NCBI GenBank assembly: GCA_009829735.1 | Contig: CM020619.1 | Span: 34,264,283 to 34,328,282 of the forward strand | DNA: 64,000 nucleotides | DNA from: Pyropia yezoensis | Taxonomy: Eukaryota; Rhodophyta; Bangiophyceae; Bangiales; Bangiaceae | Reading direction: 5' to 3' | Part shown: positions 1-64,000 of the stretch, piece after piece | Layout: each line of letters opens with the position of its first letter | Position numbering within the stretch: position 1 is the first letter of the stretch | Notes under the pieces: generated by a model | What the model was told of the DNA's origin: nothing | What the model saw: the letters and a program-made list of their open reading frames with translations, nothing else | The model's database searches: none | Program-made: the position numbers and the translations under genes

Positions 1-2
1 TA

Positions 3-887
3 CTGTTTCAGGGAGTGCTGGATATGTTGGGGGTTAAGGCAAACTATGCCAACCCCTACCACCCACAAACTAATGGGCAGGTGGAGCGCTTCAACAAGAC
101 TATTGTTAGGCAGCTGCGCCACTATGTGAGTGAGCACGTGAAGACGTGGGACCAATACATGTCTATCCTTACTACTGCCTACAATTCGCAGGTTCACTCA
201 TCTACAGGGGAAGTACCCCTCGCTTTTGTGACCCCCCGTCGCGTGCGGTCTATTGCCGTGCGGCGGTCGCTCCCAACTAGGGAGGATGGTGGCAGTACGC
301 CTACTCCTACTGAGAGTAAGGCGGAGTTCGCCGCTAGGCTTGAAAACCTCATCCCTAAAATCAGGGCTGAGATGGACAAAGCACAAAAGCGCTACAAGCG
401 TACCTTTGACAAAAAGGTGCGCAATGCTAAACATGTCCCCGAGCAGGGTGACTGGGTGCTGGTACACTCGCACACCCCAACTGGGGGTAAGCTGGTATTC
501 CAGACGAAGGGGCCGTACCAGGTCCTTCGTACTGATGGGCGGCGCTTCACCATCGAAAGTGACGATGGGGTCCGCACAGTGAACGGACAGGACGTGGTCA
601 AAGTTGCACCACCGCCTGCAGGCGACCCAGCTTGGGCACGTGCGTTGGAGTCGTGGCGCCTCCCCTCACTGCCTGCGGCCAAACAGGGCCCGCAGGAGTA
701 CGTGTTCGATAAGTTCATCGACCACGGATGGGATGAAGACACTGACCGCCTCATATTGAGGGTGCGTGGGTTTGGCTACAAAGCCAAGGACGATACATGG
801 GAGTATGTGGAGGACCTTCCTGTTGAGAAGGTCCGGGCGTACTGTGCCCGGAATGAGATAGACCCTAACAGACCTCCCTCAACGTGA
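3..887 (+). CDS. pol: Integrase C-terminal part of pol with chromodomain-like tail (partial)
   Basis: The open frame enters from the left edge and ends at 887. It begins within the integrase catalytic core: HPQTNGQVERFNK contains the catalytic Glu of the DDE triad, and the first two Asp lie outside the window. A basic linker follows, then a GDWVLV-type GPY/F region around residues 150-180, and a C-terminal block with LRVRGFGYKAKDDTWEYVEDLP that resembles a chromodomain. Chromodomain integrases (chromoviruses) direct integration to marked chromatin. Its stop lies 111 nt from the stop of the antisense ORF on the other strand. The frame is open throughout the visible part, and the family assignment is firm. 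Confidence 0.9.
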   Translation: MFQGVLDMLGVKANYANPYHPQTNGQVERFNKTIVRQLRHYVSEHVKTWDQYMSILTTAYNSQVHSSTGEVPLAFVTPRRVRSIAVRRSLPTREDGGSTPTPTESKAEFAARLENLIPKIRAEMDKAQKRYKRTFDKKVRNAKHVPEQGDWVLVHSHTPTGGKLVFQTKGPYQVLRTDGRRFTIESDDGVRTVNGQDVVKVAPPPAGDPAWARALESWRLPSLPAAKQGPQEYVFDKFIDHGWDEDTDRLILRVRGFGYKAKDDTWEYVEDLPVEKVRAYCARNEIDPNRPPST

Positions 888-998
888 GGGAAGGCCGAGC
901 AACAGTGCCAAGAGAGTGCTTCAAGTCGATGTGGTACGCAGAGTGGCTTTTAACTACAGCCCTAACCCTCACACTCTCACAACAAAGGCAGCTGCCAA

Positions 999-2942
999 CT
1001 AGGCACGCATGCTAGACTCTCCCACTCCACGGCCCTCGCCCTCCCGTGGAGGCGAGCGGCGAGACCCACGCCGATAACGGTCTCCACTCGTTGGAGGGGG
1101 CGGCGGCTCCAAGTCGGAACCGTCGCGCCCCTCACGGTTGCGCAAGTGGCGCCGACCGTGGCCACTCTTCTGCCTGGTCTTGCGCGCAAGTTTGCGACGC
1201 AGACGCTGGACAGACTCCGTCTCCGACGGGGTAGAGGACTCCGAGACGGAGTAAGACAACTCGTCTTCCGACACGGAGGGAGAGCGCCGAGAGTGTCGGC
1301 GACGACGGCGAGGAGGCGAGTATGCCCGGCTCGCGCGACGTTTGCCACGCCCAAGTGGGGCTGGCTGGGGCATAATAGCCCCAATGCGAGCCAACTCGGC
1401 TGTCATAAACTCCGCCACCGACTCGCAACTCGCGGTCGCCACTGCAGTACGAACGCGCTCCTCAAGTTGAGGAGTCTCGGAACTCTGTAGGGTTGCGGTC
1501 GACGCGGCCAACCAGGAAATGGTGCGCACCAACGTGGTGATCATCATCTCTGAGGTTAGAGGCGTGGGCGGCAACACCAACTTGGGGTATACCGTCAGGA
1601 GGGTGGCCCCCAAGTTGGGGGACACCGGGGTGGAAGACTCCACGGCCACGCTGATCGGGATGTTCCCGTGAGGTTGGAAAGGAACAGGAGGAAGCGGAGG
1701 GGCCCGCCGAGGTGGCGGTACCCGGGTGTAACTGCGACCCCGACTTGGGGCTCCCGCAGTGGGTTGAGTCATGTGGTCATCATAGGACGGCACGGCCATA
1801 ACTATGGGCTTGTCCGGGGGTGGCGCAGTGTGGCGATCCACCCCCGGGGCATACGGGTAGTCCCCGATGCCCAACCCCTCTCGTAGGACCACACGGCCGT
1901 CGTGAAGTTCACGAGCGACCCACACGAACTGGCGAAGTGCGCCATCGTCCTTGGGCCCACGAGTGGGGCGGCGCAACTTGTGCTCAATGCTCTCCCACTC
2001 GATAAACTTATGGAGCCGGAGCATCTCCTCAAGTAGAGTGAGTTGTCCTGATGAGCACCCCTCAGCAACTAGCTGAGGGGTGAGCTGTTCCAAACCTTGG
2101 AGGAGCCGGAGGGGGAGATGCCAGAGCATCCCCCGCCGCTGAAAACAGGACACCCAGGTCGACATGACCTCGAGGAGCCACTGGGTGGCCAACATGGCCC
2201 ACACCAGGTGATCAGGGGCAGCCGTCAACATGACGGAGCCGAAGTGGTCAAGCAACCGTGGCAACAACGCCGGGAACCCGTAGGGGACCTCAACTTGAGG
2301 CCACCACTCGGGCTTCTTCGGATAGTACTGCTCCTTACTGGCAGCAGACTGTTGAGGAAACTCAACTTGAGCCGAGGTCACCAAGTAGGGACCTCGCCGG
2401 AAGTCTTTCTCCATCCGCACATCAAAGTGATGAGTGTGCGGATCGGCCTCGTGGAGGTACGGTGGGCGAGTTGCCACAGCGTCCCACGTGAAGGTCGGCA
2501 AGTCGCCGGGACCCGGGATAGTTCCCCCGCGGTCCACCATGGCCTTGGCACGTTGGACGTCTTCAACCTCCTCATCGTCCAGGAAGGCAAACTGGTCCGT
2601 CCTGAAGCCGGCCGGGAACCCGACCCTACGGGGATACTTCTCCCGTAGGCGGTCCCATACCCGGCCCATCGCTGCGCCAAGTCGGCCACAGCGAAGAACA
2701 GTCAACCCCTCCTCATAAAGAGGCCAAGCGGGGTAACACTACCGCCCCAAGGCCTCACGCGGGACAACTTGTCCCGCCTCCGGGGGAGATCCCGCCGTCA
2801 ACCCAAAGCCGGGTGACGCGGGAGTCCCATCCCCCGGAGCGATCACGGAGCCCCCGCCGGAAGTCCCGGCGGGCGCTGCACCGTAGGAGGTGTCCTCCAT
2901 GCGCTCGTCAAGAGAGTCCGTCTCCACTCCCGGAGTCGCCAT
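999..2942 (-). pseudogene. Antisense ORF of family-C element, one nonsense codon
   Basis: This is the inverted copy of the 647-residue ORF at 26849-28792. The likely ATG is at 2942 (start MATPGVETDSLDER). The frame is the same on both sides of an in-frame TAG at about 2739-2741, where the other copy has TGG (GRWCYPAW), so a single Trp-to-stop change interrupts it. The protein has an acidic and Gly-rich N terminus, a central Trp- and Leu-rich, probably helical part, a Pro-rich stretch, and an Arg/Ser-rich tail. It resembles no enzyme I know and has no zinc knuckle, protease or RT motif. It is encoded opposite to pol. Confidence 0.8.
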
Positions 2943-3280
2943 GACTCTCCCCAAGTTGGGGAGAGACGCTCTGGCTATCGCAGCACGAGACGCGCCTCGA
3001 GTTGAGGGGTACTCGGATCGTGGGTATACGGGTGGCCTCCCCAGCGTGGGGCGGCCCAGTGGAAAGTGAAAGGGAGGTGGTGGTGATGGTGAAGTGTGAA
3101 CTGAAGAAAGCAAGCTGCCGAGTGGGCAAGCTTGAGGCGAGGGGCGGTCAACGTGACCGCCTCCTCATCCGCGTTACGTACACGCTGGGGGACAGCAAGT
3201 CGCGCCCCCAACGCCGAGACGTGCGTTTACGCACCCCCTCACAGGGCCGACCGGGTCGGTCGGAACTGAGGAGAGGGGAG

Positions 3281-3749
3281 TGTGGCAGTATTGACCCCCA
3301 GGTAGGGGGGCAGCACGTGCCATGCAAGGGGCGGCAGGCCACTAGCCTGATCCGTTCCTCCCCCTGCATTTGGGTCCATATTCCCTAAGTTTGGGATAGT
3401 TAGCTTAGTAGTAAATCCAACTTGGATTTGAGGGTTTTCTGCATTTATCGTCTTGAATTTTCGTGTGGCCCGGTGGGCAGGTCCTGGGGTGGGAGATTCT
3501 GAGTGGCGAGATTCTGAGGGGACCCTGGGGGGATAAGGGGAGGGACAGCGGGGCTTGGCCCTGCGTCCCCGTCCCGACCAAGAAACTGTTGGACCACACA
3601 CCATCCTCTTGTTTGTCCGTGGGGGGTTTGCCCCACAACAGGGACAGAGTGTGTGTGACTTGCACTTCTTCCGGTTACCCCGACACGGGAGGCAGCCCTA
3701 GCACACCGCCCCAACTTGGGTGCCGTGTGTTCTAGTGGTTTTTGCCACA
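3281..3749 (+). repeat. LTR of family-C element, copy A (3' LTR)
   Basis: This is 469 bp bounded by TGTGGCA and TGCCACA, the same inverted termini and length as the LTRs at 26042-26510 and 45783-46251, but in the opposite orientation. It follows a purine tract, as a 3' LTR should. Confidence 0.93.
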
Positions 3750-3940
3750 GGCCACACGAAAATTCAAGCCGATGAAAATGCAGAAAAACATCAAATCCAA
3801 GTTGGATTTACTACTCAGCTAACTATCCCTAACTTAGGGAATATGGACCCAAATGCATGGGGAGAAACAGGTCAGTCTAGCTGCCTGCCGCCCCTTGTAT
3901 GGCACGTGTTGCCTCCCTACCTGGGGTCAGTACTGCCACA
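3750..3940 (-). repeat. Truncated older family-C LTR, inverted relative to its neighbour
   Basis: This 191-bp piece matches the segment of the family-C LTR from the GGCCACACGAAAATTCAAG motif to the terminal TGCCACA, but it is clearly more diverged (several substitutions and small indels). It abuts the end of the copy-A LTR exactly. The simplest reading is that copy A inserted into this older LTR, whose other part lies left of the window. Confidence 0.8.
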
Positions 3941-4180
3941 GCTGGAGGGCGGCGGCGCGCGCGGTGGTGCGGGGGGCGTGGGGGGGGGGCGGCCCCCCCT
4001 GCGCGCAATGGCGTGCGGGGGGGAGGGGGTGGGGCGGGGGGGGGGGGGGGGCCCCCGCGCGCGGTGGCGTGCGGCGGGGAGGGGGGGGGTTCGGGGGGTG
4101 GGGGCGGCCCCCCCCGCGCGCGCGGAGACAGGGTGCGCGCGCGCGTGGAGGCGTGCGCCCCGGGATCCCAAACCCGCCCG
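3941..4180. repeat. G-rich low-complexity tract
   Basis: The + strand is almost entirely G runs (several of 8-12) mixed with GCGCGCG and GTGCG, in a loose repeat of a GCGTGCGGGGGGGAGGGG-like unit. The open frames here are Gly/Arg or Pro/Ala homopolymers and are not credible genes. The tract could form G-quadruplexes on the + strand, and G-run lengths may be assembly-inaccurate. Confidence 0.8.
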
Positions 4181-5006
4181 ACCGGGTCCAGGCATCCCAA
4201 CCCCACCCGTGCCCATTTCACAGATGCAAATCACTCCACTCAATACACCGAAGCGGTCCGAACCCCACCCGTCAGGATCTGTTCCAACCCCACCTTCATA
4301 ACAGGCCTGGCCCACTTGCCTCCCTCTGCTCGCAACAATGCAGGAACGCTTTCCAGTCACGACCCGGTTATATTGCACCATTGCGCACTATGTAGCCCCC
4401 CTTCCAGCGATGCAGAGTCCTTGCGTCTGGGCCCAGGAAACGCGGTGTATCCGTCCCACACCAGAGAGTCACCAGTGCACCAGTCGATCACAAATCTGGA
4501 AACCAACGATCCCAGCAGTGTTTACATGTAAAGTGCTTTTCTAAAAATTGGCCACATCGGCGGAACCGCAAAGCTGGTCGCAACCCGCAAAGCGTGGGGG
4601 CCCACGGAATCGCGCATCCGTTCCAATTTATTCGACCAACGAGAGACCGTAGAGAGCGCAAATCGCAACTGACTTCCACTGTGATAGACGGCGTGTGGCC
4701 GCTCTCGTCGGTGCTGAAGTTCATTCGTCGTCCGGAGCCCGTTTCGCTCTGCGTGCACTTGGTTTTTGCGGCTGCAGCGCTCACCGAGTGCTCAGCGCGC
4801 GATCGCGCTGTGTTCGTGTGCGTCGCAGCGGCGGTGATTGGTGCCCCCGCTGCTGTATGCTGGCGGTGGTACTGACAGCCGTTGACTTCTGCCACTGCGC
4901 GTGGCGGGTCCGGGTGTCGTTGGGCTGCGCGGTCTGTAGAGACGGGTGGCGGCGGTAACTCCTGTTCGTGCGTTTAGTGGGTCGCGCCTGGTGGGCGGCG
5001 GCGGTG
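4181..5006. other. No recognisable gene
   Basis: Mixed-composition sequence with only short or compositionally biased open frames. I see no domain, RNA gene or convincing repeat here. Confidence 0.6.
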
Positions 5007-5385
5007 CTGGGTGCGCCTGCAGCTAGCCGTGGCGGTCTTGATGTCTGCCACGCTGTCGCAACTGCATGTGGTGGGTGCCGGTGTGCGGCGACGCGTGCTG
5101 GCGGTAGCTGACGTTGGCACTGTGCTTGTGGCCTGACCGGTACAACCGGGACGGGCATCTGTGTACTCCTGCAGCTGTCAGTGGTGGTCGTGGTGTCGTT
5201 CACTCTATTGCAACTGCTTGTGGTGGGTGCCGGTGTCGGTGGGCGGCACGGTGTGCGGCGACGCGTGCTGGCGGTAGCTGCTGCGGTTGCTATAACTGTG
5301 GCCAGACCGGTACGAAGCGGCGGAGGACCTGGGTGCGCCTGCACCTGTCGGTGGCGGTCGTGGTATCCGTCATTCTGCCCCAATC
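5007..5385 (+). repeat. Degenerate tandem repeat, about 2.3 units of 155-170 bp
   Basis: The segment CTGCAGCT..CTGTC is followed by GTGGTGGGTGCCGGTGT, then GTGCGGCGACGCGTGCTGGC and a GACCGGTAC motif. It occurs from about 5007 and again from about 5163, with a third partial start near 5333. Units differ by substitutions and a short insertion. Long open frames across it on both strands reflect the repeat and not a gene. Confidence 0.65.
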
Positions 5386-5510
5386 TTGCGGGCCCCAGTC
5401 GGGATCATGACTGTGATGGAGACCGACAGAATGGGGGCAAGGCAGACGCGCAAAAGGCTTTAAAAGTCAAAGTCAAGTCGTTCATACAAAGCCTCAAACC
5501 ACCAGACCCA

Positions 5511-5702
5511 CTATGTTTTGCCCCGGATGCGGCGCGCCAGCGCAAAGTCCTTGGGTGTCACAGTCACCCGCTTCGCGTGACGCGCGCACAGCACAGCGTC
5601 CTCGAACAGGTGGACGATGTGTTCCTCTGCCACCTCCTGAAGCGGAGAGAAGGCATCCTTCTGGAAGCGTAAGCTGCCAAAGCCAACGTTCGCACCAGTC
5701 TG
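5511..5702 (-). pseudogene. Histone H3 C-terminal fragment, CENH3-like
   Basis: On the minus strand the frame reads [17 protein letters not shown], then [18 protein letters not shown] and [14 protein letters not shown] followed by TAG at 5511-5513. This is the second half of the H3 histone fold (end of loop 1, helix 2, loop 2, helix 3). It departs from canonical H3 at normally invariant places (for example [10 protein letters not shown]), and the stretch before RFQ looks long, as in centromeric H3 variants. The N-terminal tail, helix N and helix 1 are absent. The sequence upstream is an AT-rich hairpin and then a retrotransposon. The hairpin ends in TTCAG just before the coding part, so it could be the end of an intron; alternatively the gene was cut by the insertion. 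H3 identity is firm; the centromeric variant call is inference. Confidence 0.72.
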
Positions 5703-5761
5703 AATGTTACTGTATTAATTATTTACATTCAGAAATGTCAATAATTAATACAGTAACATTC
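5702..5761. repeat. AT-rich perfect hairpin at the histone/retroelement junction
   Basis: Arms GAATGTTACTGTATTAATTA (5702-5721) and its exact reverse complement (5742-5761) flank a 20-nt centre that can itself pair (ACATT/AATGT). Shorter outer arms ACGTTCGC and GCGAACGT flank it. Its AT content contrasts strongly with both neighbours. Confidence 0.85.
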
Positions 5762-8700
5762 TTAGTATATGTAGAGGCGAACGTGCGGACCCGCTCGGGA
5801 GTCACGAACTCGAACGGGGCCACGCCGGTGCTTTGTTGTGGCCTGCTATTGTAGGCCACCGTCAACACTGAGACCAACTCATCCCGTCGGTCCTGGTGGT
5901 CCTCAACATAGGTCCTTAGCTGGGCCACAATGGTCCTGTTATAGCGCTCCACCTGGCCCTGGGTTTGGGGATGGTAGGTAGTAGAGGTGACGTGTTTGAT
6001 CCCTAGCATCCCACAGACCCCGCGAAAGTGTACCGCCATCAGCTGTGGGCCATTGTCAGTCAACAGGGTCTCCGGGGGCCCATAGGAAGCGACCCATGTG
6101 TTAAAAAAGGCCGAGACCACGGTATCGGAATCATCGCTACTGAGTGGGACCACCCGGGTCAGCTTCGCGAACCGGTCCACCAGGACCAAAAGATGCCGGT
6201 TACCATAAGAGGTCACGGGAAGGGGACCCAACAAGTCCAAACACACGTCCGTGAAGGGTTCAGAGGCCGGGAAGAGCCGCAGTGGGTTGGTCCTCCTCCG
6301 TCCTTGGGCCCTCCCTTTGGCACAACCGGGACAATCGGCCACGTAGGCGTACACATCCGTGATCATACTGTCCCAATAAAAGTGTCTCCGGAGTGATGTG
6401 TACATCTGGTTGACCCCTGGATGTTCCGCATGGGCCGGCTTGTGCTCCAAGTGTAGGACCTCGTCCCGTAAGGCTCGCGGGACCAAAATCTGCACCGCTC
6501 GGTCCAGAGGGGCCAGACGGACGAGTGGCCCCTCCGGTGTCTCTCTGAAGCGGGAGTCTTGGCTCCGGTTCATCTCCGCCCGCTTCTGTGCACACCACCT
6601 GTCCTGAAGTTGGGCCTTGAGGATACGTGGGACCGTCAACGGCGGTATGCGCTCATCGACCCGAAAGTCCGGTTGGACCCAGCCCCTTGCAAAGTTGGCT
6701 AACGTGGCCAGTGTAGGGACCTCCTCCGGAATAGGTCCAGCATCGGTCCCCGTCGTAGCCAGTCGGTACATCACGTCTGCCGCATGGTGGAATCGGCCCA
6801 GGCAGGTTTCCACGGTATAGTTGAACTCGGCCAGCCGCAGGCGCCACCGAGCCAGACGTCCATGGGCCCCGTCCATATGCAACATCAACTTCAAGGCCGT
6901 ATGATCCGTCCGAACGATGAACCGGGTCCCTTGTAAGTAGGGCCGAAGAAGGAAGAGGGCCCACACGACAGCAAGGCACTCCCGTTCCGTCGTGCTGTGA
7001 TTCCGTTCGGCCGGGGTCAAGACACGGCTCCAGTAACCCACCGGCTTGTAGGCCCCGTCTTCTTGTCCCTGAAGCAGGACACAACCTATCTGGGCCGCGC
7101 TCGCATCGGTGTCCACAATATACTGGCCTTCGCGCTTCGGTAGGGCCAGAAAAGGGGTGTGGGTTGGCCGCTCCTTGAAGCTCTCGAAGGCCTCTAGCTG
7201 CTCTGGCGAGAAAGGGGAGAGAGGGTCGGGGACCTTAGTACTCGTAAGGGCCAAGAGAGGCCGCGCCACCTTGGCGTAGTCCCGTACGAACCTTCGGTAT
7301 ACGTTACACATACCGAGGAAACTACGAAGGTCCTTCTTGGTCCTTGGCGTCTTTGCTTGCTTCAGACCCACGAGATTGTTCTCGTTCACGCGGAGTTGTC
7401 CCTTGCCGACGATATGGCCCAGATGTTTGACCTCGTCGTGGGACAGGAAGCACTTACTGGCCTTAAGGGACACCCCCGCCCGCAATAAGAGCCCAAACAC
7501 TTCCGACAAATGGTCCAGGTGTTCCTCAGGGGTCCTTGAGAACACGATCACGTCGTCCAGATATACAAGGCACGTCTTCCACCTGACCCCCGACAGAATC
7601 ATGTCGACGGCCCGCTGGAACGTGGCCGGTGCGTTAGTCAGGGCAAAGGGGAGGCGCACGTACTTGAAGGTCCCCTCGTGGCAGGTGAACGTGGTCTTGT
7701 CTAGATCCTCTGGGGCCGCAGGGATCTGCCAATAACCTGCGTTGGCGTCCAGCATCGAGAACACCGTGGCCTCGCCCAGGAAGTCGATGCAATCGTCCAT
7801 CCTGGGCAGCGGGTACGTGTCCCTGACCGTGAGGTCGTTCCGTCGTCGGTAGTCCACGCAGAATCTTGGGGTCCCATCATGCTTCGGGACCAAGACAACC
7901 GGGAAGGACCACTCGGCCTGTGATGGCTCGATGACGCCAAGCTGGAGTTGCTTGGCCACCTCGTTTCGAATGAGGTCCCGGTGGCGGAGTCCAGTGCGAT
8001 ATGGTTGGGACCGAACGGGCTTGGTCCCATCCGTCAGAGTAATCCGATGGGGAGTAATATCCATCCGGCCCAACTGGCCTCCCCATAGCCCCTTATTCTG
8101 GTACAAAAGTGTGCGGACGGCACCATGGAGGGACTTCGGGACCAAATCGTAAGCCACGGTAGGCATCGGCTCATCCTCGGCGGGTTTCTCAGTCCTCTCT
8201 CCTGGGGTCATCGCCTCGTCATCTTGGCCCTGTGACCCTGACTCCGGGCCTGGTCGCGCCGCGTCCCGCAGTGTCTCTTGGCTCAGCGCCAGGATCGCGG
8301 GCGGCATGGCCTCCTCTCCAGCCTGAGGCAAATCCTCAAGGGGGGCCTCATGAACAGGGCCCTCATAGGGAACGGCGAGGCCGACAGCAAAGTTCTTAGG
8401 AAGATTCTCGGGCCTCTCGGTCAGGTTGGTCAGGTAGAGCCGGAAATCTTCGTTGGCCTCGATGGTGGCCAGCGCATTGTGCAATCGGCGCCCCTTCCTG
8501 ACCAGCTTATCGGGGCGCTCATAAAGCAAGCACGTCCCATTGGACCCACACTTCACAAAGGCGGCTTGAACTGACCTCGAGGCCAGAGTCACCCCCTTTG
8601 AAAGGTATAGGGCCGCCGGGTCGCGCTTGACCGGGTTTCCTCGGACCGGGAGGGCCTTGGGCTTCTTGCCATCCCACGACCTCTTGGCATACGTCAGGTC

Positions 8701-9240
8701 TCCATTGGCCCACAACACCGCCTCGGAACCAGGATAAATGGCCTTCACATAATCCTTCTGGAAGTCAAGGCCAAGGATGAGAGGAACTGATAGGGCCTTG
8801 ACGACCAGAAACTCGAACACCATGGCCTTCCCATTCACAATGGCCGACAATTCAAGGACACCGCGGCCCTTGAGCAACTGGCCCGACGCATCACAGGCAT
8901 GAGTCGACTTGGGGGCCCGTGACGCCAGGTTCTGCCATCCCGCAAGGAGGATGTCTTCGCTCACGACGCTTGGCCCAGCCCCGGTATCCAATATGGCCGT
9001 TATGGTCCTGGGAGCCTCTTGGTCCACTCTCACAGAGACATCAATCGCAAAATTCTTCTTACGAAAAACAAGTAGGGTCCCCTTGAACCCATAAGGCCTC
9101 TTCATACCCGACCGTCGTTGAAGCCAGGACTTGGACCGTGGGCCAAGGCGTGAAGAGCACATCAAGGGGCCTTTAAACGCAGTACATAGTGACGCATGCA
9201 TGGGTACAATTGGTCCCTGGAAGATCTCCGGGAACCCCAA
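5762..9240 (-). CDS. pol: Pol polyprotein: protease, RT, RNase H, integrase (3' truncated)
   Basis: Continuous frame on the minus strand. In order: a retropepsin site LDTGAGPSV; RT with FCVDYRRRNDL, FSMLDANAGYWQIP and the YLDD catalytic box near residue 560; RNase H (VDTDAS, then TERECLAVVWAL); an integrase zinc-binding HHCC module (HPGVNQMYTSLRRHFYW..CPGC); and an integrase core with CLDLLGPLP, TDNGPQ and GQVERYNR. The frame is open to FVTPERVR and then runs into the hairpin, so the C-terminal tail is missing. No ATG begins it; 9240 is only the first possible alternative codon, and the frame is open further upstream toward the gag stop at 9306. The enzyme regions look intact although gag is not. 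Confidence 0.9.
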
Positions 9241-9305
9241 CGAAGTAACAAACGCATCAACACCGTCCCGACGGGGGGGCTTGGGACCCTTCGGCCCACC
9301 CCCCG

Positions 9306-10893
9306 TTACTCTTTTCCCGAAGGGGCCACCTTGGGCGGGTTCTCGGCAGTCGGGGTCTCTTCGGGGCCAAGCTCATCATCCGAGTCATTAATCCCCTTGC
9401 ACAGGGCCTGTACCATGGCCATTCGAGTTCGACGATGGAAGTTATGATCCGCACGGGGCCCTACTTCCGTCGACTGGCTTCGACCCCTCGTGGCGTGGAG
9501 GAAGTTATCCCGGGCCTGGATGACCGTCGCGCGCTAGCCTTCCGTCAATATGCGGCACTGGTGACCCATGTGGCCCACCTCCCAGCAGAGGTAACATCGG
9601 AAGGGTCTGCGACTATCCGCGGACCGGGCTCCCGCGGGTCGTGGGGTAGGAGCCGGGGCCAGAGCCGGCTTGGCGACCACCAACTTCTCCGGTTCGATCT
9701 CAGGGGACTTCTTGACCGGCATCGGTGGGTCCGTGGGGCCCACTGCCATCAACTGCGGACCTCCGAGGGATCGCTTGGCCTAAAAAAAAAGCATCGGTCC
9801 GTAAGTAATCTGGGAGGCCTTGAATCAGCTGTTGCTTCATGGTCCCTTCCGAATGGATGTTCCTACAGGCCTCAGTGAGCCCGCGGAGTCGGACCGCGAA
9901 CGCCTCGACCGTCTCTTCCGGACCCTTAGTGGCCCTGCTGAATCGGTCCTGGGCAAGAGCCAACGTCTGCGGCTCCGCATAAGTTTCCAGGAACCAGTTC
10001 ACAGCCTCCGGGAGACTGGTGATAGAGGCCCCTCCGGACGCGCTAGTGGAGTCTGGGAGGACCCGTGCGTATCGTAGCTCCGCATCGCCCGAGAGGAACT
10101 GAGGAATCACGTATAGGGCCATCCCCTCGGACACGTCGTTATCGTTACAGGCCTTCACTAGCTTACGGAGCCACGAGAACACCACCAGGCCCTCTTGGCC
10201 AGAGAAATTCGGTTGGCCGGTGACGGAGTGCTTTATATTGCGGGCCACCCGGCCCATCTTGCGAGCCTCGCGTGTCCCATACGTGGCCTTCTTGTTACGC
10301 AACCGATAGGTCCGGTAATCCAGGACCCGAGCAAATCGGTCATCAGAACAACTAATCACAGCAGGCTCGACGCGCGTGTCCCCACGGCCCTGTCGGTTCT
10401 CTCGGCCAGAGGCCGACGTCGAAGTGGTCCCACAAGACGATGATGAGGAGGAAGACGATCGGGACCGACGACGACGGGACCGGCGGCGATGGGAACGAGA
10501 ATGTTTGGTCCCACTACGATCATGTGACCCAGCTTGGCCAGCAGGACTCTGGCTTAAGGCCTGGGACACAGAGGCCAATATCTCATCACGGAACGACTCC
10601 AGAACCGAATGGATCTCACCTGACCCAAGACCCTCGGTCGGGAGCGGAACGCTGGCCCCATCAGGAGCCCCGGATCCCAAAGAAGCATGGGTCCCCTCAC
10701 CAGGCCCTTCACCATCATGGAAGTCACCCTGATCCGGTGTCGGCGGCGCCCCACGCCGACGAAGATTCGAAGATGGCCCGCCTCCGCCGCGGCCAGCAGG
10801 ACCCAGAGCCCCGCGACCACGACCAGCGGGAGGAACCGACGGAGTGTCCGACGGCGCATTACGGGCCCGGCCACCAGGGGCAGGGTCCGTCAT
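9306..10893 (-). pseudogene. gag: Gag of element E (frameshift plus stop)
   Basis: The ATG at 10893 opens an N-terminal Gly/Pro-rich and Arg/Ser-rich domain, then the capsid region (KLVKACNDNDVSEGMALYVIPQ). The frame shifts near the A9 run at about 9781-9791. In the other frame a CCHC zinc knuckle CYLCWEVGHMGHQC follows, then an in-frame TAG at 9534-9536. A short acidic tail ends at the TAA near 9306, just before pol. Gag coats the RNA in the particle, and the zinc knuckle binds genomic RNA. The homopolymer frameshift could be a sequencing error. Confidence 0.8.
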
Positions 10894-11009
10894 GTTGGCC
10901 GTACGGCAGGCGACCTAAGCCAGAGAGAAACCGTCCAACAGACCACAAAGCCGAAGCGCCACCAAAGAAACAAGAGGGCCGTCCCGATACGGGAGATAGA
11001 AGTTGGCCC

Positions 11010-11027
11010 TCCCCTGCTGCTCCACCA
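11010..11027 (-). promoter_or_regulatory. Candidate primer-binding site of element E
   Basis: The minus strand reads TGGTGGAGCAGCAGGGGA four bases inside the LTR end. The same 18-mer follows the 5' LTRs of B and D, and nearly the same that of C. It begins with TGG, the complement of tRNA CCA. Confidence 0.75.
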
Positions 11028-11031
11028 TAAA

Positions 11032-11794
11032 TGTAGCGTTATGGCTCTTTGGGACCCGAAACCACACACACCACCAGGACGGAAACCACAACTGGACCAG
11101 GAAGGAACTGGGAAGGGACCCTGCGTGAACCACTCGCCCACCCCAGCACGAGGTAAAGGTACAACAGGACAAAAGCCCGAGGGAGCAGGAAGACCCAAAG
11201 CACAGTTGATTTTACAATTCGTCCTCGGGGAGGCCCCGAGGCACCACTCAAGAACCCTCAGGCCGACCACCCTCAGGGATCCCGGTGCCAGCACGGCACC
11301 GGGAACGCCCCGATTCGGCCACCAGCGCATTTCCTAAATCCTCCGCTGAAATGCGCTGCGGCGCGGGGATTCACCAATCGAACCCTCAACGCCGAAAAGC
11401 AGACGAAAAGAACACGAAAACAATCCCTCACACAGATGCCAATCCCCAAAAAAAAACCAGTGGGAAAAAGGGGAAAGACACGAAAACACGCAGTGAGAAG
11501 TCGAAAACAAGACGAAAAGTGGGGGAAGCCACCCCTCCTCGCCGGGGTGGATCCGCTCCCCGGAATGGGCCAATCAGCGGGAGTGGGCCTCGGCGCCCTC
11601 TCAACCGCCAATCAACAGGGCCCCCGGCCGACCACTGGCTCAACGTAGCCTGGCCAACTGAGGCCCGGATCGCCAGCGCGAGGGCCTGCCTGCAACAGGC
11701 GGCCAGAACGCCACATCCCTACCTGTTCTTTCCTGCCCTCTCTGTAGTTTCTGTGTTTCTACGATTCCGGGTCCCACAGGCCACTTACGCTACA
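11032..11794 (-). repeat. 5' LTR of element E
   Basis: 763 bp bounded by TGTAGCG and CGCTACA. It lies next to the primer-binding site on its inner side. A diverged partial copy in the opposite orientation lies at 49462-49775. It carries several CCAAT-type pentamers (GCCAATCAGCG and its partner) that could be promoter elements. Confidence 0.8.
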
Positions 11795-14658
11795 CTCCCA
11801 AACGCGTGCACTTTCCGGTCGTGCCGCAGTGGGACCCTAAGAAGCTCGACGCGAAGCAAAGGATATGCTCGCACAGTGCGTGGCTTCAAAGCGCTTCATG
11901 CGTGAAGTCGGCCGCTCGCTCGAAGACCAGTTCCCTCGTCGGCGGCAGCAGTCCCCATGGGTCGGAGTTCGACCCCCAACCAACCCGTCCGCTTTGGATG
12001 GTGGCGGATCGTGCTGAAGATGGTAATTTTGGCCCGAAAAGCTTTCCCGGAATCCTCAGCCGCCTCAAGTTGTAGTTTACTCGCGGTGGAGGAAGTTTGT
12101 TCGCATCGAAGAGGTAGATTAGAGCACGAGAAGCTTCAGTGACTGCGATTTGATTCCAAAATGCGCCGAGGCAGCGCCATCCGACTTTTGCGCCAGTCGG
12201 GATGTACGAGGCAGTGGGTTAGGTGCCTGGGCGGTACCTTTGGTGCAACATCAAGAATCTTGCCGATCAAAGATGGGGAGTAAAATGGGAAAAGTGTTCA
12301 TCCTCGATTCCTCAGAACTGAGCAGGAAATGCTCGGAGATTTGGAATATTTTTATAATTTCTGAGCTTATCGAGTTCATCTCCTCCCGATAGCAGGTTCG
12401 AGGTCTGCATGGACTTTTAGTGTCTGAACGGTCGCGTTTTTCTTGGGCAGTGGCACCATCTCGGTTTCGTTTCCGTGCTAGAATCCGTGCCTTACTGTAC
12501 GTCCATCGGCTCTCCGCTACAGCCAACATGCTCGGGGAGTTCCAACCAAAGCCGGATGAGATCACATGCGACACGTTGCACAAGCAAGCAACGTTCACGA
12601 AAAAGATTGGAGTTGACCCGTATTGGGAAGTTTTTTTGTGGTGGTAGGGCGCCTCCGCTGGTGAGACCATCTCGTGGACCCGTTTCTGCGAGGAAGACTG
12701 TAGCATGATTGGGCTTTTTACCGAATTACGGAATTTCGACCGGTAACCCCTGTAACTGGTGTGCCCAATTCCTGCCAAGTTGGGCACATTTGTGGCTTGC
12801 CCTTTCGGGGTTTACTTTTATTCATTATTGTTTATGAGTGGTGACCTGTCTTGTCTTTGGAGAGTTTTACCGTTACTTTCTGTTCTGCTTGCTTCGATCG
12901 ATTGTCGACTTATTGACAGTCGATTGACGAGTGTTGCGAGAGTTTATCTGGTGGGCACTCGGCGTCGGCCTCGGCCAGCGAGTTCGCCATCGAACGTCTG
13001 AGGGTAAAGACTTGTCTTCCTTTCCATATCGGCTCGGGTATTCCCGGAATCCTCATCCGCCTGAATTAGTATCATTTTCGCATTGGAGGGATTTTATTCT
13101 CGTTAGCCAGGCAGACTTTAGTGTGATAGGGAGCATTATTAGGAGAGATCGCGGGGGCGGGGCCGTTTTCTGTGGAGGCCACCGGCGGCGAGGCGAGGGG
13201 GATATGAAGGGTTGTCCGTGGCCCCTCCCCCTCGCCGACTGCTGAAATCAACTGTGCTTTGAAATTAAACCTCCCTTGGGCAAGGCCATTCTCCCTTTAC
13301 TCCTGTCGGGGTGGGCCGGGCAGTGGGCTAGTTGCCTGGCCAGGTTCTTCGGCGTGATGTCAAGGCCATTTCACAGATCAAGGAAGCCATCGCGGAGACC
13401 TAAGGTGTGCAGCGGCGAAACCGCTACACTTTTCCTGGAAATCTGTGAATGGTAAAAGGGTTACAGCTTTGTTAGCAAACTTCGGCCGAGGGTCGATGTT
13501 CCTCACCGTGTACGCACGCGTTCTTGCGGCGGTCACGGCAAGTAACGTTCTCCGAACAGCCGATGCTATCTATGCCGGTAAACCCGCGGCCTTCTCCGAT
13601 GTGCATTCGAGCTGCCCCCGGCAGTGCGAAGAGATCTAATAGAAGAGGAAATCAGATCAACCCGCGCTACGTGCGGACGATGCCCGTCGTCTGTCGAGGA
13701 GCGCATCTAAACACACGCACACTTCAAGTTACGCACACAATGAAACAACTTGAACAGATTGTTGGTAAGTCAGTACTTGAAGCAGACTCCAGGCAGAAAG
13801 GTTTCCATTTTTCTATCTGAGGTTCTTTAGTGTGGCCTTCTTCGAGAGTTGCGACGAGACAAAAGTGATATGTACTCGTTGAAAGTAAGTACGTGACAGT
13901 GTTTGTCACAAATCTGAGGAAAGCGTCTTCGTTGGCTGTTCCAGCGAATCTTACTCCGTGGATATATCGTTTGGGAAGATGCTGTCGCGAAGTCTGTTCG
14001 CGTGCTTGCCTGACCACGGTACTATCGAAGACATTGCTGCTTACAGCCAAGGTTCAGGAGGCCGGATTGGAAGTGTCCCAGAATTGTCTGAGCACCTGCG
14101 GACTTGTGCCACCTATCTCATTTGTGGTTGGTCATTGGTGTGCCGCCCTTAATAGGTCTGAGTCGAGTGGCACCCTTCGCCCCGAGGTTAGCTCACTCGC
14201 GCTTTAACCCACGGGGCTAGCCCGTGAACTCTCGTGGCACCTCTCACCCCACTCCCGTGCGGAGAAAGCATCGAGCACCGAACGTTTGTGACTGGCTGGA
14301 CGCCTCGGACAGGCGCCCAGCACTTGTGTATCTAGCTGAAGGATCGGGCTCTCCGGCCCTCAGACCAAAAACCATCGCTTCACACTCTCTTACTCTCCTA
14401 CAGGTACTCGGCTGCACGCGCATCAAAAAATCCTCGGCGGACGCATGGATCTCCTCGATGAAGCTCGCACGTTGCATCAGTCGGGGGCAGTCGTGCTGTC
14501 TTTTCCTCGTATGATGGCATCCACGGGGTGCACGTGCGGCGAATTCGCTCGGCAGGCGTCTGACCGCTTGGCGTCATCACCCTCGTCCCTCTCCACTGGC
14601 CCGTCAGCTCCGAACCTCGACCTGGCGCACTCAGCTTCTCGTGCCCTCGCTGTAGGCG
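11795..14658. other. No recognisable gene; degenerate dispersed repeats
   Basis: Composition is less GC-rich than the surroundings, and no open frame has recognisable domains. Two diverged copies of a dispersed repeat lie at about 12030-12290 and 13030-13400, sharing CCCGGAATCCTCA.CCGCCT, GCATTGGAGG and GGGCAGTGGG.TAG.TGCCTGG motifs. A third copy lies at 47860-48240. Confidence 0.6.
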
Positions 14659-14665
14659 TATAAAT
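14659..14665 (+). promoter_or_regulatory. Possible TATA box
   Basis: TATAAAT lies 200 nt upstream of the PAN-protein ATG, in otherwise GC-rich sequence. The spacing implies a long leader or a 5' UTR intron. Weak evidence. Confidence 0.35.
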
Positions 14666-14864
14666 TGGTGGCCGTCGGTGCCAGCGAGTCGGACGTCCTT
14701 TTGCTCATCATCACGCACTGCCTCCAAAACCTCACGCCTAGTCGACACTGACCACCCGCCAGCTCGACAGCCTAGCACCTATCCGCTCTTCCCCGCTTTC
14801 TTTCCATCACCGCTCTCATCCCAACCCAAATTCTCTCCGTTTATTGACCTTTCACTCATCCGCT

Positions 14865-15191
14865 ATGGCTGGTTGCTCCGCGATCGCCTTCCGCCCCGCC
14901 CGGCTGCTACTGTCTCTACTGGTGCTGGCGGTGGTGGCGTCGGCCGCGACGGCGATTAAGTGGAGCAAGAATGGGCGCGGCTACTACGCGTCCAACTGCG
15001 ACTTTTACGGCAACGACCTCGTGTTGGTGCGAACCGACCACTGTGCGCGGGTGTGTGAGTTGGTTTTGGGTTGCACTCACTGGACGTGGAACATTGGAAA
15101 GGGCAGGAAGTGCTATCTGAAGAAGGGTCGCCGGTCGTTGTCGGATGCAAGGCACCTTCCGGGCAGGGCTCAGTGCGGCGCAAAGGCCTGA
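14865..15191 (+). CDS. Small secreted PAN/Apple-domain protein
   Basis: 108 residues, single exon, ATG at 14865. Residues about 1-35 form a signal peptide with a long hydrophobic core (LLLSLLVLAVVASAATA). The mature part carries six Cys in a PAN/Apple arrangement: CDFYGNDL, then CARVCELVLGCTHWTW, then CYLK and a last Cys near the C terminus. CxxxC...C-x-HWTW...CYLK is the classical core of the fold. PAN domains bind proteins or carbohydrates outside the cell; the ligand here is unknown. Clean frame with an early stop after the domain, so the gene is probably complete. Confidence 0.8.
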   Translation: MAGCSAIAFRPARLLLSLLVLAVVASAATAIKWSKNGRGYYASNCDFYGNDLVLVRTDHCARVCELVLGCTHWTWNIGKGRKCYLKKGRRSLSDARHLPGRAQCGAKA

Positions 15192-15687
15192 GCTGGAAAC
15201 TACAAGCTAAAGGGGGACGGGCGAGGGCAGAGCGGGCGGGGCTGCGCTGAGCAGGATCGTCCGCTAACTGCTGCGCCGGGGGTGGCGACCGCGGCGGCCA
15301 CGGTCGAAATGGGTGACATCTCCGCCCTTATGCGCCGCGTCCTCGCACAACTTCAATACGGAAGACGGTGTGGGGGGAGAGTGACAGCTGGTCGCGGGCT
15401 TGAATTGTGTATTGACATTAGTCTGGTAGCGGGCGCGTCTGGCGCTCAGCTGCCCTACCAAAGATATCTTTCTTTTCCACGAATTGTCAGCAGTACGTAC
15501 ACCATTCAACGTGGTTTTCGTGCAGCGTTCCGTGCCCAGCTCGTAGAGAGGAGAGCTTCGCACAAAAACTATAAGCCGACAATCAGCTGGGACCGGAGCA
15601 GCGCAAGCGTCGATGGTGCAGAAAGTTGTCCACCAGTTGTCACTTACCCATTTCTGCACCCCCTCCACTTCCGCCGGGCCCCGTCCC
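15192..15687. other. Intergenic spacer
   Basis: Lies between the PAN gene and the convergent carrier gene. Open frames in it are short, and no motif is recognised. Confidence 0.5.
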
Positions 15688-17348
15688 TCACCCCACCCCA
15701 CCACCCCCGTTCCCCTCATGTGCCTGTCGCCGCCGCCGTCGGCGCTCCGCATCTGCCACCATCCCTCGCCGGACACCCTCGTAGACAGTGTACCACACCG
15801 CCGAGGCGGCGGTCACACTCACCAGCCGCGGGCCGGTGCCGCGCCAGAGTGTGGCCACCCCTTCGGCCCGCGCAATTGCCACGGCGGCTGCCCACGGGGG
15901 GCGCCGCGCCGCTGCCGCCACCATAGCTGACCCAGCCGACGATGAAGCGTGCACCGCGTTGGCGGTCATGGCACGCGTCCGCACGACGTCAAGAGGCTCA
16001 GTGACAAGGCTGGTGATAGCGCCGGTGGCAGCGCCCACCACGGCGGCAGCGGCACCACTGCGACGTGGGGGGGATTGGGAGGGGGCAGGCTCCCCACCTC
16101 CACCTCGACCTGCCGTAGCGGGACTGGGGACGGCCGCCCGCCGCCGGTGGTGGCGTCCCACCGCGGCGGTCATGGCGTCAAGGCACGTCAGTTGCACCGC
16201 CGCATAAGGCACATCGTAGGCCACCGCTGCGGATCATCCCGGGTAAAGGCGCGCCACGCGGGCAGCCATTAGTGCAGGCACCGCCGCTGCTGCCGCCACC
16301 GCGCGGATCGGGCCCACAGCGGCGGCTGTGGTGGCGGCAGTGGCGGCGGCGGCCGCCACGGGCGGTGGGGCAGCCAGCAGTGCGCGCGCGGCAGCGATGA
16401 GGGATGGGTACGCTCCCGCCTGTACCCGCTTCTTGCACGCGTCGAGGGGCACCCGCACTAGCGAGACGGCCACCCCCGCTGTCGCAGCGGCGGTGGTTAG
16501 GCGGGCGCGCCGGTTGGGGATGTGTGGCTGGTATCAGAATAGGTCAGGGAAAACAGGTCTCCCGGAAGAGAGTGCGAGGTGAATAACCCAGCAGAGGAAA
16601 AGGAACGACGAGGGCCGGGAGAGGAGGGAGGGCAAGGGGGGGGGGACGGGAACGACGGTGCGTCAGTCGTTCGCCATCACTCTCTCCAGCAGCCACGCAA
16701 GAGGGCCGCCCCCTGAACGTGTGGTGCAGCATTCACAGCGCACCGAGAGCGCGAGGGACCCCTGCACAGGCACACCAGTCCCCAATCAGCCGCCTCTCTC
16801 GTACGCACTACCTCCACCTTCAGCTGCACTGCTAGATGCCCTCTCCCCCTCATCTCTTAATCCCACCCCCTTCCCCCCTCCCAAATCTGTTCGCCCCCTT
16901 CACACGTACCTTGAGTGCCTCCCCTACCCCCACATAGACCGGCATGTACACCCATGCGTGTGGCAGCACGCCAACAACCGCCGCGGGCAGCCCGCCGTAC
17001 AGCCGTCGTGCCACGCCCACCACGCCGCCACCGCCTTGCGCCACCGCTCGCAGGGCGACACGCAGTGCCGAGCCAGTCGGCACGCCGACCGCTGTACTGC
17101 CTACCGCCGCTCCGCTAGCCGCACCGGCAGCCGCTCCCGCCGCCGCCGCCGTCCCACCGGATGCCGACAAAGCAATCCCCCCCCACGCCAGCCGCCCCCG
17201 CCGCCCTCGCTGCCGGTCGCCGCCCCACCCGCCGAGGACGCGGCCGCCCGTGCCACTCGCACCGTCTGCACACGCACCTTGAGGCTGTCGAGTGGGTAGA
17301 GGCAGAGCTTGGTCGCCACCCCTGCCGCCGTGGCGGCTACGCGAACGC
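15688..17348 (-). CDS. Mitochondrial carrier, SAM-transporter type, with in-frame TGA
   Basis: Three carrier repeats are visible on the minus strand. Repeat 1: TKLCLYPLDSLKVRVQT (exon about 17348-17263, acceptor CTCTACAG, donor GTGCGAGT), then LYGGLPAAVVGVLPHAWVYMPVY ending at a GTACGT donor at 16909. Repeat 2: VSLVRVPLDACKKRVQAG. Repeat 3: SLVTEPLDVVRTR with LWRGTGPRLV. The Px[DE]xx[KR] signatures and the VGVLPHAW / VRVPLDACKKR pattern resemble the S-adenosylmethionine carrier of the inner membrane, which exchanges SAM for SAH. Inside repeat 2 the frame LYPG-TGA-SAAVAYDVPYAAVQ is interrupted by one TGA at 16234-16236, with homology continuing in the same frame. The first coding exon was not identified. 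Confidence 0.75.
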
Positions 17349-18984
17349 CTGTAGAGGGCGGCAGGGGAGGGAAGGGGGCAGGAGGAGGGGGCCCTGCCCA
17401 CCGTCTCTGTCGCCGCCGCCGCCACTGCCGCCGTGGTATGAGTGGAGGACGCCAGCGACGGCGAGGTGCCGCCGCCGCCAGGACCTACAGCGGTGGGACG
17501 ATGAGGCAGCCCAGAGCGGCGGCCGGCCGGGCCGCACCCGCTGCGGCCACAGATAGCGGCAGGCATGGTAAACGGGAGGCAGCCTGGCAAGGGGGTTGGC
17601 GCCGTGGGGGGGAAGAGGCGACGGGCATCTGCCAGACAAGGGTGGACGACAAAGAGAACCAGTCGTTCGGCAGGACGCTGCGGTGTGCAGCGTTGTTACG
17701 CAACCGAGTGGGACGCCCTAGCCACTCGCCGACGCGATCGCCGGCGGCACGGCTATGGTCCCCCGCACGCAGCTGCCAACGGGTCGAGGATAATGATGGT
17801 GATACTGGGCCGACGGTCCCACGGTGGCCGAATTGCCGGAGTGCGAAGCATGCTTCATTCCGCTTCATGGAATGAAGCCCGCATCATTCGGCTGGAGATC
17901 CTCTTGACGGCGCAGCCGGGGCTTTGACATGTCAAAGTAATCTAAGCTTGCAACCGGTGCATTATAGTCACCTCGGTCGATATGACTACGTATTTGATTG
18001 TCGTGATTGCCATGCGTCCCAAGCTCCTCCACGGGCGTACGCAATGAGCAGAATACGATGTCGCTGCCGACCGAGCGCGGCCGTTTCCAAGCGCGCACTG
18101 GCCCACATGACTGGGCTGTCGATCATGGGAGATGACTGGTTAACCGCCCCCCTGCGCCCGGTGATCGCTTCCCTCCCTCGCCACGGCAACGACTGTACCC
18201 CCCCACCATCACGGCAACGACCACACCCTTCCGAGCCCCTGCACTACACACTCACTCCATCGCGTCCTTTGCGTTTTTGCTTGGGTGCCCCCGTGCCTGT
18301 CGTCTTTTTTTTCGTTCCTGCTGTTGCTGGTGCTGTGTTACCACGGCGGCCAGAAGCGGGCACACAAGTCGGAGGTGACAATGGCTGGTGCCGACGGGCG
18401 GAGCATGTCGCCGACGGTCGCGACGGCGATCATCGGCGGCAGCGGCGGCTGTAGCACGCAGCAGTGGTGGCTGTAGCACGCGGCTGGGGCGGCTGCCGGA
18501 CGCTGCAGAGGCCGGCGCGGTGGCCGCAGCAAGCAATGAAGGCTTGGGCGGTTTTGGCGGGGACGCTGGGGTGCAGCGTCTCGAGCTGGCTGGCGGAACG
18601 GGGGGCGGCAGGGTGGCGCGGCCTGTTACGTAGCGCATGCCTCTGCAAAGCACGTCATAAGCAGTGCTTCCCTTCCCTCAGTGCTCGTCGCCTTCTCTCG
18701 GAGTGACACAATCGGCCCGCCTCTCTGCCGCTTTCCGCTGTCCTCCTGCCCCCTCCTTGTCCCTCTCTTCCCTCTTCTCTCCCCTTGCTGGCAACCAGGC
18801 GGATCACACAATGGGCCGCCTCATGATGCTGGCGGTGGCCACGGGTTAGTCGTGGCGATGGTGGTGGTGAGCCCCGCAACTCCCGCTACTGCGGCGATGA
18901 CGAAACCCGGCGGCGGCGTTGCCGAGACACTCCACTCGGGAACGGGCACGGAAGACAAGCATCCCCTCTTCCTCTCCTCGCTCT
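17349..18984. other. No firm gene
   Basis: The first exon of the carrier probably lies here. The rest gives only Ala/Arg/Pro-rich open frames. Around 18300-18370 a + strand frame has a hydrophobic SFLLLLVLCYHGG stretch that could be a signal peptide of the downstream Cys-rich gene, but no ATG or splice path was confirmed. Confidence 0.5.
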
Positions 18985-19012
18985 CTTCCCGGAAGCGCTG
19001 CATCATTGCTCG

Positions 19013-19323
19013 ATGCCGCCCGTGCGGCGGAAGCGGCGGTCCGTTCGCAATGGCACCTGCGCAGCGGGCTCGAAGTGCCTCGAGAACCGAGCCGCGCCGG
19101 GCCGCGCTGCCAAGACGTGTGCGGTCATCGGGTTCGTCGGCAGCGTGTGTAACACAGGGTGCACCGTCTGCGGCGACGGGCTGGTGTGCGCCTCGAACGG
19201 CCGGTGTGTCAAGCGCGCATGCATCGTCTCTCGTGTGGGCCGCTGCGGTGGCACCCGAAAGTGTGCAGGCTCTGGAATGTGTCTCGGCGGCTTCTGCCGG
19301 TCCAGTGGTTTGACAGGCCAGCG
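19013..19323 (+). CDS. Cysteine-rich probable extracellular protein (cut by gap)
   Basis: The frame from the ATG at 19013 holds many Cys in short spacings: GTCAAGSKCLE, CNTGCTVCGDGLVCASNGRCVKRAC and CGGTRKCAGSGMCLGGFC. Such alternating CxxGxxC modules occur in disulfide-rich secreted proteins (EB- or Dickkopf-like). No single family is assigned. The 3' end is lost in the N gap, and the true start may be an upstream exon. The codon pattern and dense Cys make chance unlikely. Confidence 0.5.
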
Positions 19324-19823
19324 NNNNNNNNNNNNNNNNNNNNNNNNNNNNNNNNNNNNNNNNNNNNNNNNNNNNNNNNNNNNNNNNNNNNNNNNNNNNN
19401 NNNNNNNNNNNNNNNNNNNNNNNNNNNNNNNNNNNNNNNNNNNNNNNNNNNNNNNNNNNNNNNNNNNNNNNNNNNNNNNNNNNNNNNNNNNNNNNNNNNN
19501 NNNNNNNNNNNNNNNNNNNNNNNNNNNNNNNNNNNNNNNNNNNNNNNNNNNNNNNNNNNNNNNNNNNNNNNNNNNNNNNNNNNNNNNNNNNNNNNNNNNN
19601 NNNNNNNNNNNNNNNNNNNNNNNNNNNNNNNNNNNNNNNNNNNNNNNNNNNNNNNNNNNNNNNNNNNNNNNNNNNNNNNNNNNNNNNNNNNNNNNNNNNN
19701 NNNNNNNNNNNNNNNNNNNNNNNNNNNNNNNNNNNNNNNNNNNNNNNNNNNNNNNNNNNNNNNNNNNNNNNNNNNNNNNNNNNNNNNNNNNNNNNNNNNN
19801 NNNNNNNNNNNNNNNNNNNNNNN
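19324..19823. other. Assembly gap (500 N)
   Basis: Exactly 500 N, so the true size is probably unknown. It removes the end of the Cys-rich gene and the start of the CCA-adding enzyme. Confidence 0.99.
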
Positions 19824-21876
19824 ATCCCCCGCCGAGGCTAACGTGTGTGCGTTGCTGGCCGCCACCGCCGCCCGGTTTTCTAGGCAGGCGGGCGGGGGGC
19901 AGGCCGTGGCCGTGCGAATTGTGGGAGGGTGGGTGCGGGATAAGCTGTTGGGCGGGATGTGACGGGATGGGGGCGGGGGGGGAGGGGGAAATTCTCGAGA
20001 CTGTGAGGGGAGCGGCGACGGTGGTAGCGGCGGCGGCAGCCAACGGCGTCGGCGGGGTGCTTGCGGTGGCAGTGGCGGTGATGGTGCCGCCCGCCACCAC
20101 CCGCTGGACATGGACACGGCCTTCTGTGGGGAAATTCCGTGGACTTTTGCCGCCGCCCTCCACGCGACGGCAGTGGCGGCGACGCCGCCGCCGCACCCGC
20201 CGCCGCCGCGGCGGCCACCGCGCAGCAAGGCTCACCCGACGGTGACCCTCAAGGTGCGGGGCGTCCACGTCGACGTAACGAGCCTGCGTGGGGGGCGAGT
20301 GGAGGCGCAGGACGGAGTACCCCACGCCTTGCCCGCCTCAGCCGCTGCCGCTGACAACCACGCGGCCGCTGACGCCGGGGCGGTAGCGGTGACGGCCGCG
20401 TGGGCGGCCGACGCGGCCGCGCGGGACCTCACGCTTAACGCCCTCTTTGTGGACCCGTCCTTCCGGGTGGTGACCGACCCGACGCGCCGCGGGGTAGCCG
20501 CCGCGGCGGCGCGTCTCGCGGCCACCCCCGCAACGGCTGCAGCCACACTTGGCGCCGACCCACGGCGGGCGCTGCGGGTGGCCCGCCTCGCGCCGGCGGC
20601 GCGGCTCGCCGTCGACGACGCCATCCCACCAGCGGCAGCGGCAGTGGCGGCACCCAGCCTGGCCGCCATCGTGGCCGAAGGGGGAAAGGCGGCGGCGGCG
20701 GTCGCCCGTGAGGTGGACGCGCTGGTTAGTCTGGGGGGAGAGCGGGGTGTGCGGTTGGCTACTGAGTGGGGCGTGTGGGCGGCGGCGCTGGGGGAAGAGG
20801 ACGGGGGCGTGGTGGCGGAGGACGGGGAGGGGGAAGGGAAGCGGGGGAAGGTACCCCCGTGGGTGGCTGGCTGTGCCATCGCTCTCGACGCGTACGAAGG
20901 CTGAGGGGGGGTCGCAGCGATGGGTTGCGGCCACCGTGCCGCCACCACCGCTGAAGCCCACGCCGAGCCCTACTCCGCAGGCGGCTGGCGGGGCCTCGAC
21001 CGTCTCGGTCGGACCGTGGCACTGACGGCGCCGCTGGTCACCGCACTGCTGGACCGTGCCGCGAAGGCCGCTGCCAGCGGGGGTGGGAGTGAGGGCCGGA
21101 GTGGGGGCGCGGCAGGGGGAGAATTTACTAGCACGACGGCTGCAGCGGTTGCGGCCTTCCTCCGCGACCGCCTTGGCGTGTCAGACCGCCACGCGGCGGC
21201 GTTGGCGGCCGCCCACGGGGCCGCCACGGAGGTGGCATCAGCGTCGTCGTCGGCGGTAGCGGCGTTCGCGGCAGGGGGGGCGGGGGGGAAAGCCAACTCC
21301 ATGCGACTGGATGAAGACGGTGCCAGTGGCAGAGAATCCGCTGCCGACGGCCCTGTGTTGCCGATGAGCACGTCCATCCTTGCGCGACGGCGCGTGGTAC
21401 TCGGCCGCCTCGTCCGCGGGGGTGGGCCGACGTGGAGGTTGGGGCTGGTCGCCGCCGCCCTGCGCGGCTGCCGATGGGTCGGGCCGCCTCTGGCGGCGTC
21501 AGCGCCTGGCGTCCACACCCAAAACGATGACACGAGCCAAGTTCATTCCGCCGCTGCCGACAACAATGACATCAACGACGGCTGCGGCAGCGGCGGCAGC
21601 AATTCCGTGACAACGACAACGGCGGTCGCATCTGCATCGGCAGTATCGGCGGCAGTGCGACTGGCCGCCGAGATTGACACTGCCAGCCTAGCCGCCGCGT
21701 GGGCTGCGCGCCCTGCGCTGGCGGGCTCCCGCCTCGATGAGGCGCTGCCGCGGCGGCGCAAGCGTGATGCCGCCGTCCAGGCAGCAATCGCCGACTGGGC
21801 GGCCGCAACAGGGGGGGCGGGGGGAGGCGACGCGTGCGCCACCTTGCTTCGTGCCGTCTTTCCCGACTATGCGTGA
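19824..21876 (+). CDS. CCA-adding enzyme (tRNA nucleotidyltransferase), 5' partial
   Basis: Adds the CCA end to tRNAs. Class II nucleotidyltransferase head: VRIVGGWVRDKLLG at about 19910-19953, then in the next exon the DxD metal-binding pair in PLDMDTAF (about 20102-20120), the third carboxylate in HVDVTSLR, the RRD-type motif DAAARDLTLNALF (about 20409-20447) and DPRRALRVARLA, which corresponds to the LRAIRFA motif. An Ala-rich helical C-terminal part follows to the stop at 21876. At least three exons are implied: a split near 19955-20050, and one near 20890-20981 with acceptor CTACTCCGCAG. The 5' end is in the gap. Long Ala/Gly insertions make it larger and looser than typical enzymes, as in other genes here. 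Confidence 0.82.
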
Positions 21877-21950
21877 CCCGGGCGGAAGGGAAGTGGGGAC
21901 GAGCGGCCCATTGTCATCTGGGCCCACGCCTGGTCCCGTTTCCTTTCCGC

Positions 21951-22690
21951 CTACCACACGTGCAGCACGCGGCCGATGGAGGGTCCTCCGCCGACCTGTT
22001 TGCGTCGCTGATAGTTGACTGGTCCTCGGGACTTCTCGCCGACGGCGCTTCGCTGCTGCTCATTGGAATCTCCGCCACCACCACCGTCGCCACCACCGCC
22101 ATGGGGGTGGTGGTGAGCGTAGTGATTGACGTGCGCGGCCAGGATGCGTACGTACGCGTTGAGGACGGCTTTGGACAGCGTGTACGCTGACTGCTCACCG
22201 TGCACGAGGGCCGACAGTGGGGTGGTGCCTGCCGCCACCGTCGTCACGGTAGCTTCGATAGTCGACAGCAGGGTGCGCTCCCCCTTGTCAGGGGCTGCCA
22301 GGTCCGCTGCAGCAATCGTCGCTGCAACCGCTCCCGCGTCCGGCATCGCCCCCGCCGCTACCAGTGCCGTCGCTGCACCCCCCCCTCCCTCCCGCCTGCG
22401 GGCGCTTCCTACCCCCCTTCTCCCCCGTCTGCTGCTGCGGCGGCGGCGGCCGCCGCCACCGCCGCCGCCGCTGCCGCTTCGGCGCCCGCGGCACCGCCAT
22501 CGGGCGCCACCCGCAGCGTGGTGGCGAGAAATTCCAGCTCCCCATCTCCAGACGACACCACCACCAGCCGCGGGTCGGCGGACCGGCACAATGCCGGCAA
22601 GAGCGCGGCCACCACTGACCGGGTGGCATACCTGATGTTTGCATCCTTCGATCCGCTCGCACAGGGAGCACATGTGGCAGGTCACCACCC
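21951..22690 (-). pseudogene. Possible short-chain dehydrogenase/reductase, incomplete
   Basis: Two SDR hallmarks occur on the minus strand: ALLPALCRSADPRLVVVSSGDGELEF (the Ser-containing strand-5 motif) and, in a different frame, SAYTLSKAVLNAYVRIL (the YxxxK catalytic pair), in the correct order. Between them lies a long Ala/Gly low-complexity stretch, so an intron or frameshift is required. I could not find the N-terminal TGxxxGIG nucleotide-binding motif upstream or the end of the fold, and the frame after YxxxK runs into His/Gly repeats. It is either a gene with unresolved exons or a remnant resembling carbonyl reductases. Confidence 0.4.
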
Positions 22691-24416
22691 GCCTGACCCG
22701 CGTTGATGCGTCACAGGTGCCCGGGCCGCCTGTTTACGTCGACGTTGGACATGCGTCGCTGTGGCACGCGTCGACGCCGGCGCAGCGCGCCTGCTGGTCG
22801 TCATCCAGCTCGACGGGCCGCTGGCGTCACAGTGGTGATGCTGCCCGTGCAGGGCTCACTGCTGGCTGATTGACCTGCATAAGCCCTACGGCAGGGGCGA
22901 GCGTTATGGCAGCGGCGAGCCGTTCGGCAGCATCGCAGTTGGCGGCAACAGTGGTGGCAGTAGTGCTTCCGACGCCCGCGGCCTACGAGATAGTGGCGGG
23001 CGACGGTACAACATTTCGTCAAGCGGTGAGAGCATCCCGCCCCCCTCCCTCCCTTCGCTGCCTCCCTACGTAACTCTCGCAGAGGCCACCCGCACCCTCA
23101 TGCGGTCCACTTCTGGGCGATCCGTGCCCACTGGCGATGGCAGCGTTGGGGACATTGACGAGACGTTGGAAGAAGTCGCGCTGTGGCCGCAGAACGCGTC
23201 CTCGACTGGAAGTGTTTCTGGGCCATCGCTGCAGCAGAGGGACGGCCGACACCCCCGCAGTCCTGGAGCTCGTGGGCCTGCGGGTGAAGAGGGAGGCGTC
23301 GTTGTGATCCCTGCCGCACCTGCAACGCACGCAGCCGCTGCCGTTGCTTCTTTCGGGGGGGGGGGAAGAGACTTCTGCCCATCGACGGTTGGCAGCGCGG
23401 TGTAGTGGTCGCTCGGCGGGACAGCTTCGACGGCGCCGCCGGGGGGGACGGGGCCGCCCTGTGGGCGGCACCGCGAAAGCGGGCCGTCGCCGCCGCTCCC
23501 TTGCACGCGCGGGGGTGTCGTGGAGAGTTCTGCGCTTGTGACCGCGGGCAAGGGGTGGGCAGCAGGCCGCAGCGGCGTCCCTGACTAGCGAAGGCAGCGC
23601 CAGGCCGCAGGTTGTTGCCCATGTGTACGAGCACGGGGGAAACGGGCGCGGGCCACGTAGACACGAGCCTGCCCTCACCGAAGCACGCAACCATGCTGCC
23701 TTGTGATCGCGACCATTCCGCTTGGATGGTGGTGACGACCTGGCTACAAAAGTGGATAGATGGGACGGGGCGGCGCATGGCGCGGCTGTGGGTGGCGCTG
23801 CAAAGAGGCGTGCACTGGGGGGAGGACGCGCATTTGGAGGGGCGCGTGATAGAGGAATGCTGCTCCCACCTCTCTGGGGATCCTAAAGGATATAAACAGG
23901 AGAAGAGAGACGGGAGGTAGCGATAGGACAGAGCAACAAGAAGACATCTCCTCTTTTCACTCAACCCATGTCGCCCAGTCACCGCGCGTTCCGACAGTGG
24001 GGGCGGGCTCACCAGGCGCGTCCCGAGGATGGACACACACAGCGCTACATCAGAGGCACAAAAAATGGGAGGGGAAATTCATTTGGGGGGCCAGGGGTAA
24101 TCCAGTAATCGAGAGCTCGCCAGTCAGGCTGATCACTCGCCGCCTCGCCACACTCAACTCGAGCCGGAAGACGAGAAAACGGTGGCTGCTTGTGAAGATA
24201 TCAGTGTTACACCCCCGCCATCCCCGGAGAGCCAGCCACCCGTTCCTATCCCCAGTGTCGATACCACCCGAAAGAGCGACGGATTCATCCTCCGCCCCAG
24301 CCCCTCGGCATCATCAAATGCTGCATCGACACGGCCGTATCGACGAGGACATCACGGCACCTTCTGAGGGGGCGGTAACGCCAACCCGTCGAACATGCAA
24401 ACCAAGATTGTTTAGA
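22691..24416. other. No recognisable gene
   Basis: GC-rich sequence with Arg/Pro/Ala-biased open frames on both strands and a G12 run near 23356. The N-terminal exons of the SDR candidate could be here, but I could not find them. Confidence 0.5.
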
Positions 24417-25775
24417 CTATGGCGGCACCACGTCGAGACGGTGGACAACGAGCACATGCCCCCCCCCCGCCAGCACTCCCGCCACAAACTCGTGGACACT
24501 CCCCGCCCCTACCCCTGCCCCCAGCACCCGCAGTGGCACGGTGCTGTCGAGCACCACCCACCGCCAGACGCCCGCCACCTGCAGCAACCGGACGGCCAGC
24601 CAGTGCGGGGTGGTTCCGAAAAGGCCCCACAGCCGCGACGCGCCCGCGTGGGTGGTGTGGACGAGCAGGCCCGCAAGGACACCAGTCGGTGGGGGTGGCT
24701 CCGTGTCTCTGGTCGGGTGCGGCGGCGGCAGCGGCGGGGGCGGGGGCCGGGGGGGATGGGGGGAGGGGGGAGTTGCAGTGGCAGAGACGACAGTGTGTGC
24801 CGCGCGTCGTGCCATCGGAGGGTATGAGGGGGGGACGCGCGCGAGAGGGCGGCAGTGATGACGTTGAGGTCATAGTTGCCAATAAGGGGGATTGTAGACC
24901 TGGGGGAGCGGCGGACAGGAGAGGGGGCGCGCCAAGGAGTGGCCCATCAGGGGACGCGCGCCAGCAAACCAAGACGAATGGTGGCGACAAAGCACAGCCA
25001 CCCACAGGGAAAAACGTTAGGGCGCAACTTCCCAAGGAGAGCCATCCAGCATTGAACCACACCACTGGTGGACGATGCAGCCGCAGCACAGCCACCACCC
25101 AATAGGCCGGAAACCGTCGCAACCGACGCCCACCAGACCTGACACGCCCCCCACACCCACCATCGAGCGCGCACCGGCGGGGACGTACCGATGCGGGTCG
25201 GCCCAGCGGGACGGGTTCAGCTCCTCACATATCGCATCGAAGTCCTGTGGCGTCGGCCGCGGTGGCCGGCGCGCAGCCGGCAGCAGCGGCAGGAAGGGGA
25301 AACAGAGGGAGTGACGACGCACCGCCCACCCCCCCGACAAGCAGCCCGGCCATGATGAACGGGAAAAGAGAGGTAGGACGGGGGTGCGAGACGACGGGCA
25401 CAGCGACGGCGAAGCACGCACGAAAGAAACAAAAGAGAGAACCAAAGAAGAGCATGTGAACACACGGATCCCACCAAGCTGTTGCCAGCCGAGCACTGGG
25501 GGCGGCGGCCGCTGACCAGGCATCACAGCCAGCGCACCACCCCGGGACTCCCAACAGCTCCCACCCCCAAGCGCGGGGTGAAGTGAGGGCCCACCCCCCA
25601 TCGGCGACGGCGCGCGCCCCTCCCCGCCACCCACCTCCCGCCCCACTCTGTCGCAGGCGGTACGTACCCGAGCGCTGTATACTTGCCCGCCGAGCAGGTT
25701 GTTGACCGCATGCACCGCACATCGCGACAGCTGCTGGCGCTCGTGGTAGATGGGGGGGGTGGGGGCGACCGCCAT
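24417..25775 (-). CDS. Josephin-domain deubiquitinase (JOSD1/2-like), four exons
   Basis: A cysteine protease that removes ubiquitin. Exon 1 starts at the ATG at 25775 and carries IYHERQQLSRCAVHAVNNLL with the catalytic Cys at residue 19; it ends at a GTACGT donor near 25667. Exon 2 (25189-25244) reads DFDAICEELNPSRWADPHR between CACAG and GTACGT. Exon 3 starts at 24899 and joins in phase as STIPLIGNYDLNVITAAL, the conserved GNYDVNV block. Exon 4 gives TPHWLAVRLLQ (catalytic His at about 24603-24605) and WVVLDSTVP (third catalytic residue, Asp, at about 24546-24548), then VHEFVAGVLAGGGHVLVV and stop. The exon 3/4 junction (about 24720-24810) is not resolved. Length and the lack of UIM repeats fit JOSD1/2, not ataxin-3. 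Confidence 0.82.
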
Positions 25776-26041
25776 GGCGGGCTGCCCCCCCCTCGGGAGG
25801 AGATACGAAGGAGTGGGGGTGGGGAGAGGAGGCAATCGGGAGAACGGGTGCGTGACGCGCGCAGCAGGGCAGGGAACGAGCACGGTGTCCGCCTACCCTG
25901 GTCGTGCGTCTGTCTGTGGGGGCGTGGTAGCCCCCCTGTCGGCTGAGAAGAGGCAGCCAATATCGCGCGGTGCTTGGCAAAGAAGTTCGCTTAGTGTCTA
26001 TTCTACTGCACTCGAGGCTTAAATGAAGCTCAGCTGAAACC

Positions 26042-26510
26042 TGTGGCAAAAACCACTAGCACACACGTCACCCAAGTTGGGGCGGTGTGCTAGGGCTGCC
26101 TTCCGTGTCGGGGGAACCGGAAGAAGTGCAAGTCACACACGCTCTGTCCCTGTTGTGGGGCAAACCCCCCACGGACAAACAAGAGGATGGTGTGTGGTCC
26201 AACAGTTTCTTGGTCGGGACGGGGACGCAGGGCCAAGCCCCGTTGTCCCTCCCCTTATCCCCCCAGGGTCCCCTCAGAATCTCGCCACTCAGAATCTCCC
26301 ACCCCAGCACCTGCCCACCGGGCCACACGAAAATTCAAGACGATAAATGCAGAAAACCCTCAAATCCAAGTTGGATTTACTACTAAGCTAACTATCCCAA
26401 ACTTAGGGAATATGGACCCAAATGCAGGGGGAGGAACGGATCAGGCTAGTGGCCTGCCGCCCCGTGCATGGCACGTGCTGCCCCCCTACCTGGGGGTCAA
26501 TACTGCCACA
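26042..26510 (-). repeat. 3' LTR of family-C element
   Basis: 469 bp, TGTGGCA..TGCCACA; same length as and nearly identical to the LTR at 45783-46251. In element orientation it is preceded by the purine tract at 26511-26525. Confidence 0.95.
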
Positions 26511-26525
26511 CTCCCCTCTTCTCAG
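26511..26525 (-). promoter_or_regulatory. Polypurine tract of family-C element
   Basis: The minus strand reads CTGAGAAGAGGGGAG immediately before the 3' LTR, the expected plus-strand DNA primer site. Copy A has the equivalent at about 3263-3280. Confidence 0.7.
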
Positions 26526-26848
26526 TTCCGACCGACCCGGTCGGCCCTGTGAGGGGGTGCGTAAACGCACGTCTCGGCGTTGGGGGCGCGACTTGCTGTC
26601 CCCCATCGAGTACGTAACACGGATGTGGAGGCGGTCACGTTGACCGCCCCTCGCCTCAAGCTTGCCCACTCGGCAGCTTGCTCTCCTCAGTTCACACTTC
26701 ACCATCACCACCACCTCCCCTTCACCTTCCACTGGGCCGCCCCACGCTGGGGAGGCCACCCGTATACCCACGATCCGAGTCCCCCTCAACTCGAGGCGGG
26801 TCTCGTGCTGCGATAGCCAGAGCGTCTCTTCCCAACTTGGGGAGAGCC

Positions 26849-28792
26849 ATGGCGACTCCGGGAGTGGAGACGGACTCTCTTGACGAGCGCATGGAGGACA
26901 CCTCCTACGGGGCAGCACCCGCCGGGACTTCCGGCGGGGGCTCCGCGATCGCTCCGGGGGACGGGACTCCCGCGTCACCCGGCTTTGGGTTCACGGCGGG
27001 GTCTCCCCCGGAGGCGGGACAAGTTGTCCCGCGTGAGGCCTTGGGGCGGTGGTGTTACCCCGCTTGGCCTCTTTATGAGGAGGGGCTGACTGTTCTTCGC
27101 TGTGGCCGACATGGCGCAGCGATGGGCCGGGTATGGGACCGCCTACAGGAGAAGTATCCCCGTAGGGTCGGGTTCCCTGCCGGCTTCAGGACGGACCAGT
27201 TTGCCTTCCTGGACGATGAGGAGGTTGAGGACGTTCAGCGTGCCAAGGCCATGGTGGACCGCGGGGGAACTATCCCGGGTCCCGGCGACTTGCCGACCTT
27301 CACGTGGGACGCTGTGGCAACTCGCCCACCGTACCTCCACGAGGCCGATCCGCACACTCATCACTTTGATGTGCGGATGGAGAAAGACTTCCGGCGAGGT
27401 CCCTACTTGGTGACCTCGGCTCAACTTGAGTTTCCTCAACAGTCTGCTGCCAGTAAGGAGCAGTACTGTCCGAAGAAGCCCGAGTGGTGGCCTCAAGTTG
27501 AGGTCCCCTACGGGTTCCCGGCGTTGTTGCCCCGGTTGCTTGACCACTTCGGCTCCGTCATGTTGACGGCTGCCCCTGATCACCTGGTGTGGGCCATGTT
27601 GGCCACCCAGTGGCTCCTCGAGGTCATGTCGACCTGGGTGTCCTGTGTTCAGCGGCGGGGGATGCTCTGGCGTCTCCCCCTCCGGCTCCTCCAAGGTTTG
27701 GAACAGCTCACCCCTCAGCTAGTTGCTGAGGGGTGCTCATCAGGACAACTCACTCTACTTGAGGAGATGCTCCGGCTCCATAAGTTTATCGAGTGCGAGA
27801 GCATCGAGCACAAGTTGCGCCGCCCCACTCGTGGGCCCAAGGACGATGGCGCACTTCGCCAGTTCGTGTGGGTCGCTCGTGAACTTCACGACGGCCGTGT
27901 GGTCCTACGAGAGGGGTTGGGCATCGGGGACTACCCGTATGCCCCGGGGGTGGATCGCCACACTGCGCCACCCCCGGACAAGCCCACAGTTATGGCCGTG
28001 CCGTCCTATGATGACCATATGACTCAACCCACTGCGGGGGCCCCAAGTCGGGGTCGCAGTTACACCCGGGTACCGCCACCTCGGCGGGCCCCTCCGCTTC
28101 CTCCTGTTCCTTTCCAACCTCTCGGGAACATCCCGATCAGCGTGGCCGTGGAGTCTTCCACCCCGGTGTCCCCCAACTTGGGGGCCACCCTCCTGACGGT
28201 ATACCCCAAGTTGGTGTTGCCGCCCACGCCTCTAACCTCAGAGATGATGATCACCACGTTGGTGCGCACCATTTCCTGGTTGGCCGCGTCGACCGCAACC
28301 CTACAGAGTTCCGAGACTCCTCAACTTGAGGAGCGCGTTCGTACTGCAGTGGCGACCGCGAGTTGCGAGTCGGTGGCGGAGTTTATGACAGCCGAGTTGG
28401 CTCGCATTGGGGCTATTATGCCCCAGCCAGCCCCACTTGGGCGTGGCAATCGTCGCGCGAGCCGGGCATACTCGCCTCCTCGCCGTCGTCGCCGACACTC
28501 GCGGCACTCTCCTTCCGTATCGGAAGACGAGTTGTCTTACTCCGTTTCGGAGTCCTCTACCCCGTCGGAGACGGAGTCTGTCCAGCGTCTGCGTCGCAAA
28601 CTTGCGCGCAAGACCAGGCAGAAGAGTGGCCACGGTCGGCGCCACTTGCGCGACCGTGAGGGGCGCGACGGTTCCGACTTGGAGCCGCCGCCCCCTCCAA
28701 CGAGTGGAGACCGTTATCGGCGTGGGTCTCGCCGCTCGCCTCCACGGGAGGGCGAGGGCCGTGGAGTGGGAGAGTCTAGCATGCGTGCCTAG
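26849..28792 (+). CDS. Antisense ORF of family-C element (647 residues, intact)
   Basis: ATG at 26849 (MATPGVETDSLDERMED); the frame is open farther upstream but without ATG. The N terminus is Gly/Ser/Pro-rich. Residues about 80-380 look folded, with WCYPAWPLYEEG, DEEVEDVQRAKAM, PEWWPQVEVPYGFPALLP and a Leu/Trp-rich helical run (LVWAMLATQWLLEV). Then come Pro-rich linkers and an Arg/Ser-rich tail (RRRRRHSRHSPS) that could bind nucleic acid. It lies opposite to gag-pol, between pol and the 3' LTR, with stops 111 nt apart. No enzyme motif, zinc knuckle or envelope-type signal/membrane segment is visible, so I assign no function. The equivalent region of element D resembles it. It is intact although pol of this copy is broken. 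Confidence 0.85.
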   Translation: MATPGVETDSLDERMEDTSYGAAPAGTSGGGSAIAPGDGTPASPGFGFTAGSPPEAGQVVPREALGRWCYPAWPLYEEGLTVLRCGRHGAAMGRVWDRLQEKYPRRVGFPAGFRTDQFAFLDDEEVEDVQRAKAMVDRGGTIPGPGDLPTFTWDAVATRPPYLHEADPHTHHFDVRMEKDFRRGPYLVTSAQLEFPQQSAASKEQYCPKKPEWWPQVEVPYGFPALLPRLLDHFGSVMLTAAPDHLVWAMLATQWLLEVMSTWVSCVQRRGMLWRLPLRLLQGLEQLTPQLVAEGCSSGQLTLLEEMLRLHKFIECESIEHKLRRPTRGPKDDGALRQFVWVARELHDGRVVLREGLGIGDYPYAPGVDRHTAPPPDKPTVMAVPSYDDHMTQPTAGAPSRGRSYTRVPPPRRAPPLPPVPFQPLGNIPISVAVESSTPVSPNLGATLLTVYPKLVLPPTPLTSEMMITTLVRTISWLAASTATLQSSETPQLEERVRTAVATASCESVAEFMTAELARIGAIMPQPAPLGRGNRRASRAYSPPRRRRRHSRHSPSVSEDELSYSVSESSTPSETESVQRLRRKLARKTRQKSGHGRRHLRDREGRDGSDLEPPPPPTSGDRYRRGSRRSPPREGEGRGVGESSMRA

Positions 28793-28903
28793 TTGGCAGC
28801 TGCCTTTGTTGTGAGAGTGTGAGGGTTAGGGCTGTAGTTAAAAGCCACTCTGCGTACCACTTCGACTTGAAGCACTCTCTTGGCACTGTTGCTCGGCCTT
28901 CCC

Positions 28904-29877
28904 TCACGTTGAGGGAGGGCTGTTAGGGTCTATCTCATTCCGGGCACAGTACGCCCGGACCTTCTCAGCGGGAAGGTCCTCCACATACTCCCACGTATCA
29001 TCCTTGGCTTTGTAGCCAAACCCACGCACCCTCAACATGAGGCGGTCAGTGTCTTCATCCCATCCGTGGTCGATGAACTTATCGAACACGTACTCCTGCG
29101 GGCTCTGTTTGGCCGCAGGCAGTGAGGGGAGGCGCCACGCTTCCAAAGCACGCGCCCAAGCTGGGTCGCCTGCAGGCGGTGGTGCAACTTTGACTACGTC
29201 CTGTCCGTTCACTGTGCGGACCCCATCGTCACTTTTGATGGTGAAGCGCCGCCCATCAGTACGAAGGACCTGGTACGGCCCCTTCGTCTGGAATACCAGC
29301 TTACCCCCAGTTGGGGTGTGCGAGTGTACCAGCACCCAGTCACCCTGCTCGGGGACATGTTTAGCATTGCGCACCTTTTTGTCAAAGGTACGCTTGTAGC
29401 GCTTTTGTGCTTTGTCCATCTCAGCCCTGACTTTAGGGATGAGGTTTTCAAGCCTAGCGGCGAACTCCGCCTTACTCTCAGTGGGAGTAGGCGTACTGCC
29501 ACCATCCTCCCTAGTTGGGAGCGACCGCCGCACGGCAATAGACCGCACGCGACGGGGGGTCACAAAAGCGAGGGGTACTTCCCCTGTAGATGAGTGAACC
29601 TGCGAATTGTAGGCAGTAGTAAGGATAGACATGTATTGGTCCCACGTCTTCACGTGCTCACTCACATAGTGGCGCAGCTGCCTAACAATAGTTTTGTTGA
29701 AGCGCTCCACCTGCCCATTAGTTTGTGGGTGGTAGGGGGTGGCATAGTTTGCCTTAACCCCCAACATATCCAGCACTCCCTGAAACAGTACAGACGCAAA
29801 TTGCGGTCCATTGTCCGATAGTGTACTATCTGGGATGCCATACGCGGCAACCCAGTGATCTAGGAAGGCTGGCACGA
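28904..29877 (-). pseudogene. pol: Pol of family-C element, downstream half (integrase and chromodomain-like tail)
   Basis: This is the continuation of the pol frame after the element-B insertion. It starts with AFLDHWVAAYGIPDST, then LSDNGPQ (second catalytic Asp), GQVERFNK (catalytic Glu), the GPY/F region and a chromodomain-like LRVRGFGYKAKDDTWEYVEDLP, ending at 28904. It is open throughout and almost identical to the fragment at 3-887. It is split from its upstream half by 10.8 kb, so it cannot be expressed as an integrase. Confidence 0.9.
29873..29877. other. Target-site duplication of element B, left copy
   Basis: CACGA directly before the left LTR; the same 5 bases follow the right LTR at 40702-40706. 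Together they restore the interrupted pol frame of element C. Confidence 0.95.
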
Positions 29878-30240
29878 TGTAGCAATATGGTTGTCCGTAT
29901 TGTGACCCTAATATTAGGGGGGCTACTTCTAATCCTTAACTTTCAATTTGAGAGTCCGAGCTGGTCACGGTATCTATAAGTTACGTATGACCAGAGGGAC
30001 TTGCATCTTGGGGTGGAGGGTAGTTAGTAGTGTCTCCGAGGGTTTATAACGAGGGGGCCGGTGGCGAATCCACCGCCGGCCAAGGTAGAACAACAAACCC
30101 CTCCCATTTGGGCTCCCATCTTGGTCCCGTGGCTTGCGCTCCAAGGACAGCAACCTTGGCCTCCCGGTGACGTTGGTGCCGATCCCCCTTGGTGAGTGTT
30201 CCCTGAGAGTGGACGTGCGACGGATTCCTATTGTGCTACA
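29878..30240 (+). repeat. 5' LTR of element B
   Basis: 363 bp, TGTAGCA..TGCTACA. TATAAG at 29975-29980 and TTTATAAC at 30043-30050 are possible TATA elements for the genomic transcript. It differs from the 3' LTR by a G/A in the CGAGGGGGCC segment. Confidence 0.95.
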
Positions 30241-30241
30241 T

Positions 30242-30259
30242 TGGTGGAGCAGCAGGGGA
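30242..30259 (+). promoter_or_regulatory. Primer-binding site of element B
   Basis: TGGTGGAGCAGCAGGGGA lies one base after the 5' LTR. If all 18 bases pair with a mature tRNA 3' end, the tRNA would start near GGAGCAG. I did not identify that tRNA. Confidence 0.8.
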
Positions 30260-30465
30260 CGGGTTTCCGTCACCCTTGTGGTGACGCCGTCTTCGGCCCT
30301 GGCACACGGATAGGGATCTGGTCCTTTTCTTGTACTCGTGGTGTTGCGGCCTGATCGATTGTGTTGAGTTTTTACCTGTGACTGTGATCTACTGTTACTC
30401 TCCCCAATCTACCCCCTCGCTCTCTTGTTCGTGGTGATTGATACGTCGGTTGACTGATTGTGACC

Positions 30466-32649
30466 ATGTCTACCCAAGAGACGGGGAACGTTCAAGATGA
30501 CGGATCGGCGTCGACGCCGACCCCGGAGGTGACTACGGGAACCGGGATTGGGAACCCGATCGATAACATTGAGACGCCAATGCTTTCCGGTGCCGGATCG
30601 ACGTTTGGCACGGCTCGGACGGCAGGAGACGGGGGCCCGCCTCAACTGTCGTCGACCGACCTCACTCCGCCGCCTCCTTCACCAGGGGATTCCCTGATGG
30701 CATCATTGGCCCGCATCGAGGCCCGGTTTTCCGGGCTCGACGCCCGTCAAGATCGGATGGAGGACGCAATGGCAGTGTTGATGTCAACACGGTACACGAC
30801 GGGACCCCGTCGTGTTCCTCCCACACCGGTACGGTTCGAACCGGCCGGACTACTTTCGGAGTCCACCAGGGTCAATCCCGGGGTTGCTACTCCTGGACAA
30901 CCCCCGGACACAATGGGGTATGGGTCCGACTCGTCGGCAGAGTTGGAACGGAGTCACACGGAGCGATACGCTCGGAGCACCCGAAGCGGACTCCGCGGAC
31001 ACGACCCGGCAGATACGTACGCCGGGGAAGAGTCGGTTATTGGGGGAGGGGGTACCCTCTCGCAGTACCCCCACGACGAAGGAGGCCCGGCAACTCGGGT
31101 TCCCGAGGTGCCGACGCCTGAAGTACCATCTTCAGTGGTGGAAGCTATGACCGCGCAGGTAACTGCGAGCCTACTGAAGCGGATGGAGTCCGATGAGTTC
31201 GCTCATCAACTGGCTAAGCGACTGGATATCCAGGACGCTGACACGGAGATCGTCAACGAGGTCTTCCGGTCGGTTCTTACTCCGGAACGTTATCGTTTGG
31301 AGGACCGCTCTACCACCGTATCGGAATCGATGTGTAATACGTCGCATCGGGCGATCCGCTCTATGCAGACCCTTATGAAGGGAGTCCCTATGTTCGGGGG
31401 GCCGAACGGACGCCCGTTGGCAGTCATCGGCTTCTTGACTAGCTTCAAGGCAGCCGCAGACAAGGCGCTCGTTAACGAGGGGCTGGCCATGGAGATCCTC
31501 CCGTTCTTTGTTGATGAACGGGTGCGAGGCATTCTTCGCCAGGCATCCCCGATGCCGGGAATGAGGGTCGCGGCCACCCCCATGGATTACCGTGGGATAT
31601 TGAAGGAGCTGCTGAGCAGCTACCTCAGTGAGGACAAGTGCGAGGACCACTATCGGGCCCTTCGCACTGCCACCGCCCAGTCCTGGGAGGATGAGGAGAT
31701 GTTTGGACGCCGGATCCAAGAGCTCGACTACGAGCTGGGGAAGCTCCTCGGAGAAGGGGAGCTACGGGCCATCCTGTTCGCAGGAGTACCCAACTACGTG
31801 CGGATATCCGCACGGGGCGCCAACACGGCACGGACGAACTTCAGTCGACTGATGCATATGTGCAAGTCCCTAGGGGACGCCTACCGGGTTCTACACCCGG
31901 AGTGTGCCTTGGCCCCGAAGCCCAAGGGTGAGGGAGGCAAGCCCAGTCTTACCCCGGTACCGAGGCAAGAGAAGGTGGAACGTAAGGCCGCACCAGTACT
32001 GGTGGCGACCGAACATACCCCTATTGGTGAGGGTGACCCTCTAGTCGACCAACAGGGCCACCTGTTGCTACCGGCGACGCCGGTGATTGATGAACATGGT
32101 ACGGTAGCGTACATCGCCCCGGCTGGAACCCAGTTCCAGGTCAGCGAAGGAACGGGACGGCGCGTCCCGTATGTGCGGACTACGGGGTACTCCCCGGTGA
32201 CGGGTAACCCTCACCAACCCTTGCCAACATGGGCGGTGCGCACGGAGGCACCCCCGCAGATTGCGGGCCGACCCAACCGGTTGGGGGAGTCCATGTTCCG
32301 GTTGACCCAAGGACCCAAGGCCTACCAGGGAGCAGGCACTCGGGCGCCCGAGGGAGGCAACCGTAGCTACGGGGCTACCCCGATGCGACCTCAAGGGGGG
32401 ACCGGCACGTCCGGATGTATGTTGTGTGGGGATCCCCAGCACTGGGTGTCTTCCTGCCCACTCATCCCCGAGGAGTCTCGGCGGGCAGCGGCGCAACGCA
32501 AGGCATCCACCGGGGGGTATCCCCCCCGAGCACCCGGACCCGCACCGGGTAGGCAGCCAGCTCCAGGTGGAGTACTGGCCGTCGAGGGGGCACCTCCTCA
32601 GCCGGATGTCCCGGCGGACAGCACCCTACCAAGGGCGGGAAACGAGTAA
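30466..32649 (+). CDS. gag: Gag of element B
   Basis: 727 residues, ATG at 30466 after a leader of about 200 nt. The N-terminal 220 residues are acidic and Ser/Thr/Pro-rich. A helical capsid-like region follows (MKGVPMFGGPNGRPLAVIGFLTSF is its start), then a Pro-rich linker and one CCHC zinc knuckle, CMLCGDPQHWVSSC, near residue 651. It ends GNE-TAA, the same terminus as the Gags of C and D. Pol starts 8 nt later in another frame, so the two are separate initiation events or are coupled by reinitiation. The frame is fully intact. Confidence 0.9.
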   Translation: MSTQETGNVQDDGSASTPTPEVTTGTGIGNPIDNIETPMLSGAGSTFGTARTAGDGGPPQLSSTDLTPPPPSPGDSLMASLARIEARFSGLDARQDRMEDAMAVLMSTRYTTGPRRVPPTPVRFEPAGLLSESTRVNPGVATPGQPPDTMGYGSDSSAELERSHTERYARSTRSGLRGHDPADTYAGEESVIGGGGTLSQYPHDEGGPATRVPEVPTPEVPSSVVEAMTAQVTASLLKRMESDEFAHQLAKRLDIQDADTEIVNEVFRSVLTPERYRLEDRSTTVSESMCNTSHRAIRSMQTLMKGVPMFGGPNGRPLAVIGFLTSFKAAADKALVNEGLAMEILPFFVDERVRGILRQASPMPGMRVAATPMDYRGILKELLSSYLSEDKCEDHYRALRTATAQSWEDEEMFGRRIQELDYELGKLLGEGELRAILFAGVPNYVRISARGANTARTNFSRLMHMCKSLGDAYRVLHPECALAPKPKGEGGKPSLTPVPRQEKVERKAAPVLVATEHTPIGEGDPLVDQQGHLLLPATPVIDEHGTVAYIAPAGTQFQVSEGTGRRVPYVRTTGYSPVTGNPHQPLPTWAVRTEAPPQIAGRPNRLGESMFRLTQGPKAYQGAGTRAPEGGNRSYGATPMRPQGGTGTSGCMLCGDPQHWVSSCPLIPEESRRAAAQRKASTGGYPPRAPGPAPGRQPAPGGVLAVEGAPPQPDVPADSTLPRAGNE

Positions 32650-32657
32650 GAGGAAGG

Positions 32658-35600
32658 ATGACCGGGGGGCGCTGGGGTCACCCAAGCAAGCCACCCCGGA
32701 GTACCGCGGGGAAAGCCCCACGGAGAGCGCGGTTGAGCCGACGCCGCATCAACCCCCGGGTACACCTTCCGGCCCCGACGACACGGCGTCAGGGGATTGA
32801 TGACCAACCTCCAAGGTTGGGAGGAGAGGACGGGAAGCCCCGTCACGTTGAACCAGACAAGGGCCCTGTTCAGGATGCCCGAGCTACACCGGATATCGGT
32901 GTAGGACATGTGTTGTTTACCTTGGAGAACTTCAAGGTATCAGCCACACTGGGGGTTGACCCCCAGTCGACACGATCGTACTACCCTGTACTGGACACAG
33001 GGGCTGGACCCAACCTTATCCGGAAGGATACCCTCCCGGACAAGTGGCTTCCACGAGTCAGAGTGACTCGGGGACCCACGATCAAGGATGCGAATGGTCG
33101 TCTCATTCGTACGACCGCAGCGATGTCGCTGCAGATTACCATCGGGGAGCTTACTACGGAAGTTGACTTCCTGGTATGTGAGACGCTATCTGTGCCCTGC
33201 ATACTGGGGTGCACCTTCATCAACGTTCACGTTGATGCAATCCGGCCAGGCCGGAGGACCGTCGAGCTTCAAGAAGCCGACGGGACGAAGCGAGGACACA
33301 CGGCTATCGTCAGGGACCTGACGCTACAAGGAAGCCACGTTAACGTGGCTGAGGTGTACGCAAGCGTCGAGCCGAAGACACTTCGGTTGGCCAAGCGAAC
33401 TCGCTTTGAGCCGTTGTCAGAGACAGTCCTCCCGGTTAACTGCGACCTCGCAGGCATCTGCAGAGTCCAGTCCAACCTACGGACGTACAAGCGCCATGGG
33501 TTGACCATGGCCAACGGTCTCATAGACCTCCCAGCAGGAGGGTCGTCCCTCCTAGTGATGGCGAACTATCGCCGTAAGGCAGTCACCCTCCCGAAGGGAA
33601 CTATCCTCGGGATTGCCGAACTCTACGAAGGAGATATCCTTACCCCTGATAAGGAAGGTCAAGTGGAACCACTTGAAGTACTGGCGGTCGCCGAGACCAC
33701 CGAGCGACAGCAACCCGAGGACGGGAAGCCTAACCCATCGGCGGCTCCGGCGGACCTGCCGCCAAAGGACCAAGAGGCCTTGAAGGCACTGGCCGAGGCT
33801 GACCTCGACCACCTTCCCCCTTCGGTAGCCGAAGGGGTACGACGGATGCTAAGAAAGCATGACGTTATGTGGACAGGCGGGGCCTTGGGAACCATTGGGG
33901 CAACCCAACATCGTATAGACCTGGTACCAGGCGCACGACCCGCCCGCTCACAACCGCACCGAGCGGGACCTATGCAACGAGAGATCGTTGATGGAGAAGT
34001 GAAGAGGATGAGTGAAGCTAAGGTGATCCGACCTTCGATGTCGGAATGGGGTGCCCCAGTCGTTATTGTGCCGAAGAAGGATCAAACCCCTCGGTTTTGC
34101 ATCGATTATCGACGCCTCAACTTGGTTACCAAGAAGGACTCATACCCTTTACCAAGGATGGATGAATGCATCGACTCCCTGGGGGAGGCTACGGTGTTTA
34201 CCACCATCGACTGCAATGCCGGATACTGGCAGATCCCGGTGGCGGACGAGGATATCCCCAAGACGGCATTCGTCTGTCACAGTGGAGTGTACGAGTTCCT
34301 AAGGATGCCCTTCGGATTGTCCAACGCCCCCGCTACATTCCAGCGGGCTATCGACATCATACTGTCTGGGGTGAAGTGGCGTAACTGCCTAGTGTACCTC
34401 GATGACGTCATCGTCTTCTCGCGTAACATGGATGACCATGTACAACATGTTGACGAGGTACTCACCCTCTTGAGGAACGCCGGGGTAACCCTGCGTCTGA
34501 AGAAGTGCGCCTTCTTCCAACAGACGGTCGAATATCTGGGCCACCAGATAACCCCTGGTAAACTAGGGGTACTCGAAGCCAATACCCGGGCACTCCGGGA
34601 TGCCCGGTTCCCTAACACCCAGACGCAGCTCAAGAGCTTCCTGGGAATGTGCAATGTATACCGACGGTTCGTCAAGGACTTCGCTCGGATAGCTAAACCG
34701 TTAACGGTTCTTACGAGCAGTACCTTACCCAAGGTACTCCAACCCCCTTCGCCTAGCGAAGAGGAGGCATTCGAGTCGCTGAAGCGAGCCCTACTAGCCC
34801 CACCCGTCCTTGCGTTACCGCATAGACGGGGTACCTTCGTCATCGATGTCGATGCGTGTGATACACAAGTGGGATGCACCCTGTTACAGGGAGAGACGTT
34901 GATCGGTACCGATAACGTTATCCCGGACCTACGTCCGGTAGGGTACTTCAGCCGGACACTCAACCCGGCTGAGCGGAACTATAGTGCCACCGAGCGTGAA
35001 TGCCTCGGAGTTATATGGGCAGTGCAACTGCTCCGTCCATACCTGGAGGGCTCCAGGTTCATCGTGAGGTCCGACCACGAACCCCTACGATGGCTCCTCA
35101 ACCTTGGTGACAAGGATTCCGATAGCCATGGGAGGCTAGCCCGATGGAGGCTGAAGATGGCCGAGCACGACTACCGCACGGTGTATAAGGCTGGGTCAAC
35201 CCACCACCTCGGAGACGCGTTGTCTCGACTCGACACCCCGAGCGGGGATACCCGCCCGGTGGACGAGGACATCCCGGTAGTACCGGTGTGCATGGTGGGT
35301 AATGCTACCCAGGGTATGGCTGACCATACCATGGCACACCTTGCGTGCCCATTGACCCTCGCGGACTTCCGCGAGGCACAGGCCAACGACGACGACTGTA
35401 GACGTCATCGTGCTAACCTCCTGGCCGGTACGGCCGGCATCTTCTCCGAGAACGAAGACGGACTCATATACCGGCGGGCACCCGCCGATGGACGACATCA
35501 AGTCGTGGTTCCCGTGTCCTTACGGCAAGCCGTCATGAAACGAGAACATGAGAACCCTACAGCCGGACACCCGGGGGGTTCACGTATGTTCGCAGCAATG

Positions 35601-36824
35601 CGAAGGTTCTTCTACTGGCCAGCAATGGCCGTCGACGTGGTTGACCACGTACGGGGATGCCACCCCTGTGCACGTAACCGCATGAGTCTACATAGGCGGG
35701 CGTCTGCCATGAAGCTATTCCCACCTGATGGGCCCAACGAGCAAGTCGCTATCGACATACTCGGGCCACTTCCGATAACGGAAGAAGGGAACAGGTACAT
35801 CCTGGTCATGTCTGACCGGTTCACTAAGCTGTCAAGAGCGGCAGCCATCCCGAATGATACGGCATACACGATCATGAACGCAGTGGTTGACCACTGGATC
35901 AGTGCATACGGAGTCATGAAGCAACTCCTCTCCGATAACGGAGCAAACCTTACGTCGGCATTCTGCACTAAGGTCCTGGGCATGTTCGGTATCGAACCAC
36001 GTCGGGCATCCGACTACCACCCGCAGTCCAACGGGCAGGTGGAGCGGTTCAACCGCACCATCGTAAAGATGCTACAGTGCTACGTGGCCGAGCACACGAA
36101 CACTTGGGACAGGCTTCTGTCCGTACTCACCCTGGCATACAATGCCAGGCCACATCGGAGCACAAACATTGCTCCGCTGGAGTGGGTCATGCCACTAGGC
36201 GTCGGTAACCTGACGCTGCCACCCGGCAGGTGCACTCGGTATGATACACCGAAGGGCCGACCCGCCGAACGCATCCACCTAGCTTGGTTGGCCAAGCTAT
36301 CGTGGATGATTCCTAAGCTCAAGGGTGCCCTTGACAGAACACAACTTCGGTATAAGAAGAACTTCGACGCCCGACTACGGGTGCGCAACGCAACCCTGGT
36401 AACAGGTGACTGGGTCTATATCAGACACCAGAAGTTCCGAGGGAACAAGCTTATGCAACCGGTCAAGGGACCGTACCAGATCCTCCACAGAGATGACCAC
36501 TCTGTTATCTTACACTCCGATACGGAGATCCAACGCATCAGTATGAATGATGTCACACCTGCTCCGAAGCCGGAACAGCCTCAGCCGGTACCGGCTGGGT
36601 TGCTACATGAAGCTCTTACAACCCACCGCTCGGATGACCCGGTGGGACCGGATGGGATTCCATACCAAGTAGAGAGCGTGGTCGGACACACCGACCCGGA
36701 CATACCAGGACCCTGGTACGTCAAGGTTATGTGGGTCGGATACGACTCACCCACCTGGGAACAGGCGGCGAATATACCCCGCCAACTCCTCATGCCGTAC
36801 ATGAGGCGACGACGCCTACTGTAA
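32658..36824 (+). CDS. pol: Pol polyprotein of element B, intact
   Basis: 1388 residues, ATG at 32658. Domains: retropepsin with LDTGAGPN (catalytic Asp about residue 113); RT with FCIDYRRLNL, DCNAGYWQIP and YLDD at about 580-583; RNase H with DVDACD (about 730) and TERECLGVIWAV; an integrase zinc module starting near His 964; an integrase core with Asp about 1034 (AIDILGPLP), Asp about 1093 (SDNGAN) and Glu about 1129 (GQVERFNR), a 35-residue D-E spacing; and a C-terminal chromodomain-like segment VKVMWVGYDSPTWEQAANIP. Everything needed for reverse transcription and integration is present. The coding DNA is unusually dense in short perfect inverted repeats (see findings). Confidence 0.95.
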   Translation: MTGGRWGHPSKPPRSTAGKAPRRARLSRRRINPRVHLPAPTTRRQGIDDQPPRLGGEDGKPRHVEPDKGPVQDARATPDIGVGHVLFTLENFKVSATLGVDPQSTRSYYPVLDTGAGPNLIRKDTLPDKWLPRVRVTRGPTIKDANGRLIRTTAAMSLQITIGELTTEVDFLVCETLSVPCILGCTFINVHVDAIRPGRRTVELQEADGTKRGHTAIVRDLTLQGSHVNVAEVYASVEPKTLRLAKRTRFEPLSETVLPVNCDLAGICRVQSNLRTYKRHGLTMANGLIDLPAGGSSLLVMANYRRKAVTLPKGTILGIAELYEGDILTPDKEGQVEPLEVLAVAETTERQQPEDGKPNPSAAPADLPPKDQEALKALAEADLDHLPPSVAEGVRRMLRKHDVMWTGGALGTIGATQHRIDLVPGARPARSQPHRAGPMQREIVDGEVKRMSEAKVIRPSMSEWGAPVVIVPKKDQTPRFCIDYRRLNLVTKKDSYPLPRMDECIDSLGEATVFTTIDCNAGYWQIPVADEDIPKTAFVCHSGVYEFLRMPFGLSNAPATFQRAIDIILSGVKWRNCLVYLDDVIVFSRNMDDHVQHVDEVLTLLRNAGVTLRLKKCAFFQQTVEYLGHQITPGKLGVLEANTRALRDARFPNTQTQLKSFLGMCNVYRRFVKDFARIAKPLTVLTSSTLPKVLQPPSPSEEEAFESLKRALLAPPVLALPHRRGTFVIDVDACDTQVGCTLLQGETLIGTDNVIPDLRPVGYFSRTLNPAERNYSATERECLGVIWAVQLLRPYLEGSRFIVRSDHEPLRWLLNLGDKDSDSHGRLARWRLKMAEHDYRTVYKAGSTHHLGDALSRLDTPSGDTRPVDEDIPVVPVCMVGNATQGMADHTMAHLACPLTLADFREAQANDDDCRRHRANLLAGTAGIFSENEDGLIYRRAPADGRHQVVVPVSLRQAVMKREHENPTAGHPGGSRMFAAMRRFFYWPAMAVDVVDHVRGCHPCARNRMSLHRRASAMKLFPPDGPNEQVAIDILGPLPITEEGNRYILVMSDRFTKLSRAAAIPNDTAYTIMNAVVDHWISAYGVMKQLLSDNGANLTSAFCTKVLGMFGIEPRRASDYHPQSNGQVERFNRTIVKMLQCYVAEHTNTWDRLLSVLTLAYNARPHRSTNIAPLEWVMPLGVGNLTLPPGRCTRYDTPKGRPAERIHLAWLAKLSWMIPKLKGALDRTQLRYKKNFDARLRVRNATLVTGDWVYIRHQKFRGNKLMQPVKGPYQILHRDDHSVILHSDTEIQRISMNDVTPAPKPEQPQPVPAGLLHEALTTHRSDDPVGPDGIPYQVESVVGHTDPDIPGPWYVKVMWVGYDSPTWEQAANIPRQLLMPYMRRRRLL

Positions 36825-37367
36825 CAACCCAACCGACACCGACTTCGGCTGTTGGGGGGTGAGGCTTATACCTACTAAGTAGGGTGTGACATGGTTACGG
36901 CAGACTTAGGTTTCTAAGTCAAATCAGACTTAGGTTTCTAAGTCGAACCAAGCTTAGGTAACTAAGTAGAGCTAAGCTTAGGTAACTAAGTAAAAACCTG
37001 AACCTTAATAAGTTAACTTAAAGGTAAAGGCTAACTCCGATAATATCGAAGTAACTAGGGAGCTTACACGGGAGGATGACCTCCCCAAGCCAAGACACAA
37101 AGTGAGGGAGGATAACCTCCCCAAGCATGAACCAACCGGAAGAAGTTGGGCGGGAGGCAAGGCACCACTGAGCCAGAAGGGGTACTCCCCAGGGCAGCAA
37201 ACAGAGGCAAGCAATGCCCCCAGCGGGGGATGAGTTTATACTCACTACTACCCGGCTACCATAAGGGTTGCCGGGGCCCTCTCCCGCCCAAACAATAGCA
37301 TTCCTCAGTGGGTAGACCCACTGCCCGAGGGAGGCCACTCACGCGTAAGCGCGTAGACCTCCGTGCT
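36825..37367. other. Convergent intergenic region of element B with hairpin array
   Basis: Lies between the pol stop (+) and the antisense-ORF stop (-). Four regularly spaced hairpins occur at 36903-36920, 36927-36944, 36953-36966 and 36977-36990 (for example GACTTAGGTTTCTAAGTC), with two more (GGGAGG-ATGA-CCTCCC type) at 37070-37085 and 37106-37121. The site fits a two-way transcription end or an RNA signal. No gene is seen. Confidence 0.85.
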
Positions 37368-39752
37368 TCACCGGTCGGCAACGTCACGACGGTCGACCAC
37401 CCGAGTTACCTCGGTGCATAGCTGGACGAGGGTGCTGCGGCCAGCCTCCACGTCCTCCAGAGCTTTCTGGAGGCGGTCCAGCACGCCACCGAAGCAACGC
37501 GCTGACCCAACCAGCGCTGCACCTGGGGGGATATCCCCCCAGCTAACAGAGAGACCCCCACGCATTGCGCGGGTAACAAGGGCGTCAACGCCTTCATACC
37601 AGAGACGGGGACCCCCGTCATGTAGGACAGGGGCGGGAGGTGACACTGGCGCAGCCAGAGGAGCCACAGGAGCCGACACGGCTACCACCGGAGCCGGTGG
37701 CACCTGATACGAGGCCCGGTAGGACCCTACCGAAGGGGCTCCACCGTAACCACGGCGGTACTCCGCCCGACGACGGGACACCTCACGCTCCCCACCCACA
37801 GAGCCCCACTCTCGGGGACGACGGCCAACCGCCGCCGGCATCGGGTTACCGAACCACGGAGCAAGGACCTGAAGAGGGTCATGGATAACCATGGGAATAC
37901 CCAGGTCAGGAACGGCCTCGGTGGACGCCCACCCATGGCAACTAGGCTCACCCGGCTGAGTACGCCGGACACGCAACGAGTGACGAGGCAAGGGGGAAGC
38001 CCCAGCCTGCGGGTCCCGGTACGGGGGAAGGGCCAACACCCCAGCCCAGTTCACGGCATCGTGAACAGCCAGCAGGGCTTCGAACTCCCGGGCCAACCCG
38101 GTCTTGGCAGCTATCAGATCCACGCCCAACTGCGCGATGTGCCGACGGACACCCGTCGGAAGATGAAACAGACGACCCTGCCGACGGACGGACAGCAAGA
38201 AGGATGAAGCCTGCCCGAGGGTAACCTCAAGGGTGAAGGTACCCTGCAACGGGTGGACCGGTCGCGAGGCCAACACACTCCCGAAGTAGCGAAGACAGGA
38301 GCCGGTGTCAAACCGGAAAGCAGGGGCGGGTTCCCACCCCTCCTGCCATAGCGGCGGGCGCACGGGAGTGTATACCGGAGCACGACCGTTGCCGGTCTGC
38401 AACGCACACGTTATATCCGTGCGGAACGCATCCGCCATGACACCATGGTTACGTCGCCAACTCGACGCCGACTTCAACCCCGCCATGGGCGGGTAGGGAG
38501 CCGTCAACGACAGATACGGGGGTACCCCCGGGTAGTAGTCAAACTCGGGATACCGACCGGTACGGCTCACCGTCTCCCCAAACGCAACCGGCTCCGCCGC
38601 CGCCGCAATCCCCCGAGCACTAGCCGGGTAGTCAATCTCCCGCGGCAACGCGGGGGCAATCAGGTCGCAGACCCCGAAGTTGGGGTCGAGGTAGACCTCA
38701 CCCCGTCCCACCCGGGTGCGCCAGAGCTGCGCATGCCGGTCGTCCGGCTGACTCAGGATCCAATGGTGTTCCACCCGGACCGCGTTCGGCTGGTTGACCA
38801 GCCGCACCAACTCCCGCTCCCAGCACGGGTCCACCTTGACGCGCCGGGAGGATTCTCCACGGGGATGCACCAGGTGGAAGTCCACCCGCATACGCCCATC
38901 GGACTCCATCGACTCTTGCACCGTGAGGCCTCGAACCCGAGCCACCAAGTCGGACACCGACATGGCGGGTTGACCCGCCGCCACGGCGACGCCGCCACCC
39001 AACGGGGCAACCCGGGCAGGACCAGGAAGAATCGGGGGCGCCGGGGGACGCACCACCGGCAGAGGGGCCGACGTCGGAGATGGACGAGGCCGAGGAGGAA
39101 GAAGAAGGGCGGGCGCCCGCCCGGAGTAACTCCCGGTGTCAACCGCCATGGGAGAAGGAGCGTCTTGACCGCTCGACGCCCGCGGCACCGCAGGTACGGC
39201 ACCGGCGCCGGCACCACCCGTCGGCGTAGCCCCCGCCTCGGAAGGGGAAGGCACTTGGACAGCCTCCGGAGCCGGAGCCCCGGCCGTGCGGACACCCGCA
39301 CCGTCTTGACCCGCCGCACCGGGTGTCGCACCGCCACCACCACCCGCGTCAACGTCGGGACCGCCTCGAGGAGTCACCGCCCGGACACCCGGACCACCTT
39401 GACCAGCCGGAGTCGGCTGCGGGTCGCCACCTCCGCCGCAGGGCGGACCATCTTGAGGTAGCTGCGGTGAGCCGGCACCGGCACCAGGCTCCATCCGGGC
39501 AGCCGGCAGAGAGGGGGTAGAAGCCGCCACGCGCGGTTGACCGCCGGGTTGACCTCCGGCCGACGGCACCGTCGTGCCGCTGCACACGGACGACAGTCCT
39601 CCGGCCGACAGACGGACGGACACGGCAGGCCCGTCGTCGTCAGACGAGCTCACCCCGTAACGCGCGGCGTCGGGACCGACAGGCGCGTCGTCCTCCATCT
39701 CCTCCCCGATCAGGAGGTCTTCCTCCTCTTCAAGCACCTGGGGATAGGACAT
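37368..39752 (-). CDS. Antisense ORF of element B (794 residues, intact)
   Basis: ATG at 39752 (MSYPQVLEEEEDLLIGEEMEDD). The first 60 residues are strongly acidic. A long Gly/Ala/Pro low-complexity region follows to about residue 250. The remainder looks folded and is rich in aromatic and Arg residues (VRVEHHWILSQPDD, YPEFDYYPGVPPYLSL, FRFDTGSCLRYFGS), ending in a helical LDRLQKALEDVEAGRS. It is encoded opposite to gag-pol, in the same place as in families C and D. There is no zinc knuckle, enzyme motif or clear membrane segment. Homology to the C and D antisense proteins is possible but not convincing by eye. The long open frame in a very young element, in the same position as in other families, argues that it is a real gene. 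Confidence 0.8.
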   Translation of the reverse strand: MSYPQVLEEEEDLLIGEEMEDDAPVGPDAARYGVSSSDDDGPAVSVRLSAGGLSSVCSGTTVPSAGGQPGGQPRVAASTPSLPAARMEPGAGAGSPQLPQDGPPCGGGGDPQPTPAGQGGPGVRAVTPRGGPDVDAGGGGGATPGAAGQDGAGVRTAGAPAPEAVQVPSPSEAGATPTGGAGAGAVPAVPRASSGQDAPSPMAVDTGSYSGRAPALLLPPRPRPSPTSAPLPVVRPPAPPILPGPARVAPLGGGVAVAAGQPAMSVSDLVARVRGLTVQESMESDGRMRVDFHLVHPRGESSRRVKVDPCWERELVRLVNQPNAVRVEHHWILSQPDDRHAQLWRTRVGRGEVYLDPNFGVCDLIAPALPREIDYPASARGIAAAAEPVAFGETVSRTGRYPEFDYYPGVPPYLSLTAPYPPMAGLKSASSWRRNHGVMADAFRTDITCALQTGNGRAPVYTPVRPPLWQEGWEPAPAFRFDTGSCLRYFGSVLASRPVHPLQGTFTLEVTLGQASSFLLSVRRQGRLFHLPTGVRRHIAQLGVDLIAAKTGLAREFEALLAVHDAVNWAGVLALPPYRDPQAGASPLPRHSLRVRRTQPGEPSCHGWASTEAVPDLGIPMVIHDPLQVLAPWFGNPMPAAVGRRPREWGSVGGEREVSRRRAEYRRGYGGAPSVGSYRASYQVPPAPVVAVSAPVAPLAAPVSPPAPVLHDGGPRLWYEGVDALVTRAMRGGLSVSWGDIPPGAALVGSARCFGGVLDRLQKALEDVEAGRSTLVQLCTEVTRVVDRRDVADR

Positions 39753-40326
39753 GATAACGGGTGCGGAGTCCCCCGCGCCCACAAGCCGTCGACGGCTACG
39801 ACCCGGTACGGTGGGTTAACCGGGACGAGCCAGGGAAGCGCGGGCACCCGCGCTTATGACCACAAACGGCCACGAGAAGCGCCACAAACACGCGGGTCGA
39901 CCCGCGCCCCACGGGGCTACGAACGCGCTCCACCCAGGCACCTGGGCGGGACGGGGCCACCCCCACACACGGGGTAAGCAAAGGGGGGTCACCCCCAACC
40001 GCCCCCACGCAACGCGGGCAGCCCCCGCCCCCCACTCAATCGTCCACACGAGAGGGGCCCCCCTACCACCAGGCACCTGGTGGCGGATCCGCTTGCACCA
40101 CCCCTCGGAAAGGGGGGTCGTGAACAAAAACCCGCATCGGGAAATTAACGGTCCGGAAAACGGATCGCGTGTGTACCACACAAAGGGGGGCACCCCCCTC
40201 GGACAACCTCGAAAAGGGGTGTCTGTCGCGACGGGGCGCAAAGCCCCACCCGACGGGTAAACAGTCACGCGACCCACTTACATTCGGTAACCCGAATGCA
40301 ACTCGACCCGAGGACGGGCCGAATCT
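39753..40326 (-). other. Upstream region of the element-B antisense ORF
   Basis: 574 bp between the antisense ATG and the polypurine tract. C-rich on +, with only short frames. It would hold the promoter or leader of the antisense transcript if that starts inside the element or in the 3' LTR. I see no TATA element. Confidence 0.5.
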
Positions 40327-40336
40327 AAGGGGGGGA
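40327..40336 (+). promoter_or_regulatory. Polypurine tract of element B
   Basis: AAGGGGGGGA two bases before the 3' LTR start at 40339. Confidence 0.8.
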
Positions 40337-40338
40337 TA

Positions 40339-40701
40339 TGTAGCAATATGGTTGTCCGTATTGTGACCCTAATATTAGGGGGGCTACTTCTAATCCTTAA
40401 CTTTCAATTTGAGAGTCCGAGCTGGTCACGGTATCTATAAGTTACGTATGACCAGAGGGACTTGCATCTTGGGGTGGAGGGTAGTTAGTAGTGTCTCCGA
40501 GGGTTTATAACGAGGAGGCCGGTGGCGAATCCACCGCCGGCCAAGGTAGAACAACAAACCCCTCCCATTTGGGCTCCCATCTTGGTCCCGTGGCTTGCGC
40601 TCCAAGGACAGCAACCTTGGCCTCCCGGTGACGTTGGTGCCGATCCCCCTTGGTGAGTGTTCCCTGAGAGTGGACGTGCGACGGATTCCTATTGTGCTAC
40701 A
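40339..40701 (+). repeat. 3' LTR of element B
   Basis: 363 bp, TGTAGCA..TGCTACA, one difference from the 5' LTR by eye, followed by the CACGA target duplication (40702-40706). Confidence 0.95.
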
Positions 40702-43700
40702 CACGACCGACATGGCCGTGATCTCTGCCAGTGGGATCGCTCGCGTAAGTTTCGTGAAGCGGTCACAGATGGCCAGGAGGTACTGGTTGCCCTCCTCGGT
40801 CACGGGCAGTGGCCAAAGGATGTCCATCGCCAACGCGGCGAAGGGCTCCTTGGCCGGGAACAATAGCATAGCCGTAGTAGGCCGCCGTTCCATCAGACGA
40901 TTCTGTGCACAACTTGTGCAGGCAGCCACCCAACTGTAGATGTCCACCACCATGGACGGCCAGTAGTACCTGGTCCTCAGGGTCTGGTACAGTTTACTAG
41001 ACCCCAGGTGTCCACCCGTGGGAGCGTTGTGCTCCCTCTCAAGGATACTGTCCTTGAGGGATGCGGGGACGACAAGTTGTTCGGTCCCCTGGAATACCCC
41101 CCTCCTCATGAGGAGGCCATCATCTCCCAGAAAGAAGCGCGTCTCTACCACTGTATCCAGTATATACCTCTGCGACTTGCAGAAGGGATCCTCGCCCTGG
41201 GCCTTCACCACCTCGTCCAGGGACAGGGGCAAGTACTTCTTGTTCCCTGGCGCCTCGGGGTTCAACGCCTGACCCGAGCGCGTGACTACCCCCACGATGG
41301 GGATGTCCTCATCGACTGGGTTAGTGTCTAGCCCCTCGGTAGGTACCCGAGAGAGGCCGTCGGCAAGGGCATGTTGCCTGCCAGGTCGGTACTCAATGTC
41401 AAAGTTGAAGGGTGCCAGTGGCACCCTCCATCCCCCTGTTGAGGCGGGTGTTCGTGCAATCCGTCTTGAAGATGAACTGCAACGCGCGGTGGTCGCAGCG
41501 GATGAGGAACTTCTCACCCTCTAGGTAGTGACGAAGTGACGTCACCGCCCACACCACTGCGAGTCCTTCCAACTCGGTGACTCCATAGTTCTTCTCAGCC
41601 GAGTTCAGCCCCTTGCTGAAGTATCCTACCCGCGAGTACTCCTTGTCCGGCTGCTGCTGAAGCAACACAAAACCAAGTTGGTCGTAGCTAGCATCCACAT
41701 CCAGGATGTAGTGGCCTCCCAGCCTGGGAATATTCAAGATGGGGGGCTTCAGCAGAAGGTCCCGAAGAGTCTCAAAGGATTCCTGCTCCACCCGACTTGG
41801 GGGAGGCAGGTTCTTCGGTAGCGTTGAGCTCACTAGCTCATTCAACGGCTTCGCCACCTTGGCGAAGCCCTTGGTGAAACGTCGGTACACGTTACACATC
41901 CCGAGGAAGCTCCTCATCTGGGTCTGGGTCCGGGGGTACTGAGCCTTACGAATGGCCCTCAAGTTCTTCTCGTTAACACTGAGACGCCCCGGATGGACAA
42001 CATGTCCCAAGTACTCCACCTCTTGAGTAAAGAGGTGGCACTTACTCGCCTTCAGTGACACACCGGCGTCAGCAAGTAGCTTGAACACCTGGCCAAGATG
42101 GCCAATGTGCTCCTCCGGACTTCGGGAGAACACAATGATATCGTCTAGGTACACAAGACAGATCTGCCACCGTACTCCGGCCAGAATCATGTCCATAGCG
42201 CGCTGGAAAGTTGCCGGCGCGTCACACAGACCAAACGGTAGACGCTTGCACTGGTAGGTATCACAGTGACAGGTAGAGGTAGTTTTATGCCTGTCTTCCG
42301 GGGCAATGGGAATTTGCCAGTACCCCGCGTTACAGTCCAGGGTAGAGAACACGTTTGCCTCCCCCAGAGAGTCCAGACAGTCATCCATCCTAGGTAGGGG
42401 ATAACTGTCCTTCACCGTGCTCTCGTTGAGCTTACGGTAGTCGATACAAAACCGGGGGGTCCCATCAACTTTGGGGACGATAACCACCGGACTCGCCCAC
42501 TCGGCGTTGCTGGCCTCGATCACATCGAGGGCGTCCATGCGAGCAACTTGCTCCTTAACGAGGGCCCTTGAACGAGGTCCTCCCCTGTACGGTTGTTGGC
42601 GTATAGGGGGTGCACCGCGTTTCAACTCGATCCGGTGTTGGGTGGCTCTCATGAGTCCCAATTGACCATCCCATAACTTGTGATATTAGTCCAAGAGGCG
42701 TTCAACTTGAACCCTCCACCTGGGGGGGACACCCTCCATGTTCACATGGGGTCGAGGAGAGGCGGCCGACTTGGCTTGATGCTTCTCCTTTCCGGACTTC
42801 GGGTCGCTACTTGCGCCCGCGTTGAGGGTGACCGCTACTACCGGTCCCTCATGTTGGTCGATATAGCCGAACTTGGCTCCCGACTTGAAGTACTTGGGCG
42901 TCGGGCTCAGGTTCATCACCTGGATCCTCCACGGGACTCCGGCTTTGGAGTCCATCGTGCCAAGGGCAACATGCACTTGGTGCTTGCGAGCAAGTCGGGG
43001 GTTAGGGTGCACCAACCCGTTCCCCGTAAAATCAGTTACAACGTCAACGTGCGCCACCGAGTTGGGGGGCAACGTGACTTTGCGGGCTAAACGCAGGGTA
43101 GCAGTAAACCCTTCCCTCACAGAGCAAACAGGCTTCGACTGTGAGACTGTCACAGGAGCCACAGACTTTCCCTTACCAAGGATGGGGATAGTCTCCCCAT
43201 TCATCAACTTGACCCAGTACTCGGGGCCACAGATCAAAGGCACTTGTGTTACGACATAAGGGGTACCCAGAAGCAGGGGTACCGATATATTCTCAACTAC
43301 GCCATAGGTCACGTCGACCTCATGGGTCCCCAACCTAGTTGGTAGGGTCACGGCACCAACGATGGGAAGTACCCCACCATTGATGTCAATCGTATGGTCA
43401 GCTTAGGACCTCCAGCGTTGGAGCTTCACCTCCGTTGGTAATAGCGACTTGCGTATCAAGGAGGCTCCTGACCCGGTATCAAGTACGATACGGGTACAGC
43501 ATGCACGGCCGGGGGCAAGTTGCACCCGTCCAGCCACCTGGAAGTTCTCACCCGTCAGCACCGCGATGACCCGACGTGGGTTTACGTTCTGGGGGAGTAC
43601 TACCCGAGGTGGGCGGACTCCCTTAGGTCGCCGCAGTATCCGGCACGGTTGGTTCGTCCTCCTGACCCACTTGGCCGAGGCTGCCGTTGTGAGCTTCGGA

Positions 43701-43720
43701 CGGCCAGCTCCAACGGTCAT
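40702..43720 (-). pseudogene. pol: Pol of family-C element, upstream half (two stops, one frameshift, insertion)
   Basis: Starts at an ATG overlapping the gag stop (43720). Retropepsin LDTGSGASLIRKS is followed by an in-frame TAA at 43403-43405, the same frame resumes (ADHTIDINGGVLPIVGAV), and a second TAA at about 42686-42688 lies in LLD-stop-YHKLWDGQLG. RT is recognisable (FCIDYRKLNE, DCNAGYWQIP, YLDD), as is RNase H (DVDASYDQLGFVLLQ). A frameshift in the C/G run near 41430 moves the frame to WRVPLAPFNFDIEYRPG. The integrase zinc module (HNAPTGGHLG..CTSCAQN) and MDILWPLP follow. The frame ends at the element-B insertion at 40702. Confidence 0.92.
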
Positions 43721-45663
43721 TCGTTTCCCGCCGACTTGGCGTCCGACTCTGAGGGCGGGGAGGAAGACGACGAGTCCGAGGACGACGTGTCCGCCTCCTC
43801 CGCCGAGGGTGTGGCGACCGCAACGACCGGTCGAGACCCACCCTCGCGGCGTGAACGTACTTCGCTCGTAGCCGACTTTTTACTCGCATTCCTAACAAGT
43901 TGTTGGATGCGTTTACTCAACTTGGGGCAATCATATGCCCAGTGACCATCGGAGTTGCAGTTCCAACACCGATGGTCCGGTCCGGGAGGGGTCTTCCCAA
44001 CTGAGGAAGACGAAGGGATACCCTGAGAAGTTCCCACGGCAGCTACCACCCTCTCCTTGCGGATTCGGCGTGCCTCTCTCAACTCTCTGGCCTGGCGCGC
44101 CTCCTCCCGTTCCTTGGCCAACTCGGCCTGACGCTCCTGGCGTTGTTCCTCCCGCAACTTGCGGTAGGCCTCGCCTCTGCGATAGGCGAACCTGGCCAAC
44201 TCGGCCAGGGTCGCCCGGGCAGTGTTATGCTCCCGGGTCTCCATCCGGACTGACCAATGGAGTCCCTCCACAAACCGACTCTTCACCACAGCTTGTGGAT
44301 GAAGAAAGCCACAAAGATTGTTGAGCTTACGGACTCGCTCCGCAAAGGACAACTCGTCCTCCGCCTCTTCCTGATGGGCTTGCGTAAACTCCTCGACTTG
44401 AGAAGCCAACGCTGCCTCATCCACCGTGGCTCTCAACAACCAGTTGACGAGCTCCAGGTAGGACGTCACCTCACCAGCGCCTCCACTTGAGGAACTGGGC
44501 ATGACGGGCATGAGTGCTGTCCGTAGGACGCCCTTGGTAAACTCCTGTACCATATAGAAAGCCATGTCCTCACTTAAGGCATTGTCGTCACAGGCTTTTG
44601 TGAAACGACGTAGAAGCTCAAAGACACGGAGGGGGGGAGTTCCATCCCACTCCGCTTTGTGCCCAAAAGAATGAAGTGCATTCTTCTTGGCACGGCCCAT
44701 GGCTCGGGCCTGGTCAGGACCATACGCCACCGACTTGTTGTGGAGGGCGTAGGTCTCACAGTCAAAGATCCTCTCGTAGACCGGGTTGGCTACGTGGATC
44801 TTGGGCGGCACCTCACGTTGAGGGAACAGCCGCTGTGGCACTGGGGTAAGTTCACTCTCAGTGCCTGTAGTCCGGCGCGGCGCGCTTGGTGTAGCCGCCG
44901 GCGTTTCCGGGAGGAACTCCCCCGTGAAGGGCGTACGCCCCACCGAGTATGGTGTGGCTCCCTCGTTAGGAGTCACAGGTGTCGCCCCCAGTTCGGGGCG
45001 ACCCGAGGTAGGCGTCAGGAGAGATTCCCCCTGCGCCTGTGGGCTCGAAAGCCCCAATCCGGTCTGGACATTAAGGCCATCTGGCAAACTCGCCACAATC
45101 TGATTCAGAATAGTATTCGTCATCGTGACCACCAGGTCTGGCAAAGTCTGCCGCAACACATTGGTCGCCTCCTGACGGACAGTTTCCGCGAGGAGGGGAT
45201 TGACGACTCCAGTTGAGTCTCGGTCCGCCTCCGGGAGTCCACCTGAGGGGTAACCACGTTCCTCAGGGGTCTCAACCGGGGGCATGGGCGCGAGCCCATC
45301 GCCGACCAACGGAGGTCCGCCGTCTTCCGAAGGCCTAGTTGGCGACGGCTCCAGGCCAAAGCTGGCTCCAACCCGAGTGGAACCCGCGGGGACAGTCCTC
45401 TCACCTTGGGACGTTCCCGTTGAGTATACCACACGGTGGCCAGACTTCGGCCCACCCACATCAGAAGTGTCACCCGAGTGAACTCCCGACTGAGTCGGGG
45501 TGGCCTGTTGCCCGCCCGTACTTCCAGTTTTGCTGGCTTGAGGGACCTCTAGTCCCTCTGCGACCCCAGGTAAACCCACCTGTGTCTCACCAGTATTCAA
45601 AGGCACTGAAGTACGTGCGTCACCCGTGTACTCCCCGGACGACGGGGGGTCCGAGCTAGCCAT
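43717..45663 (-). CDS. gag: Gag of family-C element, intact
   Basis: 648 residues, ATG at 45663 (MASSDPPSSGEYTGD). The N terminus is Gly/Thr/Pro-rich. A capsid-like helical region follows (GTPPLRVFELLRRFTKACDDNALSED shares F..LRRF.KAC.DN..SE with the Gags of D and E). Next comes a charged coiled-coil-like stretch (EEQRQERQAELAKEREEARQ), a CCHC knuckle CWNCNSDGHWAYDC and a Ser/acidic tail. It ends GNE-TGA, and the last bases overlap the pol ATG as ATGA. This suggests coupled termination-reinitiation and not ribosomal frameshifting. The frame is intact although pol is not. Confidence 0.9.
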   Translation of the reverse strand: MASSDPPSSGEYTGDARTSVPLNTGETQVGLPGVAEGLEVPQASKTGSTGGQQATPTQSGVHSGDTSDVGGPKSGHRVVYSTGTSQGERTVPAGSTRVGASFGLEPSPTRPSEDGGPPLVGDGLAPMPPVETPEERGYPSGGLPEADRDSTGVVNPLLAETVRQEATNVLRQTLPDLVVTMTNTILNQIVASLPDGLNVQTGLGLSSPQAQGESLLTPTSGRPELGATPVTPNEGATPYSVGRTPFTGEFLPETPAATPSAPRRTTGTESELTPVPQRLFPQREVPPKIHVANPVYERIFDCETYALHNKSVAYGPDQARAMGRAKKNALHSFGHKAEWDGTPPLRVFELLRRFTKACDDNALSEDMAFYMVQEFTKGVLRTALMPVMPSSSSGGAGEVTSYLELVNWLLRATVDEAALASQVEEFTQAHQEEAEDELSFAERVRKLNNLCGFLHPQAVVKSRFVEGLHWSVRMETREHNTARATLAELARFAYRRGEAYRKLREEQRQERQAELAKEREEARQARELREARRIRKERVVAAVGTSQGIPSSSSVGKTPPGPDHRCWNCNSDGHWAYDCPKLSKRIQQLVRNASKKSATSEVRSRREGGSRPVVAVATPSAEEADTSSSDSSSSSPPSESDAKSAGNE

Positions 45664-45762
45664 GTTGGCTGACGATCCGTATGACACGGTCCAAGACCAC
45701 CGTTCCTCTGAGACAGAGGGCCCCCTACACCCGGGTGCACCCGGAGGTAAAGTTTACCTCTA

Positions 45763-45780
45763 TCCCCTGCTGCTCCACCT
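45763..45780 (-). promoter_or_regulatory. Primer-binding site of family-C element
   Basis: The minus strand reads AGGTGGAGCAGCAGGGGA two bases inside the 5' LTR. It differs from the site in B, D and E only at the first base. Confidence 0.7.
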
Positions 45781-45782
45781 AA

Positions 45783-46251
45783 TGTGGCAAAAACCACTAG
45801 CACACACGGCACCCAAGTTGGGGCGGTGTGCTAGGGCTGCCTCCCGTGTCGGGGGAACCGGAAGAAGTGCAAGTCACACACACTCTGTCCCTGTTGTGGG
45901 GCAAACCCCCCACGGACAAACAAGAAGATGGTGTGTGGTCCAACAGTTTCTTGGTCAGGACGGGGACGCAGGGCCAAGCCCCGCTGTCCCTCCCCTTATC
46001 CCCTCAGGGTCCACTCAGAATCTCGCCACTCAGAATCTCCCACCCCAGCACCTGCCCACCGGGCCACACAAAAATTCAAGACGATAAATGCAGAAAACCC
46101 TCAAATCCAAGCTGGATTTACTACTAAGCTTACTATCCCAAACTTAGGGAATATGGACCCAAATGCAGGGGGAGGAACGGATCAGGCTAGTGGCCTGCCG
46201 CCCCTTGCATGGCACGTGTTGCCCCCCTACCTGGGGGTCAATACTGCCACA
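45783..46251 (-). repeat. 5' LTR of family-C element
   Basis: 469 bp, TGTGGCA..TGCCACA, direct copy of 26042-26510 with a number of scattered differences, so clearly older than element B. Confidence 0.95.
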
Positions 46252-46459
46252 AAACTCAAATGAGGCTCGATCTGGGTCGTAAAAAACGTGGATTTTGGCC
46301 ACTCTGAACGATTACACGGCAGAACAGGAGTCTACAACAGAACGAGACTGCATCCTTTCGACGTCGAGAGCCCTGCGAGCCCGCCGCGCGTGACCGGGGG
46401 GCCAGCGGAGCCGAAGGGGATAGCTCCCGCCGCGGATGGTCAGCCAGAGCGGTTCCGTT
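46252..46459. other. Short spacer, nothing recognised
   Basis: Flank of the family-C element; no supported feature. Confidence 0.4.
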
Positions 46460-47467
46460 CTAGTGTGCCGCGCCGAGGCGCGGTCTGTGCCGCCTGTGAG
46501 GCAGGAAGGTGGACAGACGACCGGACCCGTCCCGGCGTCGACCTAAAAGAGGCGCCCACAGGCCGCGTCGAGCCGCTCGGCCTGCCGCCCTAGCCGCGGA
46601 GAACCTATCTATCGGTACCGTCGCCGCGTCCCCCTTCGGCCCTGGCTGTGCCGTCTGGCCCCGAGCGACCGCCTCCCGCACGAAGCGTTCCGCTTTGCTT
46701 CCCCCGCTTTGGCCACAGCCCCCGCCCCTCTGTCGGCAGCGCCCAGCCTCAGCACTCCTCCTCATCCCCTTCCTCCCTCTCCCTGCTGCTTGGAACCCCC
46801 CGTGACCATAGCTGCCGGCCGCGCGGCCGGCGGCGCGGCTGTAGTCGCTGGCATCCCATTCTTCTCGTCGCAAGCATTGGGCTTTTGCGGCACCCTTCCA
46901 ACACCCTACCAGGCGCCGACGACCGCTCACTCGCTTCCTGCTCTCATCGCCCCCGCCCGCCTTCGTTAGCTGCGACGCCTGCGCAGTCAGAGGGGACGAG
47001 AGCCACCGAAGAGAGGCTTTAGTCAGAAGGCCCCCACTGACCGTCCTGACCGCCGGCTTTATCGCTTTCATCGGACGCTCAACGGCGGGGGTGGTGGCGG
47101 GGATGGCAAGCTTTCTGGAGGCGCGGACTGTGGCCATGGCTGCGGCGGAGGCGGCACCCGGCGCGGACGCTTCGCCTACGACGCGTACTCACGAGCTCTT
47201 CCCGATGGCGGCCGCCTCTGTAAGATCCACCCACACCGGGACATCTTTCAACGTACTCTTGATCGAACCCTTGACTTTGAACAGCAATCCAGTGCAGAGG
47301 TTGGGGAAAGGGACGGGGTTGTGACGGTGTGAGTTCAGGAGAAGGTGATGGGGAAGCAAAGGTGACTGGAGTGAGGAAGAGGGTGGTGTGACGTCGGTGG
47401 TGGTCGGTGAGTGGTACATCGGTAAAAAGCTCTTTATCTGTGTCTGTGATCGCGTCTTCCTCTTCAT
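46460..47467 (-). CDS. Unrecognised possible split gene
   Basis: On the minus strand one frame gives PNLCTGLLFKVKGSIKSTL followed by KDVPVWVDLTEAAAIGKSS and then a strong donor, GTGAGTACG (near 47189). A 50-60-nt GC-rich intron ending in CCGCCGCAG would join it in phase to MATVRASRKLAIPATTPAVE and ERPMKAIKPAVRTVSGGLL. The joined frame is open for at least another 150 residues of Arg/Gly-rich sequence, which is less convincing. I recognise no family. The basic Ser/Thr/Arg-rich segment could be an organelle-targeting peptide, but that is a guess. It may also be chance. Confidence 0.25.
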
Positions 47468-47859
47468 GCCGAAGCGGCTACTGGCTCACATGATTTACCC
47501 GCAGCAGGGCACCGAAGGTTCCCCTAAGCATGCGTTTACCCGTCGTGCCACAGAGCGGCACCAGACGGCTCAAAAACAAAGAAAGGGCGAGCGCACACAT
47601 TGTGTAGCTCCGAAGCATTCTTGACGGGGTGTCTACCAACAGATACAGAATCTACATACGTGCACAAATGCCGTGCTCCGGGTCGAATTACCCGTCGGCC
47701 GGCGGGTTCATCATGTGACTGTGGCGGTTGTTGGGGCCCCACCCCTGCCCCTGAGGTTGCCACGCTGGCAGGGCGCCGGGCCGGCCATCGCACGGAGAAA
47801 GGGTCGCCTGACCAGTTCCTGACGAGATGGGGCGGAAAGGGTTTTTCCCAAAGGGTTTT

Positions 47860-48240
47860 CCCTGAAAATCCAAATTGTCTGTAACCACATTATTTTCGGA
47901 TTGGAGGGAACATTTTCGCATTGGAGAGTTAGCAATTGGAGGGCGTAGTTAGCACGAGGGTTCGCGGGAGCGGGGCTACTTCTAGTGGCTCACGCCAGCG
48001 GCGTGACCGGCGGGGATATCAGGGGCACCCCGGTGCCCCTCCTCCTTGCCGCCTTCTAAAATCAACTGTTTCCTTGGTATCAACCCTCCCCCGGGCACAG
48101 CCATCTTCATCTTGTATCCCGCGTAGGGACAGGCGGGGTTGCTGGAGAGACTCCTGGTCAGTTCCTTCGGTGGTTCATCACTGAGGTTTCACAAGGGGAA
48201 GATCAGCACGGGGTTCTACGCTATTTGTGACGGCGATACC
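47860..48240 (+). repeat. Degenerate dispersed repeat, third copy
   Basis: Shares TTTTCGCATTGGAG, AGATCGCGGGGGCGGGGC-like, AAATCAACTGT.., CAACCCTCC..GGGCA and GTTCTTCGG-like blocks in order with 13030-13400, and more weakly with 12030-12290. No coding frame is conserved between copies. Confidence 0.5.
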
Positions 48241-49461
48241 GTTTCAGTGACCAGTGGCTACCGTGGGGCCGGTCCTGCGTGGTCCGTCGATAGTGGACCC
48301 TCCAGTTACCATCCGATGTTGGCAGACACCTGCGGGTGTGCTCGCGATTACGCCGCATACGTCCTCTAATTAGTTGACTCGGACTCGTAAAGTGAAGTCC
48401 CAATCGTAGATTCTCTGTATGTCCGAAAGGGTCTTTTCGGAACGAATCTTTACAGCCTCGCTGTCACACGCGCGGCTTTCGCTAGTCGAGCGCCCTGCCG
48501 GCCGCCGGGCGCCGGGCGTCGACTGTGCCTCTCGGCCGCTGGCACAAGCCCGACTATCTTCATAGCACACGCAGCAGCAGGAGGAAGCGAGGCCTCACCG
48601 GCGGCGGCCGCGCCTGCGGCCGCGGGCTGCAGATAAGCGGCGGTGGCGGCGGGCTTCGCCGCCGTCGCCTCCGCCTACCGCTACCTATCTCTTCACGCCA
48701 CGCCACCGGCGTCAATGACGCTGGAGCTTGCCGCGGCTCCGCCGGCTCGTCGCGCGCGGCTGGACGAAAGGCTTCACCCCATGCGTTCTTCCTCCCTTGC
48801 GTCTCAGTTGGACACATTGTGTTATTCAATGAGAAGGTCGACTCATAGGAAGCGGAAATTGTGAAAGCAATAACAGACAGAACACAGCTGCAAATCAAGT
48901 GTGGCACGACTGGAGCCGCACGTGAATCACACGTGTCCATGAGGGAGTTGTGGAACACCAACTCGCTACTCCAGTGTTGAGTCAATGACATGAAAAACGT
49001 ACGAAGAGCGGTGCGTTTCAACCTGGGGGTCACGGCTCCTCAAAGCGAGACCCCCGACGCGCATGCCTCAAGCCCGCCGTCGCGGGATCGCTGTTCACGA
49101 CCGATCGGGCCGTCCTTCTGGAATAAAGGATTGAAATCAATAAGGGGGAAGTGGGATCGACCGCCCGACTGGGGGATAAGGAAGAGCTAACGCCGATATG
49201 GATAGGCGAGGGGTAGGAGGGTATAAATGCCAGCCGATCTGTAAGGTCTGACAGCACGCACGCACGCGCGCACTCGCGCACGCACGCCGTGCAACCCTAC
49301 GCACACTTCGCACGGTACACTCGCAGGAAGGAGGCGACGCACAGGTGTGGTACCGTGCGGATGATGAGGAAGAAGAAGGGTTTGGAGAGTGAGGGTACAC
49401 CGTGAATGTGAGTTCGACGTCGAGGGGTCGGTTGTTCTCCGTATGATGGTCTTGTCGTGGC
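48241..49461. other. No recognisable gene
   Basis: Mixed sequence with a GGCGGCGGCC-rich patch at about 48580-48760 and a CACGCACGCGCG simple repeat near 49256-49290. No domain or RNA gene is seen. Confidence 0.5.
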
Positions 49462-49775
49462 GTTTTGGCCGCCAGTTGCAGGCAGGCCCTCGCGCTGGCG
49501 ATTCGGGACCCGGTTGGCCAGGCTACGTTGAGCTTGTTGTTCGCCTGGGGCCCGTTGATTGGCGAATGACAGGGCGCCAATGCCCCCTCCCGCTGATTGG
49601 CCCGCTCAGAAAGGCGGATCCACTCCGGGAAGGAGGGGTGGCTTCCCCCATCTTTCGTCTTGTTTCCATGTTTTCATGGCGTGTTTTCGTGTCTTTCCCC
49701 TTCTTCCCACTGGGGTTTTTTCGGGGATAGGCATCTGTGCGAGGGAATGTTCTCGTATGCTTTTCGTCTACTACT
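49462..49775 (+). repeat. Diverged LTR fragment of the element-E family
   Basis: Aligns by eye with the reverse complement of about 11390-11710. Shared blocks are GCAGGCAGGCCCTCGCGCTGG, TTGGCCAGGCTACGTTGAG, GCGGATCCACYCCGG and CGTGTTTTCGTGTCTTTCCCC. Both ends are missing, so it is an old truncated solo LTR or relic. Confidence 0.75.
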
Positions 49776-51317
49776 ACAGTACGCGGATAAACTTCAGCTC
49801 CTCCCCAGTTGTTTTCCGCGGCAGAGAATTCATCGCACGCACATGGCCGAAGCATTGCCACGTGTCGCCCTTGCCCTGGCCCAGAACTCCCTGCATCGAA
49901 AGTCCACGAGACGAAATTACTGTGAGTCGCGCAAGAATTACCTACCGCGTTCATGTGTCGAAGCTGTTACGATGAACCGGGTCTGCCCAACCACGTGGGC
50001 ACACCGTATTTTGTGACCTGCAATAGTGCCATCTTATTCGACGCCGACATATCCCGGAGATGACCTTGAATTTACCGATGAGAGTTACGCGACATCGTTC
50101 GCGATCTCCCGCGTCTTCCCGCGCAGGGCACCGGTGGGAACGACCGGCGCCCTTGGGCACTGTAAGGATTCCTCAAGGTTCCCCAAGGGAAATTGGAGTG
50201 CGCTGAGTCTGTTTGCATGGCCAAAAAAAGACCTTTAGTGAAGGGAACGCACGCAGAATGACCACCGAAGATGAGCTTCAATTGAGGCGCTGAAGTTCAA
50301 AGGAGGCTATCACTAGAATAGACACTAGTGCGAACCTCCGAAGCCCATCCGCCCAGCGACGAGCTGAACCTTCAAGCGGGCAACCGTCCCATTTGTCATC
50401 GATGTGACGTCGCGGCTCCTGAGGGCGTGATTTCCTTTTCGACTTTCGAGCACTGGATTTAAATTTGATGTTCCCAAGCGAAAACATAAGTGTGTGTGAC
50501 GTCACAATAGCCAATCAAACGAAGGTATGTTCGCGTTCAGTTGTTAGGACATAGCTAACAACGTGGGCTATCCTTAGATCCGCTACTGCGACGGCTTCCA
50601 CAACTCATCAAGTATGCAGGAATGTGACCGGTTGTTGACTTCGAGGGAAAACCACCAATAATTGCACGTTCCTGGCGGCCACAGATCGCTCTGTGGCAAT
50701 CACTCAGCCAGAAAGCCCTGTTTCGGCTTCTGGATAGCTCCAGGACATCTTGGAATTTATTGAGCCGGCCTCTGATTGGGATTGCTGATGACTGGGCTGA
50801 CGCACAATTGAATTCTTTAGCGTTACATATTCTTCAGTGTTGTCTTGGCCACGTTGTTGGTATGATAGCGAGGAACTCTCTCAGGGCAAAACCAGCAACA
50901 TTCACTGAAAGCCTCCCTCTCGGTCTGGGGGCTCCCGTTGATGTTCCGTCAAAGAGAGACTCCTGTTTCTTCTGCGGGGTGGAGATAGGCAGGAGATCGT
51001 CCGCGCAACGCAGCGGCGTGTGTCATCGGCGCAGGCAGTCGTCCTTTTGGGAGGAGCGAGAGGGCAAACCGACCGCCGCTGGTGGACGAGGGAAGAGATG
51101 GGGAAAATGGGACAGGCAGGCGGTTATCGTGAGAGATGGCAGCGGGGACGACGTGTCTTCTGAGTCTTGCTCTCTATCCTGTTTATTCCCGCCTTGTTGT
51201 CCACCCGACAATCTTGGTTGCCAGCAGAGGTGGGGGGGGGGAGGAGGGTGACAATGACGGAGTCCTCCTCGGACCCTCCGTCCTCTCCCCCCCGATGCGT
51301 GACCATGCGCGCGCCGA
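49776..51317. other. No recognisable gene
   Basis: Near-average composition, with short open frames and no recognisable domains. Mostly unique sequence as far as I can tell. Confidence 0.5.
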
Positions 51318-53120
51318 TCAAAAGCAAAAGAGCCCAAAGAATCGGCACGCGGGCGTCGCTACCGGAGACGGCGCTGGTGAAGTGACGGGCGACGAGACGG
51401 CCGGCGCGGGCGTGGGCGCGGGCGCGGGCGCAGGTGCGGGCGCGGGCGTCGGGCAGCGGCCAAAGCGCGACCACGGACACACAATGGGGGTGGGCGGTGA
51501 TGCGGTCACCGCCGCTGCCGTTGGGAACGCCGTCGCTGGTGCCGCTGTCAGTGAGAAGGTCGCTGACGCTGCCACGGCCGACGACGACAGTGATGGCGAC
51601 GGGGAGGCGGTGGCGGGGAGCGCCACGGGCGGCGTCGACGGCTCGATTGGCACCTGACGGCAGAAAAAGATGAAGGTGCACACGGTTCGTGTCGGCAACG
51701 CGGGCGGCGCCGGCGTCGCAGGCGCCACCGTCGCGGGCACCGGTGTCGCCGCCGTTGTCGATACCGCCTCGTTTGGGAAGAGCAAGTTGAACAGCTCCTC
51801 GAGCGGGTTGAGCTCAAATGCCACCCGGTTAATGGGCGCGTCTGGGTAGAGCGCGTCGTCCTCGTCAATCCATGCCTTACACACGGGGATGGCCGATGAG
51901 TAGAGCATCGCCGCGGGGGCACGGAGGTTGTACGCGCTCGACCGGGCGATGCGGGCAAAGTCCACGTTGACGACCGCGACGTTGTTGGCGAAATTTGCCT
52001 CCCCCAGCCGGTTGCCCGGGTTGACTGTCACCTTGAGCGTGTAACGCCTGGACAGGTCCAGACCCGTCACGTCAATCCACTCGCAGGTGAGGGCGTTCGA
52101 GTATATGTCCCCACAGCCGGCGGTGATGCCCATATTACAGCACTGGAACTTTTTGCCGGGGCAGTTCGTCGAGTCCTCCACACAAAACTAGGTCGGGGGA
52201 AAAAGGCAGGGGGGAGAGAATCACCGCAATTACCAAGCCAACGTCGTCCGAGTGGGCGATGAGCGCGGCGCTTATCAGTCGCGTGCTTCGCGGAGGTCCA
52301 TCCCCGCGACGGACGCGCATGCCGCCAAGAATAGTACGAGGTCGGGGGGGGGAGGGGAGTCTGCACCCCACCGGAAAGACCCAGCATAACCAGGCGTGCG
52401 ACGCCCCCACCCAAGCGCCCCCTACCTGCCTCCCCACTGCACCCTCACCCACCGTACCCCACTGTCTCCCACCACGTACGCCCGTCTTTTGGCCGTTGAC
52501 CGACTGCGCTGACGTGGATGGAGTGAAGCCCACCCCCGCGTCCCGGCCTGTCTCGTCAATCAACCCGTACGTAGCGTACGCGGCGTAGTGCCAGTGCATG
52601 TGAGTGGCGCCCCACTGAAGCGGCACACCCAGCCCAAGTGCACAGTAGTCAATGCATATGGGAAAGAGACAAAACAGGGGGGAGACAATGCACAGGGACG
52701 TTGTAGTGCACGCTAAACAGGCATTCGTCCACCAGGGGAGAGTCAGTAGCCAGCTCAGTGGTAGTTCAGAAGCCCTGCCATTGTCCACTCTCGTTTGGGG
52801 AACGGCAGGACACCAACATGGAGGTTTACGCCCGGCAAACCCTCGCTGCCTCCCCCCAGCCCCTCCCCGCCACGACCATACCTCCCAGTTGGCATCCGAA
52901 AACGAGTGGTCGTGCGGCGGCAGTCCGATAACCAGATCGCTGTCGCCTACGTTGCGGATAGTGGTGGTAAACCGCAGCACCTCGTGCGCAGCGGCCCGGC
53001 TGTCGCGACGGAGGCAGTTTTCCTCCATCAGCGCCGCGGCATAGGACTGCGTTGGAGCCAGACGACAGGTCGAGGGTGGACAGCACCAGGTCCGACACGA
53101 TGACGGTCAGGTCGAGCGCT
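51318..53120 (-). CDS. Lysyl oxidase, secreted, at least three exons
   Basis: A copper- and quinone-dependent oxidase that converts protein lysines to allysine for cross-linking. Exon A, ending at 52882, reads YAAALMEENCLRRDS and VLRFTTTIRNVGDSDLVIG. Exon B (52614-52480) joins as NWE-WGATHMHWHY, giving the copper site HxHWH, and ends GQKTG. The Lys in GQKTG (52486-52488) matches the quinone-forming Lys of GHKASFC. Exon C (52187-51318) starts FCVEDSTNCPG, carries the partner Tyr in CGDIYSNALTCEWID, then LKVTVNPGNRLGEANFANN, and ends in an Ala/Pro/Thr-rich tail with three short Cys-bounded hydrophobic motifs. Introns have GTATGG, GTACGT and TTCAG/CCTAG borders. Upstream, DLTVIVSDLVLSTL (near 53100) lies in another frame, so the 5' part has a frameshift or unresolved exon. 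No signal peptide was located. Confidence 0.82.
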
Positions 53121-53603
53121 GCGTGCACGGACGCCACAGAGGCAGCGATGGTGCCGTAAGCACTGCTGCCACCGCCGCTCTCGCGGCGGTGGTCGTGCGC
53201 CGACGGACGCCCATCGTGCCAAGGGATGGGGGAAAGGGGGAGGGAGGTGCGAGGCAGCGGGCACGAAGCACACCAACCAACAGCGCGTCGACACAAGGCT
53301 GCAGACCGTGAGCCGGACGGGAGTGGGTACGGGGGAATAGGGGAAGGCCCGCCAGAGCACAACGAGCAAAGCGGGGACGCGGCACGGGCGGGGACAAACA
53401 GAGCAGGAGCACCCGCCGCCCCGTCCACATCCCACAGAGTCGGGAAGTATATGACCGCCGACCGCCCGTCCGCACCCAACAAAACATCCCACCGCGAAGG
53501 AGCACAGCGGGCGGCAGCAGCGCGTCGCCCCGGCGGGGCGCTGCATCGTTCAGTTTCGAGTCGTGGGGTGACGGCGGGGCGTAGAGGGTAGAGAGGAAGT
53601 GGG

Positions 53604-54103
53604 NNNNNNNNNNNNNNNNNNNNNNNNNNNNNNNNNNNNNNNNNNNNNNNNNNNNNNNNNNNNNNNNNNNNNNNNNNNNNNNNNNNNNNNNNNNNNNNNN
53701 NNNNNNNNNNNNNNNNNNNNNNNNNNNNNNNNNNNNNNNNNNNNNNNNNNNNNNNNNNNNNNNNNNNNNNNNNNNNNNNNNNNNNNNNNNNNNNNNNNNN
53801 NNNNNNNNNNNNNNNNNNNNNNNNNNNNNNNNNNNNNNNNNNNNNNNNNNNNNNNNNNNNNNNNNNNNNNNNNNNNNNNNNNNNNNNNNNNNNNNNNNNN
53901 NNNNNNNNNNNNNNNNNNNNNNNNNNNNNNNNNNNNNNNNNNNNNNNNNNNNNNNNNNNNNNNNNNNNNNNNNNNNNNNNNNNNNNNNNNNNNNNNNNNN
54001 NNNNNNNNNNNNNNNNNNNNNNNNNNNNNNNNNNNNNNNNNNNNNNNNNNNNNNNNNNNNNNNNNNNNNNNNNNNNNNNNNNNNNNNNNNNNNNNNNNNN
54101 NNN
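53604..54103. other. Assembly gap (500 N)
   Basis: Exactly 500 N. It removes the start of the left LTR of element D and its left flank. Confidence 0.99.
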
Positions 54104-54302
54104 GCGCCCTCAGGGAAAAAGACAACTGCGCGTTTGCTTTCCTCTTCCCCGTGTGCACTACCGTGCGTATCTGTTTGCCCTGCGAGCAGGCACGTGAGGC
54201 AACAGGCATACCATTCTCGTAGTTCCCCTTTCTGCGTTACCTGTCCCTTTCCCCCGAGGGATATTGACACGTGTCTGAGAGGATCGGAGTTTTTATACCA
54301 CA
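54104..54302 (+). repeat. 5' LTR of element D (left part in gap)
   Basis: The last 199 bp match 63107-63305, with single-base indels (for example the A run after GGG), ending TACCACA. Confidence 0.9.
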
Positions 54303-54306
54303 TATT

Positions 54307-54324
54307 TGGTGGAGCAGCAGGGGA
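54307..54324 (+). promoter_or_regulatory. Primer-binding site of element D
   Basis: TGGTGGAGCAGCAGGGGA four bases after the LTR, identical to that of B and E. Confidence 0.8.
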
Positions 54325-54512
54325 TTGGAGTGTTTGAGAAGAGACATTTGGGAGCAGCGGTTGCGTTGTTCCTATTCTGTCTTTTTCTGTGGTTTGGGAA
54401 TTATTTGCACCCGTTCACGGGAACCCCATTCCTGGCTCTCCAACCCCTCTCTTGTGGTCTTGCGATCTTTGGACACGCAGGTAACTGGACTGTGGGCTGT
54501 CAAGAGACCAAC

Positions 54513-56278
54513 ATGGCTACCCTCCCTGGCACGACGGGTGCCCGAAGGGTAGACCGCCCGCGTCCCTTGACGCATCCCTGGTCACCGCGGGGGACGGTGC
54601 CCAACCCGGCGTTCTCCCTACGGGTGAAGCAGACCTGGGCGTGACATCCGGTAGTGGACTGGAGTCTACAGGCGGCCAAGTACCGCCTGCTCCCGTTCCT
54701 CCGGCTGTTCCTCCTGTGGGAGCCACCCCGGGGTCAACGGCGTTTGAGTCCGCTCGCAGCAGACGTCTCCCTCCTGTCGGTTCTACTCTTCAACCTCCAG
54801 GGATAGCCCCTGGTGTGTTTACTCCTGGACCCACACATGGCAGCTGGGTGTATACACCTCTTCCTGTGGGCACTAGCAGTGCCAGAGGCCACCGCTATGA
54901 CTGGTTCTACGGGTCTTCCTGAGACTTCGACTCCTGGGACCGGCCAAGCTTTTCCTCCCCTTGCGTCCTATGGGGCCGGGGAGCTCCAAGACCGGTGACC
55001 GGAGCAGCCGTAGGCGTCGGCGTCGTCGCCGCCGCTCTAGCACCAGCGAGACCAGTTCCTCCAGCTCTGAGGAGGGATATGACTGGGATGCATCTCCCGG
55101 TCCTACCCGGCGGCAGGCTAGTCGAGTTCGACTTCCCTGCCCACCAAGTGGGAGATGCCCACCCTGAAACAAGGTCACGTATTGGGGTAACTACCGGCTG
55201 GAGAACAAGAACCAAGGTTACACCGGAAGATGGCCCAAGAAGATGGCATCCCTGAACCGGCGAATGCAGCCGAGTTTGGGGGGACATCCTAAGTTTTCCG
55301 GGAAGAGACCGGCGCTTATCTTTGCCATCCTGCGCCGGTTTGTCAAGGCATGCAATGACAACGATGTGTCCGAGGGCAAGGCTCTCTACCTCCTGGTTAA
55401 CTTCATGACCGGAGAAGCGGAACAGCGGTTTGCACAGGTTCTACCAGACTCTGCCGGGCACATTGTTGGACGTACCGTCGCGAGTTATCCGGAGGCGGTC
55501 AACTGGCTCCTGTCCAACTACGCAGACGCGGACTCCCTGCGTAAGGCAGTCGGTAGGCTGAACCGGGCAACCATGGAGAGACAAGAGACTCCAGAGGCGT
55601 TCGCCCGTCGTGTCCGGGAGATGAGCGATGCTTGTGGCAACGTTTACCCTGAGGACAGGCTCAAGATGATCTTCTCGGAGGGCTTCCTGAATATCTTCAA
55701 GTGGGATGCGGAGAACTACAACCAGGAACATCAAGAACATACCTTCCAGCAGTTGATGGCCTATACCCAGGGCAAGCACCGGCAAGCCAAGGCCCTCCAG
55801 GCTCCTATGGTATCAACCCCCAAGCCGTTGTCGCGAGTTCGTCCCGGACCCGACAAGTATAAGGGAGGTGATAACCCTGTACCGGTACTCGCAGTTGGCG
55901 AGGCCTCACCCATGGAGTCAAGGGACAAGTGGGGCGGCTTCGTTTCTAAGGAGCAACCTTCCCTGGTCGCCCCCAAGCAGATCAGGAACCAGCGGTTCCG
56001 GTCTTGCTGGCTGTGCCAGAAGGAGGATCATATGTCCTACCAGTGCCCGACCATTCCCGAGGATCTCCAGGAGAAACTCAAGCGTCAAGGACTGGTGTTT
56101 GCAAAGGCGGTCAACTGGCTGACGGCGGGCACCCTCCAAGATGGACAAGGCACAGGTACATGCCATCCGAGTGGCAACCTTACAGAGCATCACGGAGGCT
56201 CTGGCAAGGGAAGCTCCTACGGACTTTGACCTGGAGACCGAAACCTCTAAGGACTCCTCGGAGCCGGGAAACGAGTAG
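54513..56278 (+). pseudogene. gag: Gag of element D (frameshifted)
   Basis: ATG at 54513 (MATLPGTTGARR). The N-terminal 230 residues are spread over three frames and include Gly/Pro stretches and an Arg9/Ser-rich block (RRRRRRRRRSSTSE). From about 55243 one frame covers the capsid region (FAILRRFVKACNDNDVSEGKAL) and the CCHC knuckle CWLCQKEDHMSYQC. A further frameshift near 56140 is needed to reach the terminus EPGNE-TAG at 56276-56278, the same Gag ending as in B and C. Close relative of the element-E Gag. Confidence 0.85.
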
Positions 56279-56404
56279 GGCAGGCGCTCTCCCCAAGTGT
56301 CTTCCCGAATCTCCAACGGCAGGGTACTTCTACCTGTTCTCCCCTTGCGTGCCGGGAGAAAGGACGGCAGTTACCTGCTCAACCCGTAGCCGCCCTGGAC
56401 ACCC

Positions 56405-59400
56405 TGTTTGTTCAAGGGGACCTTGCTCGTCCTGCGTAAGGAAAACCTCAAGATTAATGCTCGTATGCGTGTGGGGGATAGCCTCCCCCAAGCTGTTACG
56501 CCCGGTGGTCGACACGGGAGCCCGGACCAAGCGTCATCACTGAGAACCTGTTACCTCCGGGCTGGCGTCGACATGCCTGGAGAGCGCCTACCAAGACCCC
56601 GGATTGTAGACGCATCAGGTCAAACCCCTACGACCGCTTGGCCGTCTTCCGTCGCCATCTATGTCAACAATGAACCAATGCTTTTTCCCTTTCTAGTAGT
56701 CAAGACCTTATCAGTCCCCCTCATCCTAGGCTGGGACTTCCAGAAGCAGCATGTCAAGAGCATCCTACCCGGAGAAGGAAAGGTGCAGTTCAACCATGGG
56801 TTTGTGTCACCAGTGCTGGGAGCACCTGGACACCAAGGTTCGTGTGGCCAAGAACCAGAAGGAAACGCATCCCACCCTCTACCTTGACCCTCATCAAACC
56901 GGTGCTCCTACCTCCTCGCTCGGAGACCAAGGTTCAAGTCACGACCCGGACTGCAGGTCAATGCCTGATCTACGGACGCAAGGAATTTCTGGCGAAACAC
57001 CGATTATACCTAGCCCACGGACACCACAAGAAGGTGGAGAGGCACACCCCGTTCTCGGGTGCTGATCGTCAACGTGAGCCGGAAGCCAATAACCCTCGCC
57101 AAGGGCACTCGAGTTGGTACAGCAGAGCCTTACCGGGGGTCCGCCCGCGCTATGAGCAAGGAAGACCTCTTCAACCTGCAACAAGAGCTGGCATCCAAAC
57201 TTGACGGCCTTAGACGTACCTCCGAAACAAGAGCAGGCTGGCAGCGCTACTCAGAAGCCCGAACAAGCACCGCCCGGGATGCCGAAGGTCAACCAAGAAA
57301 ACGTCCCTCTCGACTTGAAGGAGGCACTGGAGAAGCTTCTCCAGGAACATCGGCACCTGTGGTCCGGAGAGCTGGGCAAGATGGACGCCACCCTACACCG
57401 GATTCAACTCAAGCCAGATGCCAAACCAGTGCACATGCACCCATACCGGGCTGGACCTCATCGCCGGGATGAGATTGAGAAGCAGGTTAACAAGATGCTC
57501 AAGATGGATGTTATCGAGCCGTCTGATGGCGAGTGGGCTTTCCCGGTGGTAGTCGTCCCGAAACCTGGCGGTCACTTCCGTTTCTGCGTTGACTACAGAC
57601 GCCTGAACGAGATGACAGTCAAGGATGTATACCCGATACCCCGGATGGATGATTGCCTCGACTTTCTTGGTGATGCCACCCTCTTCTCGACGCTGGATTG
57701 TAATGCCGGTTACTGGCAGATCCCTCTGGCTGATGAGGACAAGGACAAGACTACCTTCACGTGCCACATGGGACTATTCCGGTGCAAGCGTCTCCCTTTT
57801 GGGTCTCACTAATGCTCCGGCAACCTTCCAGAGAGCCATCGACATCATCCTGTCGGGCTAAGGTGGAGAACATGTTTGGTCTACCTGGACGACATCATCG
57901 TTTTCTCCAAGACCCCAGCGGAACACCTGGAGCACCTTCGAGAAGTCCTGACCCTCCTGTCCAAGGCTGGAGTTACCCTCAAGGCCGAGAAGTGCCACCT
58001 GTTTGAGACTGAGGTGGAGTACCTGGGGCACGTGCTGAGTCCGGGGGGAGCTCCGAGTCAACGAGAAGAACATCAAGGCCCTCCGGCATGCACGTCAACC
58101 TAAAACCCAGACGGAACTCAAGAGCTTCCTGGGTGTGTGCAACGTCTACCGCCGGTTCGTACGAGACTACGCTCTGATTGCCCGGCCCTTGACCAAGCTT
58201 ACTAGCAAGAAGCTTCCAGCACAACTCCCGGTGTTCGACGAGAAGCAGACAGGCAGCCTTCGAAGAGCTCAAGAAGCGCCTGACCACCACTCCAGTACTG
58301 GCGTTACCCAAGCGGGAGGGTCAGTTTGTTCTGGAGACTGATGCCTGTGGCGTCCAGGTGGGGTGCTCACTACTCCAGCAGCAACCTGATGGGCACTTCC
58401 TCCCGATAGGCTACTACAGTCGCGTCTTGACTCCAGCCGAGAAGAACTATTCCACGACCGAGCGCGAGTGCTTGGCGGTCGTCTGGGCTTGCTTCCTGTT
58501 ACGTCCATATCTTGAAGGACAAGAGTTCCTCATCCGGACGGACCACGCCAGTCTAAGGTGGCTGCTATGCATGGACAGCAGTCAAGGAAGGGTCGCCCGG
58601 TGGCGCCTACGCCTTTCGGAGTTCAAGTACAAGGTGTGCACCAGAGCAGGGAGGGAGCACCACTGCGCCGACACCATGTCCCGGCTGGAGACTCCTGCAG
58701 CCGATACCGGTCCTATCCCGGAGGAAATACCTTGCTTCATCCTCCGAATGTCGGACGTGGCTGGCACGCTCCCCTGTACGAGACACCTGACGCTCATCAA
58801 CCGGTAACCATTCACCGGATGCTGGAGGCACAATTGACGGACCCTCAATGCTTGGAGCTTCGCCACCAAATGGACCTGAACCGGAACAGTCGCTTCTCCG
58901 AGTCTACAGACGGACTCCTGGTACGGGTGTCACCCTTCGATGGGGCAACTCAAGTCTACGTACCCCGGAGCCTACGGACTGACATCCTACGCCTGGAGCA
59001 CTCGTCTCCCCAGGCCGGACATCCTGGTATCAATCGGATGTATGCTTCCATGAGACGACATTATTACTGGGAAACCATGGCCAGTGACGTCCATAAGTGC
59101 CTGGAGGCTTGTATTTCTTGTGCAAGGAACCGGTTGTCCCAGAGGAAGAAGACTTCTAAGCTACGCCTATTCCCTGCGGCGGAGCCCTTTGCAAGCTTAA
59201 GCATGGACATCCTGGGGCCCCTACCTGAGACCTCCAGTGGCAACATATACCTGCTCATCATTTGTGACCGGTTCTCCAAGTTCACTCGAGCAATCCCGTT
59301 GAGAACCATCACGGCTCTGGATGTCACGTCGGCCTTCTGCGAGTACTGGATAGCTGCCTATGGCCCTCCAGACTCCGTCTTAACCGACAACGGTCCCCAG

Positions 59401-60606
59401 TTTGCATCCCTGTTCTTCCAAGGAGTCTGTGACCTGATGGGCATCAAGAACTTGTACACCACGACGTACCACCCTCAAACGAACGGCCAGGTGGAACGAT
59501 TCAACCGGACCCTAGTGGACATGCTACGGCACTACGTGGAGGAGCACCAAGAAGACTGGGACGAGCTCCTGGCTGTCCTCACTCTAGCCTACAACTCCCG
59601 AGTTCACCGGACAACGGGAGTCGCTCCACTCGACTTTGTCACCCCGAGGCGGCTGACCAACTTCTCCCTGGAAAGAATACCGGATGGTCTCCAGCCTGCA
59701 CTGAAGTCAGGTCCCAAGGCAAAGGATGAGTTCCTGGAACAACTAAAGCTCCTGCTCCCAAGAGTCAAGGAGTCAATTTCAAAGACGCAGGAGCGATACA
59801 AGCGGGACTATGACAAGGGTGTCCGGGAAAAGAACAAGGAACTGGGTGGTGGCGACTGGGTTTTTGTGGACAACCATAGCAAGACCCGGGGGAAGCTGGA
59901 CTCTAAGACGGATGGACCTTATGAGATTCTCAATACGGATGGCTGGACCTTCCTTCTAGACGTGGATGGCTCTCCGTACCGGGGTGAGCAGCGACCATGT
60001 CACCCGAGCTCCACCGCCAGCCAACGGGACTTGACCCGGCGTAAGCGGACTGCGATACCCTGGCTATCCCAAGAAGAAGGTCGGGAATTTGTCTACGTCA
60101 AGTTTGTCGACCATGCCTGGAGAGATGGACGCCTGTACCTGCGAGTACGCTGGTTCGGTTTCAACCCGGCAGATGATACATGGGAACCCTCAAACCGGCT
60201 ACCCATCGCGGACGTCTGTGCCTACACGCGACGGAACGGGATTGAGGGCACTCCCGTGGCCAGAGCCGGCAAGATTCTGGAGGCGGACACGGAGGAGGAC
60301 CAAGAGGACGGGGCCAACCAAGACCCTCGGGACGAGACGAGCTCACCCGCAACGGATGCGGAACAAGAGGATGAGAAGAAGGGAACGGGTATATCAAGGA
60401 AAACACGCCAATGCAAGCATGGAACAATCAAGGAAACCAAGCACCCGCTCGAGCAACCCTTCTCTCCGCCTCTTCCCTCCTCGCTTCTCCCAAGACCCTC
60501 ACCCTCCTTGCCTCCAACTACTACTCTCGGCGCGGACGCTGAGCCGAGGGAGTGTCCACCGGCGCTGCCCCCGCGGTACGACGGGAACCGGAGGAAGACG
60601 GGATGA
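56405..60606 (+). pseudogene. pol: Pol of element D (multiple frameshifts)
   Basis: Pieces in order: FKGTLLVLRKENL and VDTGA of the protease, in different frames; KTLSVPLILGWDF; RT with FRFCVDYRRLNEM and DCNAGYWQIP, a break near 57800, then YLDDIIVFSK; a break near 58050; RNase H with ETDACGVQVGCSLLQ and TERECLAVVWAC; a last break near 58700-58800. The integrase is then open to 60606 with HPGINRMYASMRRHYYW..CISCARN, SMDILGPLPE, TDNGPQ, GQVERFNR and a chromodomain-like LYLRVRWFGFNPADDTWEP. At least five frame breaks rule out activity. The 3' end overlaps the antisense ORF remnant by 86 nt. Confidence 0.88.
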
Positions 60607-62684
60607 CGTAGTGCGGTGGACGCGGCGCATCCCGGTATGACGCCATCGGAGTAGTACCAGTAGTTGCCGGTGGCTCCCGCTCATCCAGATATGTCCGTCG
60701 GCGCCGCTGGAAGCCCGTGAAGGTCTCTGACCACTGCTGGGCCAAGCCATGCCGCGTCAAAGTCGTCAGAAGTTCGCCAACCACCGGGTTGTTCGACATC
60801 TGGCCGCTGTCCGCGCAAGCAAACACCCGGTCGACCACGTCGTTCAAGACACTGGCGTAAGTGCCCAGCACCAGGAGGACCCGACGCCTTCAACCTGCAC
60901 CGGAAGACGACCCAGCTGGTCTTCAATCATGCCGACGTCGTACTGGTCGCATGTTGGACCACCTTGGTTCAGGTACCAGTCAGGCACCCGGAAGCGGGTA
61001 AGGCGCAGAGTCGGCGCCGGAATCTCGAACCGGCCCGAGGATGACACTACCGGACGGTCCACAACGGCCCCCGAGACCGGAGTACCCAACTCCAGCGGAG
61101 GCACAGCGCCGCCGGCGTTGGAAGAAGGCGTCCGGGGTAGAGCGACCGGAGTAGTCGGCGACCGCACGGCCACTCCCAGACTCGCCGCAGACAAGCGCGG
61201 GTGCCGGAGGAGCTTGAAGTACCGGCACAGCAGGAACAGGCGCGGACGCGCCGGTGACGGTTCAGGCGAGGCAACCGGGGCGACAGGGGCAACAGGAGGA
61301 AGCGGAGCCGCCGCAGACGCCCGACCGACCGCCGCGGCCCATCCCGACTCCTGCACGGCGGCCCAACTGGCAGAAGATCAAGGGCGGCCGGAGCAGGAAA
61401 GCTACCTAGCTGCGGCCACGCTGGAAAGCGGCGTCGCCAGCTGCACCTTGGCCGGAGAAGACTGGTAGACCACCTGCGCCCAACCGAAGCCATCCCGACG
61501 CGGGCGGTTCTGGTCGGCAATCGCGTTCAAGAAGCTCCGGTCATGCACCGGCACCAGACGCCGGAAGTCGATCATCGCCTGGAAGAGCTCCTTGTACTCC
61601 TCGTCCTCGCTGCACAGGAAGTCGACGGTTAACTTGTCGACAATCCAGACCATCAGGAGGTCGGGGAGAACCAAAGCCGGTTGGACACCAAGACCTCGTG
61701 AAGCAGTGGTTGGCCGCCAAGACTGTCATCTCGGACGTGTACATCATGTACGGGATTGAGTGGAAGAAGCCCTTGATCGACGCCTGAGTCAAGGCGTCCA
61801 AGAAGTACCAGGTGCAAGGGATGCTGGAAGGAGCAAACCCGACGGGATCTCGACTTCCTGCTGCTGCGGGATGACCTTGGGGTAGTATGCCGCCCGGTTA
61901 GCCTTGTCCAGCTTCCAGAATTCCTGGTGGTTGCAGCTCACAAGGAAGTCACGCTGACGCCCGCGTCGCTCACCCTGCTCTCGTGCCGGCGACAACTTGG
62001 AGTATTTCCGGGTCAAGAAAGGCGGCTCCAGAGCGACCATGCTCGGACGGGGGTCGCAGTTCAAGCTTCCCGACCCCTGAGCGCCTCGTCCCAGACCTTG
62101 AGCGCCCGGTGGACGTACCCTTCCTCCTCCGGCCACCGGAGAACGGACGCGGACACGCGACGCTCGGTCAAGGGTAGATCCAGTACCAGCGCGAAGGGGA
62201 GATCCTCCAGACGAGCACCCAAGAGGAACCCGAGAAGCTCTGGGAGCGGTCTTGTGCCAGGCGCATCTGGTCCGCCGTATGAAGACGTGCCTTGTCTATC
62301 TCGGTCAAGACCCCGCGCTGGAGTTCCTTGCGCCAGAGGTCCATGCAATCCTACTGGCACTGGGCCGCGCCGGCGTTGCCAAACCACCGTGGAGTAACGC
62401 CGGGCCGCCAGAGGGTCCTGCCCAAGGAGCATCTCCGGGAGACCCTCCGGGGGGGCCTCGACCGGGTGCATCGCGGAAGCCGGGGGAACTCGATCCGTCC
62501 CCGCCGTGGCGACCGGCGCCGGCACCGACATCCGAGGAACCGGAGGCAGGAGAGGGGCACGACTACCCGAGTTCTCCTCCGCAACCACTCGGGGGGGGGG
62601 GGGGCAGAATCGGGGCAGGTGATCGTGACCGGGGTGAAGACGCTCGACCTCGGCACCGGTGTGGACGTGCTCGAGGCTGTGCAC
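60521..62684 (-). pseudogene. Antisense ORF of element D (frameshifted)
   Basis: Open minus-strand segments in changing frames lie between pol and the 3' LTR. One holds LPELLGFLLGARLEDLPFAL and RWPEEEGYVHRALKVWDEAL (about 62061-62280). The next holds RDFLVSCNHQEFW and AAYYPKVIPQQQEVEIPSGLL, which parallels GPYLVTSAQLEFP and YCPKKPEWWPQVEVPYGF of the family-C antisense protein in the same order. Later segments (FGWAQVVYQSSPAKVQL; TYASVLNDVVDRVF) end at 60521, inside the pol 3' end. This looks like a decayed relative of the C protein. Function unknown. Confidence 0.65.
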
Positions 62685-62896
62685 GGTGGCACCTGGTTCG
62701 GCCGAGGACGTGCCGGACTAGGGAGGGAGCTATGTAGCATCCCTGGCCCCGACTTGGCGCCGACCCGGGACTGCAACCAGAGGGCACCAGGTGCCAGAAC
62801 ACGCCCGCCGTGTGGCGATGGTTGGCGGCCGTGGCCCGTGCCCGGCACTGGGATGCGGTGGACTACGCTATCCACACGCGAGAGAGGGATTTCTGA

Positions 62897-63305
62897 TGTG
62901 TTTTTGCATATTTGTGAGGGACTTGATTTGAGAGAATTTGAGTGTGAGATTAGTGAGTGGGAATAGAATTAGTAGTGATAGTGGCCCCCGACCTGACGAG
63001 GTTAGACTCGGGGTCGGGGCCACTCGGGGTTATGGGGGGGCTACCGGGCCAACGTGCCGGGGTTCCCCCAGATGCACGTTAAGAGGACAGCGAGGCGCCC
63101 TCGGCCCGCGCCCTCAGGGAAAAAAGACAACTGCGCGTTTGCTTTCCTCTTCCCCGTGTGCACTACCGTGCGTATCTGTTTGCCCTGCGAGCAGGCACGT
63201 GAGGCAACAGGCATACCATTCTCGTAGTTCCCCTTTCTGCGTTACCTGTCCCTTTCCCCCGAGGGATATTGACACGTGTCTGAGAGGATCGAGTTTTATA
63301 CCACA
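62897..63305 (+). repeat. 3' LTR of element D
   Basis: About 409 bp, from TGTGTTTTTGC after the purine-rich CGCGAGAGAGGGA to TACCACA. The right half matches 54104-54302. The exact left end is inferred from the TGTG/CACA termini. Confidence 0.75.
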
Positions 63306-64000
63306 GCTTCATCCTCCCGAATGTTGGACGTGGCTGGCATGCTCCCCTGTATGAGACACCTGAAGCTCATCAACCGGTGACCATTCACCGGATGCTGGAG
63401 GCACAACTGACGGATCCTCAATGCTTGGAGCTTCGCCACCAAATGGACCTGACCGGAACAGTCGTTTCTCCGAGTCTACAGATGGACGTCTGGTACGGGT
63501 GTCACCCTTTGATGGGGCAACTCAAGTCTACGTACCCCGGAGTCTGCGAGCTGACATCCTACGCCTGGAGCACTCGTCTCCCCAGGCCGGACATCCTGGC
63601 ATCAATCGGATGTATGCTTCAATGCGACGACATTACTATTGGGAAACCATGGCCAGCGACGTCCATAAGCACTTGGAGGCTTGCGTTTCTTGTGCAAGGA
63701 ACCGGTTGTCTCAGAGGAAGAAGACTTCTAAGCTACGCCTATTCCCGGCGGCAGAGCCCTTTGCAAGCTTAAGCATGGACATCCTGGGGCCCCTACCGGA
63801 AACATCCAGTGGCAACATATACCTGCTCATCATTTGTGACCGGTTCTCCAAGTTCACTCGAGCAATTCCCGTTGAGAACCATCACGGCTCTGGATGTCAC
63901 GTCGGCCTTCTGCGAGTACTGGATAGCTGCCTATGGCCCTCCAGACTCCGTCTTAACCGACAACGGTCCCCAGTTTGCATCCCTGTTCTTCCAAGGAGTC
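63306..64000 (+). pseudogene. pol: Second D-family pol fragment (integrase), continues past the window
   Basis: Starts directly after the D LTR with the equivalent of 58735 onward. Shared are TIHRMLEAQLTDPQCLELRHQ, then the integrase zinc module, SMDILGPLP and ILTDNGPQF-type sequence, but in several frames because of small indels (near 63452, 63870). About 95 percent identical by eye to 58735-59430. This is another element of the same family into which D probably inserted. Confidence 0.85.

What the first reader, a model, noticed from the sequence alone, without database searches (positions are those of the whole stretch)
32658..36824. Element B coding DNA saturated with short perfect inverted repeats
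Reading pol I meet perfect palindromes or hairpins every few tens of bases: AGCCACGTTAACGTGGCT (33333-33350), CATCAACGTTCACGTTGATG (33218-33237), ACTGGGGGTTGACCCCCAGT (32948-32967), CGATGACGTCATCG (34400-34413), AACCGTTAACGGTT (34696-34709), AGTACCTTACCCAAGGTACT (34719-34738), overlapping ATCGGTACCGAT and GATAACGTTATC (34902-34922), GGTATGGCTGACCATACC (35313-35330), CTCGCGGACTTCCGCGAG (35358-35375), ACCTGGAGGGCTCCAGGT (35041-35058), ACGTGGTTGACCACGT (35635-35650) and CAGTGGTTGACCACTG (35881-35896). Arms of 7 or more with short loops should occur only about once per kb by chance. Codon choice seems bent to allow them. One mechanism could be template switching of reverse transcriptase at quasi-palindromes; another is selection for RNA structure.
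Basis: partly seen in the sequence, partly recalled or inferred. Interest (0 to 1): 0.88.

Follow-up and report, generated by a model that had tools for sequence, protein, structure and literature searches.

The report
Palindrome-saturated jumping gene in nori
A jumping gene of the edible seaweed nori has short mirror-image DNA sequences packed into its protein-coding regions far more densely than chance allows; its relatives keep them as if they were useful, and a second jumping-gene family uses a different spacing, which hints at an undescribed signal written on top of protein code.

Summary
All 13 quoted palindromes sit at the stated coordinates. B pol holds 33 perfect inverted repeats (arm ≥7, loop ≤8) against 3.2±1.6 (max 7) in 60 synonymous-codon shuffles. 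B gag, 3' noncoding DNA and an antisense ORF show it too; LTR and leader are near background. Geometry is family-specific: B mostly has a 4-nt centre closed by G..C; element C, into which B is inserted, has a 5-nt centre with A-S-T in the middle. Arms are arbitrary in sequence but strictly Watson-Crick, with no extra tolerance of G·T over A·C, so folding of one RNA strand is not what is kept. Between subfamilies, arm-breaking substitutions are fewer than expected (99 vs about 158) and arm-making ones more (62 vs about 39), while variants among 30 near-identical copies follow the null: selection rather than ongoing mutation bias. Sites do not match B or C insertion sites. Host: Pyropia yezoensis. 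Best reading: a selected, strand-symmetric, family-specific array of stem-loop/palindrome sites, probably read by an element-encoded protein (inferred).

The parts
29878..40701 (+). Element B, whole: Gypsy-type LTR retrotransposon, flanked by the 5-bp duplication CACGA, inserted in element C
   Evidence: direct repeats; ends and 5-bp duplication; pol domains; 33 pol copies of 99-100% identity scored
29878..30240 (+). 5' LTR of B (2 near-perfect sites, near background)
30241..30453 (+). leader of B (2 near-perfect sites, near background)
40339..40701 (+). 3' LTR of B
30454..32649 (+). B gag-like ORF; 13 inverted repeats (arm>=7, loop<=8) vs 2.4 in synonymous shuffles
   Evidence: distant match to C gag (25% over 224 aa, E 2.5e-14)
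32553..36824 (+). B pol ORF (RT, RNase H, integrase; protease-like match below Pfam's cut-off); 33 inverted repeats vs 3.2
36825..37367 (+). noncoding stretch of B between pol and the antisense ORF, also palindrome-rich (includes a short tandem palindromic array near 36900-36990)
37368..39815 (-). antisense ORF (aORF) of B, 815 aa, no Pfam family; 12 inverted repeats vs 2.1; 24 of 26 with arm>=6 have even loops
32948..32967 (.). example site: ACTGGGGGTTGACCCCCAGT
   Evidence: six-base arms kept in subfamilies B2 and B3 while the 4-nt centre varies
33333..33350 (.). example site: AGCCACGTTAACGTGGCT
   Evidence: perfect in B1 and B2, one pair broken in B3
35635..35650 (.). example site: ACGTGG.TTGA.CCACGT
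35881..35896 (.). example site: CAGTGG.TTGA.CCACTG
34400..34413 (.). example site in the conserved RT motif (Y-L-D-D), made by codon choice
26042..46251 (-). Element C (sense on the minus strand), split by B at 29878-40701; second palindrome-rich family, odd 5-nt centres; pol 40-43% identical to B pol
26618..28792 (+). aORF of C (antisense to C), homologous to the aORF of B (23% identity, E 1e-8)
43717..45753 (-). C gag with CCHC zinc knuckle
1..3749 (+). 3' part of a second C copy (aORF on the minus strand at about 1002-3170, LTR 3282-3749), odd-centre palindromes

Best explanation
The internal region of B is overlaid with palindromic sites of fixed design: 184 non-overlapping near-perfect sites in 9.9 kb, of which roughly 130 exceed the background seen in other DNA of the window (own arithmetic). 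Each has two 6-8 bp arms of arbitrary sequence, strictly complementary, around a centre that is mostly 4 nt, usually closed by G on the 5' side and C on the 3' side. The related element C (pol about 40% identical) uses a 5-nt centre instead. SHOWN: excess over codon shuffles; family-specific centre length and motif; strand symmetry; no extra tolerance of G·T; occurrence in all frames and in noncoding DNA; near-background level in LTR and leader of B; long-term conservation of arms but not centres. INFERRED: the sites work together as weak, repeated recognition points (stem-loops formed by either strand, or palindromes in double-stranded DNA) for a protein encoded by the element itself, either Gag/nucleocapsid or the antisense-ORF protein, which loads along the element's nucleic acid to package, compact, mark or protect it. 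A copy with more good sites would leave more descendants, so sites build up by selection at the level of the element, much as dispersed packaging signals do in small RNA viruses. The two-strand symmetry suggests that both strands are read (sense RNA and minus-strand cDNA, sense and antisense RNA, or duplex DNA).
For: Excess: 33 vs 3.2. Geometry: for 6-bp arms the B aORF has 16 pairs at gap 4, 13 at gap 2, 0-1 at odd gaps 1-7; C peaks at gaps 1, 3, 5, 7. G at -3 in 75 of 92 B sites; centre base C or G in 35 of 40 C sites. TG/CA at the B centre in 23 of 63 perfect sites vs about 7 expected. Arm words are random: 52 distinct of 63, 53.2±2.6 expected. Conservation: at arms of B1 sites, B2 and B3 differ at 20 of 444 positions vs 20 of 148 in centres, 63 of 630 in flanks and 465 of 5146 elsewhere. 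Fixed losses 18, 24, 57 vs null 35.6±5.2, 38.2±5.8, 84.1±7.3; gains 11, 16, 35 vs 8.5±3.0, 9.4±3.6, 21.3±5.1 in B1, B2, B3. Polymorphism follows the null: losses 47 vs 48.0±6.4; share of losses among polymorphisms vs fixed changes, Fisher p=0.02. Even sites are spaced more evenly than random beyond a 16-bp exclusion (p=0.003, 0.037, 0.003 in B, B2, B3). LTR plus leader: 4 sites vs 12.1 expected at the internal rate, P=0.007. In the window the aORF is found only in B and C (two C copies), not in A or the D/E pol region (tblastn, E<=1e-3), and only B and C show the excess, although all four pols are similarly related (30-60% in pieces). Both strands fold more stably than codon shuffles.
Against: A plain RNA packaging signal should accept G·U, and these sites do not. 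Compensatory changes are few. Controls are not all clean: odd-centre sites of B also show a weaker deficit of losses (62 vs about 80, but with more losses than expected in B2: 26 vs 19.0±4.2) and some excess of gains (49 vs about 39), and odd-centre sites of B are also evenly spaced (p=0.005). B has a real minor class of 5- and 7-nt centres in pol (14 perfect 5-nt sites in B), so the geometry is not absolute. At fourfold sites alone the arm conservation is weak (p=0.07, 0.04, 0.33). Gains among polymorphisms and fixed changes do not differ (p=0.33), and loss:gain gives p=0.059. C shows no extra evenness in its two internal parts (p=0.53, 0.49) and no clear LTR depletion. Element A pol, without the excess, also folds more stably than shuffles (z -4.1, -3.5). 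The conservation test rests on three copies, and changes private to B3 cannot be polarised. A conversion process confined to reverse transcription would also give fewer fixed losses.
Confidence: 0.42

Rival explanations
1. Template switching or hairpin-guided correction by the element's own reverse transcriptase keeps turning near-palindromes into perfect ones. Centre length reflects how far each enzyme lets the new strand fold back, and G..C is the priming pair.
For: Arms of arbitrary sequence, strong closing G-C pair, pairing that tails off from d7 to d9; family-specific centre; fewer losses among fixed than among recent changes also fits a process acting only during reverse transcription. 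One B1 gain (32520) has two changes in the same arm. Among variants shared by three or more copies, gains are slightly high (5 vs 2.1±1.4). Template switching is discussed for nematomorph coding palindromes (PMC6649704, Discussion read).
Against: Multi-change events are no commoner among gains (3 of 16) than among losses (8 of 37). Shared variants show no lack of losses (9 vs 9.7±2.8). LTR and leader are near background. First and second codon positions in arms are conserved, not scrambled (6 of 296 vs 188 of 3844). Even spacing is not predicted.
Confidence: 0.2
2. Selection for secondary structure of the sense RNA alone (mRNA or genomic RNA).
For: Sense strand of B pol folds 11.5 SD more stably than codon shuffles.
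Against: The antisense strand is equally extreme (z -12.3). G·T and A·C mismatches are equally rare in arms: 23 vs 50.2 expected and 31 vs 73.8 expected when the other five pairs match. Centre composition is symmetric between strands.
Confidence: 0.06
3. Double-stranded palindromic operator sites for a dimeric, element-encoded DNA-binding protein, for example an anti-silencing factor made by the antisense ORF (comparable to VANC of Arabidopsis VANDAL elements).
For: Strand-symmetric core with a YR step at the centre; in the window the excess and the aORF occur in the same two families; family-specific cores.
Against: The arms have no sequence preference beyond the closing pairs; independent half-site recognition does not explain why each arm must match its own partner. 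B tolerates some 5- and 7-nt centres.
Confidence: 0.17
4. Landing sites for the integrase of B or C (self-targeting), the centre being the staggered-cut interval.
For: 4- and 5-nt centres and a YR centre resemble retroviral integration-site preferences (recalled, from no call). Three of 11 insertion sites have a 5-of-6 palindrome within 8 bases of the duplication centre.
Against: Both families make 5-bp duplications (exact in 10 of 11 sites: 9, the window B site; the window C site matches at 4 of 5), so B's even centres do not fit. Around the duplication centre the 11 sites have 0-4 of 6 arm pairs, mean 1.5, the chance level.
Confidence: 0.04
5. Base composition, codon bias or low-complexity DNA.
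For: GC-rich runs do give extra inverted repeats at 18827-22733.
Against: Synonymous and dinucleotide shuffles, parity difference between B and C, and background level in element A and the D/E region.
Confidence: 0.02

Closest known systems
Dispersed packaging signals of small ssRNA viruses (satellite tobacco necrosis virus, MS2) and of the hepatitis B virus pregenome
   Same: Many short stem-loops of variable stem sequence spread over coding RNA, with a short loop rule; up to 30 AXXA stem-loops in the 1239-nt STNV genome (PMC3593212, passages read; PMC7612645, start of abstract in the listing)
   Different: Those are single-stranded RNA signals; the STNV motif is presented in 4-, 5- or 6-base loops. 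Here the arms do not favour G·T, the centre rule is strand-symmetric, and the carrier is an LTR retrotransposon
VANC anti-silencing proteins and their motifs in Arabidopsis VANDAL transposons
   Same: Extra gene in the element; short motif multiplied within the element; motif differs between related families (PMC5735166, abstract and passages read)
   Different: VANC motifs are 8-9 base words, mainly in noncoding DNA and in same-orientation arrays; here there is no fixed word, the sites are palindromic and lie largely in coding DNA
Coding palindromes in mitochondrial genes of Nematomorpha
   Same: Perfect inverted repeats inside protein-coding genes, gained and lost dynamically (PMC6649704, abstract and Discussion read)
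   Different: Those are long (up to 284 bp) and nearly all perfect, with no excess of imperfect repeats; here they are mostly 14-20 bp, very many, with a fixed centre and an excess of one-mismatch sites
Retand Gypsy retrotransposons of plants with antisense ORFs between pol and the 3' LTR
   Different: Retand aORFs mostly carry a TRP28 domain; the aORF here has no Pfam match above cut-off, and no palindrome saturation is mentioned in that abstract

Membership tests
Ty3/Gypsy LTR retrotransposon (element B) | LTRs with TG..CA ends, target-site duplication, pol order RT-RNase H-integrase | tested here: met
Dispersed RNA packaging signals | Many dispersed stem-loops with a shared loop rule | tested here: met
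Dispersed RNA packaging signals | Pairing judged as RNA (G·U accepted, one strand) | tested here: not met
Dispersed RNA packaging signals | Bound by the capsid protein | not testable with these tools
   no binding data
VANC-like anti-silencing motif arrays | Fixed short sequence word | tested here: not met
   arm words random, 52 distinct of 63
VANC-like anti-silencing motif arrays | Element-encoded DNA-binding protein that reads the motif | not testable with these tools
   aORF present, fold unknown
Template-switch (quasi-palindrome) mutation products | Clustered changes in one arm copied from the other | tested here: inconclusive
   multi-change gains 3 of 16, multi-change losses 8 of 37; one B1 gain with two changes in one arm; no overall gain bias
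Integrase target sites | Site centre coincides with the target-site duplication and has its length | tested here: not met
Nematomorph-type coding palindromes | Long arms, all-or-none perfection | tested here: not met
   arms 7-9 in B pol; one-mismatch sites also in excess: GT 15 vs 6.0, AC 18 vs 9.2, other 63 vs 31.9

The most novel reading that the evidence does not exclude
A second code lies over the proteins of a retrotransposon clade: each family writes its coding DNA so that, about every 50 bases in B, either strand can form a stem-loop with that family's own centre length (4 nt in B, 5 nt in C). A protein of the element (Gag or the antisense-ORF protein) reads these to recognise self nucleic acid on both strands, and the code diverges between families as a self/non-self label.
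Probability: 0.3. Interest if true: 0.93.

Novelty: categorically new. Interest (0 to 1): 0.8.

Why it matters
If true, a protein-coding mobile element carries a dense selected signal defined by symmetry rather than by sequence, with a family-specific ruler. That would be a new way for a selfish element to mark its own nucleic acid, and a clean natural case for studying selection on DNA symmetry inside coding sequence. It also suggests a testable link between the unexplained antisense ORF and the palindromes. "Categorically new" refers to the pattern; its reader is not known. The literature check was limited to the nine searches in an open-access library, of which 47, 48 and 78 asked about palindromes or inverted repeats in retrotransposons.

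Tried and rejected
Composition or codon bias: rejected by shuffles. Integration target or self-landing sites: 5-bp duplications in both families and chance-level symmetry at 11 insertion sites. Sense-RNA structure: G·T test. One-arm copying: looked for in B1/B2/B3, in the diverged aORF (mixed left and right changes) and in 30 recent copies (several clusters are spaced in threes like ordinary synonymous divergence, none was seen to build a palindrome, but this was read by eye). Limited vocabulary of arm words: none. Helical phasing: none. Reading-frame dependence: none clear. Relatives outside the host: no DNA in phages, IMG/VR or GTDB contigs; proteins only, so deeper compensatory tests could not be run. 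Two polymorphism tests disagree in part: fourfold sites in maximal arms vary less (5 of 94 vs 91 of 695, p=0.029), but with the broader site definition losses equal the null (47 vs 48.0). Only 30 of the 33 scored pol copies were used (3 had no locus). Searches used gap-free gag-pol columns only; the 72%-identical aORF was left out. The window-B row used a flank one base off; one search gives the corrected value.

Full report
Where it is. The window lies in a 107.5-Mb genome whose three large contigs are 43,592,136, 34,331,705 and 29,385,039 bases. This matches the published Pyropia yezoensis scaffolds of 43.6, 34.3 and 29.4 Mbp (PMC7423979, passages read), and the three named homologues among five hits to the extra ORF are from Pyropia vietnamensis. 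Element B is a Gypsy-type LTR retrotransposon with 363-bp LTRs at 29878-30240 and 40339-40701 and a 5-bp target duplication. It is inserted in a second element, C, which runs on the minus strand. 33 pol copies of 99-100% identity were scored in the genome, a lower bound. Both B and C carry, between pol and the 3' LTR, an ORF antisense to gag-pol; the two are distantly homologous and match no Pfam family above cut-off. No such ORF was found elsewhere in the window. B pol is 40-43% identical to C pol in its two longer pieces, 41.5% to A pol and 30-60% in pieces to the D/E pol.

The observation. All quoted palindromes are present. Against synonymous-codon shuffles the excess in B pol is about tenfold (33 vs 3.2). 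It is also present in B gag, in the B antisense ORF and in noncoding DNA of B, and more weakly in C, but not in element A or the D/E ORFs. It occurs in all reading-frame positions. Near-perfect even sites number 207 in the 9.9-kb internal part (overlapping centres counted; 184 without overlap), and 4 in LTR plus leader, where 12.1 are expected at the internal rate.

The design. For 6-bp arms the B antisense ORF has 16 pairs at gap 4, 13 at gap 2 and 0-1 at odd gaps 1-7, while C has its peaks at gaps 1, 3, 5 and 7. In B the arms reach from position 3 to about 8 on each side of a 4-nt centre; G stands at -3 and C at +3 in 75 of 92 selected sites, and the central step is TG or CA in 23 of 63 perfect sites. 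In C the centre base is C or G in 35 of 40 sites, mostly with A before and T after it. Arm words are random. B also has a minor excess of 5- and 7-nt centres in pol.

Not RNA structure of one strand. If sense-strand RNA helices were under selection, G·T cells should replace Watson-Crick pairs far more readily than A·C cells. They do not (B gag-pol: 15 vs 6.0 expected and 18 vs 9.2 expected; B aORF 9 vs 4.0 and 5 vs 1.8; C gag-pol 12 vs 6.0 and 10 vs 4.4; 0.46 and 0.42 of expectation). Folding energy is equally extreme for both strands of B pol. The feature is therefore symmetric between strands.

Selection or mutation. Two diverged copies, B2 and B3 (87-90% identical), keep arms and let centres change; of 69 even sites perfect in at least one of the three copies, 23 are perfect in all. 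20 of 444 arm positions differ between B2 and B3, against 20 of 148 in centres, 63 of 630 in flanks and 465 of 5146 elsewhere; at fourfold sites alone the contrast is weak (p 0.07, 0.04 and 0.33 for sites defined in B1, B2 and B3). Counting lineage-specific substitutions, losses are about 63% of the null and gains about 158%. Among 30 near-identical copies, changes follow the null (losses 47 vs 48.0±6.4, gains 15 vs 11.4±3.1). The share of losses in the two classes differs at p=0.02; the share of gains does not (p=0.33). This is the pattern expected of selection on the lines that keep transposing, rather than of an ongoing mutational bias. The odd-centre control is not flat: 62 losses vs about 80 and 49 gains vs about 39, with B2 going the other way in losses; this may reflect B's own minor odd class. 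A correction process confined to reverse transcription is not excluded. Against it: multi-change events are no commoner in gains than in losses (3 of 16 vs 8 of 37), LTR and leader are near background, and spacing is even (but odd sites of B are also even). For it: one B1 gain with both changes in one arm (32520). Compensatory pairs are rare, and a second polymorphism test (fourfold sites in arms, p=0.029) suggests some constraint even among recent copies.

Not integration sites. B and C both make 5-bp duplications, and at 11 insertion sites the pairing around the duplication centre is at chance (mean 1.5 of 6).

What it most likely is. A selected, well-spread, strand-symmetric set of stem-loop/palindrome sites, with a ruler that differs between families, probably read by an element-encoded protein. 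The analogy is to dispersed packaging signals of small RNA viruses (PMC3593212, passages read), but the missing G·T tolerance and the strand symmetry exclude plain membership. The VANC anti-silencing system (PMC5735166, abstract and passages read) is the nearest analogy for an extra gene coupled to a multiplied motif, but its motifs are fixed words. The reader protein, the strand or duplex that is read, and the benefit to the element are inferred, not shown.

Noticed in passing
37368-39815 (-) and 26618-28792 (+): Both palindrome-rich families carry an antisense ORF next to the 3' LTR; the two proteins are distantly homologous and match no Pfam family above cut-off; the named homologues found (3 of 5 hits) are from Pyropia vietnamensis.
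   Followed up: partly
L051, L067, L071, L072 versus window 30454-39815: The antisense-ORF end of subfamilies B2/B3 is only about 72% identical to B while gag-pol is mostly 85-98% identical, as if the 3' end had been exchanged or evolves faster.
   Followed up: partly
G000:C2 about 9,880,067-9,892,399 (L054, L093): Four antisense-ORF hits at a 3489-bp period; in one unit a B LTR joins directly to a sequence matching position 37181 of B, a derivative without leader, gag and pol that keeps LTR, antisense ORF and even-gap palindromes.
   Followed up: partly
36900-36990: Noncoding tandem array of the palindromic unit ACTTAG..CTAAGT between pol and the antisense ORF.
   Followed up: no
window 5719-9372 (-): Element A pol folds somewhat more stably than codon shuffles on both strands (z -4.1 and -3.5) although it has no excess of short perfect inverted repeats.
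   Followed up: no
G000:C2:1401142-1411819: A B copy inserted inside the LTR of another B copy in the opposite orientation, with duplication GGGGA.
   Followed up: no
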